Shown here: piece by piece, positions 1 to 64,000 of the stretch
How the letters are laid out: each line of letters begins with the position of its first letter
Position numbering within the stretch: the first letter of the stretch is position 1
NCBI GenBank assembly: GCA_021780105.1
Contig: JAJXZJ010000021.1
Coordinates: 1-64,000, forward strand
Reading direction: 5' to 3'
Length of the DNA stretch: 64,000 bases
From: a bacterium
GTDB lineage: Bacteria; Verrucomicrobiota; Verrucomicrobiia; Limisphaerales; J093
Program-made: the position numbers and the translations under genes
The notes under the pieces: model-generated
What the model saw: only the letters and a program-made list of their open reading frames with translations
What the model was told of the DNA's origin: nothing
Databases searched by the model: none

Positions 1-63
1 GCAATTCGCAGATTCAAATCACGCTGACTGGGCAGGTGGCGCCGGCGCCAAGGAAATGTTGGC

Positions 64-573
64 TCAATAGTCGTAAAGCCCGCTGTCGTGGGAATAGCCA
101 CCGCCCATGCCGCCACCTTCTCCGCCATCCCCCTCCGGACCAAAAAAATCGCCAAAAACATCGCCCATGTCCGCTTCGATTTTCTCCGGATCCTCGCCCT
201 GTTCGAGCCGTTTGATGGCGATGTCCATTTCCTTGGGCATGGTGCCGGGCGGCATGAGGTCCTTCATCTTCTTCATCATGTGCGCCATGTGCCGCGGATT
301 GTTCTCGTCGAGGTGGTCCATGTCGCGCTCAAGCTCATTCATGGCCCGCATCATGCGCGTCTCGTCTATTTCCGGCATTGGTTCGCCCTCGTCGTCGGTG
401 GCCGCAGCCGTCGGCTCTTTGACGCCTTTCGGCGCGGCAAAACGACTGACCTGTTTGCGCATCTGGCGGTTGCCGCACTTGGGGCAGGTGGGCGAATGTG
501 TTGGGTTCACCGTCTTGGACAAAAAGTTGAAAATGACCCGGCACTGGGGACAGGCAAATTCGTAAATTGGCAT
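64..573 (-). CDS. FmdB-family zinc ribbon protein
   Basis: Starts MPIYEFACPQCRVIFNF with two CxxC pairs (CPQC, CPKC); ATG at 573, internal to the 64..699 ORF. Confidence 0.85.
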   Translation of the reverse strand: MPIYEFACPQCRVIFNFLSKTVNPTHSPTCPKCGNRQMRKQVSRFAAPKGVKEPTAAATDDEGEPMPEIDETRMMRAMNELERDMDHLDENNPRHMAHMMKKMKDLMPPGTMPKEMDIAIKRLEQGEDPEKIEADMGDVFGDFFGPEGDGGEGGGMGGGYSHDSGLYDY

Positions 574-660
574 AACGTGCAATGGCTGATTTTGGCTGTT
601 GCTCCCTCTAAAATGCAAACCGGCGAACGCCGCGTCAAGGCTCCGTCCGCCGCCCGCCCG

Positions 661-695
661 GCAACAAAGAAAAGCCCCGGCGGTTGGACCGGGGC
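661..695 (-). terminator. Rho-independent terminator after the 2-oxoacid oxidoreductase beta gene
   Basis: Stem GCCCCGG/CCGGGGC (674-680/689-695), followed on the minus strand by TTTTCTTTGTT. Confidence 0.65.
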
Positions 696-714
696 GCAAG
701 GGCGAAGGATCGGT

Positions 715-1668
715 TCACTTCATCCGGTCGAAGGTCTGCTGGAGAATCTGCCAGTCGGCCAGGCCTTGAACCTTGGACCGGAAGTTCGTGTTGATTCTGG
801 CTTCCAAGGCGTTTTTCGTAGGTCGCTTGACCTGGTATAAAATGCCAAAGTAGCCGGGGAACGGCTCGCTCGCCAGCTTGTAGGCCGCCGCCTCGTCCGT
901 GCGGTCATGCTCCGGCGGAACTTCGCGGAACTGGCCGCCTTTGCGCGGATTGGCGCCGTCGAACGCGCCAGGATAAAACTCCACGCATTCGCTCAGGCAT
1001 TCGATGAAGCTGAAGCCCTCGTGGTCGAGCGCCGCCTCCATCATCTGCAGGACGTGATTCGGGTTCGTGCTGATGGTGCGGGCAACAAACGTCGCCCCCG
1101 CCATGATGGCCTGCTTCATCGGGTTGATCGGCTGGTCCACCGCGCCCCAGATGTCGGTCTTGCTCTTGAAGCCGACCGGCGACGTCGGCGAAGTTTGCTT
1201 CTTGGTCAGGCCGTAAACCTCGTTGTCCATCACTACGCAGGTAAGGTTGACATTCTTCCGCGCCGCGTGGGTGAAATGGTTGCCACCGATCGAGAATGCG
1301 TCGCCGTCGCCAATGAAGGCGAACACATGCAGGTCCGGTCGCGAGAGGGACACGCCGCTGGCAAACGGCAGGGCGCGTCCGTGAATGAAGTGGGCGCCGT
1401 GCGCCTGAACGAAATACGGGAAACGACTCGAACAGCCGATCCCGGACACCGTGGTAACCCGCTCGTGCCAGAGCTGCCGCTTTTCGATCAACTTGTAGTA
1501 CAGCGCCAGCACGGCAAAATCGCCGCATCCTGGACACCAAGTTGGATGATCGGCAACGATTTCCCTTTTGGACAAAGGCTTGCGCGGTTCGGCGGCGGGA
1601 GTCGTCGAAATGATAATCTGGGCCGGGCTGCCGGCCTTCGGGGCGGTTTCAGTAATTGGAGCGCTCAT
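715..1668 (-). CDS. 2-oxoacid:ferredoxin oxidoreductase, beta subunit
   Basis: WCPGCGDFAVL and GDGDAFSIGGNHFTHAARKN thiamine-diphosphate motifs; adjacent to the alpha subunit. Confidence 0.9.
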   Translation of the reverse strand: MSAPITETAPKAGSPAQIIISTTPAAEPRKPLSKREIVADHPTWCPGCGDFAVLALYYKLIEKRQLWHERVTTVSGIGCSSRFPYFVQAHGAHFIHGRALPFASGVSLSRPDLHVFAFIGDGDAFSIGGNHFTHAARKNVNLTCVVMDNEVYGLTKKQTSPTSPVGFKSKTDIWGAVDQPINPMKQAIMAGATFVARTISTNPNHVLQMMEAALDHEGFSFIECLSECVEFYPGAFDGANPRKGGQFREVPPEHDRTDEAAAYKLASEPFPGYFGILYQVKRPTKNALEARINTNFRSKVQGLADWQILQQTFDRMK

Positions 1669-1695
1669 GGTAAGTCAGGCAAAAGTTGGCCGGGA

Positions 1696-3519
1696 TCAGA
1701 ACTTGTTCATTCCATCCTGCACGGTTTCGCACACGCGGTGAATGATCTCCCGGACTTTGAACGTGAGACCATCCGCCTTGTTCACGCTGACAATCTTCGG
1801 ATTGCAATAGCGCGCGCGGAGAATGCCCGCCAGTTGGCCAAAACCATACACGCCTTCGTCGTTCATCTCGACCACCCGGATATGCGTGAATCCGTCGAAG
1901 ATTTCCTCCAGACCGTTGGGCAGCGGGAAGAGGTGCTTGAGGTGCAGCGCGGAGACGCTTTCGCCCGCACACCGGCATTGGTCCACCGCCTCGTGGATCG
2001 GACCCTGGGTCGAACCCCAGCCCACGAGAAGAACCCGTCCTTCCGACGGGCCGTAAACCTTCGGCACGGGTATTTCGTCCGCCAATGCCTGTAGTTTCCG
2101 GCGACGCTTCGCGCTCATCGCCAGGTGAAGCTGGGGCGAGCCGGTGGGATGGCCAAATTCATCGTGCTCCAGGCCGGTGATGACCGGATAGCGGCCGTCG
2201 AGGATACGCGTGCCGGGCGGGCGGTGCTGGGTCACACCGTTCGGGATGGAGAGGTCGTAAGGTTTGTGCGTCGCCACCGGCGTCAGATCCGGCGCGAGAG
2301 ACTGGCAGAGTCCCTGCAATTTTGGTTCCTCAAAGGCCTCGATGCGGGTGGCGATCGCCTGGTCCGTCAGGATGATGACCGGCACACTGAATTTGCGCGC
2401 CAGATTGACCGCCTCAATGGCAGTGTAAAAACAATCCTCCACGTTCGCCGGTGCAATGACGACCCTGGGCGAGTCGCCGTGGCCGCCATAGCAGGCAATA
2501 TTCAAATCGGACTGCTCAACATTCGTCGGCAGACCGGTCGAGGGGCCGCCGCGCTGCACATCCACCACCACCAGCGGCACCTCCGCCATCACGCCCCAAC
2601 CCAGCGCCTCGGTCTTGAGGGAAATGCCCGGCCCGCTTGAACCTGTCACCGCCAGACTGCCGGCATAACTGGCGCCCAGCGCCATCGCGATGGAGGCGAT
2701 TTCGTCCTCGCACTGCACAAATGTGCCGCCGTATTTGGGCAGCTCGCGCCGCAGCAACTCCATGATGTCCGACCATGGCGTGATCGGGTATCCGGCGCCA
2801 AACCGCACGCCTGCCGCGATCAATCCATAGGCAAGCGCCTCGTTGCCGTTCATCACCACCTGGCTGGCAGACCGCTTTTGTCCCTCCACGAACCGGAAGG
2901 TTTCCAGCAGATGTCCGAGGGAGTGACTGTAGCCGGCCGAGAACGCCGTCATCGCGTTGTCGAGCACGGAGGCATCCTTCGCCCCGAATTTCTCCGAGAT
3001 GAGCTGCTGAAGTTTCGGCACCTCCAGGTTGAACATCTTTGCGATCAACCCCAGGGCGAAGAGATTTTTGCCCTTGTCCTTGCCGGTGCCGCCAATGGCC
3101 TCGACGGTCAGGCCCGAGATCGGCACCCCCACGTGCCGGTATTCCTTTTCCCATTCGGGCTTCGGATCAACATGATCGGAGTCGTAAAGCACAATGCCCC
3201 CCTTCTTGAGAAAACCAATGTGCCCCTCGTAGGAGTGCTGGTAAAATGCCAGCAAAACATCCGCTTCGTCGCCGGGACTGAGCACTTCCCCCGAACCGAC
3301 ACGGACCTGGAAAATCGAGGGGCCACCGGAGATCGTCGAGGGAATGGTCATGAACGTCATGACCTCCTGCTCGCTACGGCCGGCCAGCCGGGCCAGAAAA
3401 CCGCCAATGGCCTGAATGCCATCTTGGGAATTGCCCGCGATCCGGATGACCGCTTCCGAAACCTCCGCTCCGTTGTTTGCTCCGCTGCTAGGCGGATTGA
3501 TTGCCGTTGCGTCGCTCAT
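1696..3519 (-). CDS. 2-oxoacid:acceptor oxidoreductase, alpha subunit (gamma-alpha fusion)
   Basis: N-terminal gamma-like domain, then GNEALAYGLIAAGVRFGAGYPITPWSDIMELL and VDVQRGGPSTGLPT. Confidence 0.9.
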   Translation of the reverse strand: MSDATAINPPSSGANNGAEVSEAVIRIAGNSQDGIQAIGGFLARLAGRSEQEVMTFMTIPSTISGGPSIFQVRVGSGEVLSPGDEADVLLAFYQHSYEGHIGFLKKGGIVLYDSDHVDPKPEWEKEYRHVGVPISGLTVEAIGGTGKDKGKNLFALGLIAKMFNLEVPKLQQLISEKFGAKDASVLDNAMTAFSAGYSHSLGHLLETFRFVEGQKRSASQVVMNGNEALAYGLIAAGVRFGAGYPITPWSDIMELLRRELPKYGGTFVQCEDEIASIAMALGASYAGSLAVTGSSGPGISLKTEALGWGVMAEVPLVVVDVQRGGPSTGLPTNVEQSDLNIACYGGHGDSPRVVIAPANVEDCFYTAIEAVNLARKFSVPVIILTDQAIATRIEAFEEPKLQGLCQSLAPDLTPVATHKPYDLSIPNGVTQHRPPGTRILDGRYPVITGLEHDEFGHPTGSPQLHLAMSAKRRRKLQALADEIPVPKVYGPSEGRVLLVGWGSTQGPIHEAVDQCRCAGESVSALHLKHLFPLPNGLEEIFDGFTHIRVVEMNDEGVYGFGQLAGILRARYCNPKIVSVNKADGLTFKVREIIHRVCETVQDGMNKF

Positions 3520-3706
3520 GGAAACAAAAAATCACCAATTAAAACACAACGGGCCGCGCTTCGCTCTCGTCGTTGAGGGAAACCGGCGCAGCCCGCATTG
3601 CCTGAAAAGCTAACACCCGTCGTTCGGCTGTCAAATGTTAAACGTTAGAACTTACGATTGAGGGAAATTCATTCCAGCGCCCCGGTTGCGTTGAAAGCCG
3701 CGCGAA

Positions 3707-4555
3707 TCAACCCGCCAAACCGCACGCCACCCTGGGTGAATTGCCCTTGCCGCCCGCCAACACCAGCGCCCGCAGCAAACCATCGCTCACCCCATGTCCG
3801 TGCGGTCGACCGCTGATGTAGCCTCCCTGCTCCAGCACCGCAGCCTTCACGGCGGGCACCGCATTGGCAGGTGCCACCAGCCACGCCGCGCGTTGCCGGG
3901 TCAGCATGGATAGATCGTTCAGATGATCGCCCGCCGCAAAAATCCGCGCCGCGGACACGCCCAGCCGGCGGGCTATTTCCGCAAGGGCGCTTCCCTTGCT
4001 GTAGCCAGCATGACTGAAGCGCGCGTAAACATCATTCCGAACAACCGTCAATTGCGGAACTTCGCGACAGTAATCTTCAAGATAAGCAAGAATGGTATCG
4101 GCATCCTCATTGCACCGGGCTGCCAGACAAAATGGCGACCACGGATCTTCGTAAACGCGCGCGTCAAACCGCGCTCGCACCCAGGCGGTTAACCGCGGCA
4201 CGTCACGACGAACATCCGCGAACAGGCAGTTGTGGTCAGCGGTGCAACGCTGGTTCCATTCCTCCAGCCCGACGAAGCCTCCGTCTTTCCGGACGAAGAT
4301 TTCCCGCTCAACCAACACCAAGAAATCCGGCGCAACGGTCATCTGCGCCTGCCTCAAGGCCACATTCAAGCTGACTAGATCACGGCCGGTATTGATCACC
4401 CAATGCGCCCCGTTTGCCTGCAGCTCTCGCAACAAGTCTTGCAGACGCGGCGCCACGGAAGGTGCTTCTGACTCGGACACCATTGTGCCGTCAAAATCGG
4501 TGGAAATCAGTTGGATCGGTGTGGTCACCATGCGTTGAGGGCGGCGCGACCTCAC
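3707..4555 (-). CDS. HAD-superfamily hydrolase (Cof/sugar-phosphatase-like)
   Basis: STDFDGTMV motif I and AAGDHLNDLSML motif IV; the start may be the internal MVTTPIQL. Confidence 0.8.
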   Translation of the reverse strand: MRSRRPQRMVTTPIQLISTDFDGTMVSESEAPSVAPRLQDLLRELQANGAHWVINTGRDLVSLNVALRQAQMTVAPDFLVLVEREIFVRKDGGFVGLEEWNQRCTADHNCLFADVRRDVPRLTAWVRARFDARVYEDPWSPFCLAARCNEDADTILAYLEDYCREVPQLTVVRNDVYARFSHAGYSKGSALAEIARRLGVSAARIFAAGDHLNDLSMLTRQRAAWLVAPANAVPAVKAAVLEQGGYISGRPHGHGVSDGLLRALVLAGGKGNSPRVACGLAG

Positions 4556-4621
4556 TCAGACACCGCAGGCCGTGCTTGCGTGAAGATCATCGGCCAGACA
4601 AACTTGCCGTGTCAAACGATT

Positions 4622-4900
4622 ATGAAATCCGCCTACGAACTTGCGATGGAACGACTGGAGAAGGCCATGCCGTCGCACAAACTCACCGACAATCAAAGAA
4701 AGCAACTGGCTGAACTGGATTCGATTTATGCGGCCAAGGGGGCTGAGTTGGAATTGTCTTTCAAAGACCAAATCGCCACGACCGAGGCGGCTGGCGATTG
4801 GGAGAAAGCTGAGAAGTTCCGCCAGCAGTGGAGTAAGGAACGCCAGCGGCTCGCCACGGAGCTTGAAGCCAAGAAAGACCAAATTCGACAAGCCGTATAA
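4622..4900 (+). CDS. Small charged coiled-coil-like hypothetical protein
   Basis: MKSAYELAMERLEKAMPSHKLTDNQRKQLAEL..., 92 aa, codon-consistent frame in an otherwise unassigned gap. Confidence 0.6.
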   Translation: MKSAYELAMERLEKAMPSHKLTDNQRKQLAELDSIYAAKGAELELSFKDQIATTEAAGDWEKAEKFRQQWSKERQRLATELEAKKDQIRQAV

Positions 4901-5007
4901 ACAACTGCGAATCGGCAAACAAGCCATGTAAAGCACCAAGAAGGTGAGTACTTGGCTTTGCTAATTCACCATCGTCAAAGTCAGCCGGCCGCCTTTCCCC
5001 CGTGCTG

Positions 5008-5039
5008 TAAAACAAAAACGCCGCCCTTGCGGGCGGCGT
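5008..5039 (-). terminator. Rho-independent terminator after the PEP-CTERM gene
   Basis: Perfect 9-bp stem ACGCCGCCC-GCAA-GGGCGGCGT followed by TTTTGTTTT on the minus strand. Confidence 0.85.
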
Positions 5040-5058
5040 CATGAGAACAACAATTTAA

Positions 5059-5625
5059 TTAGCTGCGACGGCGGATCAAGAACAGAGACGCACCCAACAC
5101 GCCAAGCGCGACGGTCGAAGGCTCAGGAATCGCACCGCCAACGAGCGAGAAGCTCGTCAAACCAATCAGATTCGAAGCCGGGGCCGGAGCTGTGGCGATG
5201 GTCGCCAAGGTGAACACAGACGAGGCACCATAGGTGTTAGGAGCACCAGCAGCCAACGCAGCGTCATAGCTGGCACCAGCACTGGCAGCCCACGCCTTGA
5301 CTTGGAATTCACCACCACCCACTGGGTTCGCAATGACGGTAAGTGGAACGGTCACGCCACCGGCGGTGAAATATCCCGCGCCAGCACCAGTCAGGAAATG
5401 CCCGGCAGAGCCAACGGGAACAAGACTGTTTTCACCAGCACCAGGAGCACCGGCATACAACTGAACCAAGTAATCCGTGCCTGCAAGACCGGTGGTTCCA
5501 TCGGATTGGAAGACCTGGACCTTGAGACCGGCACCTGGAACATAACTGGAGAAGTTGATCAACCCTTGGGCATACGCCGCAGAGGTTGCCACGACCAGCG
5601 CCGCAACAAGTAGGAGTTTTTTCAT
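5059..5625 (-). CDS. PEP-CTERM sorting-domain exported protein
   Basis: Signal peptide MKKLLLVAALVVATSAAYAQ; C-terminal IPEPSTVALGVLGASLFLIRRRS. Confidence 0.85.
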   Translation of the reverse strand: MKKLLLVAALVVATSAAYAQGLINFSSYVPGAGLKVQVFQSDGTTGLAGTDYLVQLYAGAPGAGENSLVPVGSAGHFLTGAGAGYFTAGGVTVPLTVIANPVGGGEFQVKAWAASAGASYDAALAAGAPNTYGASSVFTLATIATAPAPASNLIGLTSFSLVGGAIPEPSTVALGVLGASLFLIRRRS

Positions 5626-5667
5626 GTTATTATTACAAGTTATTGGTTATGGTTTTCTTCGAAAATA

Positions 5668-6288
5668 CTATTGGTTCACAGAGAAATTCCGAGTCCAAGA
5701 CTTGGCTGTCTGTGTATTGACCCAGAAGCCTTCACCCACATTCGGGGTGGGAACGGTGTCCCATGCACCAAAGGCGTAAGTGCTGATGGTATAACCACCA
5801 CCCGCATAACGGTAAATGATGTCACCTTCAGCAGCCGGATACCCAAGCACAGTATCCAAAGCCCCACTTTGGGGAACTTGTGAGGATTGTAGTGAGAAGC
5901 CGGCTGGAATCTGCTGAGACAAACTGCCTTGCGGAACATTGCCCACAAACGTCACCGTGATCGCCGCGGTGTTCGGATTGTTAATCCACGCCGCCTGTCC
6001 CGGAGCCAACGTCTGGTCAACATCCCACGAACCGAAAGCGAAAGTGCTGATGTTGTAACCACCGTTCGAGTATTCGTAAATGATCGTACCATCCGGAACA
6101 CTGGTAAACAGCTTGGAAAGGACATTGTTGCCAGTGCCAGCATCAAGCTGGTTTGCGATGATGGAGAACCCAGCAGGGACGCTCAGGTTGATGTAACCCA
6201 CCGCGTTCACCGAGTAAACCTGCGCCATGGCCGTGGCGGCTCCCGCAGCACTCAGCGCAGCCGTAATTAGTAAGGTTTTTGTTCTCAT
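5668..6288 (-). CDS. Exported protein with internal repeat (VNAVGYINL family)
   Basis: Signal peptide MRTKTLLITAALSAAGAATAMAQ; two repeats PAGFSIIANQL...IYEYSNGGYNISTFAFGSWD and PAGFSLQSSQV...IYRYAGGGYTISTYAFGAWD. Confidence 0.75.
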   Translation of the reverse strand: MRTKTLLITAALSAAGAATAMAQVYSVNAVGYINLSVPAGFSIIANQLDAGTGNNVLSKLFTSVPDGTIIYEYSNGGYNISTFAFGSWDVDQTLAPGQAAWINNPNTAAITVTFVGNVPQGSLSQQIPAGFSLQSSQVPQSGALDTVLGYPAAEGDIIYRYAGGGYTISTYAFGAWDTVPTPNVGEGFWVNTQTAKSWTRNFSVNQ

Positions 6289-6912
6289 TGTTGTCTCTGT
6301 TGTATCCGTGTGTGGGGGCAGTGTGCCAAAGGGGTTTTGGAGTGTCAATAGTTTTTTTAAGAATTTTAGGCTGCCCTTTCCGGCCTAAAACATGTTCCTG
6401 GCGGCACCTGCTGGCCGCGTTTTGTTAAACACCCGTTGCACAGAGCTGATTTGCCCGATTTGAACGCATGATGTCAACAACCAAGTGCTTTTGGACGTGC
6501 CCGATTTCGTTGCTCCCTCGGTGAAAAGCCTTGTGAGCTTGAAAGTAACAGCGGCAAGCGCGTTTGCCAGCCGCTTGGCGAGAGCCAATGAGCGAGCAAC
6601 CAGGCAGCACCGCCTGCCGCCGTCAGAACGGCAGAAGACTGAATCTAACCATTTTGTTATCAATTGATTAAAACAAAAACATTCGCTTCTGGCGATTTTG
6701 CCTCGTAACGTTGACGCCCGGCCGTTTAGCAAAGCCAAAAGCCTCCCGGCCATGCTACTCGATGAAATCGGCATTCAGCCAGCGCCGCACAGATGCTGGT
6801 GCCCGTTGAAACTGCTTTACCGTTCCGCAGAGGCCGGGGTGCAATAAGCCGGACGCAGCCCAAGTTCACAGCGTAATACAATAAGACTTTCGGCTTGTCC
6901 GTTTAACCGCGC

Positions 6913-7701
6913 GTGGCCAAGGTCGCGGTTGTGAACGAAGCCAAGATCACGGCGGACTTGATTCAATCTTGGAAAGGCCGGCGACGTATCGGCGCCCTCA
7001 CCGCTTACGATTACCCGATGGCGCGGCTGTTGGATGAGGCCGGCGTCCCGTTGCTGCTCGTCGGTGATTCACTCGGCATGGTCGTGTTGGGATACTCCGA
7101 CACTACGCTAGTGACTTTAACAGAAATGGAGCACCACGTCCGCGCCACCGCCCGTGCCAAGCCTCGCGCCCTGCTGGCCGCCGACATGCCGATCAACACC
7201 TACCGCACCCCGGACGAAGCCGTCGCGTCCGCGCGCCGGCTCGCCGCCGCCGGTGCCGAAGCGGTGAAGGCCGAAGGCGGGCGGAGTATCGGCGAGCAGG
7301 TCCGCGCGATTCGCGCCGCCGGCATTCCGTTCTGCGGCCATCTGGGCATGTTGCCGCAGCACGTCCGCGAGGAAGGCGGTTATCACATCAAGGGCCGGGC
7401 TGAGGCGGAACGGCAGGCGTTGCTGGCGGACGCCGAGTTCCTTGCCGCGGCCGGCGCGTTTGCCGTCGTGCTGGAGTTGGTCACGCCCGCCGTCGCCCGC
7501 GAAATCACCCAGCGCATTGCCATTCCGACAATCGGCATCGGTTCCGGGCCGGACTGCGACGGGCAAATCCTGGTGACAAACGACCTGGTGGGCACATTCC
7601 CGTGGTTCACGCCGCGGTTCGTCACGCCGCGGCTCAACGCCTTCGAGCAAATGCGCCGCGCCGTGGAAGACTGGCGTCAGGCGCTCGAATCCAACACCTG
7701 A
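6913..7701 (+). CDS. panB: 3-methyl-2-oxobutanoate hydroxymethyltransferase
   Basis: ALTAYDYPMARLLDEAGVPLLLVGDSLGMVVLGY, KAEGG, IGIGSGPDCDGQILV; GTG start. Confidence 0.95.
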   Translation: MAKVAVVNEAKITADLIQSWKGRRRIGALTAYDYPMARLLDEAGVPLLLVGDSLGMVVLGYSDTTLVTLTEMEHHVRATARAKPRALLAADMPINTYRTPDEAVASARRLAAAGAEAVKAEGGRSIGEQVRAIRAAGIPFCGHLGMLPQHVREEGGYHIKGRAEAERQALLADAEFLAAAGAFAVVLELVTPAVAREITQRIAIPTIGIGSGPDCDGQILVTNDLVGTFPWFTPRFVTPRLNAFEQMRRAVEDWRQALESNT

Positions 7702-7725
7702 AATCCGGGCGGCCGTGGCAACGGA

Positions 7726-8610
7726 TCAAACCGTCGAGCCGCTCCAGTTAAGCTTCTGCCGCAGCGTGTCGAAGAACGACGCCCCTGGCAGCCGCACCAG
7801 CCGGGCGACGTGCTGGCTGCGCTGGCACCGCATCGTGTCGCCCACCTGTAGCCGCGTCCGCATCTGGCCGTCCGCCGCGAGAAACGTCTCCACCCGCTGG
7901 CTGAGCAGCCGGACTTCGATGACCGAACCGAGACTGACGATCACCGAGCGGTTGGACAGCGTGTGCGGGCAGATCGGCGTCAGCGCGAATACTTCGGCCT
8001 GCGGGTCAACCACGGCGCCGCCGGCTGCCAGCGAATACGCCGTCGAGCCGGTGGGCGAACTGATGATCAGCCCGTCGCCGCGGTAGCTGGTCAGCAACTC
8101 GCCGTCCACTTTCACTTCCAACTCGATCAACCGGGGCACGGCGCCGCGGCTGATGACGAAATCGTTCAGCGCCAGTTCGGCGGCGCCGGTCGCGTCGCCG
8201 AACTGGGCGGCTTCGATCAACGAGCGCGCTTCCACGGTGCATTGGCCGGTCCAAAGCTGCTCCAGCGCGGCCTTCAACCGGCCGACCGCGCAGGTGGTGA
8301 GAAAACCCAGCGTGCCGAGGTTGACGCCGAAAATTGGCGTCCGGCTGCCGGCGGAATCGCGCGCCACGCGGAGCATCGTGCCATCGCCGCCGAGCACGAG
8401 CAGCAGGTCGCATTGCCGGGCGAGCGTGGGGATGTCCGGCGCGGCGGTCAGATTCAAGCCGGCGAATTCGGCCGTGGCCTGTTCGGCCAGCGCTTCACGG
8501 CCGGCGGCATGAATCAGGCGCACCGCGCGCCGGATCACGGCCCGGGTGGCTGGTTTGTCCGGGTTGGCGACGACGCCCACCCGCCGGAGGTTGTCAGGTA
8601 ACTTTTTCAA
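7726..8610 (-). CDS. nadK: NAD kinase
   Basis: LLLVLGGDGTMLRVAR, GVNLGTLGFLT, GDGLIISSPTGSTAYSLAAGG. Confidence 0.95.
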   Translation of the reverse strand: MKKLPDNLRRVGVVANPDKPATRAVIRRAVRLIHAAGREALAEQATAEFAGLNLTAAPDIPTLARQCDLLLVLGGDGTMLRVARDSAGSRTPIFGVNLGTLGFLTTCAVGRLKAALEQLWTGQCTVEARSLIEAAQFGDATGAAELALNDFVISRGAVPRLIELEVKVDGELLTSYRGDGLIISSPTGSTAYSLAAGGAVVDPQAEVFALTPICPHTLSNRSVIVSLGSVIEVRLLSQRVETFLAADGQMRTRLQVGDTMRCQRSQHVARLVRLPGASFFDTLRQKLNWSGSTV

Positions 8611-9346
8611 TCAACGCCAGGAATTCCTTGTTGCCCGCCGGACCAAGAATGGGCGATTCCGTCACGCCGCGCCAGACCAGTCCGGGCAACGTGGCGACAA
8701 ACGCTTGCAGTTCCGCCAGCACCCGCGCGTGAACGGCCGGATCGGTAATGACGCCGGCACCCTTGTCGGCCTCGGCTTTGCCGGCCTCGAACTGCGGTTT
8801 GACCAGCGCGACGAGCTTACCGGAATCCCGCAGCAAGGCAACCGCCGCCGGCAGAATGAGGCGCAGCGAAATGAACGAGCAATCCACCACCACATAATCC
8901 GCCGACGCGAACGTCGGCGGCATCCGTTCCGGCGCGAGGTGCCGCGCGTTGGTGCGTTCCATCACCACGACCCGCGCGTCCTGCCGCAGTTTCCACGCCA
9001 GTTGCCCCTGCCCCACGTCCACGGCAAACACCCGCGCCGCGCCGTGTTGCAGCAGGCAGTCCGTGAACCCGCCGGTGGAGGCGCCCAGGTCCACGGCCGT
9101 GCCGCCGGTCACGTCCAGCACGAAATGCCGCAGCGCGTGTTCGAGCTTGTGGCCGCCGCGGCTGACGTAGCGTTCCGGCGCGCGCAATTCGACCGCGTCC
9201 GCCGGCCGCACGGTCTGGCTGGCTTTGGCGGCGAGCTGGCCGTTCACGCGCACTTCGCCGGCCAGGACAGCGCGCCGGGCCTTTTCGCGGCTCGGGCAGA
9301 GGCCGCGTTCGACGAGCGCCTGGTCGAGCCGGCGGCGGTCATTCAT
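8594..9346 (-). CDS. tlyA: TlyA-family rRNA methyltransferase/hemolysin-like
   Basis: S4-like LDQALVERGLCPSREKARRAVLAGEVRVNG, YVSRGGHKLEHAL, DLGASTGGFTDCLLQHGA; 17-bp overlap with nadK. Confidence 0.92.
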   Translation of the reverse strand: MNDRRRLDQALVERGLCPSREKARRAVLAGEVRVNGQLAAKASQTVRPADAVELRAPERYVSRGGHKLEHALRHFVLDVTGGTAVDLGASTGGFTDCLLQHGAARVFAVDVGQGQLAWKLRQDARVVVMERTNARHLAPERMPPTFASADYVVVDCSFISLRLILPAAVALLRDSGKLVALVKPQFEAGKAEADKGAGVITDPAVHARVLAELQAFVATLPGLVWRGVTESPILGPAGNKEFLALIEKVT

Positions 9347-9481
9347 GGCGGTTCGGCACGCCGGGCATCAAGCCAACCGGACGCGGATGGGTCAAGCCGA
9401 TTGCGGTGGCGACTCCGCGCTTTGCAACGCGGCGGCCACGCGTTAGGCTGGCCGGATTGTCGCAAGCGACGATTCGACGGC

Positions 9482-12397
<2,916 letters not shown>

Positions 12398-12405
12398 AAC
12401 CGGCC

Positions 12406-15183
12406 ATGAACCCGTCCAAACACCGCATGGTTCAGGTTTCTGCGCAACGTGTCTGGTGGCTGGTCCTCGTCGCGCTCAGCGCGCTCGCCGGCGGTTTGCG
12501 CGCCGCCGACGGCGTGGAGACCCGCGCCGCGGACGCCGTGGTTAAAATGTTTCAGGACGGCCTCTATGACACCGTTGAACGCAACAGCGCCGACTTCCTG
12601 GGCAAATACCCAAACTCCGAGCGCGCCGCCGAGGTCGTGCTCGTCCAGGCCCAGGCGCGCATCAAATTGAAGCACTACTACGACGCCATCAGCCTGCTCA
12701 CCGAAAAGGCCGGCCTGGCGGGCAAGCTCGCCGCCGAGTTCGCGTTCTGGCAGGCCACGGCGCGACTGGAGAAAGGCGACCTTGCCGGCGCCGCGGATGG
12801 TTTTGCCACGGTGGCCACGCGGTTTCCGGATTCCGCGCGCCGGCTGGAGGCGATTTACGACGACGCCTACGCACGGTCGCAAGCCGGCGAGACGGCGCGC
12901 GCCGTGGCGCTGCTGCGCGACCCGGCCGGCGTCTTCCAGCCGGCCGCCCGCGCCAAACCGGACGACCCGTGGGCGATCCGCGGCTGGCTGTTGCTGGGCG
13001 AACTGCTGCTCACGGCCCACGATCCCGCCGGCGCGGCAGAGGCGTTGAAGGCGCTGGAGGGCCGGCCGCTGCCGCCGGAGCTGACGTGGCGACGGGAATT
13101 TCTGCTGGCCCGCGCGCGGCTCGCCGCGGGGCAGTTGCCGGCGGCGTTGAGCAACGCCACCAACCTCTGGACCAGCGCCACCAACGCGGTGCCGCGGGAT
13201 TTGCAGGCCGAGGCCGTGAGGTTGAACGCCGAGATTCTCCAGCGCCTTGGCCAGACCGAAGCCGCCCTGAACTTCTACGAACGGAACCTGGCCGCCGACG
13301 TGCCGCCGGCCCAGCGCCGGCTGGCGCTGCAAAACATCGTTGAACTTTGTCTGCGCGACAACCATCCGGACGAGGCCGCCAGGCGCCTCGAAACCTTCGT
13401 GGCCGCGCACCCGCAGGACGACCTGCTGGACCAGGCGCACCTGGCGCTGGGCGAGTTGCGGCTTCGCCGGTATTTCGCCGGCAAGGCCGCCACCCGCACG
13501 CCGGAGGAACTGGCCGCGAGCAGCAATTTGCTGGCGCAAGCCCGCGCGGATTTCGACCTGGTGACGACGAATTACCCGCAAAGCCGGCTTGTCGGCAACG
13601 CCCAGCTCGACCGCGGCTGGTGTCTCGTGGAGGAGGGTGCCAGCCACCTGGCCGCGGGCACGGCCGCGTTCAAGGCGGCGGCGGACCACCTGCCGCGCGG
13701 CGCCGACCAGGCCGTCGCACGATTCAAGCTGGCCGATTGCCAGTATCTGGCGCGGGACTTTCCGGCCGCGATCTCCAACTACTGGGTCGTGGCCACGAAC
13801 TATGTCGGCACGCCGGGGCTGACGAATGCGTTGTTTACCCAGGCACTTTACCAGATCGTGCGAGCCGGCAACGACGGGCAGGACTTCGTCGCCTCCGCTG
13901 CGGCGATGGCCGAGTTGCTGAAGGTGGATCCGGGCGGCGAACTGGCCGACCGTTCCGCCCTGCTCTACGGCCAGGCGTTGAGCCGCCAGGGCCGGCCGGA
14001 CGTGGCGCGGGCGGTGTATGAGGATTTTGTCAAACGCGCGACGAACTCGGTGCTGCTGCCGGAGGTGAAGCTGGCAATCGCCCACACCTACCAAAAAGAA
14101 CAGGCCTGGACGGCGGCGCGCGGAGCCTACGAGGGCTGGCTCCATGAATACGGCGCGCAGACGAATTTGCCCCCGGCCTTGCAGGCACAGGCGGTCTTTG
14201 AACTGGCCCAGCTCACCTATCAAATCACGCCGGACACGAAAGCCCTGCAGATGCTCACCAACTTCGTGGCGCGGTTCCCCGACGACGCCAATGCCCCGCT
14301 CGCGCAATACCTCGCCGCCATGTATTTCTACAACCAGGGCGACTACGCGAACGCCGAGCTGCTGTTTCAGAACAAGATTTTCACCCAGCCCGCCGCGCAG
14401 GCCGACGCCCTGGCCTTCCAGGCGCGGCGCATGGCCGGCATCGCCGCCTTTGCGCGGCAGAGCTACGACAGCGCCCGCAACCATTTCGACTGGCTCATCA
14501 CCAACGGCCCGCTCTACGTCGCCACCTCGCCGATCCCGGTGCCGATCGTCGCCGAGGCGTATTTGTTCCGCGGCGACATTTTCCTGCTGGAAGACCCCGG
14601 CGGCGCCACGAACAAGCTGGACCGCTACGGCGACGCGATCACCGCGTTTCTGAAGGTCGTCACGCCGCCGTTCCCGACCAACGAGTTCGCCGCCCGCGCC
14701 TGGGGCCGCATCGGCGACTGCCGGCTCACGCTCGCCACCGCCACGCAGGACACCAACCGCTTCGCCGCCGCCGCCGAGGCGTATCAAAACGCCATGAACG
14801 CCGCCCGCGACGTGGCCGTGCGCAGCATGGCGGAGGTCGGCCTGGGCGTGGTGCTCGAAAAGGAGGCGCCGCTGCTGCCCGCGGCGCAACAGGCGGCGCT
14901 CTTCGCCAGCGCGCTCGATCACTACCTGAACGTCGTCTATGGCAAAAACCTCCACGACGGCGAGCAGCCCGATCCCTGGTGGGTCAAGCGCGCCGGCCTG
15001 GCCGCGGCGGATCTGGCCGCGGCGCAGAAGAAATGGGACGTCGCCATCGGCTTGTGCCGGCGATTGTTGACCGAGCTGCCCCCGCTCCGGATGCGGCTGG
15101 AGAAGCGCATTACGGACCTGGAAACGCTTGCCGCCGCCGGCACGAACGCGCTGCCACCGGCACCCGCCCCGCCGGCCAAGTGA
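12406..15183 (+). CDS. Exported tetratricopeptide-repeat protein
   Basis: Hydrophobic leader WWLVLVALSALAGGLRAADG, then many TPR-like helical repeats. Confidence 0.8.
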   Translation: MNPSKHRMVQVSAQRVWWLVLVALSALAGGLRAADGVETRAADAVVKMFQDGLYDTVERNSADFLGKYPNSERAAEVVLVQAQARIKLKHYYDAISLLTEKAGLAGKLAAEFAFWQATARLEKGDLAGAADGFATVATRFPDSARRLEAIYDDAYARSQAGETARAVALLRDPAGVFQPAARAKPDDPWAIRGWLLLGELLLTAHDPAGAAEALKALEGRPLPPELTWRREFLLARARLAAGQLPAALSNATNLWTSATNAVPRDLQAEAVRLNAEILQRLGQTEAALNFYERNLAADVPPAQRRLALQNIVELCLRDNHPDEAARRLETFVAAHPQDDLLDQAHLALGELRLRRYFAGKAATRTPEELAASSNLLAQARADFDLVTTNYPQSRLVGNAQLDRGWCLVEEGASHLAAGTAAFKAAADHLPRGADQAVARFKLADCQYLARDFPAAISNYWVVATNYVGTPGLTNALFTQALYQIVRAGNDGQDFVASAAAMAELLKVDPGGELADRSALLYGQALSRQGRPDVARAVYEDFVKRATNSVLLPEVKLAIAHTYQKEQAWTAARGAYEGWLHEYGAQTNLPPALQAQAVFELAQLTYQITPDTKALQMLTNFVARFPDDANAPLAQYLAAMYFYNQGDYANAELLFQNKIFTQPAAQADALAFQARRMAGIAAFARQSYDSARNHFDWLITNGPLYVATSPIPVPIVAEAYLFRGDIFLLEDPGGATNKLDRYGDAITAFLKVVTPPFPTNEFAARAWGRIGDCRLTLATATQDTNRFAAAAEAYQNAMNAARDVAVRSMAEVGLGVVLEKEAPLLPAAQQAALFASALDHYLNVVYGKNLHDGEQPDPWWVKRAGLAAADLAAAQKKWDVAIGLCRRLLTELPPLRMRLEKRITDLETLAAAGTNALPPAPAPPAK

Positions 15184-15257
15184 AGGAGGCTTTCCCCGGC
15201 GGCGGCCTGGCGGAACGCGGCGTTCCCCGGCGACAAGAAGTTCACATCACCAAGTTT

Positions 15258-16055
15258 ATGGCACAGGACCACACGTTGATGGCATCGCGGTTTGAGTTGA
15301 AATACCTCATCCCGAATTCGCTCGCCCTCCGCATCCGCGATTTTGTCCGCCAGTATCTCGATCTGGACGAATACGGCGTGGGCCTGCCGAACGATTCCTA
15401 CCCCGTCCACAGCCTCTATCTGGATTCGGACGACTGGCAGCTTTTCTGGCGGACGTTCAACGGCGACAAGAACCGCTACAAACTCCGCATCCGCTACTAC
15501 AACGAAAACGAGAAGACGCCGGTTTTCTGGGAAATCAAACGCCGCATGAAGGACGTGATCATCAAGCAACGCTGCGGCATCCGCCGGTCCAGCGCCGCCC
15601 AGGTGCTGAACGGCCAGTTGCCCCGCCGGGCGGAAATGGCCGTGCCGGACGATCCCACCGAACTGAAGGCCATTCAGGACTTCCTCCAGCTCCAGTTCGC
15701 CGTCGGCGCCGTCGGCAAGCTGCACGTGGCCTACGAGCGCGAGGCGTATGTGAACGACTTCAACAACGAGGTGCGCGTCACGTTTGACCGCCACGTCCGC
15801 GCCGTGACGCGGTTCGACCAGGCGCTCATCACGCGCATGGAGAAACCCTTTGTCTGCACGCCGCCGGGCAACGCGTCGAACGACCTGGTGATCCTCGAAT
15901 TGAAGTTCTCGGACCGGTTCCCCGACTGGTATCGGGACCTGGTGCAAACCTTCAACCTGCGGCAAAGCGGCGCCGCCAAATACCAGGAAGGCTCGCTGCT
16001 CTACGCCGGCCGCGACCTCGCGGCGGCGGATGTGATCCGCTATCTCACGTTCTGA
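15258..16055 (+). CDS. VTC-domain (polyphosphate-polymerase-like) protein
   Basis: SRFELKYLIPNSLALRIRDFV, SLYLDSDDWQLFW, KLRIRYYNENEKTPVFWEIKRRMKDVIIKQR. Confidence 0.82.
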   Translation: MAQDHTLMASRFELKYLIPNSLALRIRDFVRQYLDLDEYGVGLPNDSYPVHSLYLDSDDWQLFWRTFNGDKNRYKLRIRYYNENEKTPVFWEIKRRMKDVIIKQRCGIRRSSAAQVLNGQLPRRAEMAVPDDPTELKAIQDFLQLQFAVGAVGKLHVAYEREAYVNDFNNEVRVTFDRHVRAVTRFDQALITRMEKPFVCTPPGNASNDLVILELKFSDRFPDWYRDLVQTFNLRQSGAAKYQEGSLLYAGRDLAAADVIRYLTF

Positions 16056-16213
16056 AACGCCGTTGCTTCGCGGCGGGATTCGCGTAAGCTGCGCCTGTCA
16101 GCCAACTGAAAACGCGCGGATAGCGCGGCGTCCGGCAACCAGCATGGCTCATCGGCGCCGGGCGGACCGGCGGGAGCGCGACGGTTGGCTGCGGTCAGCC
16201 AACGCCGTTGCCT

Positions 16214-17161
16214 ATGAAATCCAAAGCTGCCAACCACCAGAGGAGCGACGCCCCCGCCAAGCCGTCCAAGACCGCGCCGCCGGGCAAAATTCATCCGGTC
16301 GTGATCTACCCCTTCCGCCAGCCGGCCGACTACTCCGACCTGGAGGCGCTTTACAAACTCGTCGCCCGGCTCGACGAGGAGCCGTCCAAGTATGCCCGGC
16401 CGATCACGGTGATGGATCGCAAGACGCACCTGGCGATGGAGGCGAGCGCGCCGTTTCTGGACTTTCGCAAGCGCACCGTGGCGCGGTGCTCGGACGTGCT
16501 CGACGCCTGGTGCGTGGACACCTGCCAGATGTGGTATTCCGGCCTCGGCGCCGCCGTGGAACGCGGCCAGCCGGAGGACGTTTACTGGCTCATTCCCGGC
16601 GATTTCAACTACGGCGCCGGCGTCGGACAGGAAGTGCTCGGCCGGCTGCACGATCTGCCGGAGGTTGCGCTTGAGCTGCAGCAGGACGTCTGCATCGGCG
16701 AAATTGCCACCGACCACAGCCACTCGAAGCAGCTCATTGACACCTACGGCACCTTCGCCCTGCTCTACAACTGGTTTCCCGCGGAAGCCCGCGAGTTGCG
16801 ACGGCTGACCGAGCGTCCCCGCTCCGAATTCTTCGCCGTCCGGCACGGTTTTTTGACCGAACTGCTGCGGCAACGCTGGTTCGCCTACGAGCAGACCGTG
16901 GTGATGCTCTTGAACGCCGTGTTCAGCGGCCGGCGGATCAGCCGGTTTTTCGTCGGCAGCATTTCCGATCTGCCCGAAGGCCGCGATTCGCTGGCCTCGG
17001 CCGTCCAGCAGGTCGAGCGCACCGAGCGCGTCGTGAAAACGCTCTGGCTGGAGCGCAACCAGTCGAAGCCCGGCTGGGCCGATCAATTCGCCAGACTGGC
17101 CGGCCGCTCCGATGAAATCCGCCGGACGGCCATGAGCGTTCTCGCCAGCGCGCTGGGCTGA
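16214..17161 (+). CDS. Conserved hypothetical protein, possibly nucleotide-sugar-related
   Basis: Single 948-bp frame MKSKAANHQ...; VYWLIPGDFNYGAGVGQEVLGRL is weakly glycosyltransferase-like. Confidence 0.6.
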   Translation: MKSKAANHQRSDAPAKPSKTAPPGKIHPVVIYPFRQPADYSDLEALYKLVARLDEEPSKYARPITVMDRKTHLAMEASAPFLDFRKRTVARCSDVLDAWCVDTCQMWYSGLGAAVERGQPEDVYWLIPGDFNYGAGVGQEVLGRLHDLPEVALELQQDVCIGEIATDHSHSKQLIDTYGTFALLYNWFPAEARELRRLTERPRSEFFAVRHGFLTELLRQRWFAYEQTVVMLLNAVFSGRRISRFFVGSISDLPEGRDSLASAVQQVERTERVVKTLWLERNQSKPGWADQFARLAGRSDEIRRTAMSVLASALG

Positions 17162-17179
17162 GCCGCGCCGCGCCGGGTC

Positions 17180-18406
17180 TCACTTCGGCCCGCGGTTCAA
17201 CCACACGTCCACCCGCGGCGTGTCCCAGTTGTAGGGCTTCTCCAGGATGTCGAGCGTGCCGTTGCCGTCGAGGTCCGCCACCTGCCCTTCGTGCCAGCCC
17301 TGACCAACGACGAGTTCAGTCTTCGTGAAATGCCCCTGGCCGTCGCCGTAAAAAATCCACGCCACGGCCTTCGGGTTGTCCGGCTCCTTTTTGCTTTCGG
17401 TCCATTTCCCCATCTCGGCGCAGAAAATGTCCAGGCGGCCGTCGCCGTTGATGTCGGCGACCTGCAGCGTGTGGCCGTGGATCACGTCGCGGGCGAGCAG
17501 ATTGTGCCCGACCCAGTCGGCGGACTTCGACGGATCGCCCACGCATTCATACCAGCGCAACGGACCAACGCCGTCGCCGGGCGCGATGACCACCTGCGGG
17601 TATTTGCCCGGCTTGAACTTCCCGGCAAAAATCAGGCCGCCGACCTCGGCAATCTTCGTGGGCCGAAATTTCTTGCCGCCGACGTGTTTGAACCAGCAGT
17701 TGCCCGCCAGCAAATCCGGCCGGCCGTCGCCGTCAATGTCCGCCACCGACATGCCCTCGGGATACTTGAACGCGGCGCGGCCTTCCTCGCCCGCGCTGCC
17801 GGAGAAAATCTCGGTCAGCGGCCAGGATTCCGCGTGCCGCGGGTCCGGCGGAATTTCCGCGAGAAAAATCTTCTTCGCGCCCTGGTTCCAGAACGCAAGC
17901 TGCGGCTTGCCCGTGCCGAGAAAATCGCCACACGCCTGGTCGTGGTGCTGCGTCGCGCCGCCTTTCTTGATGACGTGCCGCTTCCACGGCACCTTGGGAT
18001 CGAAATTCGGATACGGATTCTCCCACCACCAGACTTCGTCGCTCTGCCAGTCGCCGCCGAACACGACATCGAGGTCGCCGTCGCCGTCAATGTCGCACAC
18101 CGCGCCGCCGGCCTCGACGGTCAGGAACGCCGGCTCGATCACGTAGCGGTCCCAGCCGTGCGCCGTGCGCCGATACCACACCAGCGCCGGCGCGACGTGC
18201 CGGAAGCTCAGGATGAAATCGTTCACGCCGTCCTTGTCGAAATCAGCCACCACGGCGCCGGTTTGCTCGGTGGACGGGCCGGGCACGGGTAGGTCGCCGT
18301 TCTTGCTGGACAGATGCTGCCAGCGGGGAAGCACCAGGTCGGCGGCGGAAACGACCCCGGCCAAGGCCACCGCCAGGGCCGCGAGGAGGAAAAATCGTAT
18401 TTTCAT
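17180..18406 (-). CDS. Exported FG-GAP/VCBS-repeat protein
   Basis: Signal peptide; repeated DxDGDGxxD motifs (DFDKDGVNDFIL, DIDGDGDLDVVFG, DIDGDGRPDLLAG, DINGDGRLDIFC, DLDGNGTLDIL). Confidence 0.88.
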   Translation of the reverse strand: MKIRFFLLAALAVALAGVVSAADLVLPRWQHLSSKNGDLPVPGPSTEQTGAVVADFDKDGVNDFILSFRHVAPALVWYRRTAHGWDRYVIEPAFLTVEAGGAVCDIDGDGDLDVVFGGDWQSDEVWWWENPYPNFDPKVPWKRHVIKKGGATQHHDQACGDFLGTGKPQLAFWNQGAKKIFLAEIPPDPRHAESWPLTEIFSGSAGEEGRAAFKYPEGMSVADIDGDGRPDLLAGNCWFKHVGGKKFRPTKIAEVGGLIFAGKFKPGKYPQVVIAPGDGVGPLRWYECVGDPSKSADWVGHNLLARDVIHGHTLQVADINGDGRLDIFCAEMGKWTESKKEPDNPKAVAWIFYGDGQGHFTKTELVVGQGWHEGQVADLDGNGTLDILEKPYNWDTPRVDVWLNRGPK

Positions 18407-18517
18407 GGCGAACGAGGCTCAATGGTGTGGCCTCGCGCCGGCGGCGTCAAATCCACTTTGGACGCGCAGCGGGTCTTGATCACGCGTCCGCCGACGGCCA
18501 CGCGGCAGGGGGGCGCG

Positions 18518-18817
18518 TCAGGCGAAGTCGTAAACCCGCACCTGGCGGCAGACGCGCTTCAACACGCGGTCCACAAACTCCAAATGCAGCGGATGCGCCT
18601 GGTAGGCGTCGTGCGCGGCCTTGTCATCAAACGCGACGTTCAACGCGACCTGGTAAGACCGGTCCACCACGTCCCGGTGGCTGGGCACCATGAGGCCGAC
18701 GTGGAAATGCCGGATGCCGGGAATCGGCTTCAGGTAACGCTCGGCGCCGGCGATCAGTTCGTCGGCCGCCGGCGGCTGCCCCGGCTCGGTCCAGAAAATG
18801 ACGATGTGCGAGAACAT
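18518..18817 (-). CDS. Dabb-family (stress-responsive A/B barrel) protein
   Basis: MFSHIVIFWTEPG...FHVGLMVPSHRDVVDRSYQVALNVAFDDKAAHDAYQAHPLHLEFV. Confidence 0.85.
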   Translation of the reverse strand: MFSHIVIFWTEPGQPPAADELIAGAERYLKPIPGIRHFHVGLMVPSHRDVVDRSYQVALNVAFDDKAAHDAYQAHPLHLEFVDRVLKRVCRQVRVYDFA

Positions 18818-18899
18818 GTGTCTTTAGTAAGGCGTCGCCGGCGGAAGCCGCAATGCTTTTCCACCGGCTCGACGGGCGCGGCTGCCGCTGGCCGACATC

Positions 18900-19823
18900 T
18901 CAAAGCGTTTTCGACGACAGCCGGATGGCAGCGGCGGTCCCGCCCTGGCGGACTGGCCGAAGAATGCGGATTTTGGCATCACCGATGATGCAGGCCGCGG
19001 GCGTCGTGCCCATGAATTCGCCGTCGCCAAAGATGGGCTGCGGCAGGATCGTTGCGATTTCAACCCGCCGGCCCGGCCACAACATCACGCTCGGATGCTG
19101 AAGGTGCCGGCCGCGCATGACGCGCCGGAGGTTGCGCAGCAATTCCAGCCGGCTGACTTCCTTGACGACGCACACGTCCAGCCGGCCATCGGCCATGTCC
19201 GCGCCGGGCGCGATCTTCAGTCCGCCGCCGTAGCCCGGTCCGTTCGCCACGGCGATGAGCGTGATCCGGCCCTGCCATGCGCGGTCGTCCACGCGCAGTT
19301 GCACCTCCAGGGGGGCGAAGTTTCGGAGCGCCTTGACGATGCAAACGAGGTAGCCCAGCCGGCCGTGGAACCAGCCCTGGCGGTCGCGGGCCAACTGGTT
19401 CACCTCGGCGTCAAAACCCACGCCGGCGATGGACAGAAATGGCTCGCCGTTGACCCGTGGCAGATCAATCTCGTCCACGCCAAACGTCAGCGGCCCGCGC
19501 AACGCGGCATCGAGCCGCGCCGGCAGGCCGAGATTGCGGGCAAAATCGTTGCCGCGTCCGCACGGCAAGACGCCGAACGGCACGTTCGCTTCCGCCAGCG
19601 CGGGCAGCGCCTGGTGCAGCGTGCCATCGCCGCCGGCCAGCAGAATGCCGTCCACGCCGGTGCGGGCGCTTTCGCGAATTCGCCGGCGCATTTCCTCGAC
19701 GGTGGCCGTGGTGACGAAGTCGGCTGCGTGACCGGCCGCCGCCAGGCGGGCGCGGATTTGCGGCAGCGCGCGCAGGGACCGGCCGCCGGCCGCGTGCGGA
19801 TTGATCAGGACGAGCAGGCGCAT
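18900..19823 (-). CDS. Diacylglycerol/lipid kinase family protein
   Basis: LLVLINPHAAGG, GILLAGGDGTLHQALPAL, GVLPCGRGNDFARNLGLP. Confidence 0.9.
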   Translation of the reverse strand: MRLLVLINPHAAGGRSLRALPQIRARLAAAGHAADFVTTATVEEMRRRIRESARTGVDGILLAGGDGTLHQALPALAEANVPFGVLPCGRGNDFARNLGLPARLDAALRGPLTFGVDEIDLPRVNGEPFLSIAGVGFDAEVNQLARDRQGWFHGRLGYLVCIVKALRNFAPLEVQLRVDDRAWQGRITLIAVANGPGYGGGLKIAPGADMADGRLDVCVVKEVSRLELLRNLRRVMRGRHLQHPSVMLWPGRRVEIATILPQPIFGDGEFMGTTPAACIIGDAKIRILRPVRQGGTAAAIRLSSKTL

Positions 19824-19848
19824 GGAGCCGGGCCGGTGAAGGCACGTT

Positions 19849-21483
19849 TTAATTCCGGCCCGTGCGCCGGCGAAACCGGCCCAGAACCAGTTCGCCGACA
19901 TTGTGGGCCTGGGGCACCTTGGCCCAGAGCGCCAACCCCCAATACACCGCCGAGGCCAGGGCCATCGGCACGAAGACTTCGCCGGCCTTGCGCAACAGCG
20001 TGGCGTGGCCCCAGTGCCGGTCCCAGAAAAGCCGCGCGCCCCAGCAGGCCAGACCGGCCAGGATGGCGACGGCCAGCAGCGTGCCCACGAGGCGCGCGAG
20101 CGGGCGGAGGTCCAGCCGCGGCATTGTTTTGCGCATCGCGCGGAAGAGCAGCCAGACGTTGAAGCCGGCGCTGAGCGTGTTGGCCGCGCCGAGTCCGGCC
20201 TGGTGAAACGGCCCGACGAGCCAGGCGGCGAAAACCAGGTTCAGCACGAGGCAGGCGAGGCTGACCTTCATCGGGGTCGTGGTGTCGCCGAGAGCGTAAA
20301 AAGCGCGGGCTAGAATGTTCACGGTCGAAAACGCCACCAGTCCCGGCGCCAGGCACGCGACCGCCAGCGCGGCGCGGTGGGTCGAGGCCGCGGTGAACAG
20401 GCCGCGCTCGAACAGCAGCCGCACGATTGGTTCCGCCAGCGTGAACAGCAGCAACGCCGCCAGCAGGTTCACGAAGATCAGGTAGCTCAGGCCCTCGATC
20501 AGCGTCTGCCGGTATTCGGGATATTTCTTTTGCGCGGCCAGGCCGGCGAGCGTGGGCAGCAGGTAGGTGGCGAGCGAGATGCCGACGACGCCCTGCGGAA
20601 ACTCCATCAGCCGCACGGCGTAGTTGAAGGAGGCGACAATCGTCTTGTCCACCCACCACGAGAGGCACTGGATCAGCAGCACGTTGATCTGGAACGCCGC
20701 GACGCCGATCGTGCCGGGGATCATCTTGCGGACGACCTCACGCACGGTGGGGTTGCCCCACGGCGTCACCCATTGATAGCGGAAGCCTTCGCGCCGGAGC
20801 GTCGGGAGTTGAAACAGCGCCTGGGCCACGCCGGCCGCCAGCACGCCGTAGGCGAGCGCGAAGATCTGCACCGGCAGCCGTTCCTCCTTGGGCAATCCGA
20901 CGCCAAATCTCGGCGCCAGCCACAAGACCGACGCAATCATCACCACGTTCAGCATCGTGGCGCCCATCGCTGGGATGAAAAAATGCCCCCGCGCGTTGAG
21001 CATTCCCATCATCACCGCCGTCAGGCAGACCAGCAGCAGATAGGGGAACATCATCCGGAGCAACTGGAGCATCAGCCGCGTGTTGTCGGACAAAATGACG
21101 GGTGGAAACACCGCCGCGCCGTCGCGCGTGAGATGCATTTGCGCCAGCATGAGAAATCCCGTGATGCCCAGCATGACCAGCGCGATGACGACGGTGGCCG
21201 CCACGATCAGCCCGGACATGACGGCGTTGGCCGCGCGCCACATCTCCACTTCGCCGGCGGTTTTCTCCTTTTCCTTGAAAATGGGAATGAACGCCGCCGT
21301 GAGCGCGCCCTCGCCGAGCAGCCGGCGGAAGAGATTCGGCACCTGGAACGCCAGGATGAACGCGCTGGCCACCGGCGTGTCGCCCATGAACCGGGCATAC
21401 ACCTGTTCGCGCACCAGGCCGAGCACGCGGCTGCTGAGCGTGGCCGCACCCATCGCGCCGGAGGATTTCAACATTTGCGACAT
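19849..21483 (-). CDS. murJ: Lipid II flippase MurJ/MviN
   Basis: SSGAMGAATLSSRVLGLVREQVYARFMG, VPNLFRRLLGEGALTAAFIPIF; polytopic. Confidence 0.93.
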   Translation of the reverse strand: MSQMLKSSGAMGAATLSSRVLGLVREQVYARFMGDTPVASAFILAFQVPNLFRRLLGEGALTAAFIPIFKEKEKTAGEVEMWRAANAVMSGLIVAATVVIALVMLGITGFLMLAQMHLTRDGAAVFPPVILSDNTRLMLQLLRMMFPYLLLVCLTAVMMGMLNARGHFFIPAMGATMLNVVMIASVLWLAPRFGVGLPKEERLPVQIFALAYGVLAAGVAQALFQLPTLRREGFRYQWVTPWGNPTVREVVRKMIPGTIGVAAFQINVLLIQCLSWWVDKTIVASFNYAVRLMEFPQGVVGISLATYLLPTLAGLAAQKKYPEYRQTLIEGLSYLIFVNLLAALLLFTLAEPIVRLLFERGLFTAASTHRAALAVACLAPGLVAFSTVNILARAFYALGDTTTPMKVSLACLVLNLVFAAWLVGPFHQAGLGAANTLSAGFNVWLLFRAMRKTMPRLDLRPLARLVGTLLAVAILAGLACWGARLFWDRHWGHATLLRKAGEVFVPMALASAVYWGLALWAKVPQAHNVGELVLGRFRRRTGRN

Positions 21484-21621
21484 GCGGGCGCACTGTAAGG
21501 TGCCGCCCGCGCCGGGCCAAAGCCAAAGTGGCGCGCCGCGGGAGCATTCGACGGACGCCTGCCGTCTAAAGAGAGTTGCCGGCCGGCCGGGCCGGAGGCA
21601 CTGTCAACTCGTTACGCTGTT

Positions 21622-24600
21622 ATGACGCGAATCATTGTCGCCCTGACGCTTGTCCTGCTCATGAACGCCCCTCTTCACGCCGGTCCGCGCGACGCGCAGT
21701 GGAAACGCGTCGAAGCCGCCGTCGCCAAGGGCCTGCCGAAGACCGCCATCGAGGCGCTGGCGCCGATCATCCAGGGCGCGCTGGCCGATCACGCGTGGGC
21801 TGAGGCGACCAAGGCCATCGCCCGGAAAATCGCGCTCGAAGGCACGATTCAAGGCAACAAGCCGGAGGAGAAGATCATCCGGTTGGAGGCGGAAATTGCG
21901 AAGGCACCAACGGAAATGGCGCCGATGCTCGATACCGTGCTGGCCGACTGGTATTGGCAATACTTCCAGCAAAACCGCTGGCGGTTCATGCAGCGCACCG
22001 CCACCGCAAAAGCACCGGGCAAGGACTTCACGACGTGGGACCTGCCGCGGCTGTTCGCCGAGATTGACGCGCAGTTCCAAAAGGCGCTCGCGGCGGAGGC
22101 GACGCTGAAGGCCACGCCAGTCGCCGCGTGGGACGACCTTTTGCAGAGAGGCGCGTTGCCCGATGCCTACCGGCCGACGCTCTACGATTTCGTCGTTCAC
22201 GAGGCGCTGGAGTTTTACACCTCCGGCGAGCAGGCCGCCGCCAAACCCGAAGACGCCTTCGAGATCGCCGCCGACAGCCCGGCGCTGGGTTCGCTGAAGG
22301 AGTTTCTCGCCTGGCAACCGGCGCCGCCCGACACGAACGCGCCGGCGCTGAAGGCCATCCGGCTTTACCAGGCGCTGCTCCGGTTTCACGAGCGGGACCG
22401 TGATCCCTCGGCGTTGTTCGACGCGGACCTCGCGCGGCTGGTCTGGGCGAAGAACGTCGCCTTCGGCGAGGACAAGAACGCGCGGTTCAAGACGGCGATG
22501 AAGGCGCTGGCGGATCAGTTTGGCGACCACGACCTCGCCGCGATGGCGCTCTACCGCTGGGCGGAGACACTGCGTGAGGAAAACCAGCTCGTCGAGGCGC
22601 GCGCCGTGGCGCAACGCGGCCGGACCACACATCCGCAAAGCGCCGGCGGCAAGCTGTGCGCCAACCTGATTGCGGAGATCGAAGGCAAATCGGCTGGCAT
22701 CGTCGCCGAGCGGATTTGGAACGCGCCGTGGCCGAACATCCAGGTCAGTTACCGCAACGTCACGAACGTCTGGTTCCGCGCGGTCGCCTGGAATTGGGAC
22801 GAGTTCCTCGACCGCAATCATCGCCGGCCGGAGAACCTGACCGACGCCGAGCGCAAGGCGGTGCTGGCCCAAACCCCGGCGCTCGCGTGGTCCGCCGCGC
22901 TGCCGCCGACCACAGATTTCCAAACGCACACCGTTGCGCTGCCAGCGCCGGCGACGCTGAAGCCGGGCTACTACTTCATCATCGCCAGCTACGACCCGGC
23001 GTTCGACGAGGCGAACAACCAGCTCTCGCTCGCGGACATCTGGGTGAGCGACCTCACGTTCGTCGCGCGGTCACGCGACGGGCAGCTTGAGGGTCTCGTG
23101 CTGCGCGCCGACTCGGGTGAGCCGGTTGCCGGCGCCCGCGTGCAGGCGTGGTTCCTGGACCAGACCGGCAACCGCGTGGCGGTGCCGGAACGGACCAGCG
23201 ACACCAACGGTTTCTTTGCGTTCGCGGCGGAACCGCGGCGCGGTTACCTCCTCAAGATCACCGCCAACGGCCAGTCCGTCGCCAGCAGCAGCGACTACTA
23301 TTTCTGGAATCAGCGTCAGCCGGTCAAACCGTCGGAGCAGACCGTTTTCTTCACCGACCGCGCGATCTACCGGCCGGGTCAGACGGTCAGTTACAAGGGC
23401 ATTTGCCTGGCGGTGGACCAGGCGAAGGACAACTACGAAACACTCGCCGGCCGTGCGGTGACGGTCGTTTTCTACGATGCGAACAACAAGGAAATCGCCC
23501 GGCAATCGCAGCGCGCGAACGACTATGGCTCGTTCAGCGGCAGCTTCACGGCGCCGCGCGACCGCGTTCTCGGCAACATGCGGCTCACGGTGGTTGAAGG
23601 TCCGCCCGGCTCGACCTGGTTGCGCGTCGAGGAATACAAACGGCCGAAGTTCCAGGTCACGCTCGACGCGCCGAAAGTCGCGGCCAGACTGAATGAAAAG
23701 GCCGCGCTCACCGGCCACGCGATGAACTACACCGGCGCGGCGGTGGACGGCGCGTTGGTGCGCTACCGCGTCGTGCGTGAAGTGCGGATGCCGTGGTGGT
23801 GGGGCTGGTGGCGCGGCGGACTCCAGCCCGGCGGCAGCCAGGAGATCGCCCACGGCACCGCCCGCACGGGCGCCGACGGCGGCTTCCCGATCGAGTTCGT
23901 CGCGAAGGCCGATCCGCAGGTGCCGGCCAAGGACGAACCGACGTTCGTGTTTCAAGTTCACGCGGACGTGACTGATTCCGCCGGTGAAACGCGCTCCGCC
24001 GACCACGCCATCCGGCTTGGTTACACCGCACTCGAAGCGCAACTCAGCGCCGACGACTGGCAGACGGACGACCGGCCGGTTGAGTTGCGCATCCGGACGA
24101 CGACGCTCGACGACGAACCGCAGATAGCCGAGGGCGTGGTGAAAATTTACGCGTTGGAAGCACCGGCAAAAGTCCATCGCACGTCGTTGTTCGGGGAAAC
24201 ACCCGATGGACCGGAGGAAAACACCGCCGCGAACAATCTCGCCGACGCGAATCAATGGCCGCTGGGCAAGGTCGTCTTCGAGCACGGTTTCACCACGGAC
24301 AAGGACGGCAAGGCGAAACTCTCGGCGCCGTTGCCGGTCGGCGCGTATCGGGCCGTGATCGAAACGCAGGATCGCTTCGGCAAAAAGGTCACCGGCCGCC
24401 TGCCGCTGGAAGTCGTGCGTCCGGTGGACAACCACTTCGCGATCCGTGTGCCGCACTGGCTGGGCGCGCCGGGTTGGTCGGTCGAACCGGGCGGGGAATT
24501 TCTGGCGGTCTGGGGCACCGGTTACGCGACCGGTCGCGCGTTTGTCGAAATCGAGCATGGCGGCAAAATGATCCAGCGATTCTGGACTGCGCCGGACGCG

Positions 24601-27600
24601 ACGCAGGCGCCGATCAAACTGCCCGTCACCGAGGCGATGCGCGGCGGCTTCACGCTGCACGTCACTTTCGTGCATGAAAATCGCGCTTACCTCGAATCGC
24701 GGCGCGTGGATGTGCCGTGGTCAAACAAGGAACTCGCGCTGAAGTGGGAGCATTTCACCTCGAAACTCCAGCCGGGACAAAAGGAAACCTGGACGCTCAA
24801 AGTCCGAAGTCCGAAATCCGAAATCCGCAGTGCGGAAAAGGCCGCCGCCGAGATGGTCGCCACGCTTTACGACGCCTCGCTTGACGCCTTTGCGCCGCTG
24901 AACTGGCCCAACGGTTTCGGCGTCTTCCGGCAGGATTTCAGCACCGCGCAGTCGTTCTTCGCCAACGACGCGCGTCACCTGCAGGTCTTCCGTCAGGACT
25001 GGCCGGTGAACACCGTGCCGGTGGACCTGAGCTACCGCGGCTTCCCGCCGGATTTGACCGCGAACGTTTGGGGCTTTCAAAGGCGCTTCGGAATGATACG
25101 GCTGGGTCGGGGCGTCGCGGTTGAGGAGGAGAAGCTCGCGACGGCCGCGCCGGCACCAGCCGCCGCCAACCTCGCCTTGCTCGACGCAGATGCCAACCGA
25201 ATGGTGGCCACGCGCATGCCCGCCAAGCATGAAGCTCCGACGACGCCCGGTTTTGCAACCGGGCTGGTTGGCGGTGTGGGTGGCGCCGTGGCGAAGGTCG
25301 GCACCGCGCCTGATTTGAACCAGGTCTCGGCCCGCAAGAACTTGAACGAAACCGCGTTTTTCTTCCCGCATTTGATGTCCGACACCAACGGCGAGGTGCG
25401 GATCACGTTCACCATGCCGGAGGCGCTGACCGAGTGGCGTTTCCTCGGCTTCGCCCACGACACCGCGTGCCGCGCCGGCCTGCTGGAGGGCAAAACCGTC
25501 ACCGCGAAGGACCTGATGGTGCAGCCGAATCCGCCGCGGTTCCTGCGCGAAGGTGACGTGATCGAGTTTGCCGTGAAGGTCTCGAACCAGAGCGACACGC
25601 GGCAGGTTGGCCGCGTGCGGCTGACGTTCACCGACGCGCTGACCGAGCAATCCGCCGACGCGCTGCTGGGCAACCGCGTGACCGAGCAGACGTTCGACAT
25701 TCCGGCAAAAACCTCGCGCAGTTACACGTGGCGGATCGCCGTGCCGGACGGATTGGCGGCGTTGACCTACAAAGCGGTCGCGGCTTCGGACAAAGTCTCT
25801 GACGGCGAGGAAGGCGTTTTCCCGGTGCTGTCGCGACGCGTGTTGGTGACCGAATCGCTGCCGCTGCCGATCCGCGGGCCGGGCACGAAGCATTTTGACT
25901 TCACGCGGCTCGAAGAATCCGGGAAGTCGTCCACCCTGCACAACCAGAGCCTCACGGTGCAGATGGTGTCGAATCCCGCGTGGTATGCGGTGATGGCGCT
26001 GCCTTATTTGATGGAGTTTCCTTACGAATGCGCCGAGCAGACGTTCAACCGCTATTACGCGAACGCGCTGGCCCGCACGATCGCGAACAGCGATCCGAAG
26101 ATTCGCCGCGTGTTCGACCTCTGGAAAAACACGCCCGCGCTCGACAGTCCGCTGGAAAAGAACCAGGATCTCAAGAGCGTGATGCTGGAGGAAACGCCGT
26201 GGTTGCGGCAGGCGCAGAGCGAAAGCCAGGCGCGCAAAAATGTTGGCCTGCTCTTCGACGACAACCGGCTGAACTCGGAACTGGAGCGCGCCTCGCGCAA
26301 GCTCACCGACGCGCAGCTTCCCGACGGCGCCTGGCCGTGGTTCCCCGGCGGCGCGGCGAACGACTACATCACGCTTTACATCACCACCGGCTTCGGCCGC
26401 TTGCGCCAGCTTGGGGCCGACGTGGACGTCGCGCCCGCCCAGCGCGCGCTCAACCGGCTCGACAACTGGATGCGCGAAGAATACGAGCGCATTTTGAAGG
26501 ATTGGAAGAAACCGGAGGATTACGTGCCCGGCGCAACCGACGCGCTTTACCTTTACGGCCGGAGTTTCTTCCTGAAAGACCAGCCGATCGCCGCCGACAA
26601 CAAGCCTGCCGTGGATTTCTTCCTCCGACAGGCCCGCCAGCACTGGCTCGAAACCAATTGCCGCCAGACGCAGGGACAACTGGCCATCGCCTTGCAGCGC
26701 TTCAACGCCGTGAACGATGCCACACCGCTAGACATCGTGAAATCGCTGAAGGAACGCTCGGTCAACGACCCGGAAATGGGCCGGTTCTGGCGGGACACGG
26801 AATTGAGCTGGTGGTGGTTCCGCGCGCCGATCGAGACGCAGGCGCTGATGATCGAGGCGTTTGGCGAGGTCGCGCACGACGATGCGGCGGTCGAGGAATG
26901 CAAAGTCTGGCTGCTCAAGCAAAAGCAGACGCAGGATTGGAAGACGACGAAGGCCACTGCGGACGCCGTTTATGCGCTGCTCCTGCGCGGCCAGAATCTC
27001 CTGGCCAGCGACAAACTGGTGGAGGTCAAACTCGGCAACCTGGATCTTACTCCTAAACCAGCCGGCACTCCCAACTCTCAACTCTCAACTCTCAATCGTG
27101 CCGAACCCGAACCGGGCACCGGCTTCTACGAGCGGCGTTTCACCGGACCGGAAATCAAGCCCGCGATGGGCCGGATCACCGTGACGAAGCGCGACGACGG
27201 TGTCGCCTGGGGCAGCGTTCACTGGCAATACCTCGAAGACATGACCAAGGTGACGCCCTATGCCGGCACGCCGTTGAAGTTGAAGAAGACCTTGTTCAAC
27301 CGGAAGAACACCAGCCGCGGCGCCGTGCTCGAAGCGGTGAACGGCCCGCTCGCCGTCGGCGACGAACTGGTGGTGCGGATCGAACTGCGCGTGGACCGCG
27401 ACATGGAATACGTCCACCTGAAGGACGAACGCGGGAGCGGCACCGAGCCGGTGGACGTGCTCTCCGGCTACCGCTATCAGGACGGCCTGGCTTACTATGA
27501 AACCACCCGCGACACCGCCACGCACTTCTTCATAGACTACCTGCCGAAGGGCACCTACGTCTTCGAGTATGCCACACGCATCCAGCTTCGCGGCCAATAC

Positions 27601-27684
27601 CAGACCGGCGTGGCGAGCATCCAGTGCATGTATGCTCCGGAGTTCAACAGCCACTCGCAGAGTTTCAATCTGGTGGTGAAGTAG
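21622..27684 (+). CDS. Exported alpha-2-macroglobulin family protein with thioester motif
   Basis: 2020 aa; signal peptide; MG2-like TDRAIYRPGQTVSYKGI; YECAEQTFNRYYANALA thioester (CxEQ); TED-like C-terminal half. Confidence 0.92.
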   Translation: MTRIIVALTLVLLMNAPLHAGPRDAQWKRVEAAVAKGLPKTAIEALAPIIQGALADHAWAEATKAIARKIALEGTIQGNKPEEKIIRLEAEIAKAPTEMAPMLDTVLADWYWQYFQQNRWRFMQRTATAKAPGKDFTTWDLPRLFAEIDAQFQKALAAEATLKATPVAAWDDLLQRGALPDAYRPTLYDFVVHEALEFYTSGEQAAAKPEDAFEIAADSPALGSLKEFLAWQPAPPDTNAPALKAIRLYQALLRFHERDRDPSALFDADLARLVWAKNVAFGEDKNARFKTAMKALADQFGDHDLAAMALYRWAETLREENQLVEARAVAQRGRTTHPQSAGGKLCANLIAEIEGKSAGIVAERIWNAPWPNIQVSYRNVTNVWFRAVAWNWDEFLDRNHRRPENLTDAERKAVLAQTPALAWSAALPPTTDFQTHTVALPAPATLKPGYYFIIASYDPAFDEANNQLSLADIWVSDLTFVARSRDGQLEGLVLRADSGEPVAGARVQAWFLDQTGNRVAVPERTSDTNGFFAFAAEPRRGYLLKITANGQSVASSSDYYFWNQRQPVKPSEQTVFFTDRAIYRPGQTVSYKGICLAVDQAKDNYETLAGRAVTVVFYDANNKEIARQSQRANDYGSFSGSFTAPRDRVLGNMRLTVVEGPPGSTWLRVEEYKRPKFQVTLDAPKVAARLNEKAALTGHAMNYTGAAVDGALVRYRVVREVRMPWWWGWWRGGLQPGGSQEIAHGTARTGADGGFPIEFVAKADPQVPAKDEPTFVFQVHADVTDSAGETRSADHAIRLGYTALEAQLSADDWQTDDRPVELRIRTTTLDDEPQIAEGVVKIYALEAPAKVHRTSLFGETPDGPEENTAANNLADANQWPLGKVVFEHGFTTDKDGKAKLSAPLPVGAYRAVIETQDRFGKKVTGRLPLEVVRPVDNHFAIRVPHWLGAPGWSVEPGGEFLAVWGTGYATGRAFVEIEHGGKMIQRFWTAPDATQAPIKLPVTEAMRGGFTLHVTFVHENRAYLESRRVDVPWSNKELALKWEHFTSKLQPGQKETWTLKVRSPKSEIRSAEKAAAEMVATLYDASLDAFAPLNWPNGFGVFRQDFSTAQSFFANDARHLQVFRQDWPVNTVPVDLSYRGFPPDLTANVWGFQRRFGMIRLGRGVAVEEEKLATAAPAPAAANLALLDADANRMVATRMPAKHEAPTTPGFATGLVGGVGGAVAKVGTAPDLNQVSARKNLNETAFFFPHLMSDTNGEVRITFTMPEALTEWRFLGFAHDTACRAGLLEGKTVTAKDLMVQPNPPRFLREGDVIEFAVKVSNQSDTRQVGRVRLTFTDALTEQSADALLGNRVTEQTFDIPAKTSRSYTWRIAVPDGLAALTYKAVAASDKVSDGEEGVFPVLSRRVLVTESLPLPIRGPGTKHFDFTRLEESGKSSTLHNQSLTVQMVSNPAWYAVMALPYLMEFPYECAEQTFNRYYANALARTIANSDPKIRRVFDLWKNTPALDSPLEKNQDLKSVMLEETPWLRQAQSESQARKNVGLLFDDNRLNSELERASRKLTDAQLPDGAWPWFPGGAANDYITLYITTGFGRLRQLGADVDVAPAQRALNRLDNWMREEYERILKDWKKPEDYVPGATDALYLYGRSFFLKDQPIAADNKPAVDFFLRQARQHWLETNCRQTQGQLAIALQRFNAVNDATPLDIVKSLKERSVNDPEMGRFWRDTELSWWWFRAPIETQALMIEAFGEVAHDDAAVEECKVWLLKQKQTQDWKTTKATADAVYALLLRGQNLLASDKLVEVKLGNLDLTPKPAGTPNSQLSTLNRAEPEPGTGFYERRFTGPEIKPAMGRITVTKRDDGVAWGSVHWQYLEDMTKVTPYAGTPLKLKKTLFNRKNTSRGAVLEAVNGPLAVGDELVVRIELRVDRDMEYVHLKDERGSGTEPVDVLSGYRYQDGLAYYETTRDTATHFFIDYLPKGTYVFEYATRIQLRGQYQTGVASIQCMYAPEFNSHSQSFNLVVK
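24801..24828 (+). repeat. Heptanucleotide tandem repeat, 4 units, inside the macroglobulin gene
   Basis: agtccga agtccga aatccga aatccgc; encodes ...KVRSPKSEIRSAEK... Confidence 0.85.
27073..27093 (+). repeat. Heptanucleotide tandem repeat, 3 units, inside the macroglobulin gene
   Basis: aactctc x3; encodes ...TPNSQLSTLNRA... Confidence 0.85.
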
Positions 27685-27787
27685 GCGGCTGCGGGCCGGG
27701 AAACCGCGCCGCCCAGCGGTGAAGCGAACCAACGCCTGCCGCCGCCAACGGTCCAGCAATTCCCGGGGCGGGCGCCCTGGCGTTCCG

Positions 27788-28618
27788 TTAATTGCCGGGG
27801 ATCTGCTCGACGCGGAAGAACTTGCGCGCCGCGTTCGCGGGCAGGTTGATCGAGGTGGTGCCCCCACCTGCGGCAGGGAAGCTGCCGTAGTTCTGAAACG
27901 GGCCTTCGATGCTGTCGCTGAGCAGGACCTGATACGTGGCGCCGGCGACACTTGACCACGTCAGGGTGACAATCGGAGCGCCCTCTGCAAAGGTCAGTTG
28001 CGCCCCGAAGTCCGCGATGTAGGCCGCGCCATTGGCGGGGTCGAAAGGAATCTGGCTGGCTTGATTTCCAGTGTCCGTCGTCGCATCCCAGGAAAAGTCA
28101 AAACCCGGCTGCGGAAGCCCATAAAGGCTTGGGTAGTAAAGCACTTTCACGTTCGAAACGTTGAAAGTGACCGTTTCGATCAAGCGATCTTCTCCTTCGG
28201 AACCGCTCTGAGACACGCTGGACACCTGCAAGTTCTTCAGTTCGAACTGGTAGAAGTCAAACGTGCTTCCGCCCAGGCTCCTGACGGTCACCGTGGCCGT
28301 GGGCAGAATTGCTCCCTTCGCGCAGGCAGCCATGAGCGGCGCGGTCGCGGTATCCGTGTATTTCGTCAGACTCAGACTCTGAAGGCTCACCGTTCCGGAA
28401 GCGGTGCCGCCACCGGAACCCGCAACGGACTGCGTCATGCCCCAGGACCAGGACAAGACCTCGATTTCCCCCTGATGGCCGATCTCCGTCGCCTCGCCTT
28501 GGATGGGGTCGAGCTTTAGAAAAATCTCGATGCTTGCGTGAAGCGGGGTCACGAGGCTCACGAGTGCGCCCACAACGAGAACACTCAACCAGCGCAACCC
28601 TGTAGTGGCCATAATCAT
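27788..28618 (-). CDS. Exported Hcp-like (T6SS tube-protein family) protein with C-terminal extension
   Basis: Signal peptide; IEIFLKLDPIQGEATEIGHQGEIEVLSWSWGM...LSLTKYTDTATAPLMAACAKG; C-terminal VTLTWSSVAGATYQVLLSD...RKFFRVEQ. Confidence 0.82.
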   Translation of the reverse strand: MIMATTGLRWLSVLVVGALVSLVTPLHASIEIFLKLDPIQGEATEIGHQGEIEVLSWSWGMTQSVAGSGGGTASGTVSLQSLSLTKYTDTATAPLMAACAKGAILPTATVTVRSLGGSTFDFYQFELKNLQVSSVSQSGSEGEDRLIETVTFNVSNVKVLYYPSLYGLPQPGFDFSWDATTDTGNQASQIPFDPANGAAYIADFGAQLTFAEGAPIVTLTWSSVAGATYQVLLSDSIEGPFQNYGSFPAAGGGTTSINLPANAARKFFRVEQIPGN

Positions 28619-28681
28619 CTCCTTGCCGGCGACGCGGCCGCCGCAGTTGCACCAGCGGCGGCCGAAGTCCGGCGCCGGACG

Positions 28682-29233
28682 CTAGTTCGGCAAGTTGTTC
28701 GCGACATTCCAGGTGAAGGAAACCGTGCTTCCAGGGGACCCATCCGGGTTCTGCGTCTGGTAGTCATATTTGACCTTGGCAAAATTCAACGTGACGTTTT
28801 CGGTCAAACGGTCCTGTCCCCCGGATCCTCCCGTGGAAACACTCGTGACCTGGACTTCCGTCAGGGTAATTTTGACATATTCGTAAGGTTTGCCGGCCCC
28901 GATGCTTTTCAGGCAGTAGAGCGTCGCCGTTGGCAAATGGGCGCCGCTGGCACAGTCCAGCATGAGTTTGGGACTCGATTTGTCCACGTATTTGGTCAGG
29001 CTCAAATCTTGAAAGTTCGCCTTCCCCACCGCACCGGCAACCGAACCGGAATTGGACAACCCCCAAGACCAGGAAAGAACATCAATTTGGTTGGCGTGGC
29101 CATCCACCTGCGACTCGCCAGGGGTGTCACTCCCCAGATCGAGGACCATGGTGATGGCGGCCTGCGCGGAAAAGGGCGCGAGCGCCACCGCCAGATATAA
29201 GGCGCCCGCCAGGATCAGGGTTTGCGGTTTCAT
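28682..29233 (-). CDS. Exported Hcp-like protein, paralog of the neighbour
   Basis: Signal peptide MKPQTLILAGALYLAVALAPFSAQA; HANQIDVLSWSWGLSNS...LSLTKYVDKSSPKLMLDCASG. Confidence 0.82.
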   Translation of the reverse strand: MKPQTLILAGALYLAVALAPFSAQAAITMVLDLGSDTPGESQVDGHANQIDVLSWSWGLSNSGSVAGAVGKANFQDLSLTKYVDKSSPKLMLDCASGAHLPTATLYCLKSIGAGKPYEYVKITLTEVQVTSVSTGGSGGQDRLTENVTLNFAKVKYDYQTQNPDGSPGSTVSFTWNVANNLPN

Positions 29234-29465
29234 TCGAGTCCAGTGGTGGATGGGTTGTTATTTTACAAGTGACGCCGCTGGTTCATTCAGACGGCTTCTG
29301 CGAATCACAGTTCGTGCTAATCGCACAAAGAACCGCGTTGTCAAGGTGCCGGGTCCGATTCTTGCGGCGTTGTTCCGACCGCAGATCGCCGGACGATGAC
29401 GGCGGACGCGGTCGCAGGAGACGGGCGAAGGAGGAAAACGGGGGATTCGTCAGTCCGTCAAGCCT

Positions 29466-30869
29466 TCACGCCAGCGCCTTGCGCCAGCGGGCCAGTTGCC
29501 GTTGCACTTCCCTGGTCCCCGGCGCGCCGGGGAGCGTGCGCCGTGCCATCGCCTTTTCCAGATCAAACACCTCCAGCGCGTCGGCCTCGAACGCCGGGTC
29601 CGCGCCGCGCAACTCCTCAAGCGAAAGCTGGTCAAGCGGTTTGCCGAGTTTCTCCGCCAGCCCCACGACCGCGCCGACGACGTGGTGCGCCTGCCGGAAG
29701 GCCATGCCGCGCCGCACGAGGTAGTCCGCCAGGTCCGTGGCCAGCAGCAAGGGATCGCGCGCCGCGGCGGCGCAGGCCGCGGCGTTGACGCTGGTGTGCG
29801 CGAGCATCGCCGCCATGAGCCGGACACAGGCGCGTGCGGTGTCGGCCGTGTCGAAGAGCCGTTCCTTGTCCTCCTGCAAATCGCGGTTGTAGGTCATCGG
29901 CAGGCCTTTCAATAGCGTGAGCAAGGCGACGAGGTTGCCGATGACGCGGGCCGATTTGCCCCGCGTCAGCTCGGCCACGTCGGGATTTTTCTTCTGCGGC
30001 ATGAGCGACGAGCCGGTGGTGTAGGCGTCGGCGATGCGGATGAAGTTGAATTCGCTGCCGGCCCAGAGGATCACGTCCTCAGCCAGCCGGCTCAGGTGGA
30101 CAGCGATCAACGCGGCGGCGGCACAAAATTCGACGGCGAAATCCCGGTCGCTCACCGCATCCATGGAATTTTGCGAGACGAGCGGTCTGCCCCTGGCGTC
30201 CACGAACCCGAGTTGCCGGGCGACGAATTCGCGGTCCAGCGGCAGCGTGCTGCCGGCGAGCGCGCCGGCGCCGAGCGGACAGACGTTGGCGCGGCGGGCG
30301 GCGTCCGCCAGCCGGCCGTGGTCGCGATCGAGCATTTCGACGTAGGCCAGCAGGTGGTGCGCGAAATAAACCGGCTGGGCGCGTTGGAGATGCGTGTAGC
30401 CGGGGAGGATGACACCGGTGTGGGCCGCGCCGAGTTCGACCAAGGCGCGCTGAAGGACACGGAGTTCCGCGGATAGGGCCGCGCTTTCGTCGCGAAGCCA
30501 GAGGCGGACATCGAGAGCCACCTGGTCGTTGCGCGAGCGGCCGGTGTGGAGCTTCGCGCCGGCCGGGACACGGCGGGTCAGCTCGGCCTCAATGTTCATG
30601 TGGACGTCCTCCAGCTCCGGTTTCCACGCGAACTTGCCGGCCTCGATCTCGGCGCTGATCTCTTCCAACCCGCGCACGATGGCGTTGGCCTCGGTTTTCG
30701 TGAGCAATCCGACCTGCTGAAGCATCCGGGCGTGGGCGATGGAACCGGTGAGGTCGTATCTCCAGAGGCGCCAGTCGAAGGAAATGGATTCGGAAAACGC
30801 CGCGACGTCGGCGGCCGGGCCGCTGGCGAACCGGCCGGAGCGCGAGACGGGAGAGAATTTCTGGCTCAT
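29466..30869 (-). CDS. argH: Argininosuccinate lyase
   Basis: DVHMNIEAELTRR, HTGRSRNDQVALDVRLWLRD, PGYTHLQRAQPVYFAHH, GSSLMPQKKNPDVAEL. Confidence 0.96.
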   Translation of the reverse strand: MSQKFSPVSRSGRFASGPAADVAAFSESISFDWRLWRYDLTGSIAHARMLQQVGLLTKTEANAIVRGLEEISAEIEAGKFAWKPELEDVHMNIEAELTRRVPAGAKLHTGRSRNDQVALDVRLWLRDESAALSAELRVLQRALVELGAAHTGVILPGYTHLQRAQPVYFAHHLLAYVEMLDRDHGRLADAARRANVCPLGAGALAGSTLPLDREFVARQLGFVDARGRPLVSQNSMDAVSDRDFAVEFCAAAALIAVHLSRLAEDVILWAGSEFNFIRIADAYTTGSSLMPQKKNPDVAELTRGKSARVIGNLVALLTLLKGLPMTYNRDLQEDKERLFDTADTARACVRLMAAMLAHTSVNAAACAAAARDPLLLATDLADYLVRRGMAFRQAHHVVGAVVGLAEKLGKPLDQLSLEELRGADPAFEADALEVFDLEKAMARRTLPGAPGTREVQRQLARWRKALA

Positions 30870-30934
30870 CTTGACCGACCGAATGTGCCGGGCAAGCGCC
30901 GAAAAGTCACGTCGGAAAGGTCGCCCCGTCAGGG

Positions 30935-30976
30935 CAAAAAAAGTGGCGGGCCGGACAACCAACAAACCGGCCCGCC
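30935..30976 (-). terminator. Terminator-like hairpin in the argH 5' leader (possible attenuator)
   Basis: Perfect 10-bp stem GGCGGGCCGG/CCGGCCCGCC followed on the minus strand by ACTTTTTTTG, upstream of the argH ATG (30869) on the same strand. Confidence 0.6.
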
Positions 30977-31268
30977 TTCCGCTGGTCCCAACCACCGGAG
31001 TTTATCCGCGTCTCCCTGACCTCACACACATGGCGCAGAAATCATCGGGTTCCCCATCGCGGCTCAAACACGGTAAAAAGAACATGCGAACACCCTGAAA
31101 AACAGCAGGCGCAGTGCCAGCTTTTGCCGCACTTCGGAAAAACCACTGGCAGAATCAAGTTTTTTGGCAGGACTGGCGGCGGCGTTCCATCCGGCCCGCC
31201 GGCTAACAAATGGTTCGACGTGCGGGTTTTGGCTGCAAACGCAAACGTCACGGGGTATTTTGCCGCCG

Positions 31269-33569
31269 ATGTCTGTGCCGACCGCCAACTCCGCCGGCCT
31301 GATGGCGTTGTCCATCAAAGGCATGACCTGTCAGGGCTGCGTGCGCCGCGCCACCGACGCCATTCAAGGTGTCGCCGGTGTCGCGAGCGCCACGGTTGAA
31401 CTGTCGCCCGGTCGCGCCGCCGTGCGCTGGCAACCGGGCGCGATGCCGGACGCCGCCGCCGTCACCACCGCCGTCCAGCAGGCCGGTTTCAAAGCGAAAC
31501 TCGTCGCCGCCGCGGCCGACGACGCCTGTTCCTGCCATTCGTCCCAGACCGGGGCCGGCTGGTCGCTGCTGGAAGGCTGGCGGTTCAACGTGGTTTTCGG
31601 CGGCACGGTCACGGTTGCCTTGATGCTCGGCGAATGGGGCTTCGGCCTGGGCATGACGCGATGGTATCACTGGCTTGCGTTCGCGCTGACGCTGCCGGTG
31701 CAAGTAGTTTGCGGCGCGCGCTTTTACCGTGGCGCGTGGAACCAGCTCCGCGTGGGCGCCTCGAACATGGACACCCTCGTGTCGCTCGGCTCCACCACGG
31801 CGTTTGCCTACAGCGCGTGGGGGCTGTTCGCCGGCTGGACCACGCACCTCTACTTCATGGAAGCGGCCGCGATCATCACGCTGATCAGCACCGGCCACTG
31901 GGTGGAGGCCAAGGCTACCGAGCGCGCTGCCAGCTCGCTGCGTGCCTTGTTGGATCTGGCGCCACCCACCGCCCGTCGGCTCGACGCCGCCAGCGTGGAA
32001 ATGGAAGTTCCTGTCGCGCAACTCATCGTGAACGACCGCATCGCGCTCCGACCGGGCGACCGTGTGCCGACCGACGGTGAAGTCCTCGAAGGCCAGTCGG
32101 CGTTGGACGAAGCCATGCTCACCGGCGAATCGCTGCCGGTGGAGAAAACGCCCGGCGCGAAACTCTATGCCGGCACCGTGAATCAAAACGGCCGGCTGGT
32201 GGCGCGCGTCACCGCCACCGGCGAAGCCACGGCGCTGGCGCACATCATCGCCGTCGTCCAGCGCGCCCAGAACAGCCGCGCCGCCATCCAGAAACTGGGC
32301 GACCGCATCAGCAGCGTCTTCGTGCCCGTCGTGGTGCTGGTGGCACTGGCGACCGCTTTCTGGTGGGGTCTGGCGCCGGCTTCGGCGCGGGCTGTCAGCG
32401 CGGCGTTGCAGCCGTGGCTGTGGCCGGCGGTGGTACCCGCCACGCCGCTGGCGGCGGCGTTCATCCAGGCGGCGGCGATCTTGATCGTCGCCTGCCCGTG
32501 CGCGATGGGGCTGGCCACGCCGGCCGCGATCATGGCCGGCACGAACGCCGCCGCGCGCCGGGGAATCCTGATCCGCGACGCCGGCGCGTTGGAAAAAAGC
32601 GGCCGCATTACCGCCGTTGTCTTCGACAAAACCGGCACGCTGACGCAGGGAACGATCTCCGTAGCTGCCCAGCGCGACCTGCGTTCTGCCGCGAATTCGC
32701 AACCCACGATTGAAGCCCTCGCCGCCGCGCTCGCCGCGCCGTCGAATCACCCGTTGAGCCGCGCCATCGCACAAAATCAGCCCGCCACCGGCAAAACTGA
32801 GAAGACAACCGCCGCGCCGGCGGTGACGGAATGGCAGGAAATTCGCGGTCGCGGTGTGGAGGCAGGGTTCAATGGCACCACGCTGCGACTGGGTTCGTTG
32901 AGCTGGCTCGGCGAAGGCGGCGTGGCACTGGAAGCCGCCGGGCCGTTCCTCGCCGAATGGGTGACGCAGGGCGCCACGGTGCTGGGACTGGCGGCCGACC
33001 GGCAGTTGCTTGGCCTGTTCGCCTTGCGCGACACGCTGAAACCGAATTCGGCGGCGGTCGTGGCCCGGCTGACGCGCGCCGGCAAGGCGGTTTACCTCGT
33101 CACCGGCGACCAAACCGCCGTGGCGACGGCAATTGCCGGGTCCGTCGGCATTCCAGCCGCAAACGTTCTGGCGGAAATCCGGCCGGAGCAAAAGGCGGAC
33201 ATTGTGCGGCAGCTCCAGGAACGCGGCCAGCGGATTGCCTTCGTCGGCGACGGCATCAACGACGCGCCGGCGTTGGCGCAGGCGGATTTGGGCATTGCCG
33301 TCAGCCGCGCGAGTGACGTGGCGCGCGAGGCGGCGGACATCATTTTGCTGCGGTCGGACATCGAGGCGATTCCGGAGGCGCTGGGCCTGGCGCAGGCGAC
33401 GTTGCGGACGATCCGGCAGAATTTGTTCTGGGCGTTTTTCTACAACGCAGCGGCGGTGCCACTGGCTGCGCTGGGTTTTCTCAGTCCGGTGTTGAGCGCC
33501 GCGGCGATGGGATTTTCCGACCTCCTCGTCATCGGCAACGCCCTGCGGCTGCGCCGGTGGCGGTCATGA
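31269..33569 (+). CDS. copA: Heavy-metal (Cu-type) P1B ATPase
   Basis: GMTCQGC metal-binding domain, ILIVACPCAMGLATPAA, VFDKTGTLTQG, GDGINDAPALAQADLG. Confidence 0.93.
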   Translation: MSVPTANSAGLMALSIKGMTCQGCVRRATDAIQGVAGVASATVELSPGRAAVRWQPGAMPDAAAVTTAVQQAGFKAKLVAAAADDACSCHSSQTGAGWSLLEGWRFNVVFGGTVTVALMLGEWGFGLGMTRWYHWLAFALTLPVQVVCGARFYRGAWNQLRVGASNMDTLVSLGSTTAFAYSAWGLFAGWTTHLYFMEAAAIITLISTGHWVEAKATERAASSLRALLDLAPPTARRLDAASVEMEVPVAQLIVNDRIALRPGDRVPTDGEVLEGQSALDEAMLTGESLPVEKTPGAKLYAGTVNQNGRLVARVTATGEATALAHIIAVVQRAQNSRAAIQKLGDRISSVFVPVVVLVALATAFWWGLAPASARAVSAALQPWLWPAVVPATPLAAAFIQAAAILIVACPCAMGLATPAAIMAGTNAAARRGILIRDAGALEKSGRITAVVFDKTGTLTQGTISVAAQRDLRSAANSQPTIEALAAALAAPSNHPLSRAIAQNQPATGKTEKTTAAPAVTEWQEIRGRGVEAGFNGTTLRLGSLSWLGEGGVALEAAGPFLAEWVTQGATVLGLAADRQLLGLFALRDTLKPNSAAVVARLTRAGKAVYLVTGDQTAVATAIAGSVGIPAANVLAEIRPEQKADIVRQLQERGQRIAFVGDGINDAPALAQADLGIAVSRASDVAREAADIILLRSDIEAIPEALGLAQATLRTIRQNLFWAFFYNAAAVPLAALGFLSPVLSAAAMGFSDLLVIGNALRLRRWRS

Positions 33570-33584
33570 TGGCGGACGGCAGGT

Positions 33585-33812
33585 TCAGGACACGGACGAA
33601 GAACTGCAGCAGCACGCGCCGCCGGCTTTGCCGACGCCGAGTTTGCGGAGGATGTTTTCCGCCGGGCAAAAGCCGGTGAAGGCCGACTGGATGAGGTTGA
33701 GTCCGACGAAGACGCCCAACAGCAACCACCACTCGCTGACAAAGTGCCCCAAGGCGACGCTGATGAGCATCATGCAACCGGCGAGAATGCGGATGACGTT
33801 TTCCATTTTCAT
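33585..33812 (-). CDS. DUF2892 (YgaP-like) small membrane protein with C-terminal CCC
   Basis: MKMENVIRILAGCMMLISVALG...WWLLLGVFVGLNLIQSAFTGFCPAENILRKLG. Confidence 0.82.
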   Translation of the reverse strand: MKMENVIRILAGCMMLISVALGHFVSEWWLLLGVFVGLNLIQSAFTGFCPAENILRKLGVGKAGGACCCSSSSVS

Positions 33813-33840
33813 ACGTTCACAATACTTCAATGCCGACAGA

Positions 33841-33867
33841 GAGACAGCAGCGGGAGAAAGGTTACAA
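33841..33867 (-). promoter_or_regulatory. Putative ECF-type promoter upstream of DUF2892
   Basis: Minus strand TTGTAACCTTTCTCCCGCTGCTGTCTC; shared with 36432..36459 and 53132..53158. Confidence 0.5.
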
Positions 33868-33897
33868 TTTGCAGTCGGACAAATGCCGGAAATCAGT

Positions 33898-34443
33898 TCA
33901 CCTGGAGGTCAGGTTCGCCGGCGGCGGGTTCGTGCCGGCGAGTGCTTCCAACCGGCGTTGCAGCATGTCCGCGTCCTGAAAGCCGACGAGGTGGTCCACC
34001 AGCTTGCCGTCCTGGAAGAGAAGCAGCGTTGGAATCGCCTGAATGTCGAAGCGCCGGGCCAGCGCGGCCGCCTCGTCCAGGTTGATTTTGACAAACTTGA
34101 CCCGGCCGACGAACTGGCCGCCCAGCCTGTCCACCACGGGTGACAAAGCCCGGCACGGCCCGCACCAAGTGGCGTAAAAATCCACCAACACGGGCGTTTT
34201 GGATTGCGTGACCTGGGCGTCGAACTGGTCGGGGCTGATGCGCTGGACGTTGGCCGAGGAGGCGTTCATGGCCGCGGAACTGGTTCCGCCGGACATAAGG
34301 TAAAGCATGAGGCCCATCGCCGCGCCAAAGAATGCGCCGCGCCGCCACGAGGCCGTGAGCGGGCACGTGCCGGAGGAGCATCTGCCGAAGTAACCGATCA
34401 GCGCCCCCGCGCCGCCGCCGATGAGCAAGTGGAGAAGAAGCAT
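33898..34443 (-). CDS. DUF6132-like membrane domain fused to thioredoxin
   Basis: LIGGGAGALIGYFGRCSSGTCPLTASWRRGAFFGAAMGLMLY, then VDFYATWCGPCRALSPVVDRL. Confidence 0.87.
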   Translation of the reverse strand: MLLLHLLIGGGAGALIGYFGRCSSGTCPLTASWRRGAFFGAAMGLMLYLMSGGTSSAAMNASSANVQRISPDQFDAQVTQSKTPVLVDFYATWCGPCRALSPVVDRLGGQFVGRVKFVKINLDEAAALARRFDIQAIPTLLLFQDGKLVDHLVGFQDADMLQRRLEALAGTNPPPANLTSR

Positions 34444-34491
34444 GGTCGTGTCGCGATGACCCGCGCTGGCAGGCGGCCTTGGACCGGCGCG

Positions 34492-36156
34492 TCAGGGCGT
34501 CGGCAGCCTGGCCGGCGAGCGCGGGTCCACGCTGGCCCGGATGCCGCCGGTCAGGGATTGCACGCGCCAGCCGCGCTGGGCGAGCACGCGAGCCGCAAAA
34601 TAGGCGGTTTTGCCCAGCGCGCACACGGTGACCACCGGGCGCTGCGGATCAAGTTCGCTGGCGCGGGCGCGCAGTTCCGCCAGTGGAATGTTGATGACCC
34701 CGTCGCGCGGCAGCGGATGCTGCTTGACCAGCGCCGGCGGACGCACGTCGAGCACTTGCACGGCATGGTCATCGGGGAGTTGGTCCACCGGATCCACCAG
34801 GCCGTCGCGCGTGTTGGTGGCGGCGAAGCCGGCGAGGTTGACGATGTCCTTGGCCGCGCCGAACGGCGGGGCGTAGGCCAGTTCAAGCTGGGCAAGATCG
34901 TCAATCGTCAGTTCACCGGCGATGGCCGTGGCGAGCACGTCAAGGCGTTTGTCCACGCCGACAAAGCCGGTGGCCTGGGCACCGAGCACGCGGCCGGAAT
35001 CCGGTTCCCACAGCAGCTTGAGCATGATTGGCTTCGCGCCGGGGTAGTAGCCCGCGTGGTGGTTGTCGTTGACAGTGACGGTGCGGTAAGGACGGCCGGC
35101 GGCGCGCAGCCGTTTTTCCGACCATCCGGTGAGACCGGCGGCAACATCGAAGACGCGGACAATGGAGGTGCCGATGACGCCGGGGAACGGTTTGGTGCGC
35201 TCCGGATGGAAAATGTGATCGGCGACCAGGCGACCCTGGCGATTCGCGGGTCCGCCAAGCGGCACGGCGCACGGTTCGCCGGTGAGACGATCCGCCACCT
35301 CCACCGCGTCGCCTGCCGCGTAGATGTCCGGGTCGGAGGTCTGCATGAAGGCGTTGACGCGGATGTGCCCGCGGGCACCGAGCGCCAGTCCTGCGGCGCG
35401 CGCCAGAGCCGTGTCCGGCTGCACGCCCAGCGCCAGCACCACCAGTTCAGACGGAACGGTCCGGCCAGACTGAAGGCGGCACGTCAATTCCGCCCCGCCG
35501 GTAAAGCCCGCGATGCCGTCGCCGAGGATCAATTTGACGCCGTGCCGGCGCAGTTCGTCCTCCACGAGCAGGGACATCGGGCGGTCCAACGGGGGCAGAA
35601 CCTGGGCTTGCAGTTCAACCAGCGTGACGGTCTTGCCCAGCCGCACAAATTGCTCGGCCATTTCCAGGCCGATGTAGCCGGCACCGATGACCGCCACGCG
35701 TTGCGCGGAGCCGGCCGCGGCCTTGATGCGGTCCATGTCCGGCAACGACCGCAGGGTGAAGATGCGCTCGTCATCCACGCCGGGCAGGGCCGGCCGGATG
35801 GGTTTGGCGCCGGGGGCGAGCACCAGCTTGTCGTAGGGGAGCCACGTTTCCGTGCCGCTGTCGAGCGCGCGGACCTGGACGCGGTGGCCGGCGCGGTCAA
35901 CCGCGACCGCCTCGGTGTTGGGATGCACGTCCAACGCGAGCATGGACTTGAGCGTTTGCGGCGTTTGCACCGCGAGCGCGGCACGCTGGGTGATTTCGCC
36001 GCCAATGAAGTATGGCAGGCCGCAGTTGGCGAAGGAAACGTCGGGACCGCGTTCGACGAGGGTGATGTGGGCGGACTCGGACAGGCGGCGGGCGCGCGCG
36101 GCGGCGGAAGCGCCGGCGGCGACACCGCCCACGACAACGATACGGAGCGGGTTCAT
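34492..36156 (-). CDS. CoA-disulfide reductase/NADH-oxidase-like FAD protein with C-terminal rhodanese domain
   Basis: RIVVVGGVAAGASAAARARRL, VSFANCGLPYFIGGEI, IGAGYIGLEMAEQ; C-terminal VQVLDVRPP...VVTVCALGKTAYFAARVLAQRGW. Confidence 0.9.
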   Translation of the reverse strand: MNPLRIVVVGGVAAGASAAARARRLSESAHITLVERGPDVSFANCGLPYFIGGEITQRAALAVQTPQTLKSMLALDVHPNTEAVAVDRAGHRVQVRALDSGTETWLPYDKLVLAPGAKPIRPALPGVDDERIFTLRSLPDMDRIKAAAGSAQRVAVIGAGYIGLEMAEQFVRLGKTVTLVELQAQVLPPLDRPMSLLVEDELRRHGVKLILGDGIAGFTGGAELTCRLQSGRTVPSELVVLALGVQPDTALARAAGLALGARGHIRVNAFMQTSDPDIYAAGDAVEVADRLTGEPCAVPLGGPANRQGRLVADHIFHPERTKPFPGVIGTSIVRVFDVAAGLTGWSEKRLRAAGRPYRTVTVNDNHHAGYYPGAKPIMLKLLWEPDSGRVLGAQATGFVGVDKRLDVLATAIAGELTIDDLAQLELAYAPPFGAAKDIVNLAGFAATNTRDGLVDPVDQLPDDHAVQVLDVRPPALVKQHPLPRDGVINIPLAELRARASELDPQRPVVTVCALGKTAYFAARVLAQRGWRVQSLTGGIRASVDPRSPARLPTP

Positions 36157-36410
36157 TTCTCGGCGGGGACGCAGGGGTGGGTTTCGTTCCAACGCTGGCG
36201 CAGCGCCTGGTGAAGCCGCTGGCGAAAATTCACCGGCAAGTCATAGGGTTGGCCCGCCTTGTAGAGCGTGATGGTCTTGCGGATGTTATCCACGACCACC
36301 TGGCAGGGATTGCACCCGGCAAGATGCTTTTCGAACTCCTCGCAGATGCCGGGATCCACCGTGCCATCCACGTATTCGTTCATCGCTGCCAGCAGTTCTT
36401 CGCACTTCAT
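36153..36410 (-). CDS. zf-HC2 anti-sigma-factor-like zinc protein (soluble)
   Basis: MKCEELLAAMNEYVDG...EEFEKHLAGCNPCQVVV, H-x3-C-x2-C motif; 4-bp ATGA overlap with the downstream reductase. Confidence 0.85.
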   Translation of the reverse strand: MKCEELLAAMNEYVDGTVDPGICEEFEKHLAGCNPCQVVVDNIRKTITLYKAGQPYDLPVNFRQRLHQALRQRWNETHPCVPAEK

Positions 36411-36431
36411 ATTGTTTTCACCGTGTAAAAA

Positions 36432-36459
36432 GAGCCGGCACCGGCCCAAAAGGTTACAA
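36432..36459 (-). promoter_or_regulatory. Putative ECF-type promoter upstream of the anti-sigma gene
   Basis: Minus strand TTGTAACCTTTTGGGCCGGTGCCGGCTC. Confidence 0.5.
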
Positions 36460-36484
36460 ACCAAATGCGGCCGGCGACCGGGGG

Positions 36485-37774
36485 TCAGACCCCTTCGCCG
36501 AACAGATTCGCCAGCCGCGCGGCCAGTTTACGGCGGGCCACGGCGTAGGAAAAGTATTTCAGCCCAAGGTCGTAGTTGGTCCCGGCCCAATCCTCCCGCA
36601 AGTCCCGGTTCATCAGCAGCTCGCGGGTTTGCTCCACGGCGGCGCGCGTCACCAGTTGCTCGATTTCCACCGTCTTGAACCCCAGCGGGTCAATGTCGCG
36701 GGCATAGACGGCGTAGGTGTTGACGACCACCGGCTTGCGGAAATAGATCGCTTCGAGGAAGGCGTTGCCGAAGCCCTCGTAATGGCTGGGATACGTGACC
36801 AGATCCGCGTGCGGATACACGTCGAACAAGGTGTAGAGCTTGCGGCCGGCCGCGTCCACGCCGCGGGTTTCGGCCACGCGGTCGGCGATGAACCGCACGT
36901 CAATCTTCGCGTCCTCGATGCGGTCGCGGAGCATTTGCAGGTAGGCGCTGCCCTCGTCGCCGGCGGGGTGCGAGATCACGAGTTTGGCGCGCGGGTCGTT
37001 CAGGCGGCGGACCAACTCGATGGCGTGTTCGATACCCTTCCGCGCCACGACGCGGGTGGGTTGCAGGATGAACCAGTCGTCGTCGCGCAGGCCGATCTCG
37101 CGGCGCAGGTCTGCGTTGTATTGGTCCAGCGCCGGCGGGGGCGTTTCAAAATCCAGCACGTTGGGAATGATCTGCGAAGGAATACCGAGGCGGCGGGCGA
37201 GTTCCTTTTGGGCCATCGAGTTGATGACCACGTGTTCCATTCCGTAGAGCAGCGGCGGAAAGGCGGCTTGCAGGTAGTCGTTGACGGCGTTGAGCGTGAA
37301 CCGCTCGCGTTCCCACGCAAAGTCGTGGTGATGGGCGATGACCGGCAGCGTGGTTTCGGCGATCACCTCCGTCATGGCCAACCCCAGCGGGACATGCATG
37401 GGAATGGCCAGGATGTTTTCCGGAACGAGCACCTCGATGCCAAACATTTCGATGAAGCGATACAGCTCGTCCTTGAGCCGCTCCTTGAGGGATTGAACCT
37501 GGTTGGTCACCGACCGCGACCGCACCGGCACGCCGAAAATCCGGCGTTGCACGTCGAGCACCTCGGGGTGATTGAACGAGGCGAGCGGCGCGCTGTGGCT
37601 CGTCTCCGGCGGCGTGTCCAGCAGGCCGCCCATCCAATAACAAGAATGCCCCAGGCTCGCGAACACATGCGCCCATTTCCGGGCCTCCAGCGTCACGCCG
37701 TCCGTGCCGTGAAAGCGGGTGGAAATAAAACCGATGCGTTTGGGGGAGCCGGTGGAAAGAAAGCATACATTCAC
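36485..37774 (-). CDS. Glycosyltransferase (GT4-like)
   Basis: RIGFISTRFHGTDGVTLEARKWAHVFASLGHSCYW; YPSHYEGFGNAFLEAIYFRKPVVVN. Confidence 0.88.
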   Translation of the reverse strand: MNVCFLSTGSPKRIGFISTRFHGTDGVTLEARKWAHVFASLGHSCYWMGGLLDTPPETSHSAPLASFNHPEVLDVQRRIFGVPVRSRSVTNQVQSLKERLKDELYRFIEMFGIEVLVPENILAIPMHVPLGLAMTEVIAETTLPVIAHHHDFAWERERFTLNAVNDYLQAAFPPLLYGMEHVVINSMAQKELARRLGIPSQIIPNVLDFETPPPALDQYNADLRREIGLRDDDWFILQPTRVVARKGIEHAIELVRRLNDPRAKLVISHPAGDEGSAYLQMLRDRIEDAKIDVRFIADRVAETRGVDAAGRKLYTLFDVYPHADLVTYPSHYEGFGNAFLEAIYFRKPVVVNTYAVYARDIDPLGFKTVEIEQLVTRAAVEQTRELLMNRDLREDWAGTNYDLGLKYFSYAVARRKLAARLANLFGEGV

Positions 37775-37867
37775 GTCGCCAGTTTATTGAGAATCGCCCT
37801 CTGCACAACCGGCGCGTCGCCAAAACTTCCAGGTGGCAAAGGCCCGGCCGTGGCGGAGAATGACCTC

Positions 37868-39583
37868 ATGCCGCTGGGAACAAGCGAATTACTGGCTTCG
37901 ATTTACGGGACCGCCCCGGCCGCGGCGGTGTGGCCGCGCCTCCAGCAATTGCTGGCGAATTCGCCGCGGCCGGCCACCGGCGCGGCCGGCCCGCTCACGC
38001 AACGCGACGTGCTGTTGATCACCTACGGCGACCAGGTGCGCGCGCCCGGCGTGGCGCCGCTGCAAACGCTGGCGGACTTCTGCGAAGCCCATTTCCGCGG
38101 CGTGCTCAGCGGCGTTCACCTCCTGCCCTTCTACCCGTGGTCTTCAGACGATGGCTTCGCCGTGAAGGACTACTTCGCCGTGGACCCGGCGCTGGGCACC
38201 TGGGATAACATCCGCCGGCTGGGGCGGTCGTTCGATCTGATGTTCGACGGCGTGTTCAACCACCTTTCCACGCAAAGCGACTGGTTCCGGCGGTTCCTTG
38301 CCGATGAGCCGGCGTTCCGCAATTTCTTCGTGACAGTGGACGGCCATCCCGATCTCTCGCAGGTGGTGCGTCCGCGGGCCTTGCCGCTGTTGACGGGATT
38401 TTCCTCCGCCACCGGTCCGCGCCGCGTGTGGACCACGTTCAGCGCCGACCAGGCGGACTTGAATTTCAAAAATCCCGAGGTGCTGCTGCGCGTGGTCGAG
38501 GCGTTGCTGTTCTACGTGGCAAACGGGGCGCGTTTCATCCGCCTGGACGCCATCGCGTTTTTGTGGAAGGAACCCGGCACCTCCTGCCTGCACCTGCCGC
38601 CGACCCACCGCGTCGTCCAGCTCCTGCGCGCCGTGCTGGACGCGGCCGCGCCGGCGGTGCGGCTCGTCACGGAGACGAACGTCCCGCACGCCGACAACGT
38701 TTCGTATTTCGGCGACGGCACGAACGAGGCGCAACTGGTCTATAACTTCGCCCTGCCGCCGCTGGTGCTGCACGCGATCGCCACCGGCAACGCGGAAAAA
38801 CTCACCGGCTGGGCGCAGTCGCTCGCGCTGCCTTCGGATCGCGTCGCGTTGTTCAACTTCCTCGCCTCACACGACGGCATCGGCCTCAACCCGGCGCGCG
38901 GCATCCTGAGCGGCGCGAAGATTGACGCGCTGGTGCAGCGGGCGCTGGCGCACGGCGGCTTCGTTTCCTCCAAGGCCAATCCCGACGGCTCGCAAAGCCC
39001 GTATGAACTCAACGTCAGTTATTTCGACGCGCTCTCAGACCCCGCCGCCGCGGAGCCGCGGGAAATCCAGATCAATCGCTTCCTCGCCGCGCACGCCATC
39101 ATGCTCTCGCTCGCGGGCGTGCCGGGGGTTTACTTCCATTCGCTCGTCGGATCGCGTGGCGACCGCGCCGGCGCGGAAGCCAGCGGCCTCCCGCGCCGGA
39201 TCAACCGCCAGAAGCTCGACCGCGCCACGCTGGAGACCGAACTCGCCGACGCGGGTTCCCTGCGGGCAGGCGTCTTCAACGCCCTCCGGCAGCGGTTGCA
39301 ACTCCGCCAACACCACGCGGCGTTTCACCCGGCCGGCGGCCAGCGCGTGCTGGCGCCGGACCCGCGCGTGTTTGCCGTGTTGCGCTCCGCGCCCGACGGC
39401 AGCGAACGCGTGCTCTGCCTCCACAACGTAAGCGCGGAATCCGTTTACCTACCACTGCCGCTGGCGGACGCCACGGCCGCTGAGTGGAGCGAGTTGGGCG
39501 ACGAAGAGCGGCCGTCGCGGAAACTCATGGCACCGGCAATTTCCTTGTCGCCATATCAAGTCATTTGGGCGCGGGCGACGTGA
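37868..39583 (+). CDS. GH13_18-like sucrose/glucosylglycerate phosphorylase family
   Basis: LLPFYPWSSDDGFAVKDYFAVDPALGTW, DLMFDGVFNHLS, FIRLDAIAFLWKE, LVTETNVPH; GTG alternative start at 37850. Confidence 0.85.
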   Translation: MPLGTSELLASIYGTAPAAAVWPRLQQLLANSPRPATGAAGPLTQRDVLLITYGDQVRAPGVAPLQTLADFCEAHFRGVLSGVHLLPFYPWSSDDGFAVKDYFAVDPALGTWDNIRRLGRSFDLMFDGVFNHLSTQSDWFRRFLADEPAFRNFFVTVDGHPDLSQVVRPRALPLLTGFSSATGPRRVWTTFSADQADLNFKNPEVLLRVVEALLFYVANGARFIRLDAIAFLWKEPGTSCLHLPPTHRVVQLLRAVLDAAAPAVRLVTETNVPHADNVSYFGDGTNEAQLVYNFALPPLVLHAIATGNAEKLTGWAQSLALPSDRVALFNFLASHDGIGLNPARGILSGAKIDALVQRALAHGGFVSSKANPDGSQSPYELNVSYFDALSDPAAAEPREIQINRFLAAHAIMLSLAGVPGVYFHSLVGSRGDRAGAEASGLPRRINRQKLDRATLETELADAGSLRAGVFNALRQRLQLRQHHAAFHPAGGQRVLAPDPRVFAVLRSAPDGSERVLCLHNVSAESVYLPLPLADATAAEWSELGDEERPSRKLMAPAISLSPYQVIWARAT

Positions 39584-39613
39584 AACTGCCGGCCACGGCG
39601 CCGCCACGCCCCA

Positions 39614-40075
39614 TCATTTCTTCTCCGGCGGCAACGGCTGGTCGCGGCGCACGACGATGAACCACGATTCGTCGCCGTCTTTTTCGCCGCCGACGACACT
39701 GCACTGCGCGCCGGCGGTTTGTTTCTCGATGAGCGTGAGCCGGCCATGGCGGTAGATGCGGATGACGGTTTGCTCGGCGGTGACGCGCTCGACCTCGACC
39801 TCGCGTTCGGAGGACATGCGCCGGCGGGTTTTCTCGCCGGCCTTGAGGCACACGCTGTCGCGCTTCAGTTCCCAAAAATACTGCCACTTGAACACCGCAC
39901 GGAGTTTTTTGCTGAGTTTGGCTCCAATGGGTTTGGCTTCCGGCACGGGCGCCTTGTCCTCGTTGTTGCCCCGCACCAGTTGAAGGTAAAACGTGATGGG
40001 CTGCGTTTCCGCCGCGCGGGCGGCGGGCGGAGCGAACAGCAGGAAAGTCAGCAGCAGGAGGAACACTCGTTTCAT
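39614..40075 (-). CDS. Exported hypothetical protein
   Basis: Signal peptide MKRVFLLLLTFLLFAPPAARAAE followed by an intact frame. Confidence 0.65.
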   Translation of the reverse strand: MKRVFLLLLTFLLFAPPAARAAETQPITFYLQLVRGNNEDKAPVPEAKPIGAKLSKKLRAVFKWQYFWELKRDSVCLKAGEKTRRRMSSEREVEVERVTAEQTVIRIYRHGRLTLIEKQTAGAQCSVVGGEKDGDESWFIVVRRDQPLPPEKK

Positions 40076-40257
40076 GTCGGCACCACGATCAACCCGGCTC
40101 CTAAGACGCACGGTTCGCCCCGTGGCATTCAATCGAAACGGTGAATTCGCCGTTGCGCGGCACGGATGCGACCGGACTGGCCGGCGCGCGTATCCCGCCG
40201 ACGAACAATCCACTTGCGCCGGACGGGCGTGGCCGGAAGACTGGCGCGGTTGCGATC

Positions 40258-41979
40258 ATGCAGTTTCTTGTTCGTCACCTCCAAAAGTTGCCGCGGCGGA
40301 CGCGCGCCGTCCTGCAAACCTGCCTTTACGGGTTGGCCGCCGGCGCGGCGACGGTGGTGTTCCAGTTGCTGATGAACTGGCTTTACCGGGCGGGCCTGGT
40401 CCGGCTGTCGCACTCCGGGCTGCCGACGTTTCTCCTCGGCAGCCTCGGCCTCATCGTGAGTTCGTCCTTGCTGGTGGGCTGGCTGTTGAACGCGTTTTGT
40501 CCGGAGGCGGCGGGCAGCGGCATCCCGCAGCTCAAGCTCGCGTTCTGGAAGGATTTTGGCGCCGTGCCGCTGCGCGTGGCGTGGGTGAAGTTCATCGCCG
40601 GCATCGTCAGCATTGGCGGAGGGTGCAGCATGGGCCGGGAGGGACCCAGTGTGCAACTGTCCGGCGCGCTCGCCTCGAACCTCGCCGGCCTGGCGGGCGA
40701 ACCCAAACAAAACCGGCGCGCCGGCGCGGCCGCGGGTGCGGCGGCGGGCCTGGCCGCGGCCTTCAACACCCCGCTGGCGGCAACGACCTTTGTGTTGGAG
40801 GAAATCATCGGCGACCTGAACAGCCACTTTCTGGGCGGTGTGTTGCTGGCCTCGGTGCTGGGCGCGTTGGTGGTGCATGGCGTCATTGGCAAGCAACCGT
40901 CCTTCACGCTGGTCGGCGCGGACACGCCGTCGTGGATGGGTTACGCGCTGACGCCGCTGGTCGCGCTGCTGGCAGCCTTGGTGGGCGTGGCTTTTCAACG
41001 CGCCTCGCTCGGCCTGCGGTCGCGGGTGAAGCGGAGCCGGCGCGTGCCGGCGTGGCTGGCGCCGACCGCCGGCGGCCTCATTACCTGGGCGTTGGGCGTG
41101 ACGGTGTTCTGGTTCACCGGGCGGCTGGGCGTATTCAGCCTCGGCTACGACGATCTGTCCGACGCGCTGGCGGGCAACGTCGGCTGGCATCTGGCGGCCG
41201 CGTTGCTGCTGACCAAGTTCATCGCCACGTTCACCTGCTACGGTTTCGGCGGGTGCGGCGGCATTTTTTCGCCCGCGCTGTTCTTCGGCGGCATGACGGG
41301 CGTGATGGTGGCGCGGTTGCTCGGCCTGGAGCTTCCCCTGGCGTCATCGGACGTGCTGACGCTGGCCGTCGTGGGCATGAGCGCCTGTCTGGGCGCGGTT
41401 GTGGGCGCGCCGGTCACGGGCATTCTGATCGTGTTCGAGATGACGCAGGAATTTTCGCTGGTGCCGGCGTTGATGCTCGGCGCGCTGGTGAGCCAGACGG
41501 TCAGCCACAGGCTGAACCGGGAGAATTTTTACGAGGCGCTGCTCACGCAGGACGGGCACCTTATCGAGCACGTCCGCCCGCCGCGGGATTTGCACAGTTG
41601 GCAGCAACTGCCGGTGTCGGCCATCGCCAACTTCAAGCCGGTAATCGTCCAGGATTTGAGCCGCGCCAAGCTCCAGGAGCTGCTGAAGACGAATCCCTAC
41701 CAGCGGTTCCCGGTTGTGCAAAACGACAAACTCGTGGGCGTGCTCACGCGCAAGGAGGCCGAAACCGCCGCGCAGGCGGACCGTGCGCCGCAACTGGAAA
41801 CCGCGTCCACGTGCGTGCGCGACGAAACCATCCGCGATTTGCAGGGCCGCCTGATCGAATCCACCTCCCAATTCGTCGTCCTGCTCGACGAGGTCGGCGG
41901 GCGCGTGCTGGGCGTCGTCACACTCCACGATCTCCTGCGCGCGGAAGTGGCGAAGGCCAGCACCAGCGAAGACGCGTGA
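40258..41979 (+). CDS. ClC-family chloride channel with C-terminal CBS domains
   Basis: GSGIPQLK, GGGCSMGREGPSVQLSG, AAFNTPLAATTFVLEEI, GGIFSPALFFGGMTG. Confidence 0.92.
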   Translation: MQFLVRHLQKLPRRTRAVLQTCLYGLAAGAATVVFQLLMNWLYRAGLVRLSHSGLPTFLLGSLGLIVSSSLLVGWLLNAFCPEAAGSGIPQLKLAFWKDFGAVPLRVAWVKFIAGIVSIGGGCSMGREGPSVQLSGALASNLAGLAGEPKQNRRAGAAAGAAAGLAAAFNTPLAATTFVLEEIIGDLNSHFLGGVLLASVLGALVVHGVIGKQPSFTLVGADTPSWMGYALTPLVALLAALVGVAFQRASLGLRSRVKRSRRVPAWLAPTAGGLITWALGVTVFWFTGRLGVFSLGYDDLSDALAGNVGWHLAAALLLTKFIATFTCYGFGGCGGIFSPALFFGGMTGVMVARLLGLELPLASSDVLTLAVVGMSACLGAVVGAPVTGILIVFEMTQEFSLVPALMLGALVSQTVSHRLNRENFYEALLTQDGHLIEHVRPPRDLHSWQQLPVSAIANFKPVIVQDLSRAKLQELLKTNPYQRFPVVQNDKLVGVLTRKEAETAAQADRAPQLETASTCVRDETIRDLQGRLIESTSQFVVLLDEVGGRVLGVVTLHDLLRAEVAKASTSEDA

Positions 41980-42020
41980 CCCACGGCGCGATTTCCACCG
42001 ACGACGATTACCGTTGCGAT

Positions 42021-42746
42021 TCACGGCGACGCCAGCCGGCGCGCGAGCTGAAACCAGTTGCCTTCCGCGCGTCCGTCGCCAGCCACAGTGGTCAATCGCC
42101 AGGTGGCGAAACCCTGTCGCCGCGCCGGTTCAATGTCGTTGTCCGGCCGGTCGCCCACGACGAGCGTTTCCTCCACGCCCAGGCCGGCCGTGCGCAGCCG
42201 CGCCGCGAGCCAGCGGAAGACGTGCGGGTCGGGCTTGCTGAAGCCGGCTTGAAAGGAAAAAAAGCACGGCCCGGCCGCGAACAGGGCGCGGGCCAACCCG
42301 GCGGCGGCGAGCACGGTGTCGAGTTCCCGCAACGTGTACGGCTGGCAATTCGACACCAGTCCCAACCGCAAGCCGGCCGCGTGCGCCTGCTTCAGCAGCG
42401 TTGCCGCCGCGTCCGGCAGGCTGACGCTGCGGATGAGCTGCGCGTGGGCGGAGAGAAAGTCATCCACTTGCGCCGCCGGCAGCGCCGCGAGTTCGGGCAG
42501 CGCTTCGGCGGCCAAGGCGGGCCAGAAAATTTCCGGGAAAGCGATGCCGGCCGCGCGGGCCGAAGCGTGTTCGCGGGCGATGAGGTGTTCGCAGGTGCGG
42601 CTGCATTCCTCCAGACTCACGCGGGCGGCGGCGACGTTGTAGGTCTGCTGCCACAGCCTGTCCCAGCGCGCCGGCGCGTCGGTCGGCGGCGGGCCGACCA
42701 CCAGCAGTGTGTTGTAAATGTCGAACAGGACGGCGCGCGTTCTCAT
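42021..42746 (-). CDS. HAD-superfamily hydrolase
   Basis: VLFDIYNTLLVV, LGLVSNCQPY, ETLVVGDRPDNDIEPARRQGF. Confidence 0.88.
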   Translation of the reverse strand: MRTRAVLFDIYNTLLVVGPPPTDAPARWDRLWQQTYNVAAARVSLEECSRTCEHLIAREHASARAAGIAFPEIFWPALAAEALPELAALPAAQVDDFLSAHAQLIRSVSLPDAAATLLKQAHAAGLRLGLVSNCQPYTLRELDTVLAAAGLARALFAAGPCFFSFQAGFSKPDPHVFRWLAARLRTAGLGVEETLVVGDRPDNDIEPARRQGFATWRLTTVAGDGRAEGNWFQLARRLASP

Positions 42747-44320
42747 GTCCACAGCAACGGGAACTGGTGTTCGGTGGCCAGCCATTCGCGGGTGAAGCTT
42801 TCCAGCGCCGCGAGGCCGACCGGTTTGGCCGGCGCGGCGGCGGAGCCGGCCCGCACCAGGCGATGGAACCGGCGGGCGAAGGCCGGCCCGCTCAACCAAC
42901 GATCCGCGGAACGCGGCCAGGGCGTGGTCCGCAGGCGGCCGGCCGCCGCGCGTTTTTTCCAGACCGCGAGAAACGGATTCAGCGGCGCGCAGCGTTCCCA
43001 GGACTCATCGGCGGGATGCGCCAGCACTTCGAGTTGCGCATCCAGCGTCAGCCGGCTGAACGGCACGGGCCGGGGCTGGCGGCCGCCGGCAAGCAGGACC
43101 GGTTCGCCCGCCCACCGACGGCAGCCGGCCGGCAACCGGCGCCGCCACCGTTGGAATTGCTGCGTCTGCCGCTGGCGCTCGGCCTCCCAGCCGAACAGGC
43201 ACGGGTCCACGATCACGTCGGCGTAGGCCTGGGGAAGGCGAAAGCCGAAGTGGGCGAGGTCAGGCGCGATGTTCGGCAGCGCGCGGGCGATGAGCGGGCG
43301 GCGGGCGGCGGCGGCTTCGAGATACGGCAGACCGAAGCCCTCGCGGATGGACGTGAGCAGCACGACCTCGCTCGCCGCCAGCAATTCTGTCACGGCCGGC
43401 TGCCCTGGCTCACGGGAACTCAACACGCCCAGGCGAACCTGCCAGCGTTGGCTCGCGGCCGCCGCCTGGAGCCGGGCGAAATAGCCTTGTTCGTCGGCGG
43501 AACTGGGACCGCCGGTGGTAACCAGCCACGCCGCCGGCCGCAGCCAGCGCGTCAACAAAATCGCTTCGGCCACGTTTTTCCGCCGCAGGAAGCGGCAGGG
43601 CAGAAGCCAGACCGGCGCGTCGGCGCCGTCCAACGTCCGCCGCAGCCAGGCTTGCGTTAGCGGCCGCGGGCCGGTGACCGGCGCGGCGCGGCGCTCGATC
43701 AGGTTGGGCAGCCAATGCGCGCGGCCGGGCAGGAGCCGTTGCAGGGCCAGGGTGTCGGCGCGGTTGATGGCCACATGGCAGACGTTGTTCGCGGCGGGAA
43801 AGATGAGCCGCGCGGCGGCGTGAAACTGGCGGAAACCCAGCCGCCGTATTTCCGCCCAGCGGGCCCAGCGGTTGTCGAACCACCAGTCGTGATGGTGCGC
43901 GACGAGCCGCAGCCCGCGCGCCGCGCTGACCCGGACCAGTTCGCGCGTGAGCAGGAGGTTGCGGCCGAGGCCGAGGTTGTGCGCCCAGATCAGGCAGCGA
44001 TCCGATTCGGCGTCTGCCAGGAGCGCATTCAACGCCGCCCGCACGCGGCGCGCCAGGCGGGTCGCATTGAGCCGTTGTTCCGACGCGTAACCGAAGGCGG
44101 ATTCCAGGAACAGCGTGACGGGCACCGGCGCCAGTTGTGCGCGGAAGTGCGCCAGCCAGCCGGCATCCGGCGCCTCGCCACCGGCGAGCACCACGGCGTT
44201 GACGCCCCGGCCGGCAGCGCGCGCCAGCCAGGGCGTGGCCAGTTCGATGACGCGGCGAATGCCGCCGGGACGGAAGTGATAATGGAGGACGATCAGTCGC
44301 AAACCGATGGACTTTGGCAC
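42743..44320 (-). CDS. Glycosyltransferase (GT4-like)
   Basis: LRLIVLHYHFRPGGIRRVIELATPWLARAAG; LLTSIREGFGLPYLEAAAARRPLIAR; 4-bp overlap with the HAD gene. Confidence 0.85.
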   Translation of the reverse strand: MPKSIGLRLIVLHYHFRPGGIRRVIELATPWLARAAGRGVNAVVLAGGEAPDAGWLAHFRAQLAPVPVTLFLESAFGYASEQRLNATRLARRVRAALNALLADAESDRCLIWAHNLGLGRNLLLTRELVRVSAARGLRLVAHHHDWWFDNRWARWAEIRRLGFRQFHAAARLIFPAANNVCHVAINRADTLALQRLLPGRAHWLPNLIERRAAPVTGPRPLTQAWLRRTLDGADAPVWLLPCRFLRRKNVAEAILLTRWLRPAAWLVTTGGPSSADEQGYFARLQAAAASQRWQVRLGVLSSREPGQPAVTELLAASEVVLLTSIREGFGLPYLEAAAARRPLIARALPNIAPDLAHFGFRLPQAYADVIVDPCLFGWEAERQRQTQQFQRWRRRLPAGCRRWAGEPVLLAGGRQPRPVPFSRLTLDAQLEVLAHPADESWERCAPLNPFLAVWKKRAAAGRLRTTPWPRSADRWLSGPAFARRFHRLVRAGSAAAPAKPVGLAALESFTREWLATEHQFPLLWT

Positions 44321-44512
44321 GCGCGGCCCGCGGCGGCCAATTTTTTCACCAGCCGGGGCATTCGCGGCTTGTCACCGGTCGTGGCGATGTGGTAAGCGTG
44401 GCCAGCATTGGAGCGTCAGGCCCGGTTGCGGGCCAAGGGTCCGGGGACGTCCGGAGTCCCGGAGGTCAAGCGGATGGTCGGGCCGCCATCCGGCGAACGA
44501 AGCTGCGTGTTT

Positions 44513-45727
44513 ATGTCTGACTTTTCTCAAACCGGCGCCATCGCCACCCTGCATCGGCTGGGCCAGCCCAACCTCGCCCGGCTGGAGTCGGACCTGGAGA
44601 ATTTCTCGCTGGAAACCCCGATCACGCTGGTGCTGCCCTGCCACGTGCGCGAACTGGGCACGCGGGCGCTCAAGCTGATCCTGCGCGAGCTGAAGTCCGT
44701 CACCTACATCAAACAGATCGTGGTGGGCATTGACGGCGCCACGCAGCAGCGGAGCTGGAAGAAGGCCCGCACGCTGTTCCGCCAGTTGCCCCAGCGGCCC
44801 ACGCTGCTCTGGAACGACGGCCCGCGCATGCAGCAGCTTTTCCAGAAGCTCGAGGACGCGGACCTGAGCGCCGGCCAGGGCGGCAAGGGCCGCAACGTGT
44901 GGATTTGTTTCGGCTACGTGCTGGCCAGCGAGCAGACGCGCATGGTGGCGGTGCATGATTGCGACATCCTCACCTACAACCGCGAACTGCTCGCGCGCCT
45001 GTGCTACCCCGTGGCGCATCCGAGCCTGGGCTTCGACTTCTGCAAGGGATACTACGCCCGGACCAGCGACCGGTTGAACGGCCGGGTCATGCGCCTGATG
45101 TTGACGCCCATGGTCCACGCGCTGCGCAGCATCCTGGGACCGCATCCGTTTCTCGTTTACATGGACGCGTTCCGTTATCCGCTGGCGGGCGAGTTCTCCA
45201 TGGACGTGGACCTCGTGCGGCGCGCACGCATTCCGCACGACTGGGCGCTGGAGGTGGGGTTGCTGGCCGAGATTTTCCGGAACTGCGCGCCGCGCGCCAT
45301 CTGCCAGTCCGACCTGTGCGACAACTATGATCACAAACACCAGGAACTGTCGCCGCGCGACGCCGACCGGGGCCTGAACAAAATGGCCGTGGACATCGCC
45401 AAATCCTTCTTCCGGCGCATGGCCGGCGAGGGCATCAAGCTCGATGCCGGGCTGTTCGACACCCTGCTGAGCGCCTACATGCGGCAGGCCGAGGACACGC
45501 TGCGCTTCTACGGCGCGGACGCCGCCATCAACGGCCTCCATTTCCCCCGGCATGAGGAGGAGACCGCCGTGACGACGTTCGTCCGCAGCATCCGGGTGGC
45601 GGCGAAGTCGTTTCTGGACGATCCGCTCTGGTCGCCGCTGATTCCGAACTGGAACCGGATTCAATCCGCGCTGCCGGGCTTCTTCGACGAGTTGAACGAC
45701 GCGGTGAAACGGGACAACGAACTGTAG
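44513..45727 (+). CDS. Glycosyltransferase, glucosyl-3-phosphoglycerate-synthase-like
   Basis: ITLVLPCHVRELGTRALKLILREL, MVAVHDCDILTYNRELLARLCYPV, FSMDVDLVRRARIPHDWALEVGLLAEIF. Confidence 0.7.
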   Translation: MSDFSQTGAIATLHRLGQPNLARLESDLENFSLETPITLVLPCHVRELGTRALKLILRELKSVTYIKQIVVGIDGATQQRSWKKARTLFRQLPQRPTLLWNDGPRMQQLFQKLEDADLSAGQGGKGRNVWICFGYVLASEQTRMVAVHDCDILTYNRELLARLCYPVAHPSLGFDFCKGYYARTSDRLNGRVMRLMLTPMVHALRSILGPHPFLVYMDAFRYPLAGEFSMDVDLVRRARIPHDWALEVGLLAEIFRNCAPRAICQSDLCDNYDHKHQELSPRDADRGLNKMAVDIAKSFFRRMAGEGIKLDAGLFDTLLSAYMRQAEDTLRFYGADAAINGLHFPRHEEETAVTTFVRSIRVAAKSFLDDPLWSPLIPNWNRIQSALPGFFDELNDAVKRDNEL

Positions 45728-45771
45728 CCTCTCTGCCCCGCGGCGCGGCACGCGTGCTCTGGTAGCGCGCC

Positions 45772-46236
45772 TCAGTAAATCCCCGGCACGAACCGCCGGA
45801 CACGGGCGGCGTAGGCGGCGTAATCGGGGAATCGCTCGCGCAACCAGCGTTCCTCCCGGCGGGCCTTGGCGTCGAGCCACAACGCCAGCAGCAGCGCGGC
45901 CAACCCGGCGGGCCAGCTTGTGCGGACCAGCGCCCAGCCGAGCGCGGCGCTCACCACCGCCGTGTAGAGCGGATGGCGTATCCGGCGGTAAACACCGTGC
46001 CGCACCAGGCGGGTTTGTGACGAGGGGCGGGGAAAGGGCGTGAGATTACGGCCCAACGCCACGGCGCCGGCCACGCCGCAAACCGCGGAAACAACGAGCA
46101 GCAACACGCCCGCGCCCGTGACCACCGGCCGCGCCGTCGCACCGCAAAACCACCAGCCCAGCGCGCCGACCGCCAGCAGCAGCACGCATTGACCGAGCAC
46201 CCACCCGCCGCCGCGCTGGACAAACCGGCCAGACAT
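45772..46236 (-). CDS. Isoprenylcysteine carboxylmethyltransferase-family membrane protein
   Basis: LVRHGVYRRIRHPLYTAVVSAALGWAL...RREERWLRERFPDYAAYAARVRRFVPG. Confidence 0.87.
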   Translation of the reverse strand: MSGRFVQRGGGWVLGQCVLLLAVGALGWWFCGATARPVVTGAGVLLLVVSAVCGVAGAVALGRNLTPFPRPSSQTRLVRHGVYRRIRHPLYTAVVSAALGWALVRTSWPAGLAALLLALWLDAKARREERWLRERFPDYAAYAARVRRFVPGIY

Positions 46237-46242
46237 GCTCGT

Positions 46243-46935
46243 TCAGTGCCGGTGCGGGGCCAGGCGCCGGCCCGCATCGCCGAAATAGCGGGTCAGCCGT
46301 TCGCGCAGTTGCAGCCGGGCGCGCAACAGGCGCACCTTCACGTTGGCCTCGCTCAGACCCAGCGCGTCCGCCGTCTCCTTGACCGACAGCCCTTCCACGT
46401 CGCGGAGCAGAAACACCAGCCGGTGCTTCTCGTCCAGGTCGGCAAGGGCGGCCTCGACCAGTTGCCGGGTTTCGTTTTGCTGGACGAGTTGCTCGGGCGA
46501 CTGCCGCCAGTCCGCGATGTATTCCGGGTGCGGCGTGGCGGCGCCTTCTTCCGCCGGGTGGGTCGTTTCCTCGAGGGACACGGTGTCGAGGCCGCGGCGT
46601 TTGCGGATCACCTTGAGGGCAGCGTGCGTGGCAATGCGCAGCAGCCAGGTGGCAAAACTGGATTCGCCGCGGAAGCCGGACAAATTTTCCAGCGCACTGA
46701 GGAAGGTTTGCTGCGTGACGTCCTCGGCATCCTGTTCCTGGCGCAGAATGCGCAGGGCGAGCGAATAGACCTGCCGCTCGTGGCGGCTGGCGAGTGTTTC
46801 AAACGCCTCCAATTCACCCGCCTGGGCACGGCGCACGAGGTCCGCATCATCCGGCCGATGATCCGCGTCTGGCGTGATGTCCGGTGTCCCGCTTGTCACC
46901 GCGCCACGCTGGCAGCGGGCGTGCCGGCTTGTCAA
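46243..46935 (-). CDS. ECF-type sigma-70 family RNA polymerase sigma factor
   Basis: AFETLASRHERQVYSLALRILRQEQDAEDVTQQTFLSALENL; LPD...HRLVFLLRDVEGLSVKETADALGLSEANVKVRLLRARLQLRERL. Confidence 0.93.
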   Translation of the reverse strand: MTSRHARCQRGAVTSGTPDITPDADHRPDDADLVRRAQAGELEAFETLASRHERQVYSLALRILRQEQDAEDVTQQTFLSALENLSGFRGESSFATWLLRIATHAALKVIRKRRGLDTVSLEETTHPAEEGAATPHPEYIADWRQSPEQLVQQNETRQLVEAALADLDEKHRLVFLLRDVEGLSVKETADALGLSEANVKVRLLRARLQLRERLTRYFGDAGRRLAPHRH

Positions 46936-46962
46936 CCAGTTCCCGCGGCGCGGCGCGGCATC

Positions 46963-47493
46963 TCAGATGAACAGCGTGGACTTGGACTGGCTGGCGTCGC
47001 CGATGAACGTGGCCACGCCGCCCAGTTCCACGCCGTCGAGCAGTTCTTCCTTTGTGATGCCCATCACGTCCATGGACATGGTGCAGGCCACGAACCGCAC
47101 GCCGCTGGCCTGGGCGGTTTCGATAAGTTGGGGCAGGCTGTAAACCTTCTTGCGGCGCATGACGAATTTCATCATGCGCGTGCCCATGCCGCCCATGTTC
47201 ATCTTGGAGAGCTTCAGGCGGTTCGCGCCCTTGGGCATCATCCAGCCAAACATGGTGGACAGAAAATCCTTGGCCGGGGCGGCGGCGTTTTCCTTGCGGA
47301 GGACGTTCAGCCCCCAGAAGGCGAAAAACATGGTCACCTTGGTGTCCATGGCCAGCGCGCCGTTGGCGATGACGAACGCGGCGAGCGCCTTGTCCAGGTC
47401 GCCGGAAAACACAATGATCGTCATCTGGTCATTGGTTTCGGGAGCTGAAACTTGGACGTCGGGAGCGGGATTGGATGAGTTCATGGTGGACAT
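46963..47493 (-). CDS. DsrE/DsrF-family (DsrE2-like) sulfur-trafficking protein
   Basis: MTIIVFSGDLDKALAAFVIANGALAMDTKVTMFFAFWGLNVLRK...VRFVACTMSMDVMGI. Confidence 0.87.
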   Translation of the reverse strand: MSTMNSSNPAPDVQVSAPETNDQMTIIVFSGDLDKALAAFVIANGALAMDTKVTMFFAFWGLNVLRKENAAAPAKDFLSTMFGWMMPKGANRLKLSKMNMGGMGTRMMKFVMRRKKVYSLPQLIETAQASGVRFVACTMSMDVMGITKEELLDGVELGGVATFIGDASQSKSTLFI

Positions 47494-47525
47494 GAGAGTT
47501 TAAGGAGGATTGCGGTGGTCAAAGT

Positions 47526-48698
47526 TTATGCGTCGGCCGGCTGGGCCTGCGCGACGTTGAGGCCGCTGGCGGTCGCCGCCTGGCGGAAGAAATGCAGCCA
47601 CAGCGCCAGCGGGCGATACAGCGCGTGGGCCAGCTTGGTCAGCGTGACGAGCAGCACCAGCTCCATCGCCATCACGGTGTGGATCAGCAGCACCGCGTCG
47701 TTCACCGTGCCCTGCCAGCGGAACGTCACGGCCAGTTCCAGCCAGAAGCCGGTGTCCGCGAGCACGAACAAAAAGCCCAGCAGCCACCAGTCGGCCAGCA
47801 CGGACTGTTTCAGGTGATTGGCCTTGCCCTGCCCGCGCTGGTAGAGCGACACGCTCACGCCGTAAAGCATCACCAGGCCGGACACCGTGCCGAGCACGCG
47901 CGCCGGCGGGAAGGCCGTCCAGCTCAAAAAGTAGATGAAGAGGAAATCCAGCAGCGTGGCGCCGAACAAACCCAGGAAGCCCCACATGATGCTCGCGTGA
48001 ACCCAGCGCGGCGCCAGATACCACGGCCGCGCGGCTTCCGCCTCGGTGTCGCCGCAATGGGCGTGCCGCCGCATCGTGGCCATTTCGCCGAGCGTTTTTT
48101 GCGCGGCCACCAGCATCGCGCCGGGCGAACGCAACAGCCCGCCGAGGCCGCCCGATCCTGCCGTGTAACGCCGCAGCACGTTTGCCACGCCCGCCAGCAG
48201 GAAGAGGCCGAGCACGCCGGAAATGACCATGCCCACGGTGTGAATCACCTCGTAGGGAATCCACCGGAACAGCCAGTCGCTGAACTCGTGCCGCGGATGC
48301 ACCGTCGTCAGAAACAGGCCCAACACCACCGCCACAAGCAGCGTCAAAAACACCGCCGCCAACGGCCGACGATACATCAGTCCGGCCAGCCCGGAGGGAT
48401 CCGCCGACGCGATGGCGTAGCGCCGCAGCGCAGCCATCGTTTCGCCCGGCCCGGCCTCGCGCGGACAGGTGGCGGAGCACTCGCCACAGTAGTAACAGAG
48501 CCACGGCTCGGACATTTGCACCAGCCGCTCCTTGAGGCCCAACTGGACATAGCGAACCAGCTTGCGCGGAAACACCGAATCGCCTTCCGACAGCGGACAA
48601 ACTGCCGTGCAGTTGCCGCAGTTGAAGCAGGTCAGGACGCCGCTGGCGCCGAACCGGGCCAGGTCTTTTGCCAGATCAGGATTTGCTCTTGAAGCCAT
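47526..48698 (-). CDS. QmoC-like protein: HdrC-type 2x[4Fe-4S] domain fused to membrane cytochrome-b-like domain
   Basis: CFNCGNCTAVCP and CYYCGECSATCP, then polytopic helices with conserved His. Confidence 0.85.
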   Translation of the reverse strand: MASRANPDLAKDLARFGASGVLTCFNCGNCTAVCPLSEGDSVFPRKLVRYVQLGLKERLVQMSEPWLCYYCGECSATCPREAGPGETMAALRRYAIASADPSGLAGLMYRRPLAAVFLTLLVAVVLGLFLTTVHPRHEFSDWLFRWIPYEVIHTVGMVISGVLGLFLLAGVANVLRRYTAGSGGLGGLLRSPGAMLVAAQKTLGEMATMRRHAHCGDTEAEAARPWYLAPRWVHASIMWGFLGLFGATLLDFLFIYFLSWTAFPPARVLGTVSGLVMLYGVSVSLYQRGQGKANHLKQSVLADWWLLGFLFVLADTGFWLELAVTFRWQGTVNDAVLLIHTVMAMELVLLVTLTKLAHALYRPLALWLHFFRQAATASGLNVAQAQPADA

Positions 48699-48752
48699 CG
48701 GATTGGGGGGCCGGCCAACGCGCGCTCGCCACGCGGCGGCGCGGCGGCGCGG

Positions 48753-49049
48753 TCATTGGGGGTTCTTCACCAGTTCGTATTTCACGTAGTCGCCCGCCTG
48801 TGCGACTTCACGGGCCAGACCGTATTTTCTCATGCCGGCGATGTGCCAGAGCACCTGGTCCGCGGGGAGGCCGCTTTTCAACGCCAGCTCCGGGACGGTG
48901 GCGGCGGCGGCCTTCAGCGCGTCGGTCAGTTGCTTGCGTTGCTGGCGGAAAGCCGTGGCGTGCTGTTTGAGCGGCTCGGAAACACCGCCGCGCCGTTCGC
49001 GAAAAAGTTTGAGCGCCGCCTTGTGGGCGTCAGTGAGTTTGCCGGGCAT
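48753..49049 (-). CDS. Small unknown protein, possibly winged-helix
   Basis: 98 aa, within the cluster, overlaps the upstream HdrA-like gene by 20 bp; LALKSGLPADQVLWHIAGMRKYGLAREV is wHTH-like. Confidence 0.7.
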   Translation of the reverse strand: MPGKLTDAHKAALKLFRERRGGVSEPLKQHATAFRQQRKQLTDALKAAAATVPELALKSGLPADQVLWHIAGMRKYGLAREVAQAGDYVKYELVKNPQ

Positions 49050-50925
49050 GTTCCCTTCCTTTCAATTCTACGCCGGGCACGCCGGCCACGAGGCCGTCCA
49101 CCATCGCGTCGAACTGCGACAGCGTCCAGCCCTTCAAATCAATCGCGCGGGTCGGGCAGACCGCCACGCAGGCGCCACAGCCCACGCACAGGCCGGGGTT
49201 GACGCGGGCCTTCTTGACCGCCTGGCCGTTCACCGTGGCCGCCTCGGCCACCAGCGCGCCGGTGTAGGCGCATTCAGGGAAACAGCGTTCGCAGCCGATG
49301 CACTGGTCGGCGTCCACCTCGGCCACGAAGGGGTCCAGTTCCACGGACTCGCGACCGAGCAAGATGGACGCCTTCGACGCGGCGGCGGACGCGGCGGCGA
49401 GCGTTTCCTCGATGTTCATCGGCCCCTGCGCGGTGCCAGCCAGCAACACGCCGTTCACCGAAACCTCCACCGGCCGCAGCTTGGGATGCACTTCCTGGAG
49501 GAAGCGGTCCGCGCCAACCGGCAGCTTCATCAGTTCGATCAGGTCCCGGATGTTGCGCGGCATCATGCCGACGCCGAGCACCAGCAGGTCGAGCGGCACG
49601 TCCACTTCCTCGCCGAACGTGAGCCAGTCCTTCACGCGCACCGTGAGCGACGCGCCATTGGTGCCCGGCCCGACCGCCGGCGGTTCGTCGCCGTGATAGC
49701 GGAGAAACACCACGCCGGCGGTGGAGGCGTTGCGGTAATAATCCTCATGCCCGCGACCGTAAGTGCGGATGTCCTGGTGAAAATCATACACGTTCACCTG
49801 CGGGAACCGGCGCTTCACGTCCAGCGCCTGCTGGAGAATCGCCGTGCAGCAGGTGCGCGAGCAATAATCGTTGACCTTGCCGTCGGCCTGCGGCGCGTGG
49901 ACGCCCTCGATCTGCCGGCTGCCCACGCAGTGCAGGAACCCGACGCTGCGCACCGGGCGGCCGTTCCACTGCAACTCACCATTGCGCCGACCGCGCAGTT
50001 CGCGGATGAACTCCGGCAGCGTGGTCACCTGCGGCCCGCCGTGGCCAAACTCGCCGTCGCGCGGCGCGTAAGGATCGAATCCCGTGGCGATGATGACCGC
50101 GCCGACCGCGGCGCGAACTTCCTCCGCCTTGGCCGGCTTGGGCAGCGGCACGCCGGGGGCCGGACCGGCTTCGGCCTTCGGTTCGACGGCAATGGTGATG
50201 TCAAAATTGCCCAGAAAACCCGACAACGCCGCCAGCCGCGCCTGGGAATAGACGCGCACCAGCGGATGGTTCATGACCTGCGCCGCCAGTTTTTTCACCA
50301 GGTCGCTGGCGTCGGTTTCCGTGGGATAGACTTCGTTCAGCGACGCCACGCGTCCGCCGAGACTGGAGGACGATTCCACGAGAATGACGGGAATACCTTT
50401 GCCGGCCAGTTCGGCCGCAGCCTTCAGCCCGGCAATGCCGCCGCCGAGAACGAGCGCCTGGCGGTTGTTTGAGAGACGGATGCGGTCCAGCGGCTCGGCG
50501 TGACGCAACTTGCCCACCGCCGCCGAAATCATGCGGAGCGCCTTGCTGGTGGCGCCGGCGGGATCGGAATGGTGCGCCCAACTGCCCTGCTCGCGGATGT
50601 TGACGTGCTCGTAAAGATATGGGTTCAACCCGCCGCGGTTGACGGCGGTGCGGAAGGTCAGCTCGTGCAGAAACGGCGAGCACGAAGCCACGACAACGCG
50701 GTTCAGCCGCTCGTTGCGGATGTCCTCGGCGATGAGCGCCTGGCCGGGATCGGAACACATGAACGTGTTGACCTTGGCGGCAACCACGCCGGCGACTCCC
50801 TGCATGGCAGTGGCGACGGCTTCCACGTCCACCACGTCGCTGATGTTGCCGCCGCAGCGGCAGATGTAAACGCCGATGCGCGGTTCCTCGGACGCGGCCT
50901 GCGGTTGGGCGGTTTCCTTGATCAT
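49030..50925 (-). CDS. HdrA-like FAD/Fe-S protein (full length)
   Basis: RIGVYICRCGGNISDVVDV, VVVASCSPFLHELTFR, ALVLGGGIAGLKAAAELAGKG; C-terminal CIGCERCFPEC and CVGCGACVAVCP. Confidence 0.92.
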   Translation of the reverse strand: MIKETAQPQAASEEPRIGVYICRCGGNISDVVDVEAVATAMQGVAGVVAAKVNTFMCSDPGQALIAEDIRNERLNRVVVASCSPFLHELTFRTAVNRGGLNPYLYEHVNIREQGSWAHHSDPAGATSKALRMISAAVGKLRHAEPLDRIRLSNNRQALVLGGGIAGLKAAAELAGKGIPVILVESSSSLGGRVASLNEVYPTETDASDLVKKLAAQVMNHPLVRVYSQARLAALSGFLGNFDITIAVEPKAEAGPAPGVPLPKPAKAEEVRAAVGAVIIATGFDPYAPRDGEFGHGGPQVTTLPEFIRELRGRRNGELQWNGRPVRSVGFLHCVGSRQIEGVHAPQADGKVNDYCSRTCCTAILQQALDVKRRFPQVNVYDFHQDIRTYGRGHEDYYRNASTAGVVFLRYHGDEPPAVGPGTNGASLTVRVKDWLTFGEEVDVPLDLLVLGVGMMPRNIRDLIELMKLPVGADRFLQEVHPKLRPVEVSVNGVLLAGTAQGPMNIEETLAAASAAASKASILLGRESVELDPFVAEVDADQCIGCERCFPECAYTGALVAEAATVNGQAVKKARVNPGLCVGCGACVAVCPTRAIDLKGWTLSQFDAMVDGLVAGVPGVELKGREHARQTH

Positions 50926-50938
50926 GGCGGGAAAAAGT

Positions 50939-52291
50939 TCAGGCGTTGACGGCCAGCGCGGGTTCGACGCGTCGGGTCGCCGGTTGATGCAACGACAGGT
51001 AGCGCGAGGCTTCCATCGCGGCCGCGCCAGCCTCGACAATGGTGTCCACGATGTCCTTCGGGCCGGCAGCCACCCCCGCCACGAACACGCCTTCGCGGCC
51101 GGTCCAGGCGGGCCGCGTCGCATCCGGGCGTTTGACGAAGCCGTCGGTTTCCGCCTCCGCGCCGAGGCGGTCGGGGGTTTCCATTTGGGGCATGATGCCG
51201 TTGGCGAGCACGACCAGGTCGTGGCGGTTTTCCGCCACGCGGCCGCCGTCTTCGAGCGTCTCCACGCGCAGGGTCAGGTCGCCGTCCTCCGCGGGCGAAA
51301 TGCGGGCGACCTTGCCCTTGACGAAGTTGATCCCCATTGCCTTGGCGTTCTGGTAAAACTGCTCGTAGCCTTTGCCGAAGCTGCGAATGTCCATGTAATA
51401 AATCGTCAGGTCGGCCGTCGGCAGCGAGCCGGAGAGCAGCATGGCCTGCTTGATGGAATACATGCAGCAGACGCGCGAGCAGTAAGGCACGCCGATGCTC
51501 TGGTCGCGCGAACCGGCACACAGCACGAACGCGATGCTGCCGGGCACCTTGCCATCCGAAGGCCGGACCACGCGGCCAAACGGGCCGTGCGGTGCCAGCA
51601 GGCGCTCCAGTTGCAGCGGGGACAGCACGTTCTTCGACTGCGCGGCGCCGTATTGCGGCTTGAGCGTGGTCGGTGAATTCAACTTGAAGCCGGTGGCCAG
51701 CACCACCGCGCCGGCTTCGACGGTGAACGTCTCCGCCTGCTGGTCGTATTGGATCGCATCCGTAGGGCAGACCTTGGCACAGGCGCCGCACGCGATGCAG
51801 TAGTCGGGGTTCAGCACGGCGTATTGCGGAATGGCGTTGGTAAACGGCACGGCAATGGCGCGGACGGCGCCCAGGCCCTCCTCGAAGGCGTCGGGATATT
51901 CCACCGTGCATTCGTATTCGCACTGGCGGCAGCCGATGCACAACGTCGTGTCCACGTAAAGCGGCTGGCGCGTGAGCGTGAGCCGGTGGCCGTGGCCCGC
52001 CGGCGCCACGGCGTCCACCGTGGTGTGCGTCAGCAAGGTGATGTTCGGGTGGTGCGCCGCCGCCGACATCTTGGGCGTGGTGATGCAACTGGCGCAGTCG
52101 AGCGTGGGGAACACCTTGCTCAGCGCAATCATCCGACCGCCGATGCTGGCGTTTTTCTCCACGACGAGCACCTGGTAGTTTTGATCGGCCAGATCCAGCG
52201 CCGCCTGCAGGCCGGCGATGCCGCCCCCTACCACCACGGCGTCGTAGCGGGTTTTGCCGGTGGCCAACGATGGAGAAGAGGAAGCGCTCAT
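50939..52291 (-). CDS. HdrA/QmoA-like FAD/Fe-S protein
   Basis: YDAVVVGGGIAGLQAALDLADQNYQVLVVEKNASIGGRM, DCASCITTPKMSAAAHHPNI, CIGCRQCEYECTVEYPD, CIACGACAKVCP. Confidence 0.92.
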   Translation of the reverse strand: MSASSSPSLATGKTRYDAVVVGGGIAGLQAALDLADQNYQVLVVEKNASIGGRMIALSKVFPTLDCASCITTPKMSAAAHHPNITLLTHTTVDAVAPAGHGHRLTLTRQPLYVDTTLCIGCRQCEYECTVEYPDAFEEGLGAVRAIAVPFTNAIPQYAVLNPDYCIACGACAKVCPTDAIQYDQQAETFTVEAGAVVLATGFKLNSPTTLKPQYGAAQSKNVLSPLQLERLLAPHGPFGRVVRPSDGKVPGSIAFVLCAGSRDQSIGVPYCSRVCCMYSIKQAMLLSGSLPTADLTIYYMDIRSFGKGYEQFYQNAKAMGINFVKGKVARISPAEDGDLTLRVETLEDGGRVAENRHDLVVLANGIMPQMETPDRLGAEAETDGFVKRPDATRPAWTGREGVFVAGVAAGPKDIVDTIVEAGAAAMEASRYLSLHQPATRRVEPALAVNA

Positions 52292-52791
52292 GCGAAAACA
52301 GGAACAGGTTCGGGCCGGCGGATCGCAGGCAGATTCAGCCCCGCGCACATGCCGCGCCGGGAGTCCTCCCACAGTTTGGCGGCGGTGTCGCGGTTGACCG
52401 GGCCGATCTTGCGCAGGCGTTGGTCCATCTCGTTGACCTCTTTCAAAAACGCCTTGATGCAGACCGTGCAAATCGCCGTGATCCGCATCCGCTCGATCTC
52501 CAAACCGCCGGTCTTCATCTTCTTCACCAACGCGTCAATCCGCGCGGCCAGCTTCGGATAGGCGTTGTGATAGGGACAATCCGAGCCGCAGGCGGCAATG
52601 ATGATGCCGTCCACGCCACGGGCGTAGCTGCGCAGGTAAAAATCCTCCGGAAACAACACCGGCGAGGGCACACGGAAGACGCTGATATTGGCCGGGTATT
52701 CCAGGTGCGCCTTGCCGACGGCGTCCGCGCCGGGGTAAGCGCAGGCAACCGTGGCCAGCACGAGAATCTTCGGTTCGAAGGACGAAGCCAT
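52288..52791 (-). CDS. MvhD/FlpD-like delta subunit (divergent)
   Basis: KILVLATVACAYPGADAVGKAHLEYPANISVFRVPSPVL...GVDGIIIAACGSDCPYHNAYPKL; ATGA overlap with the HdrA/QmoA-like gene. Confidence 0.83.
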   Translation of the reverse strand: MASSFEPKILVLATVACAYPGADAVGKAHLEYPANISVFRVPSPVLFPEDFYLRSYARGVDGIIIAACGSDCPYHNAYPKLAARIDALVKKMKTGGLEIERMRITAICTVCIKAFLKEVNEMDQRLRKIGPVNRDTAAKLWEDSRRGMCAGLNLPAIRRPEPVPVFA

Positions 52792-52816
52792 AGCCGGGGC
52801 GGACGCGGGTTGCGGG

Positions 52817-53068
52817 TTACTTCTTGCGGCGGACGAAGTGACGGTCGAAACCGTCCGCTTCCACCACTCCAAGATATTCGTGTCCAACTTTTTTTGCCCA
52901 GGCGGGAATGTCGTTGCGGGAACCGGCGTCGTTCGACTGCACTTCCACCACCTGGCCGACCGGCACGACACCAATGGCTTTCTTGGCCTCCAGCAGCGGG
53001 CCGGGGCAGGCCACGCCGCGCGCGTCCACCGTTTTCGCCGCCGTCACACCATTCAATTCGTTGCTCAT
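52817..53068 (-). CDS. tusA: TusA-family sulfur carrier protein
   Basis: KTVDARGVACPGPLLEAKKAIGVVPVGQVVEVQSND, CPxP motif. Confidence 0.88.
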   Translation of the reverse strand: MSNELNGVTAAKTVDARGVACPGPLLEAKKAIGVVPVGQVVEVQSNDAGSRNDIPAWAKKVGHEYLGVVEADGFDRHFVRRKK

Positions 53069-53131
53069 GTTATTCCAATGTTCGCTGTTGCTGACTGTCA
53101 TACGACCCTGTTTCGGGCCGCTGTGGAGATG

Positions 53132-53158
53132 GAGCCGTCAGCAGTCGAAACGTTACAA
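53132..53158 (-). promoter_or_regulatory. Putative ECF-type promoter upstream of the tusA cluster
   Basis: Minus strand TTGTAACGTTTCGACTGCTGACGGCTC. Confidence 0.5.
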
Positions 53159-53392
53159 ACATCGGAAGAAACAAGTATCACTAATTAGTCTTGTTTAGCC
53201 GGCTTACAATCGGAGCTTTGCCGGACGGCCGGCGATGATTAGTGCAGCCCGCCAAGGAGGTGCTTCTCTTCCAGGAACGCGGCCGTCTTCGAGATCCTGC
53301 CGGAGACTCCGCGTTCCGTGCGGCGCCGACACCCGCCTTCCCCAATCCAATCCGCCTGCGCGTTCTCCGTGTCTCGGGGATGATGCTCTCAC

Positions 53393-53416
53393 CGCCGAGG
53401 CGCCGGGGCGCCGAGG
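53393..53416 (+). repeat. Octanucleotide degenerate tandem repeat, 3 units
   Basis: cgccgagg cgccgggg cgccgagg in an intergenic region. Confidence 0.6.
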
Positions 53417-53748
53417 TGTTTTATTTGATACAGGCACCCGGCGGGAAACCCGTTTGCACAGATTTTATGCGTTCGTGGTGGCGGAATGGTGCCGTCCGCC
53501 AAACCCGCGAAACCGGGCGCGGAGAAGGCCCGCGAAGACTGTCGCGCTCCCGGCTCCGCCGAGGCCCGGGGCTGCCGGAGCGCCCCATCAACGGCCGGGG
53601 CGCGCGTGGAAAAACTGCTTCCCCAAGAAACTCATCACTCATATTCTCCACCCCGATTCAGTTCCGGCGCGATCGCGCTGACGTCAGGGCGCCAGTTACA
53701 CCGGGAAATGAACAAACTCACGGTCAAGCACACAAACTGGATACGACG

Positions 53749-55851
53749 ATGAACCCGCGAACTTCAGGTTTCGGTCATGCATGGCAAGACGCCAAAGACA
53801 ACGCGAAGGCACGGCGTGCCGGAGTCACACGCCGTTTCGCCCGCCGCAAACTTTTCGCGGCCGGCGCCGGCGCGCTGCTGTGCGTGTTCGCAGCATTGCT
53901 GGCCGGCTGCGCGTCGCCAGGGGCGGGCCAGGCAAGCAGCGAAATCTCCGCCGGCCAGGTTTCTGTTCAATCGCCCGACGGCACCGTTGTGATGACCATT
54001 CACGGCAACGGCCCGTTGACCTACTCCGTGTCGGTGGACGGCCGGCCGTTGCTGGCGGAGTCCCGGCTCGGCCTGAAATTCAAGGATGGCGTGGAACTGG
54101 GTGCCAACACCAGACTGGTGAACGTGGAACGCAGCCGAGTCAACCAAACCTGGCAGGACAAGTTCGGGAAGCGGCGTGTCGTGCGCGACCACCACAATGA
54201 GTTGCGCGTCTTTCTACAGGAACAATCGGGCCGGCCGTTTGAGATCATCGTGCGGGCCTTCGACAACGGGATCGGTTTCCGTTACGTGCTGCCGGCGGTG
54301 GCTGCGGCGCCGACGCAGGACTTTGTGATCGCGGAGGAACAAACCCAGTTCGCCTTCCCCGAAAACGACCTGTGCTACGCCGGAGTAAATGAGAACACGG
54401 GCAAACCGCAGAATCCAGTCGGTTACGCCGGTTCGCAGGAATCGGAATTCCTGCCGGTGCGTTTGTCCGCTCTGCCGACCGACCAGGTCCGGATGCTTCC
54501 GCTATTGGTCAAGACTCCTGCCGCCTGGGTGGTCATTACCGAAAGCGATCTCTACGACTGGGCGGGCATGTGGCTGAGTCGCGCCGCCAACGCTGGCAAC
54601 GGCGCCGGCGTCACCTTGGCGGCCCGACTCGCGCCGCGGCGGGATGGCCAGGGCCTGGTCAAATCCACGTTCCCGCACAGCTCGCCGTGGCGCACCCTCA
54701 TGATTGCGCGCCAGCCGGGGCAGTTGATCGAGAGCGAGCTGGTGATGAACCTGGCGACACCCTGCGTGCTGCGTGACATCTCGTGGGTCAAGCCCGGCAT
54801 CGCCTCATGGGATTGGTGGTCGCAAATGACGCAGCCCAGCACGGCCACCTACAAGGAGTTGATTCAGTTTTCGTCGGACGTGGGCTGGGCCTACACGCTG
54901 TTGGACGCCGGTTGGAGCAGCCACGGCAGCATCTTGAAGACCAGCCCGGCTGTGGACATGGACGAAGTGCTGGCGTTCGCGAAGGCGAAACACGTCGGCC
55001 TCTGGATCTGGCTGAACTGGGTAGACGTGGACCACGATGACACCTACCTGAAGGCGTTTCCGCTTTATGAGAAATGGGGAATCGTCGGCGTGAAGATTGA
55101 TTACATGAACCGCGACGACCAGGACATGGTCAACTGGTATGAGAAGATCGCCAAGGCCGCCGCCGAACATCACTTGATGGTCAACTTCCACGGCGCCTTC
55201 AAGCCCACGGGCATGAACCGGACCTATCCCAATCAGATCACCCGCGAAGGCATCCTGGGCAACGAATACAACCGCTGGAGCGCGCGGGTGACACCGGAAC
55301 ATAAAACCACCCTGCCATTCACGCGCCTGCTGCTCGGTCCGGCCGACTTCACCCCCGGCGGCTTCATCAACCGGCAGCTTGATCAATTCCGGTTCAACGT
55401 CCGTCCGACAGAGGTGCAGGGCACGCGCTGCGCCGAACTCGCGCTGTTCGTCTGCTTCGCCAGCCCGCTCGTCACCGCGGCGGATCACCCCAGCCACTAT
55501 CGCGGCCAGCCCGGTCTCGATTTCCTGAAGATCGTGCCCACGGTTTGGGATGACACCCGCGTCCTCGACGGGGCCGTGGGCGAACACATGGTCATCGCCC
55601 GCCGCCACGGAAAACGCTGGTTCCTCGGCGCCCTCACGGACCGGAACGCCCGTGACATCGCTCTAAACCTCGACTTCCTCGGCCACGGCACCTGGACGCT
55701 CAAGCTGTGGAAAGACGCGCCGGACAGCGACACCCACGGCGAGCATTTGCTCACCGAAGAGCGAATCGTCAGACCGACGGACGTCCTGATGCTGAACCTG
55801 GCCCACGCGGGCGGCGCCGTGGCGTGTTTTGAACCCGCTTCGGGCCAGTAA
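53749..55851 (+). CDS. GH97-family glycoside hydrolase, lipoprotein
   Basis: Lipobox LLAGCAS; VQSPDGTVVMTIHGNGPLTYSVSVDGRPLL, DNGIGFRYVLP, WSSHGSILK, VGVKIDYMNRDDQDMVNWYEKIAKAAAEHHLMVNFHGAFKPTGMNRTYPNQITREGILGNEYN. Confidence 0.92.
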   Translation: MNPRTSGFGHAWQDAKDNAKARRAGVTRRFARRKLFAAGAGALLCVFAALLAGCASPGAGQASSEISAGQVSVQSPDGTVVMTIHGNGPLTYSVSVDGRPLLAESRLGLKFKDGVELGANTRLVNVERSRVNQTWQDKFGKRRVVRDHHNELRVFLQEQSGRPFEIIVRAFDNGIGFRYVLPAVAAAPTQDFVIAEEQTQFAFPENDLCYAGVNENTGKPQNPVGYAGSQESEFLPVRLSALPTDQVRMLPLLVKTPAAWVVITESDLYDWAGMWLSRAANAGNGAGVTLAARLAPRRDGQGLVKSTFPHSSPWRTLMIARQPGQLIESELVMNLATPCVLRDISWVKPGIASWDWWSQMTQPSTATYKELIQFSSDVGWAYTLLDAGWSSHGSILKTSPAVDMDEVLAFAKAKHVGLWIWLNWVDVDHDDTYLKAFPLYEKWGIVGVKIDYMNRDDQDMVNWYEKIAKAAAEHHLMVNFHGAFKPTGMNRTYPNQITREGILGNEYNRWSARVTPEHKTTLPFTRLLLGPADFTPGGFINRQLDQFRFNVRPTEVQGTRCAELALFVCFASPLVTAADHPSHYRGQPGLDFLKIVPTVWDDTRVLDGAVGEHMVIARRHGKRWFLGALTDRNARDIALNLDFLGHGTWTLKLWKDAPDSDTHGEHLLTEERIVRPTDVLMLNLAHAGGAVACFEPASGQ

Positions 55852-56244
55852 AAACCGCACGGTCGCCCGACAAAACTCAACGCCGATGGCGGCGGCGCGG
55901 CCGGTGGAAGCCTGGCGCGGCCAATGAGCGCAGCCGCGGGGTCCGTCCATTGCCGACCGAACATCCACCGAGCTTTGGCCAGCGCAACAAATCCGGCTAA
56001 TGGGACGACGCTGAAATGCAAGCTTGATGGCTGGCAACCCAGTGTGTAAATCCAGCCGCATCGCAATGAAGCTGGCGCTCCATCTTGGGCTTGCGGCGCG
56101 GACGACCTGTTCGTTTCTCCGTCCAACCCCGGAGCCGCTTGCCGCGGATCTGTCCCGCATGGGAGCCGACAACGTCAATCGCCGGCCCACAACCCGCGCG
56201 TCATCGCCACCCGCACCGCTTCCGCCGGCGCCCGAGAGGACCGA

Positions 56245-57186
56245 GTGAACGATCGCACCGGGCGCGACGGCGGCTTTGAAGCTTCGTGGCAAGCAGCGGG
56301 GTCATGTGGCCGGGCAGCCGGGAGCGGCTTCGGGGTGACAGTCGGGCTGGGATTGGTGGCCGTCGCCATCGTGTTGCTGTTCTGGTGGCGGTCTGGCGAC
56401 GACGCCCCGGCAAGCGTGCGGCGGGACGGAGTGATTCGCATCGGCTACGCGGTGGAGGCGCCTTACGCGTTCCTTACCCCCGACGGAAAAGTCACTGGCG
56501 AATCGCCGGAGATTGCGCGCGTCATCGCCGCCAGACTGGGAATTCCGCGGGTGGAATGGCGCCTGGCCGAGTTTGATTCCTTGATCGAGGGGTTGGAAGC
56601 CCGGCGATTCGACGTCATCGCCGCAGGCATGTTTATCACGCCGGCGCGGGCCGGGGAGGTCGCATTCTCGTCGCCCACTTTCCAGGTCCGTCCCGGACTG
56701 CTGGTTCGAAAAGGAAATCCGCGCCGGTTGCATTCCTATGCCGACATCGTGAAGGACGCCGGCGCGCGGATTGCCGTGTTGACCGGGTCAGTCGCGGAAC
56801 GGTGGCTGCGGCACTGCGGATTTCCCGCGGCACAACTGGTCCAGGTGCCCGACGCGCAGGCCGGTTGCGCGCTGGTCAGGGACGCGCAGGCCGACGGCCT
56901 GGTGCTGTCCGCGCCGACCATCCGCTGGATGGCGATCCAAAACGATCACGGTCAGACCGAGATGGCGGAGCCTTTCGGTGACACCAACTCTGCCTTTGCC
57001 CCCGCCCCTGGACTCGGCGCGTTTGCGTTCCGGAAGGGCAACCGATCGCTGCGCAAGGCGTGGAACGCGGAACTCAAGAAACTCATCGGCAGCGATGAAC
57101 ATCGTCGCCTGATCAGCGGCTTCGGTTTCTCGCCCGCGGAAATGCCGGGCCGCGCTCCCGACAATCCGTCCGTGCCGACGCCCTGA
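56245..57186 (+). CDS. Membrane-anchored family-3 substrate-binding (EhuB-like Venus-flytrap) protein
   Basis: N-terminal TM GFGVTVGLGLVAVAIVLLFWW; IRIGYAVEAPYAFLTPDGKVTGESPEIARVIAARLGI...FDSLIEGLEARRFDVIAAGMFITPARAGEVAFSSPTF; GTG start. Confidence 0.85.
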   Translation: MNDRTGRDGGFEASWQAAGSCGRAAGSGFGVTVGLGLVAVAIVLLFWWRSGDDAPASVRRDGVIRIGYAVEAPYAFLTPDGKVTGESPEIARVIAARLGIPRVEWRLAEFDSLIEGLEARRFDVIAAGMFITPARAGEVAFSSPTFQVRPGLLVRKGNPRRLHSYADIVKDAGARIAVLTGSVAERWLRHCGFPAAQLVQVPDAQAGCALVRDAQADGLVLSAPTIRWMAIQNDHGQTEMAEPFGDTNSAFAPAPGLGAFAFRKGNRSLRKAWNAELKKLIGSDEHRRLISGFGFSPAEMPGRAPDNPSVPTP

Positions 57187-57191
57187 CGCTT

Positions 57192-60100
57192 ATGCCGCTT
57201 CAACCCGTTTACCCGCGCGGCTCGCCGTGGCTGGCGTCCGTCCGCCTCTGGACCTGGGCTGCCGTGCTGGCCTCCGTGGCAGTTTGTCTGGCCATCACCT
57301 GGCTGCATTTTGAGCAAGACCGCACGATCAACCGCACGCGACAAATGCTGGAGAACGTCCGTGAGGCGCGGATTGATCTCGCCAAAGGCTTCCTGAACGT
57401 GACGTTGTCGGACGAAGAACAATCGCCGGTCCGCCGCGCTGAAGGGCTGGCCCTGTTGGACCAGGCGATCGCCGTCCTGCAACAAGCGGCACGCCTGGAA
57501 CCCGGAGAGACCGTGGAACGGGGCGGCGATTTTGAAAGGAACGTGGCCGCGTTCGGCTCCCTTCTGAACGATTGGAGCCATGCGGAAAGCAACTCCCGGC
57601 ACACGTTGGATCTGCGTTTGCGCATCGCCTTCCACGAACTGGAGCGTCAAGCCGGTGGCATTGACGTGGCCACGCAGCATGGCCTGCAAATGCTTGACGC
57701 CCGGCTCGATCGTGAGTTCGCGTTCACGCTGGTCACCGCGATGGGGCTGTTGTCCGGCATCTGTTCTGGCGTGTATCTGACCGGCCGGAATCAGCAGGCC
57801 ACGCTCCTGGTGTTACAGGAAAGCGAATCACGATTCCGCGGGCTTTACGAAAACGCGGTGGTGGGCTTCTACCGCACGACGCCGGACGGCCGGATTGTCA
57901 TGGCCAACCCTGCGCTGCTGCAAATGCTCGGTTATGATTCGCTGGAGGAGTTGGCGGAGCGAAACCTGGGAGAGGAAGGCTTCGAGCCAGAGTATCCACG
58001 CACGGCCTTCAAGGAGTGCATGGAACGCGAAGGTGAAGTCCGCGGGCTGGAGGCGGCGTGGAAGCGCCGTAACGGTTGCACGCTCTTTGTGCTTGAGAAC
58101 TGCCGCGCGGTGCGGAACGCCGGAGGCGGAATCCTGTTCTACGACGGGTCAGTGGAGGACATCACTGAACGCAAGCTCGCCGAGGCAGCCATACGGGAAA
58201 GCGACGAGCGCTACCGGCGGCTGTTCGAGGCGGAGTCCGATGCCATTTTCCTGGTGGATTGCGAAACCGCGCGGTTCGTGGACGCGAACGAGGCGGCCAT
58301 GAAGTTGTATGGCTACCGCCGTGAGGAGATTCTTCAACTGCAGGCCACGGATGTGTCGGCCGAGCCCGAAAAGACCCTCAGCGTGCTTGCCACCGGCCAA
58401 ACGCGAGTCTCGCTCCGCTGGCACCGCAAGAAAGACGGAACCGTATTTCCCATTGAACTCACTGGCAGTTTTTTTGAGTCCGGCGGACGCCGCATCCATG
58501 TGGCCGCCATTCGGGACATCACCGAACGTCAGCGCGCCGAGATGGCCTTGCAGGAGCGCGAACTGCAGCTTCGCCTCTTCGTCATGCACACTCCGGCCGC
58601 CATCGCCATGCTGGACCACAACATGCGCTACCTGGTCACCAGCCGGCGCTGGATCGCCGATTACCGGCTCGACGGACAGGACCTCACCGGCCGCAGCCAT
58701 TACGAGGTGTTCCCGGACATTCCGGAACGCTGGAAGGAAATCCACCGGCGTTGTCTGCGCGGGGCGATTGAGAAAAACGACGCCGACATGTTCCCGCGTG
58801 TGGACGGCACGACGGACTGGGTTCGTTGGGAAATCCGCCCCTGGCGCACGGCACAAGGTGAAATCGGCGGGCTGATCATCTTTTCGGAAGTCATCACCGA
58901 CCGCAAACAAGCGGAGGAAGCGCTGCGGCAGAGCGAGGAGAATTTCCGCGCCATGTTCGAGCTGGCCTCCATCGGCATGGGCCAGGCCGATCCGTTCACC
59001 GGCCGGTTGCTCCGGGTGAACAAGCGATTGTGCGAAATCACCGGCTACCCCGCCGCTGAACTGCTGGAACTGCGCGTGGCCGATCTCACCTACGAGGAAG
59101 ACCGGGAGCGCGATGCGGAGCTGTTCCAAGGGGTCGTTCGGGGCAAATTGCAGGATTATCGAACGGAAAAGCGCTACGTGCGCAAGGACGGCACGCTGAC
59201 CTGGGTGAACATCAACATGGCGGTTGTCCGCGATGCCGGCGGGCGCCCCACGCGAACGATGGCCACCATCGAGGACATTTCCAAGCGCAAGCGCATGGAG
59301 GACGAACTGCGGCAGTTCAACCAGCGCCTGGAGCAGCGGGTGATCGAGCGCACCGCGGAACTCACGCGCGAAATGACCGAGCGCCAGCGGGCCGAGGCAC
59401 AGTTGCATACGCTCTGGAGCGCCGTGCAGCAAAGCCCCACGGTGGTGATGATCACCGATCCGAACGGCGCCATTGAATACGTCAACCCGCGTTTCGAAGT
59501 CCTCACGGGCTACGCGGCAGCCGAGGCGGTCGGGCAAAACCCGCGGTTGCTCAAATCCGGTGTGCATCCGCGCGAATTCTACGCAGACCTCTGGCGCACG
59601 CTGCTGGCCGGCCAAACCTGGCGGGGAGAAATCTGCGACCGGAAAAAGAACGGTGAGTCGTTTTGGAAACTGGCGACCATTGCTCCGGTCCGCAATCCTG
59701 CGGGCGAGATCGTTCACTTTGTCTCCCTCGAAGAGGACATCACGGAACGGCGGCGCATCATGGAGGAATTGCGCCAGGCCAGGGACGCCGCGGAAGCCGC
59801 CAGCCGCGCCAAGAGCGCGTTTCTGGCCAACATGTCCCATGAAATCCGCACGCCGATGAACGCCGTCCTCGGCTACGCGCAGTTGCTGCAACAGCGGCCG
59901 ACACTGCCACCGGATGTCCAGGAAAAGCTGGCGATCATCAACCGCAGCGGCGAGCACCTGATGAGCCTGATCAACGCGGTGCTGGAGATGTCCAAGATTG
60001 AGGCCGGCCGCATGGTGGTCGAGCCGGTCCGCTTCGACCTGCCGGCCCTGCTCGGCGAGCTGGCCGGTGTCTTCCGTCTGCGGGCGGAAACCAACGGCCT

Positions 60101-61193
60101 GGACTTCGTCGTGGCCGGGGCAGACGCGTTGCCGCGCCACGTCGAGGGCGATCAGGCCAAGATTCGGCAGGTGTTGATGAACCTGCTGGGCAACGCCTTC
60201 AAATTCACCACCCGCGGCCGGGTGGAACTGCGCGTCACCACCCGACACGGACTCGACGGCGCGGTGTGGCTGCAAGCCGAGGTGCAGGACACCGGCATGG
60301 GAATTCCGCCGGAGGAACAGGACCTGCTCTTCCAGCCCTTCCAGCAAACCAGCAGCGGCCAGAACCTGCAATCGGGTACCGGCCTCGGACTTGCGATCAG
60401 CCGGCAATACGCCCGGCTGATGGGCGGCGACCTCACCGTCGCCAGTCGGCCGGGACACGGAAGCACCTTCTGGTTCGAGGTCCCCGTCCGCGTGGTCGCA
60501 AACGCCAGCGCGTCCGTGTCCGCGGCACGCCGCCGCGTGGTCGGCCTTGCTCCGGGACAACCGGTGATCCGCGTCCTCGTGGTGGATGACAACAGCGAGA
60601 GCCGCAACTGGCTCGGCGAATTGCTGGGGCTGGTCGGCTTTGCGGTCGTGGAGGCGGCCGATGGCCGGGAGGCGATCCGCGCCTGGGAAAGCTGGAAGCC
60701 CCAGTTGGTCCTGACGGATCTGCGAATGCCGGGCACGGATGGCTACGAAGTTGCGCGTCGCATCAAGGCCAGCGCCGGCGGAAGCGACACGGTGATTCTG
60801 GCCCTGACGGCGGCGGTTTTTGAAAAGGACCGCGAGGCGGTGATCGCCGCGGGCGCCAGCGACGTGCTGACCAAGCCGGTGGACAAGGACCTGCTTTTCA
60901 ATCGCATCCGCGCGCACCTCCCGGTCCAGTTCCGCTATGCCGACGAACCCAAGCCGGCCGGGGGAGGCGAACGCGCCGCCAGGAACCTGACCATCCAGTC
61001 GCTGGCCGGCCTACCGGCAGAATTGCGATCCGCCTTGCGCAGCGCGGTGCGCACCGGCGAATCCCGTCTTTTGATCAAGCTCCTGCAGGAGGTCGCGGCG
61101 CTGGATGCGCCGCTGGCGGAACAGTTGGAGGCGCTGGCCCGAAATTACGATTATGACAGTCTCTCCCGCCTGCTGGCCGCAGAATCCGCCTGA
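57192..61193 (+). CDS. Hybrid sensor histidine kinase with multiple PAS domains and C-terminal receiver
   Basis: N-terminal TM/4HB-like region; several PAS/PAC blocks; FLANMSHEIRTPMNAVLGYAQLL H-box; GTGLGLAISRQYARLMGGDLTV; receiver VLVVDDNSESRNWLGELL...LVLTDLRMPGTDGYEVARRIK. Confidence 0.95.
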   Translation: MPLQPVYPRGSPWLASVRLWTWAAVLASVAVCLAITWLHFEQDRTINRTRQMLENVREARIDLAKGFLNVTLSDEEQSPVRRAEGLALLDQAIAVLQQAARLEPGETVERGGDFERNVAAFGSLLNDWSHAESNSRHTLDLRLRIAFHELERQAGGIDVATQHGLQMLDARLDREFAFTLVTAMGLLSGICSGVYLTGRNQQATLLVLQESESRFRGLYENAVVGFYRTTPDGRIVMANPALLQMLGYDSLEELAERNLGEEGFEPEYPRTAFKECMEREGEVRGLEAAWKRRNGCTLFVLENCRAVRNAGGGILFYDGSVEDITERKLAEAAIRESDERYRRLFEAESDAIFLVDCETARFVDANEAAMKLYGYRREEILQLQATDVSAEPEKTLSVLATGQTRVSLRWHRKKDGTVFPIELTGSFFESGGRRIHVAAIRDITERQRAEMALQERELQLRLFVMHTPAAIAMLDHNMRYLVTSRRWIADYRLDGQDLTGRSHYEVFPDIPERWKEIHRRCLRGAIEKNDADMFPRVDGTTDWVRWEIRPWRTAQGEIGGLIIFSEVITDRKQAEEALRQSEENFRAMFELASIGMGQADPFTGRLLRVNKRLCEITGYPAAELLELRVADLTYEEDRERDAELFQGVVRGKLQDYRTEKRYVRKDGTLTWVNINMAVVRDAGGRPTRTMATIEDISKRKRMEDELRQFNQRLEQRVIERTAELTREMTERQRAEAQLHTLWSAVQQSPTVVMITDPNGAIEYVNPRFEVLTGYAAAEAVGQNPRLLKSGVHPREFYADLWRTLLAGQTWRGEICDRKKNGESFWKLATIAPVRNPAGEIVHFVSLEEDITERRRIMEELRQARDAAEAASRAKSAFLANMSHEIRTPMNAVLGYAQLLQQRPTLPPDVQEKLAIINRSGEHLMSLINAVLEMSKIEAGRMVVEPVRFDLPALLGELAGVFRLRAETNGLDFVVAGADALPRHVEGDQAKIRQVLMNLLGNAFKFTTRGRVELRVTTRHGLDGAVWLQAEVQDTGMGIPPEEQDLLFQPFQQTSSGQNLQSGTGLGLAISRQYARLMGGDLTVASRPGHGSTFWFEVPVRVVANASASVSAARRRVVGLAPGQPVIRVLVVDDNSESRNWLGELLGLVGFAVVEAADGREAIRAWESWKPQLVLTDLRMPGTDGYEVARRIKASAGGSDTVILALTAAVFEKDREAVIAAGASDVLTKPVDKDLLFNRIRAHLPVQFRYADEPKPAGGGERAARNLTIQSLAGLPAELRSALRSAVRTGESRLLIKLLQEVAALDAPLAEQLEALARNYDYDSLSRLLAAESA

Positions 61194-61319
61194 GCGCCTT
61201 CCCGGCAAAGCGCCCGCCGGCACCCTGGACGGGCGGCGATGGAATTCGGCCGGCGCCAAAACGCGGGTTGGCGTTTTGCCGGCGGTTGCAGTAGCCTGAG
61301 CGCACGATTCCGTTGACGA

Positions 61320-62144
61320 ATGAAAACCATGTTTGCGCAAACGCTCACGCTGTTGGCCGCCTCGCTGGCGCTGACGCTGTTCACCGAACCATCCTCGCTC
61401 GCCGCCGACGCCAAGCCGCTGAAGGTTTTGCTGGTCGCCGGCGGCTGTTGTCATGATTACGCGAAGCAGAAGGACATCCTGAAAAACGGCATTGAGGCGC
61501 GCATCAACGCGACCGTGGACATTGCCTACGCCGACGATGACACCACGCACCCGAAGCTGCCGATCTATGGTCATCCTGATTACGCCACCGGTTACGACGT
61601 GGTGATCCATGACGAATGCGCCGCCGACGTGAACGATCCCGCCATTGTCGAAGCGGTCCTCAAGCCGCATCGCGACGGCATTCCCGGCGTGAACCTGCAC
61701 TGCGCCATGCACTGCTACCGCATTGGCAATCCGAACGATCCCGTCACCCCCGGCACGCCGCACGGATTATGGTTTGAATACCTGGGCCTCCAGTCCAGCG
61801 GGCACGGCGCGCAGGCCCCGATCGCAATTCACTTCCTCGACGCAGAAAATCCGATCACGAAGGGAATGTCCGACTGGACCACCGTCAACGAGGAACTTTA
61901 CAACAACGTGAAAATCTTCGACGGCGCCCGCCCGCTGGCCCGCGGCAAGCAGGGCCAGGGCGACTTCGTCGTGGTTTGGACCAACCTCTACCAAGGCAAA
62001 ACGCGCGTGTTCAGCACCACCATCGGGCACAACAACCAGACAGTAGAAGATCCACGCTACCTCGATCTCGTCACGCGGGGCCTCCTGTGGGCCTGCAACA
62101 AACTCGGCGATGACGGCAAACCGCTGCCCGGCTACGGAAAATAG
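61320..62144 (+). CDS. Exported ThuA-domain protein
   Basis: Signal peptide; PLKVLLVAGGCCHDYAKQKDILKNGIE, YDVVIHDECAADV, GVNLHCAMHCYR, HNNQTVEDPRYLDLVTRGLLWAC. Confidence 0.88.
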   Translation: MKTMFAQTLTLLAASLALTLFTEPSSLAADAKPLKVLLVAGGCCHDYAKQKDILKNGIEARINATVDIAYADDDTTHPKLPIYGHPDYATGYDVVIHDECAADVNDPAIVEAVLKPHRDGIPGVNLHCAMHCYRIGNPNDPVTPGTPHGLWFEYLGLQSSGHGAQAPIAIHFLDAENPITKGMSDWTTVNEELYNNVKIFDGARPLARGKQGQGDFVVVWTNLYQGKTRVFSTTIGHNNQTVEDPRYLDLVTRGLLWACNKLGDDGKPLPGYGK

Positions 62145-62160
62145 GACCGAACGGGCCGCC

Positions 62161-64000
62161 GTGAAAACGGTGAAACCCGGCTGGCGCGAGCGGAGCTTGT
62201 TCGCGACGCCGCGAGGTTTCATCGCGTCGCTGGTCCTTTTCGCCACGTCGTTGGTGGCGGCAGTTTCCCCACTCACCGTCCACGTTGAATCCACCAACGG
62301 CGCGCCGCGGTTGGTGGTCAACGGCACCCCCGTACGTGCCCGGATGTTCTTCGGAATGCCCGGCCCGGCGCCGATGCCGGTTTCGCCGGCGTGGAAGGAA
62401 GTGAGTTTCGACTTTGTCGCCACCGGCGGCGCCACCAATGGCACGATGCACTTCCGCTTTGGCCACGCGCCGGGCGATGTCTATCTCGACGACATTCACG
62501 TGGCCGATCTCGACGGCGCGATCGACCTCATTCCGCGCTGCGATTTCGAGGGCGGGCTGGAGAGCTTCAAGCGTGACTGGACCTTCTGGCCGGTGGGCGC
62601 CGCGAATACCGTCGGCACCGTGGACGTGTTGGCTGGCGCCGGCCACGGCGGCACCGCCGCGCTCCATGTGAAGCTGAGCGCGCCGGCGAATGGCATGTGG
62701 CCGGACTTCCACATCTACCACGATCCTCGGCTGAGGATTTCCGAAGGCCATCGGTATCGCGTCAGCTTGTGGGTGCGCGCGGAGCCGGCGCGGGATCTCA
62801 CCGTGGCGTTCTATCAACCCGGTGAAACCTTCAAGCAACTCGGCGGCCCACCGGGTGTTTTCGAGACGCAAATCAAACTCGCCGCCGCGGCCGGCGTGAA
62901 CTTCGTCAGCTTCCCCGTCGGTTTGCCATGGCCTCACCCCGGAACGCCGGAAGATTGGTCCAACGAGGATCAGGCGTGCGAAACCGTCCTGCGCGCCAAC
63001 CCGCAGGCACTGCTCGTACCGCGCATCGGCATGGACCCGCCGGCATGGTGGCGGAAGGCACATCCCGACGACGTGATGCAGTGGGAGGACGGCCGCCGCG
63101 GCAAGGCGGTCGTGGCCTCGCCGCGCTACCGACGTGACGCGGCAGAACGGCTGGCAGCGCTCGTGCGGCACTTGGAGGAACAATTCGGCGACCACGTCGC
63201 TGGCTATCATGTATGCGGACAAAACACCGGCGAGTGGTTTTACGAAGCCACGTGGGACCGCCCGCTGAACGGCTACGCGCCCGCCGATCTGGCCGCGTGG
63301 CGGCGCTGGTTGAAAACACATTACGGCGACGACGCGGCCCTGCGCCGCGCGTGGAACGATCCCGCGGTAACCGGCGAGACCGCCGTTGTGCCTTCGCCCG
63401 CCGCGCGTCACGCCGCGCCGGACGGGGTTTTCATTGATCCCGCTGGGGGACAGAGTTTGCTGGATTGGGCCGAGTTCCAACAGGAGGCGATGGCGGATTG
63501 TGTTTGCGAACTGGCGCACGCCGTCCGCACGGCTTCGCAAGGCCGCAAGCTGGTGCTCTTTTTCTACGGCTATGTGTTCGAATTCGCCGCGATCCAGAAC
63601 GCCCCGGCCACCTGCGGCCATTACGCGCTGCGGCGGGTGCTGAACTGCCCGGATATTGACGTGCTCTGTTCGCCGATCTCCTACTTCGACCGCGGCCTGG
63701 GCCAGAGCGCGCCGTCCATGACCGCGGCCGAAAGCGTGGCGCTGGCCGGCAAAATGTGGCTCAACGAGGACGACACACACACCTGTCTGGCGCACGAGGA
63801 TTTTCCCGGGGCCATGCAGCATGTCGCCACGCTGGCGGAGACCAACGAGGAACTGACGCGCAACGTCGCGCAAGAGGCGCTGCGGAATTTCGGAACGTGG
63901 TGGATGGACCTCGGGGCGAGCGGTTGGTTCAACGATCCGGCAATGTGGGCGGAAATGAAACGGCTGCGCGCCCTCGATGAACCACTGCTGCAACACCCCA
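62161..64000 (+). CDS. Exported GH42-like beta-galactosidase-type protein with N-terminal CBM-like region; truncated by window end
   Basis: My translation from GTG 62161 stays open to the window end: signal-like RGFIASLVLFATSLVAAVS, then ...GVNFVSFPVGLPWPHPG..., GYHVCGQNTGEWFYEATWDRPLNGYAPADLAAWRRWLKTHYGDDAALRRAWND. Not in the ORF track. Confidence 0.8.
   Translation, partial: MKTVKPGWRERSLFATPRGFIASLVLFATSLVAAVSPLTVHVESTNGAPRLVVNGTPVRARMFFGMPGPAPMPVSPAWKEVSFDFVATGGATNGTMHFRFGHAPGDVYLDDIHVADLDGAIDLIPRCDFEGGLESFKRDWTFWPVGAANTVGTVDVLAGAGHGGTAALHVKLSAPANGMWPDFHIYHDPRLRISEGHRYRVSLWVRAEPARDLTVAFYQPGETFKQLGGPPGVFETQIKLAAAAGVNFVSFPVGLPWPHPGTPEDWSNEDQACETVLRANPQALLVPRIGMDPPAWWRKAHPDDVMQWEDGRRGKAVVASPRYRRDAAERLAALVRHLEEQFGDHVAGYHVCGQNTGEWFYEATWDRPLNGYAPADLAAWRRWLKTHYGDDAALRRAWNDPAVTGETAVVPSPAARHAAPDGVFIDPAGGQSLLDWAEFQQEAMADCVCELAHAVRTASQGRKLVLFFYGYVFEFAAIQNAPATCGHYALRRVLNCPDIDVLCSPISYFDRGLGQSAPSMTAAESVALAGKMWLNEDDTHTCLAHEDFPGAMQHVATLAETNEELTRNVAQEALRNFGTWWMDLGASGWFNDPAMWAEMKRLRALDEPLLQHP

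Follow-up and report, generated by a model that had tools for sequence, protein, structure and literature searches.

The 64,000-nucleotide stretch of DNA analysed here (the window) contains a seven-gene cluster, tusA to dsrE2, that lies entirely on the minus strand, each gene being an exact reading frame with an ATG start and a single stop. The first gene, tusA (52817-53101, 94 aa), encodes a sulfur carrier (PF01206, 70 bits), and the second, mvhD/flpD (52288-52791, 167 aa), a [2Fe-2S]-type electron-entry subunit (FlpD, PF02662, 73 bits). Two HdrA paralogues follow, a short qmoA-like one (50939-52291, 450 aa; NF040770, 452 bits over profile positions 138-561) and an hdrA-like one (49030-50925, 631 aa; NF040770, 489 bits in two stretches), with only part of the profile covered in each. 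Next come p98 (48753-49049, 98 aa), a predicted winged-helix protein with no family match, and a qmoC-like gene (47526-48698, 390 aa), whose product joins an HdrC-type 2x[4Fe-4S] domain to a cytochrome-b-like membrane domain. The last gene, dsrE2-like (46963-47493, 176 aa), encodes a sulfurtransferase (DsrE_2, PF13686, 210 bits). Intergenic gaps are at most 54 bp, and mvhD overlaps qmoA by 4 nt and hdrA overlaps p98 by 20 nt, a layout as in a single operon. The first-pass annotation described seven close or overlapping genes with a separate mvhD rather than a QmoB C-terminal domain. Exact frames and profile matches bear this out: all seven genes are intact and nearly touching, the names are correct (TusA, FlpD, two HdrA-type proteins, QmoC-like and DsrE_2 were matched, with p98 family-less), and mvhD is a gene of its own. 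The earlier tusA boundary, 53068, is an in-frame internal ATG; both starts are possible, and no conclusion is affected.

Both sulfur-carrier genes are the only ones of their kind found in the host genome, where PF01206 and DsrE_2 each give a single match. TusA residues C32-P33-G34-P35 form the CPxP sulfane-sulfur motif of the family, and CPGP is >93% conserved among 61 relatives. In the DsrE2-like protein, which has one weak hydrophobic span, C137 is conserved among 31 relatives; its score exceeds the cut-off of PF13686 (210 bits) but not that of NF047629 (90 bits versus 210).

Cysteines are similarly retained in the redox subunits. About 90% of 66 relatives share MvhD residues C77, C113 and C116. 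The QmoA-like protein has an FAD core carrying an inserted two-cluster ferredoxin part together with HdrA-type cysteines, and its conserved positions are C120/123/126/130, C167/170/173/177 and C260/273/277/278, numbered in an alignment frame with 2 extra residues before the ATG. In the HdrA-like protein, an N-terminal HdrA domain precedes an FAD core without the ferredoxin insert and a C-terminal two-cluster ferredoxin domain; here the conserved cysteines are C23/25/58/83 and C334/356/360/361, in a frame with 1 extra residue before the ATG. In a quick tree, canonical QmoA and QmoB (QmoB sequences of 743-780 aa) form their own group (100, starred), and the window flavoproteins fall into two other clades, QmoA-like (99, starred; 24 rows) and HdrA-like (100, starred; 24 rows). 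The HdrA-like protein clusters with methanogen HdrA and Mvh-type HdrA, and a branch that is weak and short (89, length 0.03, midpoint root) is all that connects the QmoA-like clade to canonical Qmo. The same internal split is seen in both clades, suggesting that the two proteins travel together.

The QmoC-like protein keeps both 4Fe-4S motifs and has about six predicted hydrophobic membrane spans; its eight cysteines and three invariant histidines (H234/H340/H358) are also present in canonical QmoC. Its score against NF038018 is 177 bits, under the 300-bit cut-off. Among 21 carrier genomes, the best non-canonical copies likewise score <220 bits, and copies over the cut-off score 386-495 bits. 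Hence, the cluster is not a canonical QmoABC: its QmoC scores below 300 bits, aprA is missing, MvhD is unfused, and the flavoproteins lie outside the QmoA+QmoB group. On this last point, the Qmo-like identity put forward in the first-pass annotation is not supported in the strict sense.

A constant member of the cluster is p98, present in 83 surveyed loci. Its AlphaFold2 model (mean pLDDT 94) shows a long N-terminal helical part preceding a winged helix, and the best Foldseek matches are SmtB/ArsR-type winged helices (E 5.5e-4); we consider it a predicted winged-helix protein. A role as a thiol sensor is unlikely, as the window p98 has no cysteine and none is conserved among relatives. DsrD is likewise a small winged-helix protein. 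However, it is not one of the 25 Pfam matches seen most often for the p98 set, nor does it appear among the 50 Foldseek matches listed, leaving a DsrD origin unsupported. Within the host phylum p98 is patchy, being found at E <1e-20 in 9 of 390 genomes.

How widely is this arrangement shared? The order TusA-MvhD-QmoA-HdrA-p98-QmoC/HdrC is kept in 64 of the 65 relatives with contigs reaching far enough, indicating that the arrangement is more than chance, and a DsrE-family gene lies at one cluster end in 60 of these loci. All but one of the untruncated loci have TusA; in L078, an otherwise similar cluster, it is missing. Carriers span at least 15 phyla and include bacteria (Omnitrophota, Acidobacteria, Verrucomicrobia, Armatimonadetes, Chloroflexi, Planctomycetes, Desulfobacterota, Aminicenantes) and archaea (Archaeoglobales, Thermoproteota, Asgard archaea). 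One caveat here is that the carriers are mostly metagenome bins, in which misbinning and gaps are possible. The first-pass annotation had staked its proposal on a conserved gene order, which is indeed seen across phyla; its view of the composition as unusual is not supported, since the system is widespread and this is its usual form.

What does vary is the electron port. The window form has a quinone port (QmoC-like). Other loci carry a GltD-type NAD(P)H module within QmoA (with a Rex regulator nearby in some), soluble HdrC and HdrB replacing QmoC (an HdrB-type gene is present in L161, L162 and L164), or, in L078, hydrogenase-like subunits. Thus, TusA, MvhD, QmoA, HdrA and p98 are constant, and the port is exchangeable. 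A CoA-disulfide-reductase/rhodanese/TusA/DsrE2 fusion lies near the L161 cluster. Recurrent neighbours comprise regulators (ArsR, sigma-54, Rex, two-component), a FadL-type outer-membrane protein, UbiA and unrelated genes, none of which names a substrate.

We examined the host genome (94% complete) by family searches and in selected stretches. No aprA, sat or dsrAB-type pair was found by the family searches, extending beyond the window the earlier observation that Apr, Sat and Dsr are lacking. A similar statement about HdrB is true of the operon but not of the genome: CCG-domain genes occur only on contigs 28 and 55, and the HdrB on contig 28 is part of a separate Mvh/Hdr/Etf cluster. The reported lack of a lipoate-binding protein also stands, there being none in the cluster. 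The GcvH-like genes of the host, on contigs 33 (beside gcvT, a glycine-cleavage H), 11 (a DGC-GcvH fusion beside dihydrolipoyl dehydrogenase), 13 and 24, are all away from the operon and from any CCG or hdr gene. A UbiE-type methyltransferase is present, consistent with quinone synthesis. The verrucomicrobial host named in the first-pass annotation is a consistent assignment.

On balance, we give roughly even chances to the proposal that the seven genes specify a membrane-bound oxidoreductase, built on HdrA and acting on protein-bound sulfane sulfur, that is coupled in this form to menaquinone and runs somewhat more probably in the reductive direction. Judging by the protein families and conserved cysteines, DsrE and TusA would bring sulfur, bound as a cysteine persulfide, to the paired QmoA-like and HdrA-like flavoproteins and dock there. 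Electrons would pass through the FAD and [4Fe-4S] clusters of this pair, motifs for which are seen. MvhD, by analogy with its place in the hydrogenase-Hdr complex, may be where a soluble electron donor or acceptor plugs in, and the QmoC-like protein could connect its HdrC half, via the cytochrome b half, to the menaquinone pool. p98 might be a winged-helix subunit joining HdrA to HdrC/QmoC, or else a dedicated regulator. The sulfur partner is presumably fixed and the port interchangeable. The most likely net reaction in these mostly anaerobic hosts would be R-S-SH + 2 e- -> R-SH + HS-. As for its parts, the putative persulfide-handling, quinone-linked role put forward by the first-pass annotation is soundly inferred. 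TusA and DsrE could, on the other hand, serve another acceptor. Moreover, the quinone form has neither HdrB nor AprAB and so offers no obvious site for the sulfur chemistry.

We lean slightly towards reduction to sulfide over oxidation, given that the forms linked to H2 or NAD(P)H and the L161 fusion point to sulfur reduction. At standard potentials, sulfur is an energetically unfavourable acceptor for menaquinol, and a simple quinol:sulfur reductase would have to draw on proton-motive force or bifurcation; the HdrA pair might use flavin-based bifurcation to couple the reaction to an exergonic electron flow to menaquinone. The opposite flow, from sulfur to menaquinone, is downhill, which favours an oxidative reading that is possible but clearly less probable: the HdrA pair would oxidise sulfane sulfur delivered by TusA/DsrE, as a lipoate-free cousin of sHdr, with menaquinone (window form) or NAD(P)+ (long QmoA form) as acceptor. 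Some sample titles hint at sulfur-rich sites (SulCav, Zod bins), in keeping with this reading. TusA and DsrE also accompany HdrA-type enzymes in sulfur-oxidising sHdr organisms (PMC6067878, PMC6776052), and thus the direction may be the reverse of the one we favour. However, LbpA and the HdrB1/B2 and HdrC1/C2 set are missing, the association of some forms with hydrogenase, Rex or NAD(P)H hints at an electron sink, and most carriers lack a Dsr or Apr able to handle sulfite. In addition, some carriers, e.g. the Archaeoglobales and Aminicenantes, belong to groups known mainly for an anaerobic life.

It is unlikely that the complex instead keeps TusA/DsrE thiols reduced for sulfur donation (e.g. 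thiolation, cofactor sulfuration), outside energy metabolism. TusA functions in tRNA thiolation in E. coli, and the operon copy is the sole TusA of the host; yet a membrane cytochrome-b subunit with exchangeable quinone, NAD(P)H or hydrogenase ports seems costly for such a purpose, and the patchy spread of p98 argues against housekeeping. Very improbable is an ordinary Qmo feeding APS reductase with TusA/DsrE as incidental neighbours, for although the QmoC-like protein, the two HdrA-type flavoproteins and the HdrA-like, sometimes Apr-free type II Qmo (PMC10504309) fit, the canonical form is already contradicted by the tree, TusA is nearly universal, aprA exceeds its cut-off in only 10 of 43 carrier genomes (33 have none above it) and is absent from the host, and several Apr carriers hold a separate canonical qmoABC beside aprBA.

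The preferred reading, an HdrA-based sulfane-sulfur oxidoreductase, has a broader corollary, whose chances we rate a little below even. The cluster would represent a separate and so far undescribed family of complexes for sulfur respiration. Its core (TusA/DsrE/MvhD/QmoA/HdrA/p98) would be fixed, with p98 as the winged-helix marker subunit, whereas ports for quinone, NAD(P)H, hydrogen or HdrB could be exchanged, and it would serve many uncultured anaerobic bacteria and archaea without Dsr, Apr or Sat. Current annotation scatters the system among hdrA, qmo and hypothetical proteins. If the corollary is true, sulfur-dependent electron transfer would occur in a large share of the anaerobes in which known sulfur genes are missing (about 30 of 43 carriers), apr-independent Qmo-like clusters would gain a candidate function, p98 would offer a simple sequence marker for surveys, and there would be a test case for the plugging of HdrA modules into different electron ports.

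Comparison with known systems shows partial resemblance in each case. The operon resembles type I, Apr-linked QmoABC in bringing together a pair of HdrA-type flavoproteins, an MvhD domain and a protein with HdrC and cytochrome b parts that shares QmoC Cys and His positions, and in linking cytoplasmic redox chemistry to quinone. Unlike QmoABC, its flavoproteins are not orthologous to QmoA/QmoB, MvhD is separate, p98, TusA and DsrE are added, and AprAB is lacking. The MvhADG-HdrABC and HdrL/MvhD complexes (PMC2702500) share the HdrA + MvhD hub; the soluble variant likewise has HdrC and HdrB, and the long QmoA variant, like HdrL, has an NAD(P)H domain of the glutamate-synthase type. The window operon differs in having TusA/DsrE, p98, two distinct HdrA paralogues and a cytochrome b half that replaces HdrB, and none of its seven genes encodes HdrB or the hydrogenase MvhAG. 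As in sHdr (Hyphomicrobium, Thermomicrobium), tusA and dsrE genes adjoin those of HdrA-type proteins, but an sHdr identity was rejected: the cluster lacks the HdrB/HdrC set (hdrC1B1A-hyp-hdrC2B2) and LbpA, and instead has a membrane quinone module and a second flavoprotein. The YTD cluster and type II DsrEFH (PMC12998232, PMC13293266) also employ TusA and DsrE-family sulfur transfer in anaerobes, yet the window has a flavoprotein complex rather than a sulfur importer, with YedE/YeeE encoded neither by the seven genes nor by the next two downstream. In the non-subscription literature searched on TusA/SirA, HdrA, MvhD/FlpD, DsrE and Qmo, no description of the cluster was found. A parallel by description is type II Qmo, found with or without Apr/Dsr, for example in Vulcanisaeta moutnovskia and Ammonifex degensii (Neukirchen et al. 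2023; PMC10504309). In the available part of that report, its flavoproteins, like the window HdrA-like protein, are closer to HdrA than to QmoAB, and an association with TusA, DsrE or p98 is not mentioned. Judged on description rather than sequence, our cluster may be the same as, or overlap with, this uncharacterised type II Qmo.

The operon comprises seven minus-strand genes spanning 46963–53101 of the window, as delimited by a reading-frame check: tusA (52817–53101), mvhD (52288–52791), a qmoA-like gene (50939–52291), an hdrA-like gene (49030–50925), the gene for a 98-aa protein, p98 (48753–49049), a qmoC-like gene (47526–48698) and a dsrE2-like gene (46963–47493). All are intact: each begins with ATG and is free of internal stop codons. 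Neighboring genes are separated by no more than 54 bp, and mvhD/qmoA and hdrA/p98 overlap, bearing out the first-pass annotation's description of close or overlapping genes. G+C content is 65.1%, versus 64.9% for the window. Pfam and NCBIfam recognize TusA, FlpD (MvhD) and DsrE_2, place the QmoA-like and HdrA-like proteins among HdrA-type flavoproteins, match the QmoC-like protein below cut-off, and assign p98 to no family. Coverage of the HdrA profile differs between the two flavoproteins: the short QmoA-like protein has the FAD core and a ferredoxin insert, and in the long HdrA-like protein the FAD core is flanked by the N-terminal domain and a C-terminal ferredoxin domain. Genes for an ECF sigma factor (46243–46935, minus strand, 27 bp downstream of dsrE) and then an isoprenylcysteine-methyltransferase-like protein (45772–46236, minus strand) are co-directional with the operon; this pair was not noticed beside other operon copies.

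A search of genome contigs with the QmoC-like protein yielded 80 loci, and mapping the other operon proteins onto these and onto same-phylum stretches gave 83 loci with p98. Because loci were chosen by QmoC similarity, independent evidence comes from the other genes only. The order TusA, MvhD, QmoA, HdrA, p98, QmoC or HdrC, whose conservation had been proposed as a check, is kept in 64/83 p98 loci (three counted after allowing over-extended frames or an HdrC slightly below the score limit); going by record titles, the carriers belong to at least 15 bacterial and archaeal phyla. Eighteen of the others end at a contig edge, and one (L078) has hydrogenase-like genes in place of TusA. Of the 64, 60 have a DsrE-family gene at one end, and the remaining four stop at a contig end. 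Within the host phylum the distribution is patchy, with a full-length QmoC-like protein in ∼6 and p98 (E <1e-20) in 9 of 390 genomes. Each of the nine p98 genes adjoins a gene for QmoC or HdrC; eight also cluster with TusA, the ninth (in G276) being cut by a contig end. The closest QmoA (77% identity) and QmoC (71%) come from an Acidobacteria and an Omnitrophota bin, respectively, suggesting horizontal transfer.

Alignments of relatives show that TusA keeps C-P-G-P, DsrE keeps C137, the QmoA-like protein keeps eight ferredoxin-type and four HdrA-type cysteines, and the HdrA-like protein keeps its N-terminal and HdrA-type cysteines and most C-terminal ones. The QmoC-like protein, with six hydrophobic spans, keeps eight cluster cysteines and three histidines common to canonical QmoC. 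The operon's TusA and DsrE_2 are the only ones found in the host genome. By sequence, we found no solved QmoABC structure; the nearest are methanogen HdrA, methanogen HdrC and the HdrA-like 6tjr.

For p98, AlphaFold2 on a 67-sequence alignment confidently predicts (pLDDT 94) a fold in which two N-terminal helices precede a helix-turn-helix and a two-stranded wing. Structural matches in Foldseek were ArsR/SmtB-type winged helices with modest E-values (best 5.5e-4, TM about 0.54), and Pfam gave weak HTH-family matches. Thr50, Pro52, Tyr75, Tyr87 and Tyr90 are conserved; the alignment holds no conserved cysteine. We favor a role as a subunit of the putative complex, because in every form of the cluster p98 has hdrA on one side and qmoC/hdrC on the other, with separate ArsR regulators nearby in some; less probably, p98 may be a DNA-binding regulator.

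The electron port is swapped between these forms. Form A, that of the window, combines short QmoA with membrane QmoC. Form B has a ∼900-aa QmoA into which a GltD-type module is inserted (Fer4_20 and Pyr_redox_2 in Pfam), and three Aminicenantes loci carry a Rex-type repressor upstream. In form C (four genomes of the host phylum), HdrA-p98 is followed by a short soluble HdrC, then in 3/4 genomes by an HdrB-type CCG protein; upstream, where the contig extends, lie DsrE-TusA-MvhD-long QmoA. Form D (L078) contains genes resembling MvhG and MvhA, assigned by sequence appearance and size. Since TusA, MvhD, QmoA, HdrA and p98 are unchanged in forms A to C, we infer a constant substrate, carried sulfur, with quinone, NAD(P)H, H2 or an HdrB substrate serving as interchangeable partners. 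An 820-aa CoA-disulfide-reductase-like/rhodanese/TusA/DsrE2 fusion is encoded in L161 (1268–3727), close to one form C cluster. A FadL/TodX-type outer-membrane protein follows dsrE in L045 (11945–13261), its family neighboring seven loci from Armatimonadota and Aminicenantes; it might admit hydrophobic sulfur. In L100, L102, L105, L111 and L114, related QmoA-QmoC-HdrA-MvhD clusters lack both TusA and p98; some are followed by hydrogenase-like genes, and together they form a further Hdr/Qmo-type arrangement.

Gene content and order, cofactor motifs and the swapping of ports are observed; assembly into a complex, persulfide as its substrate, quinone as its partner and the direction of flow are proposed. 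In the reaction we propose, protein persulfide would be reduced to sulfide by an HdrA-based oxidoreductase, a reading to which we give roughly an even chance. The forms linked to hydrogen, NAD(P)H or Rex resemble electron sinks, the L161 fusion points the same way, and Dsr/Apr are absent from most carriers checked (aprA over cut-off in 10/43, DsrAB-type pairs in about 12/43 by reading of matches, both counts being affected by bin gaps). Menaquinone has a more positive potential than sulfur, so flavin-based bifurcation probably has quinone on its exergonic side; otherwise flow would go from sulfur to quinone. An oxidative reading, with electrons leaving the carried sulfur, accommodates that second case; given the sink-like forms, it seems rather doubtful.

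Identity with canonical, Apr-linked Qmo was rejected using a quick maximum-likelihood tree of 67 sequences (short search, midpoint-rooted, between-group branch order not to be over-read). Canonical QmoA and QmoB, drawn from loci linked to aprA or resembling these, form one group (support 100), outside which fall the QmoA-like (24 rows, support 99) and HdrA-like (24 rows, support 100) groups; these share an identical internal split, as expected under joint inheritance. Several Apr-bearing carriers have canonical qmoABC at a different locus, and the Acidobacteria carrier G390 has both systems. The lack of Apr and Sat reported for the window extends to the host genome, where neither aprA nor sat was found and a single ORF has two NIR_SIR domains of assimilatory type; because the genome is 94% complete, these absences are likely rather than proven.

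Identity with the lipoate-linked sHdr pathway was also rejected, since the host's HdrB-type and GcvH-like genes sit away from the operon. No HdrB or lipoate-binding protein gene lies in the operon, in line with the first-pass annotation's statement for the window. CCG-domain (HdrB-type) genes occur on contigs 28 and 55, those at 292–299k of contig 28 belonging to a separate cluster. That cluster (L124, C28:286000–305103, at 6219–18356) reads HdrC-HdrB-EtfB-EtfA-membrane Fe-S/CCG protein-CCG protein-HdrA-MvhD-MvhG-MvhA-maturation protease, joining Mvh/Hdr complex genes to electron-transfer flavoprotein genes in the host itself. GcvH-like genes comprise an H protein linked to gcvT, a DGC-GcvH fusion whose neighbor is dihydrolipoyl dehydrogenase, a contig 13 copy and a borderline contig 24 match, none near any hdr cluster. 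The fusion (288 aa) lies with a 96-aa ferredoxin and the dehydrogenase in an operon (L145, C11:293000–303000, at 3387–6029) that is a putative lipoate-type redox unit.

Our search of open-access papers found neither the linkage of TusA, DsrE and p98 nor the variants of the electron port described. The type II Qmo of Neukirchen et al. (PMC10504309) is closer to HdrA, occurs with or without Apr/Dsr and has an unclear role. By that description it matches the operon in part, and the operon may be, or include, a type II Qmo.
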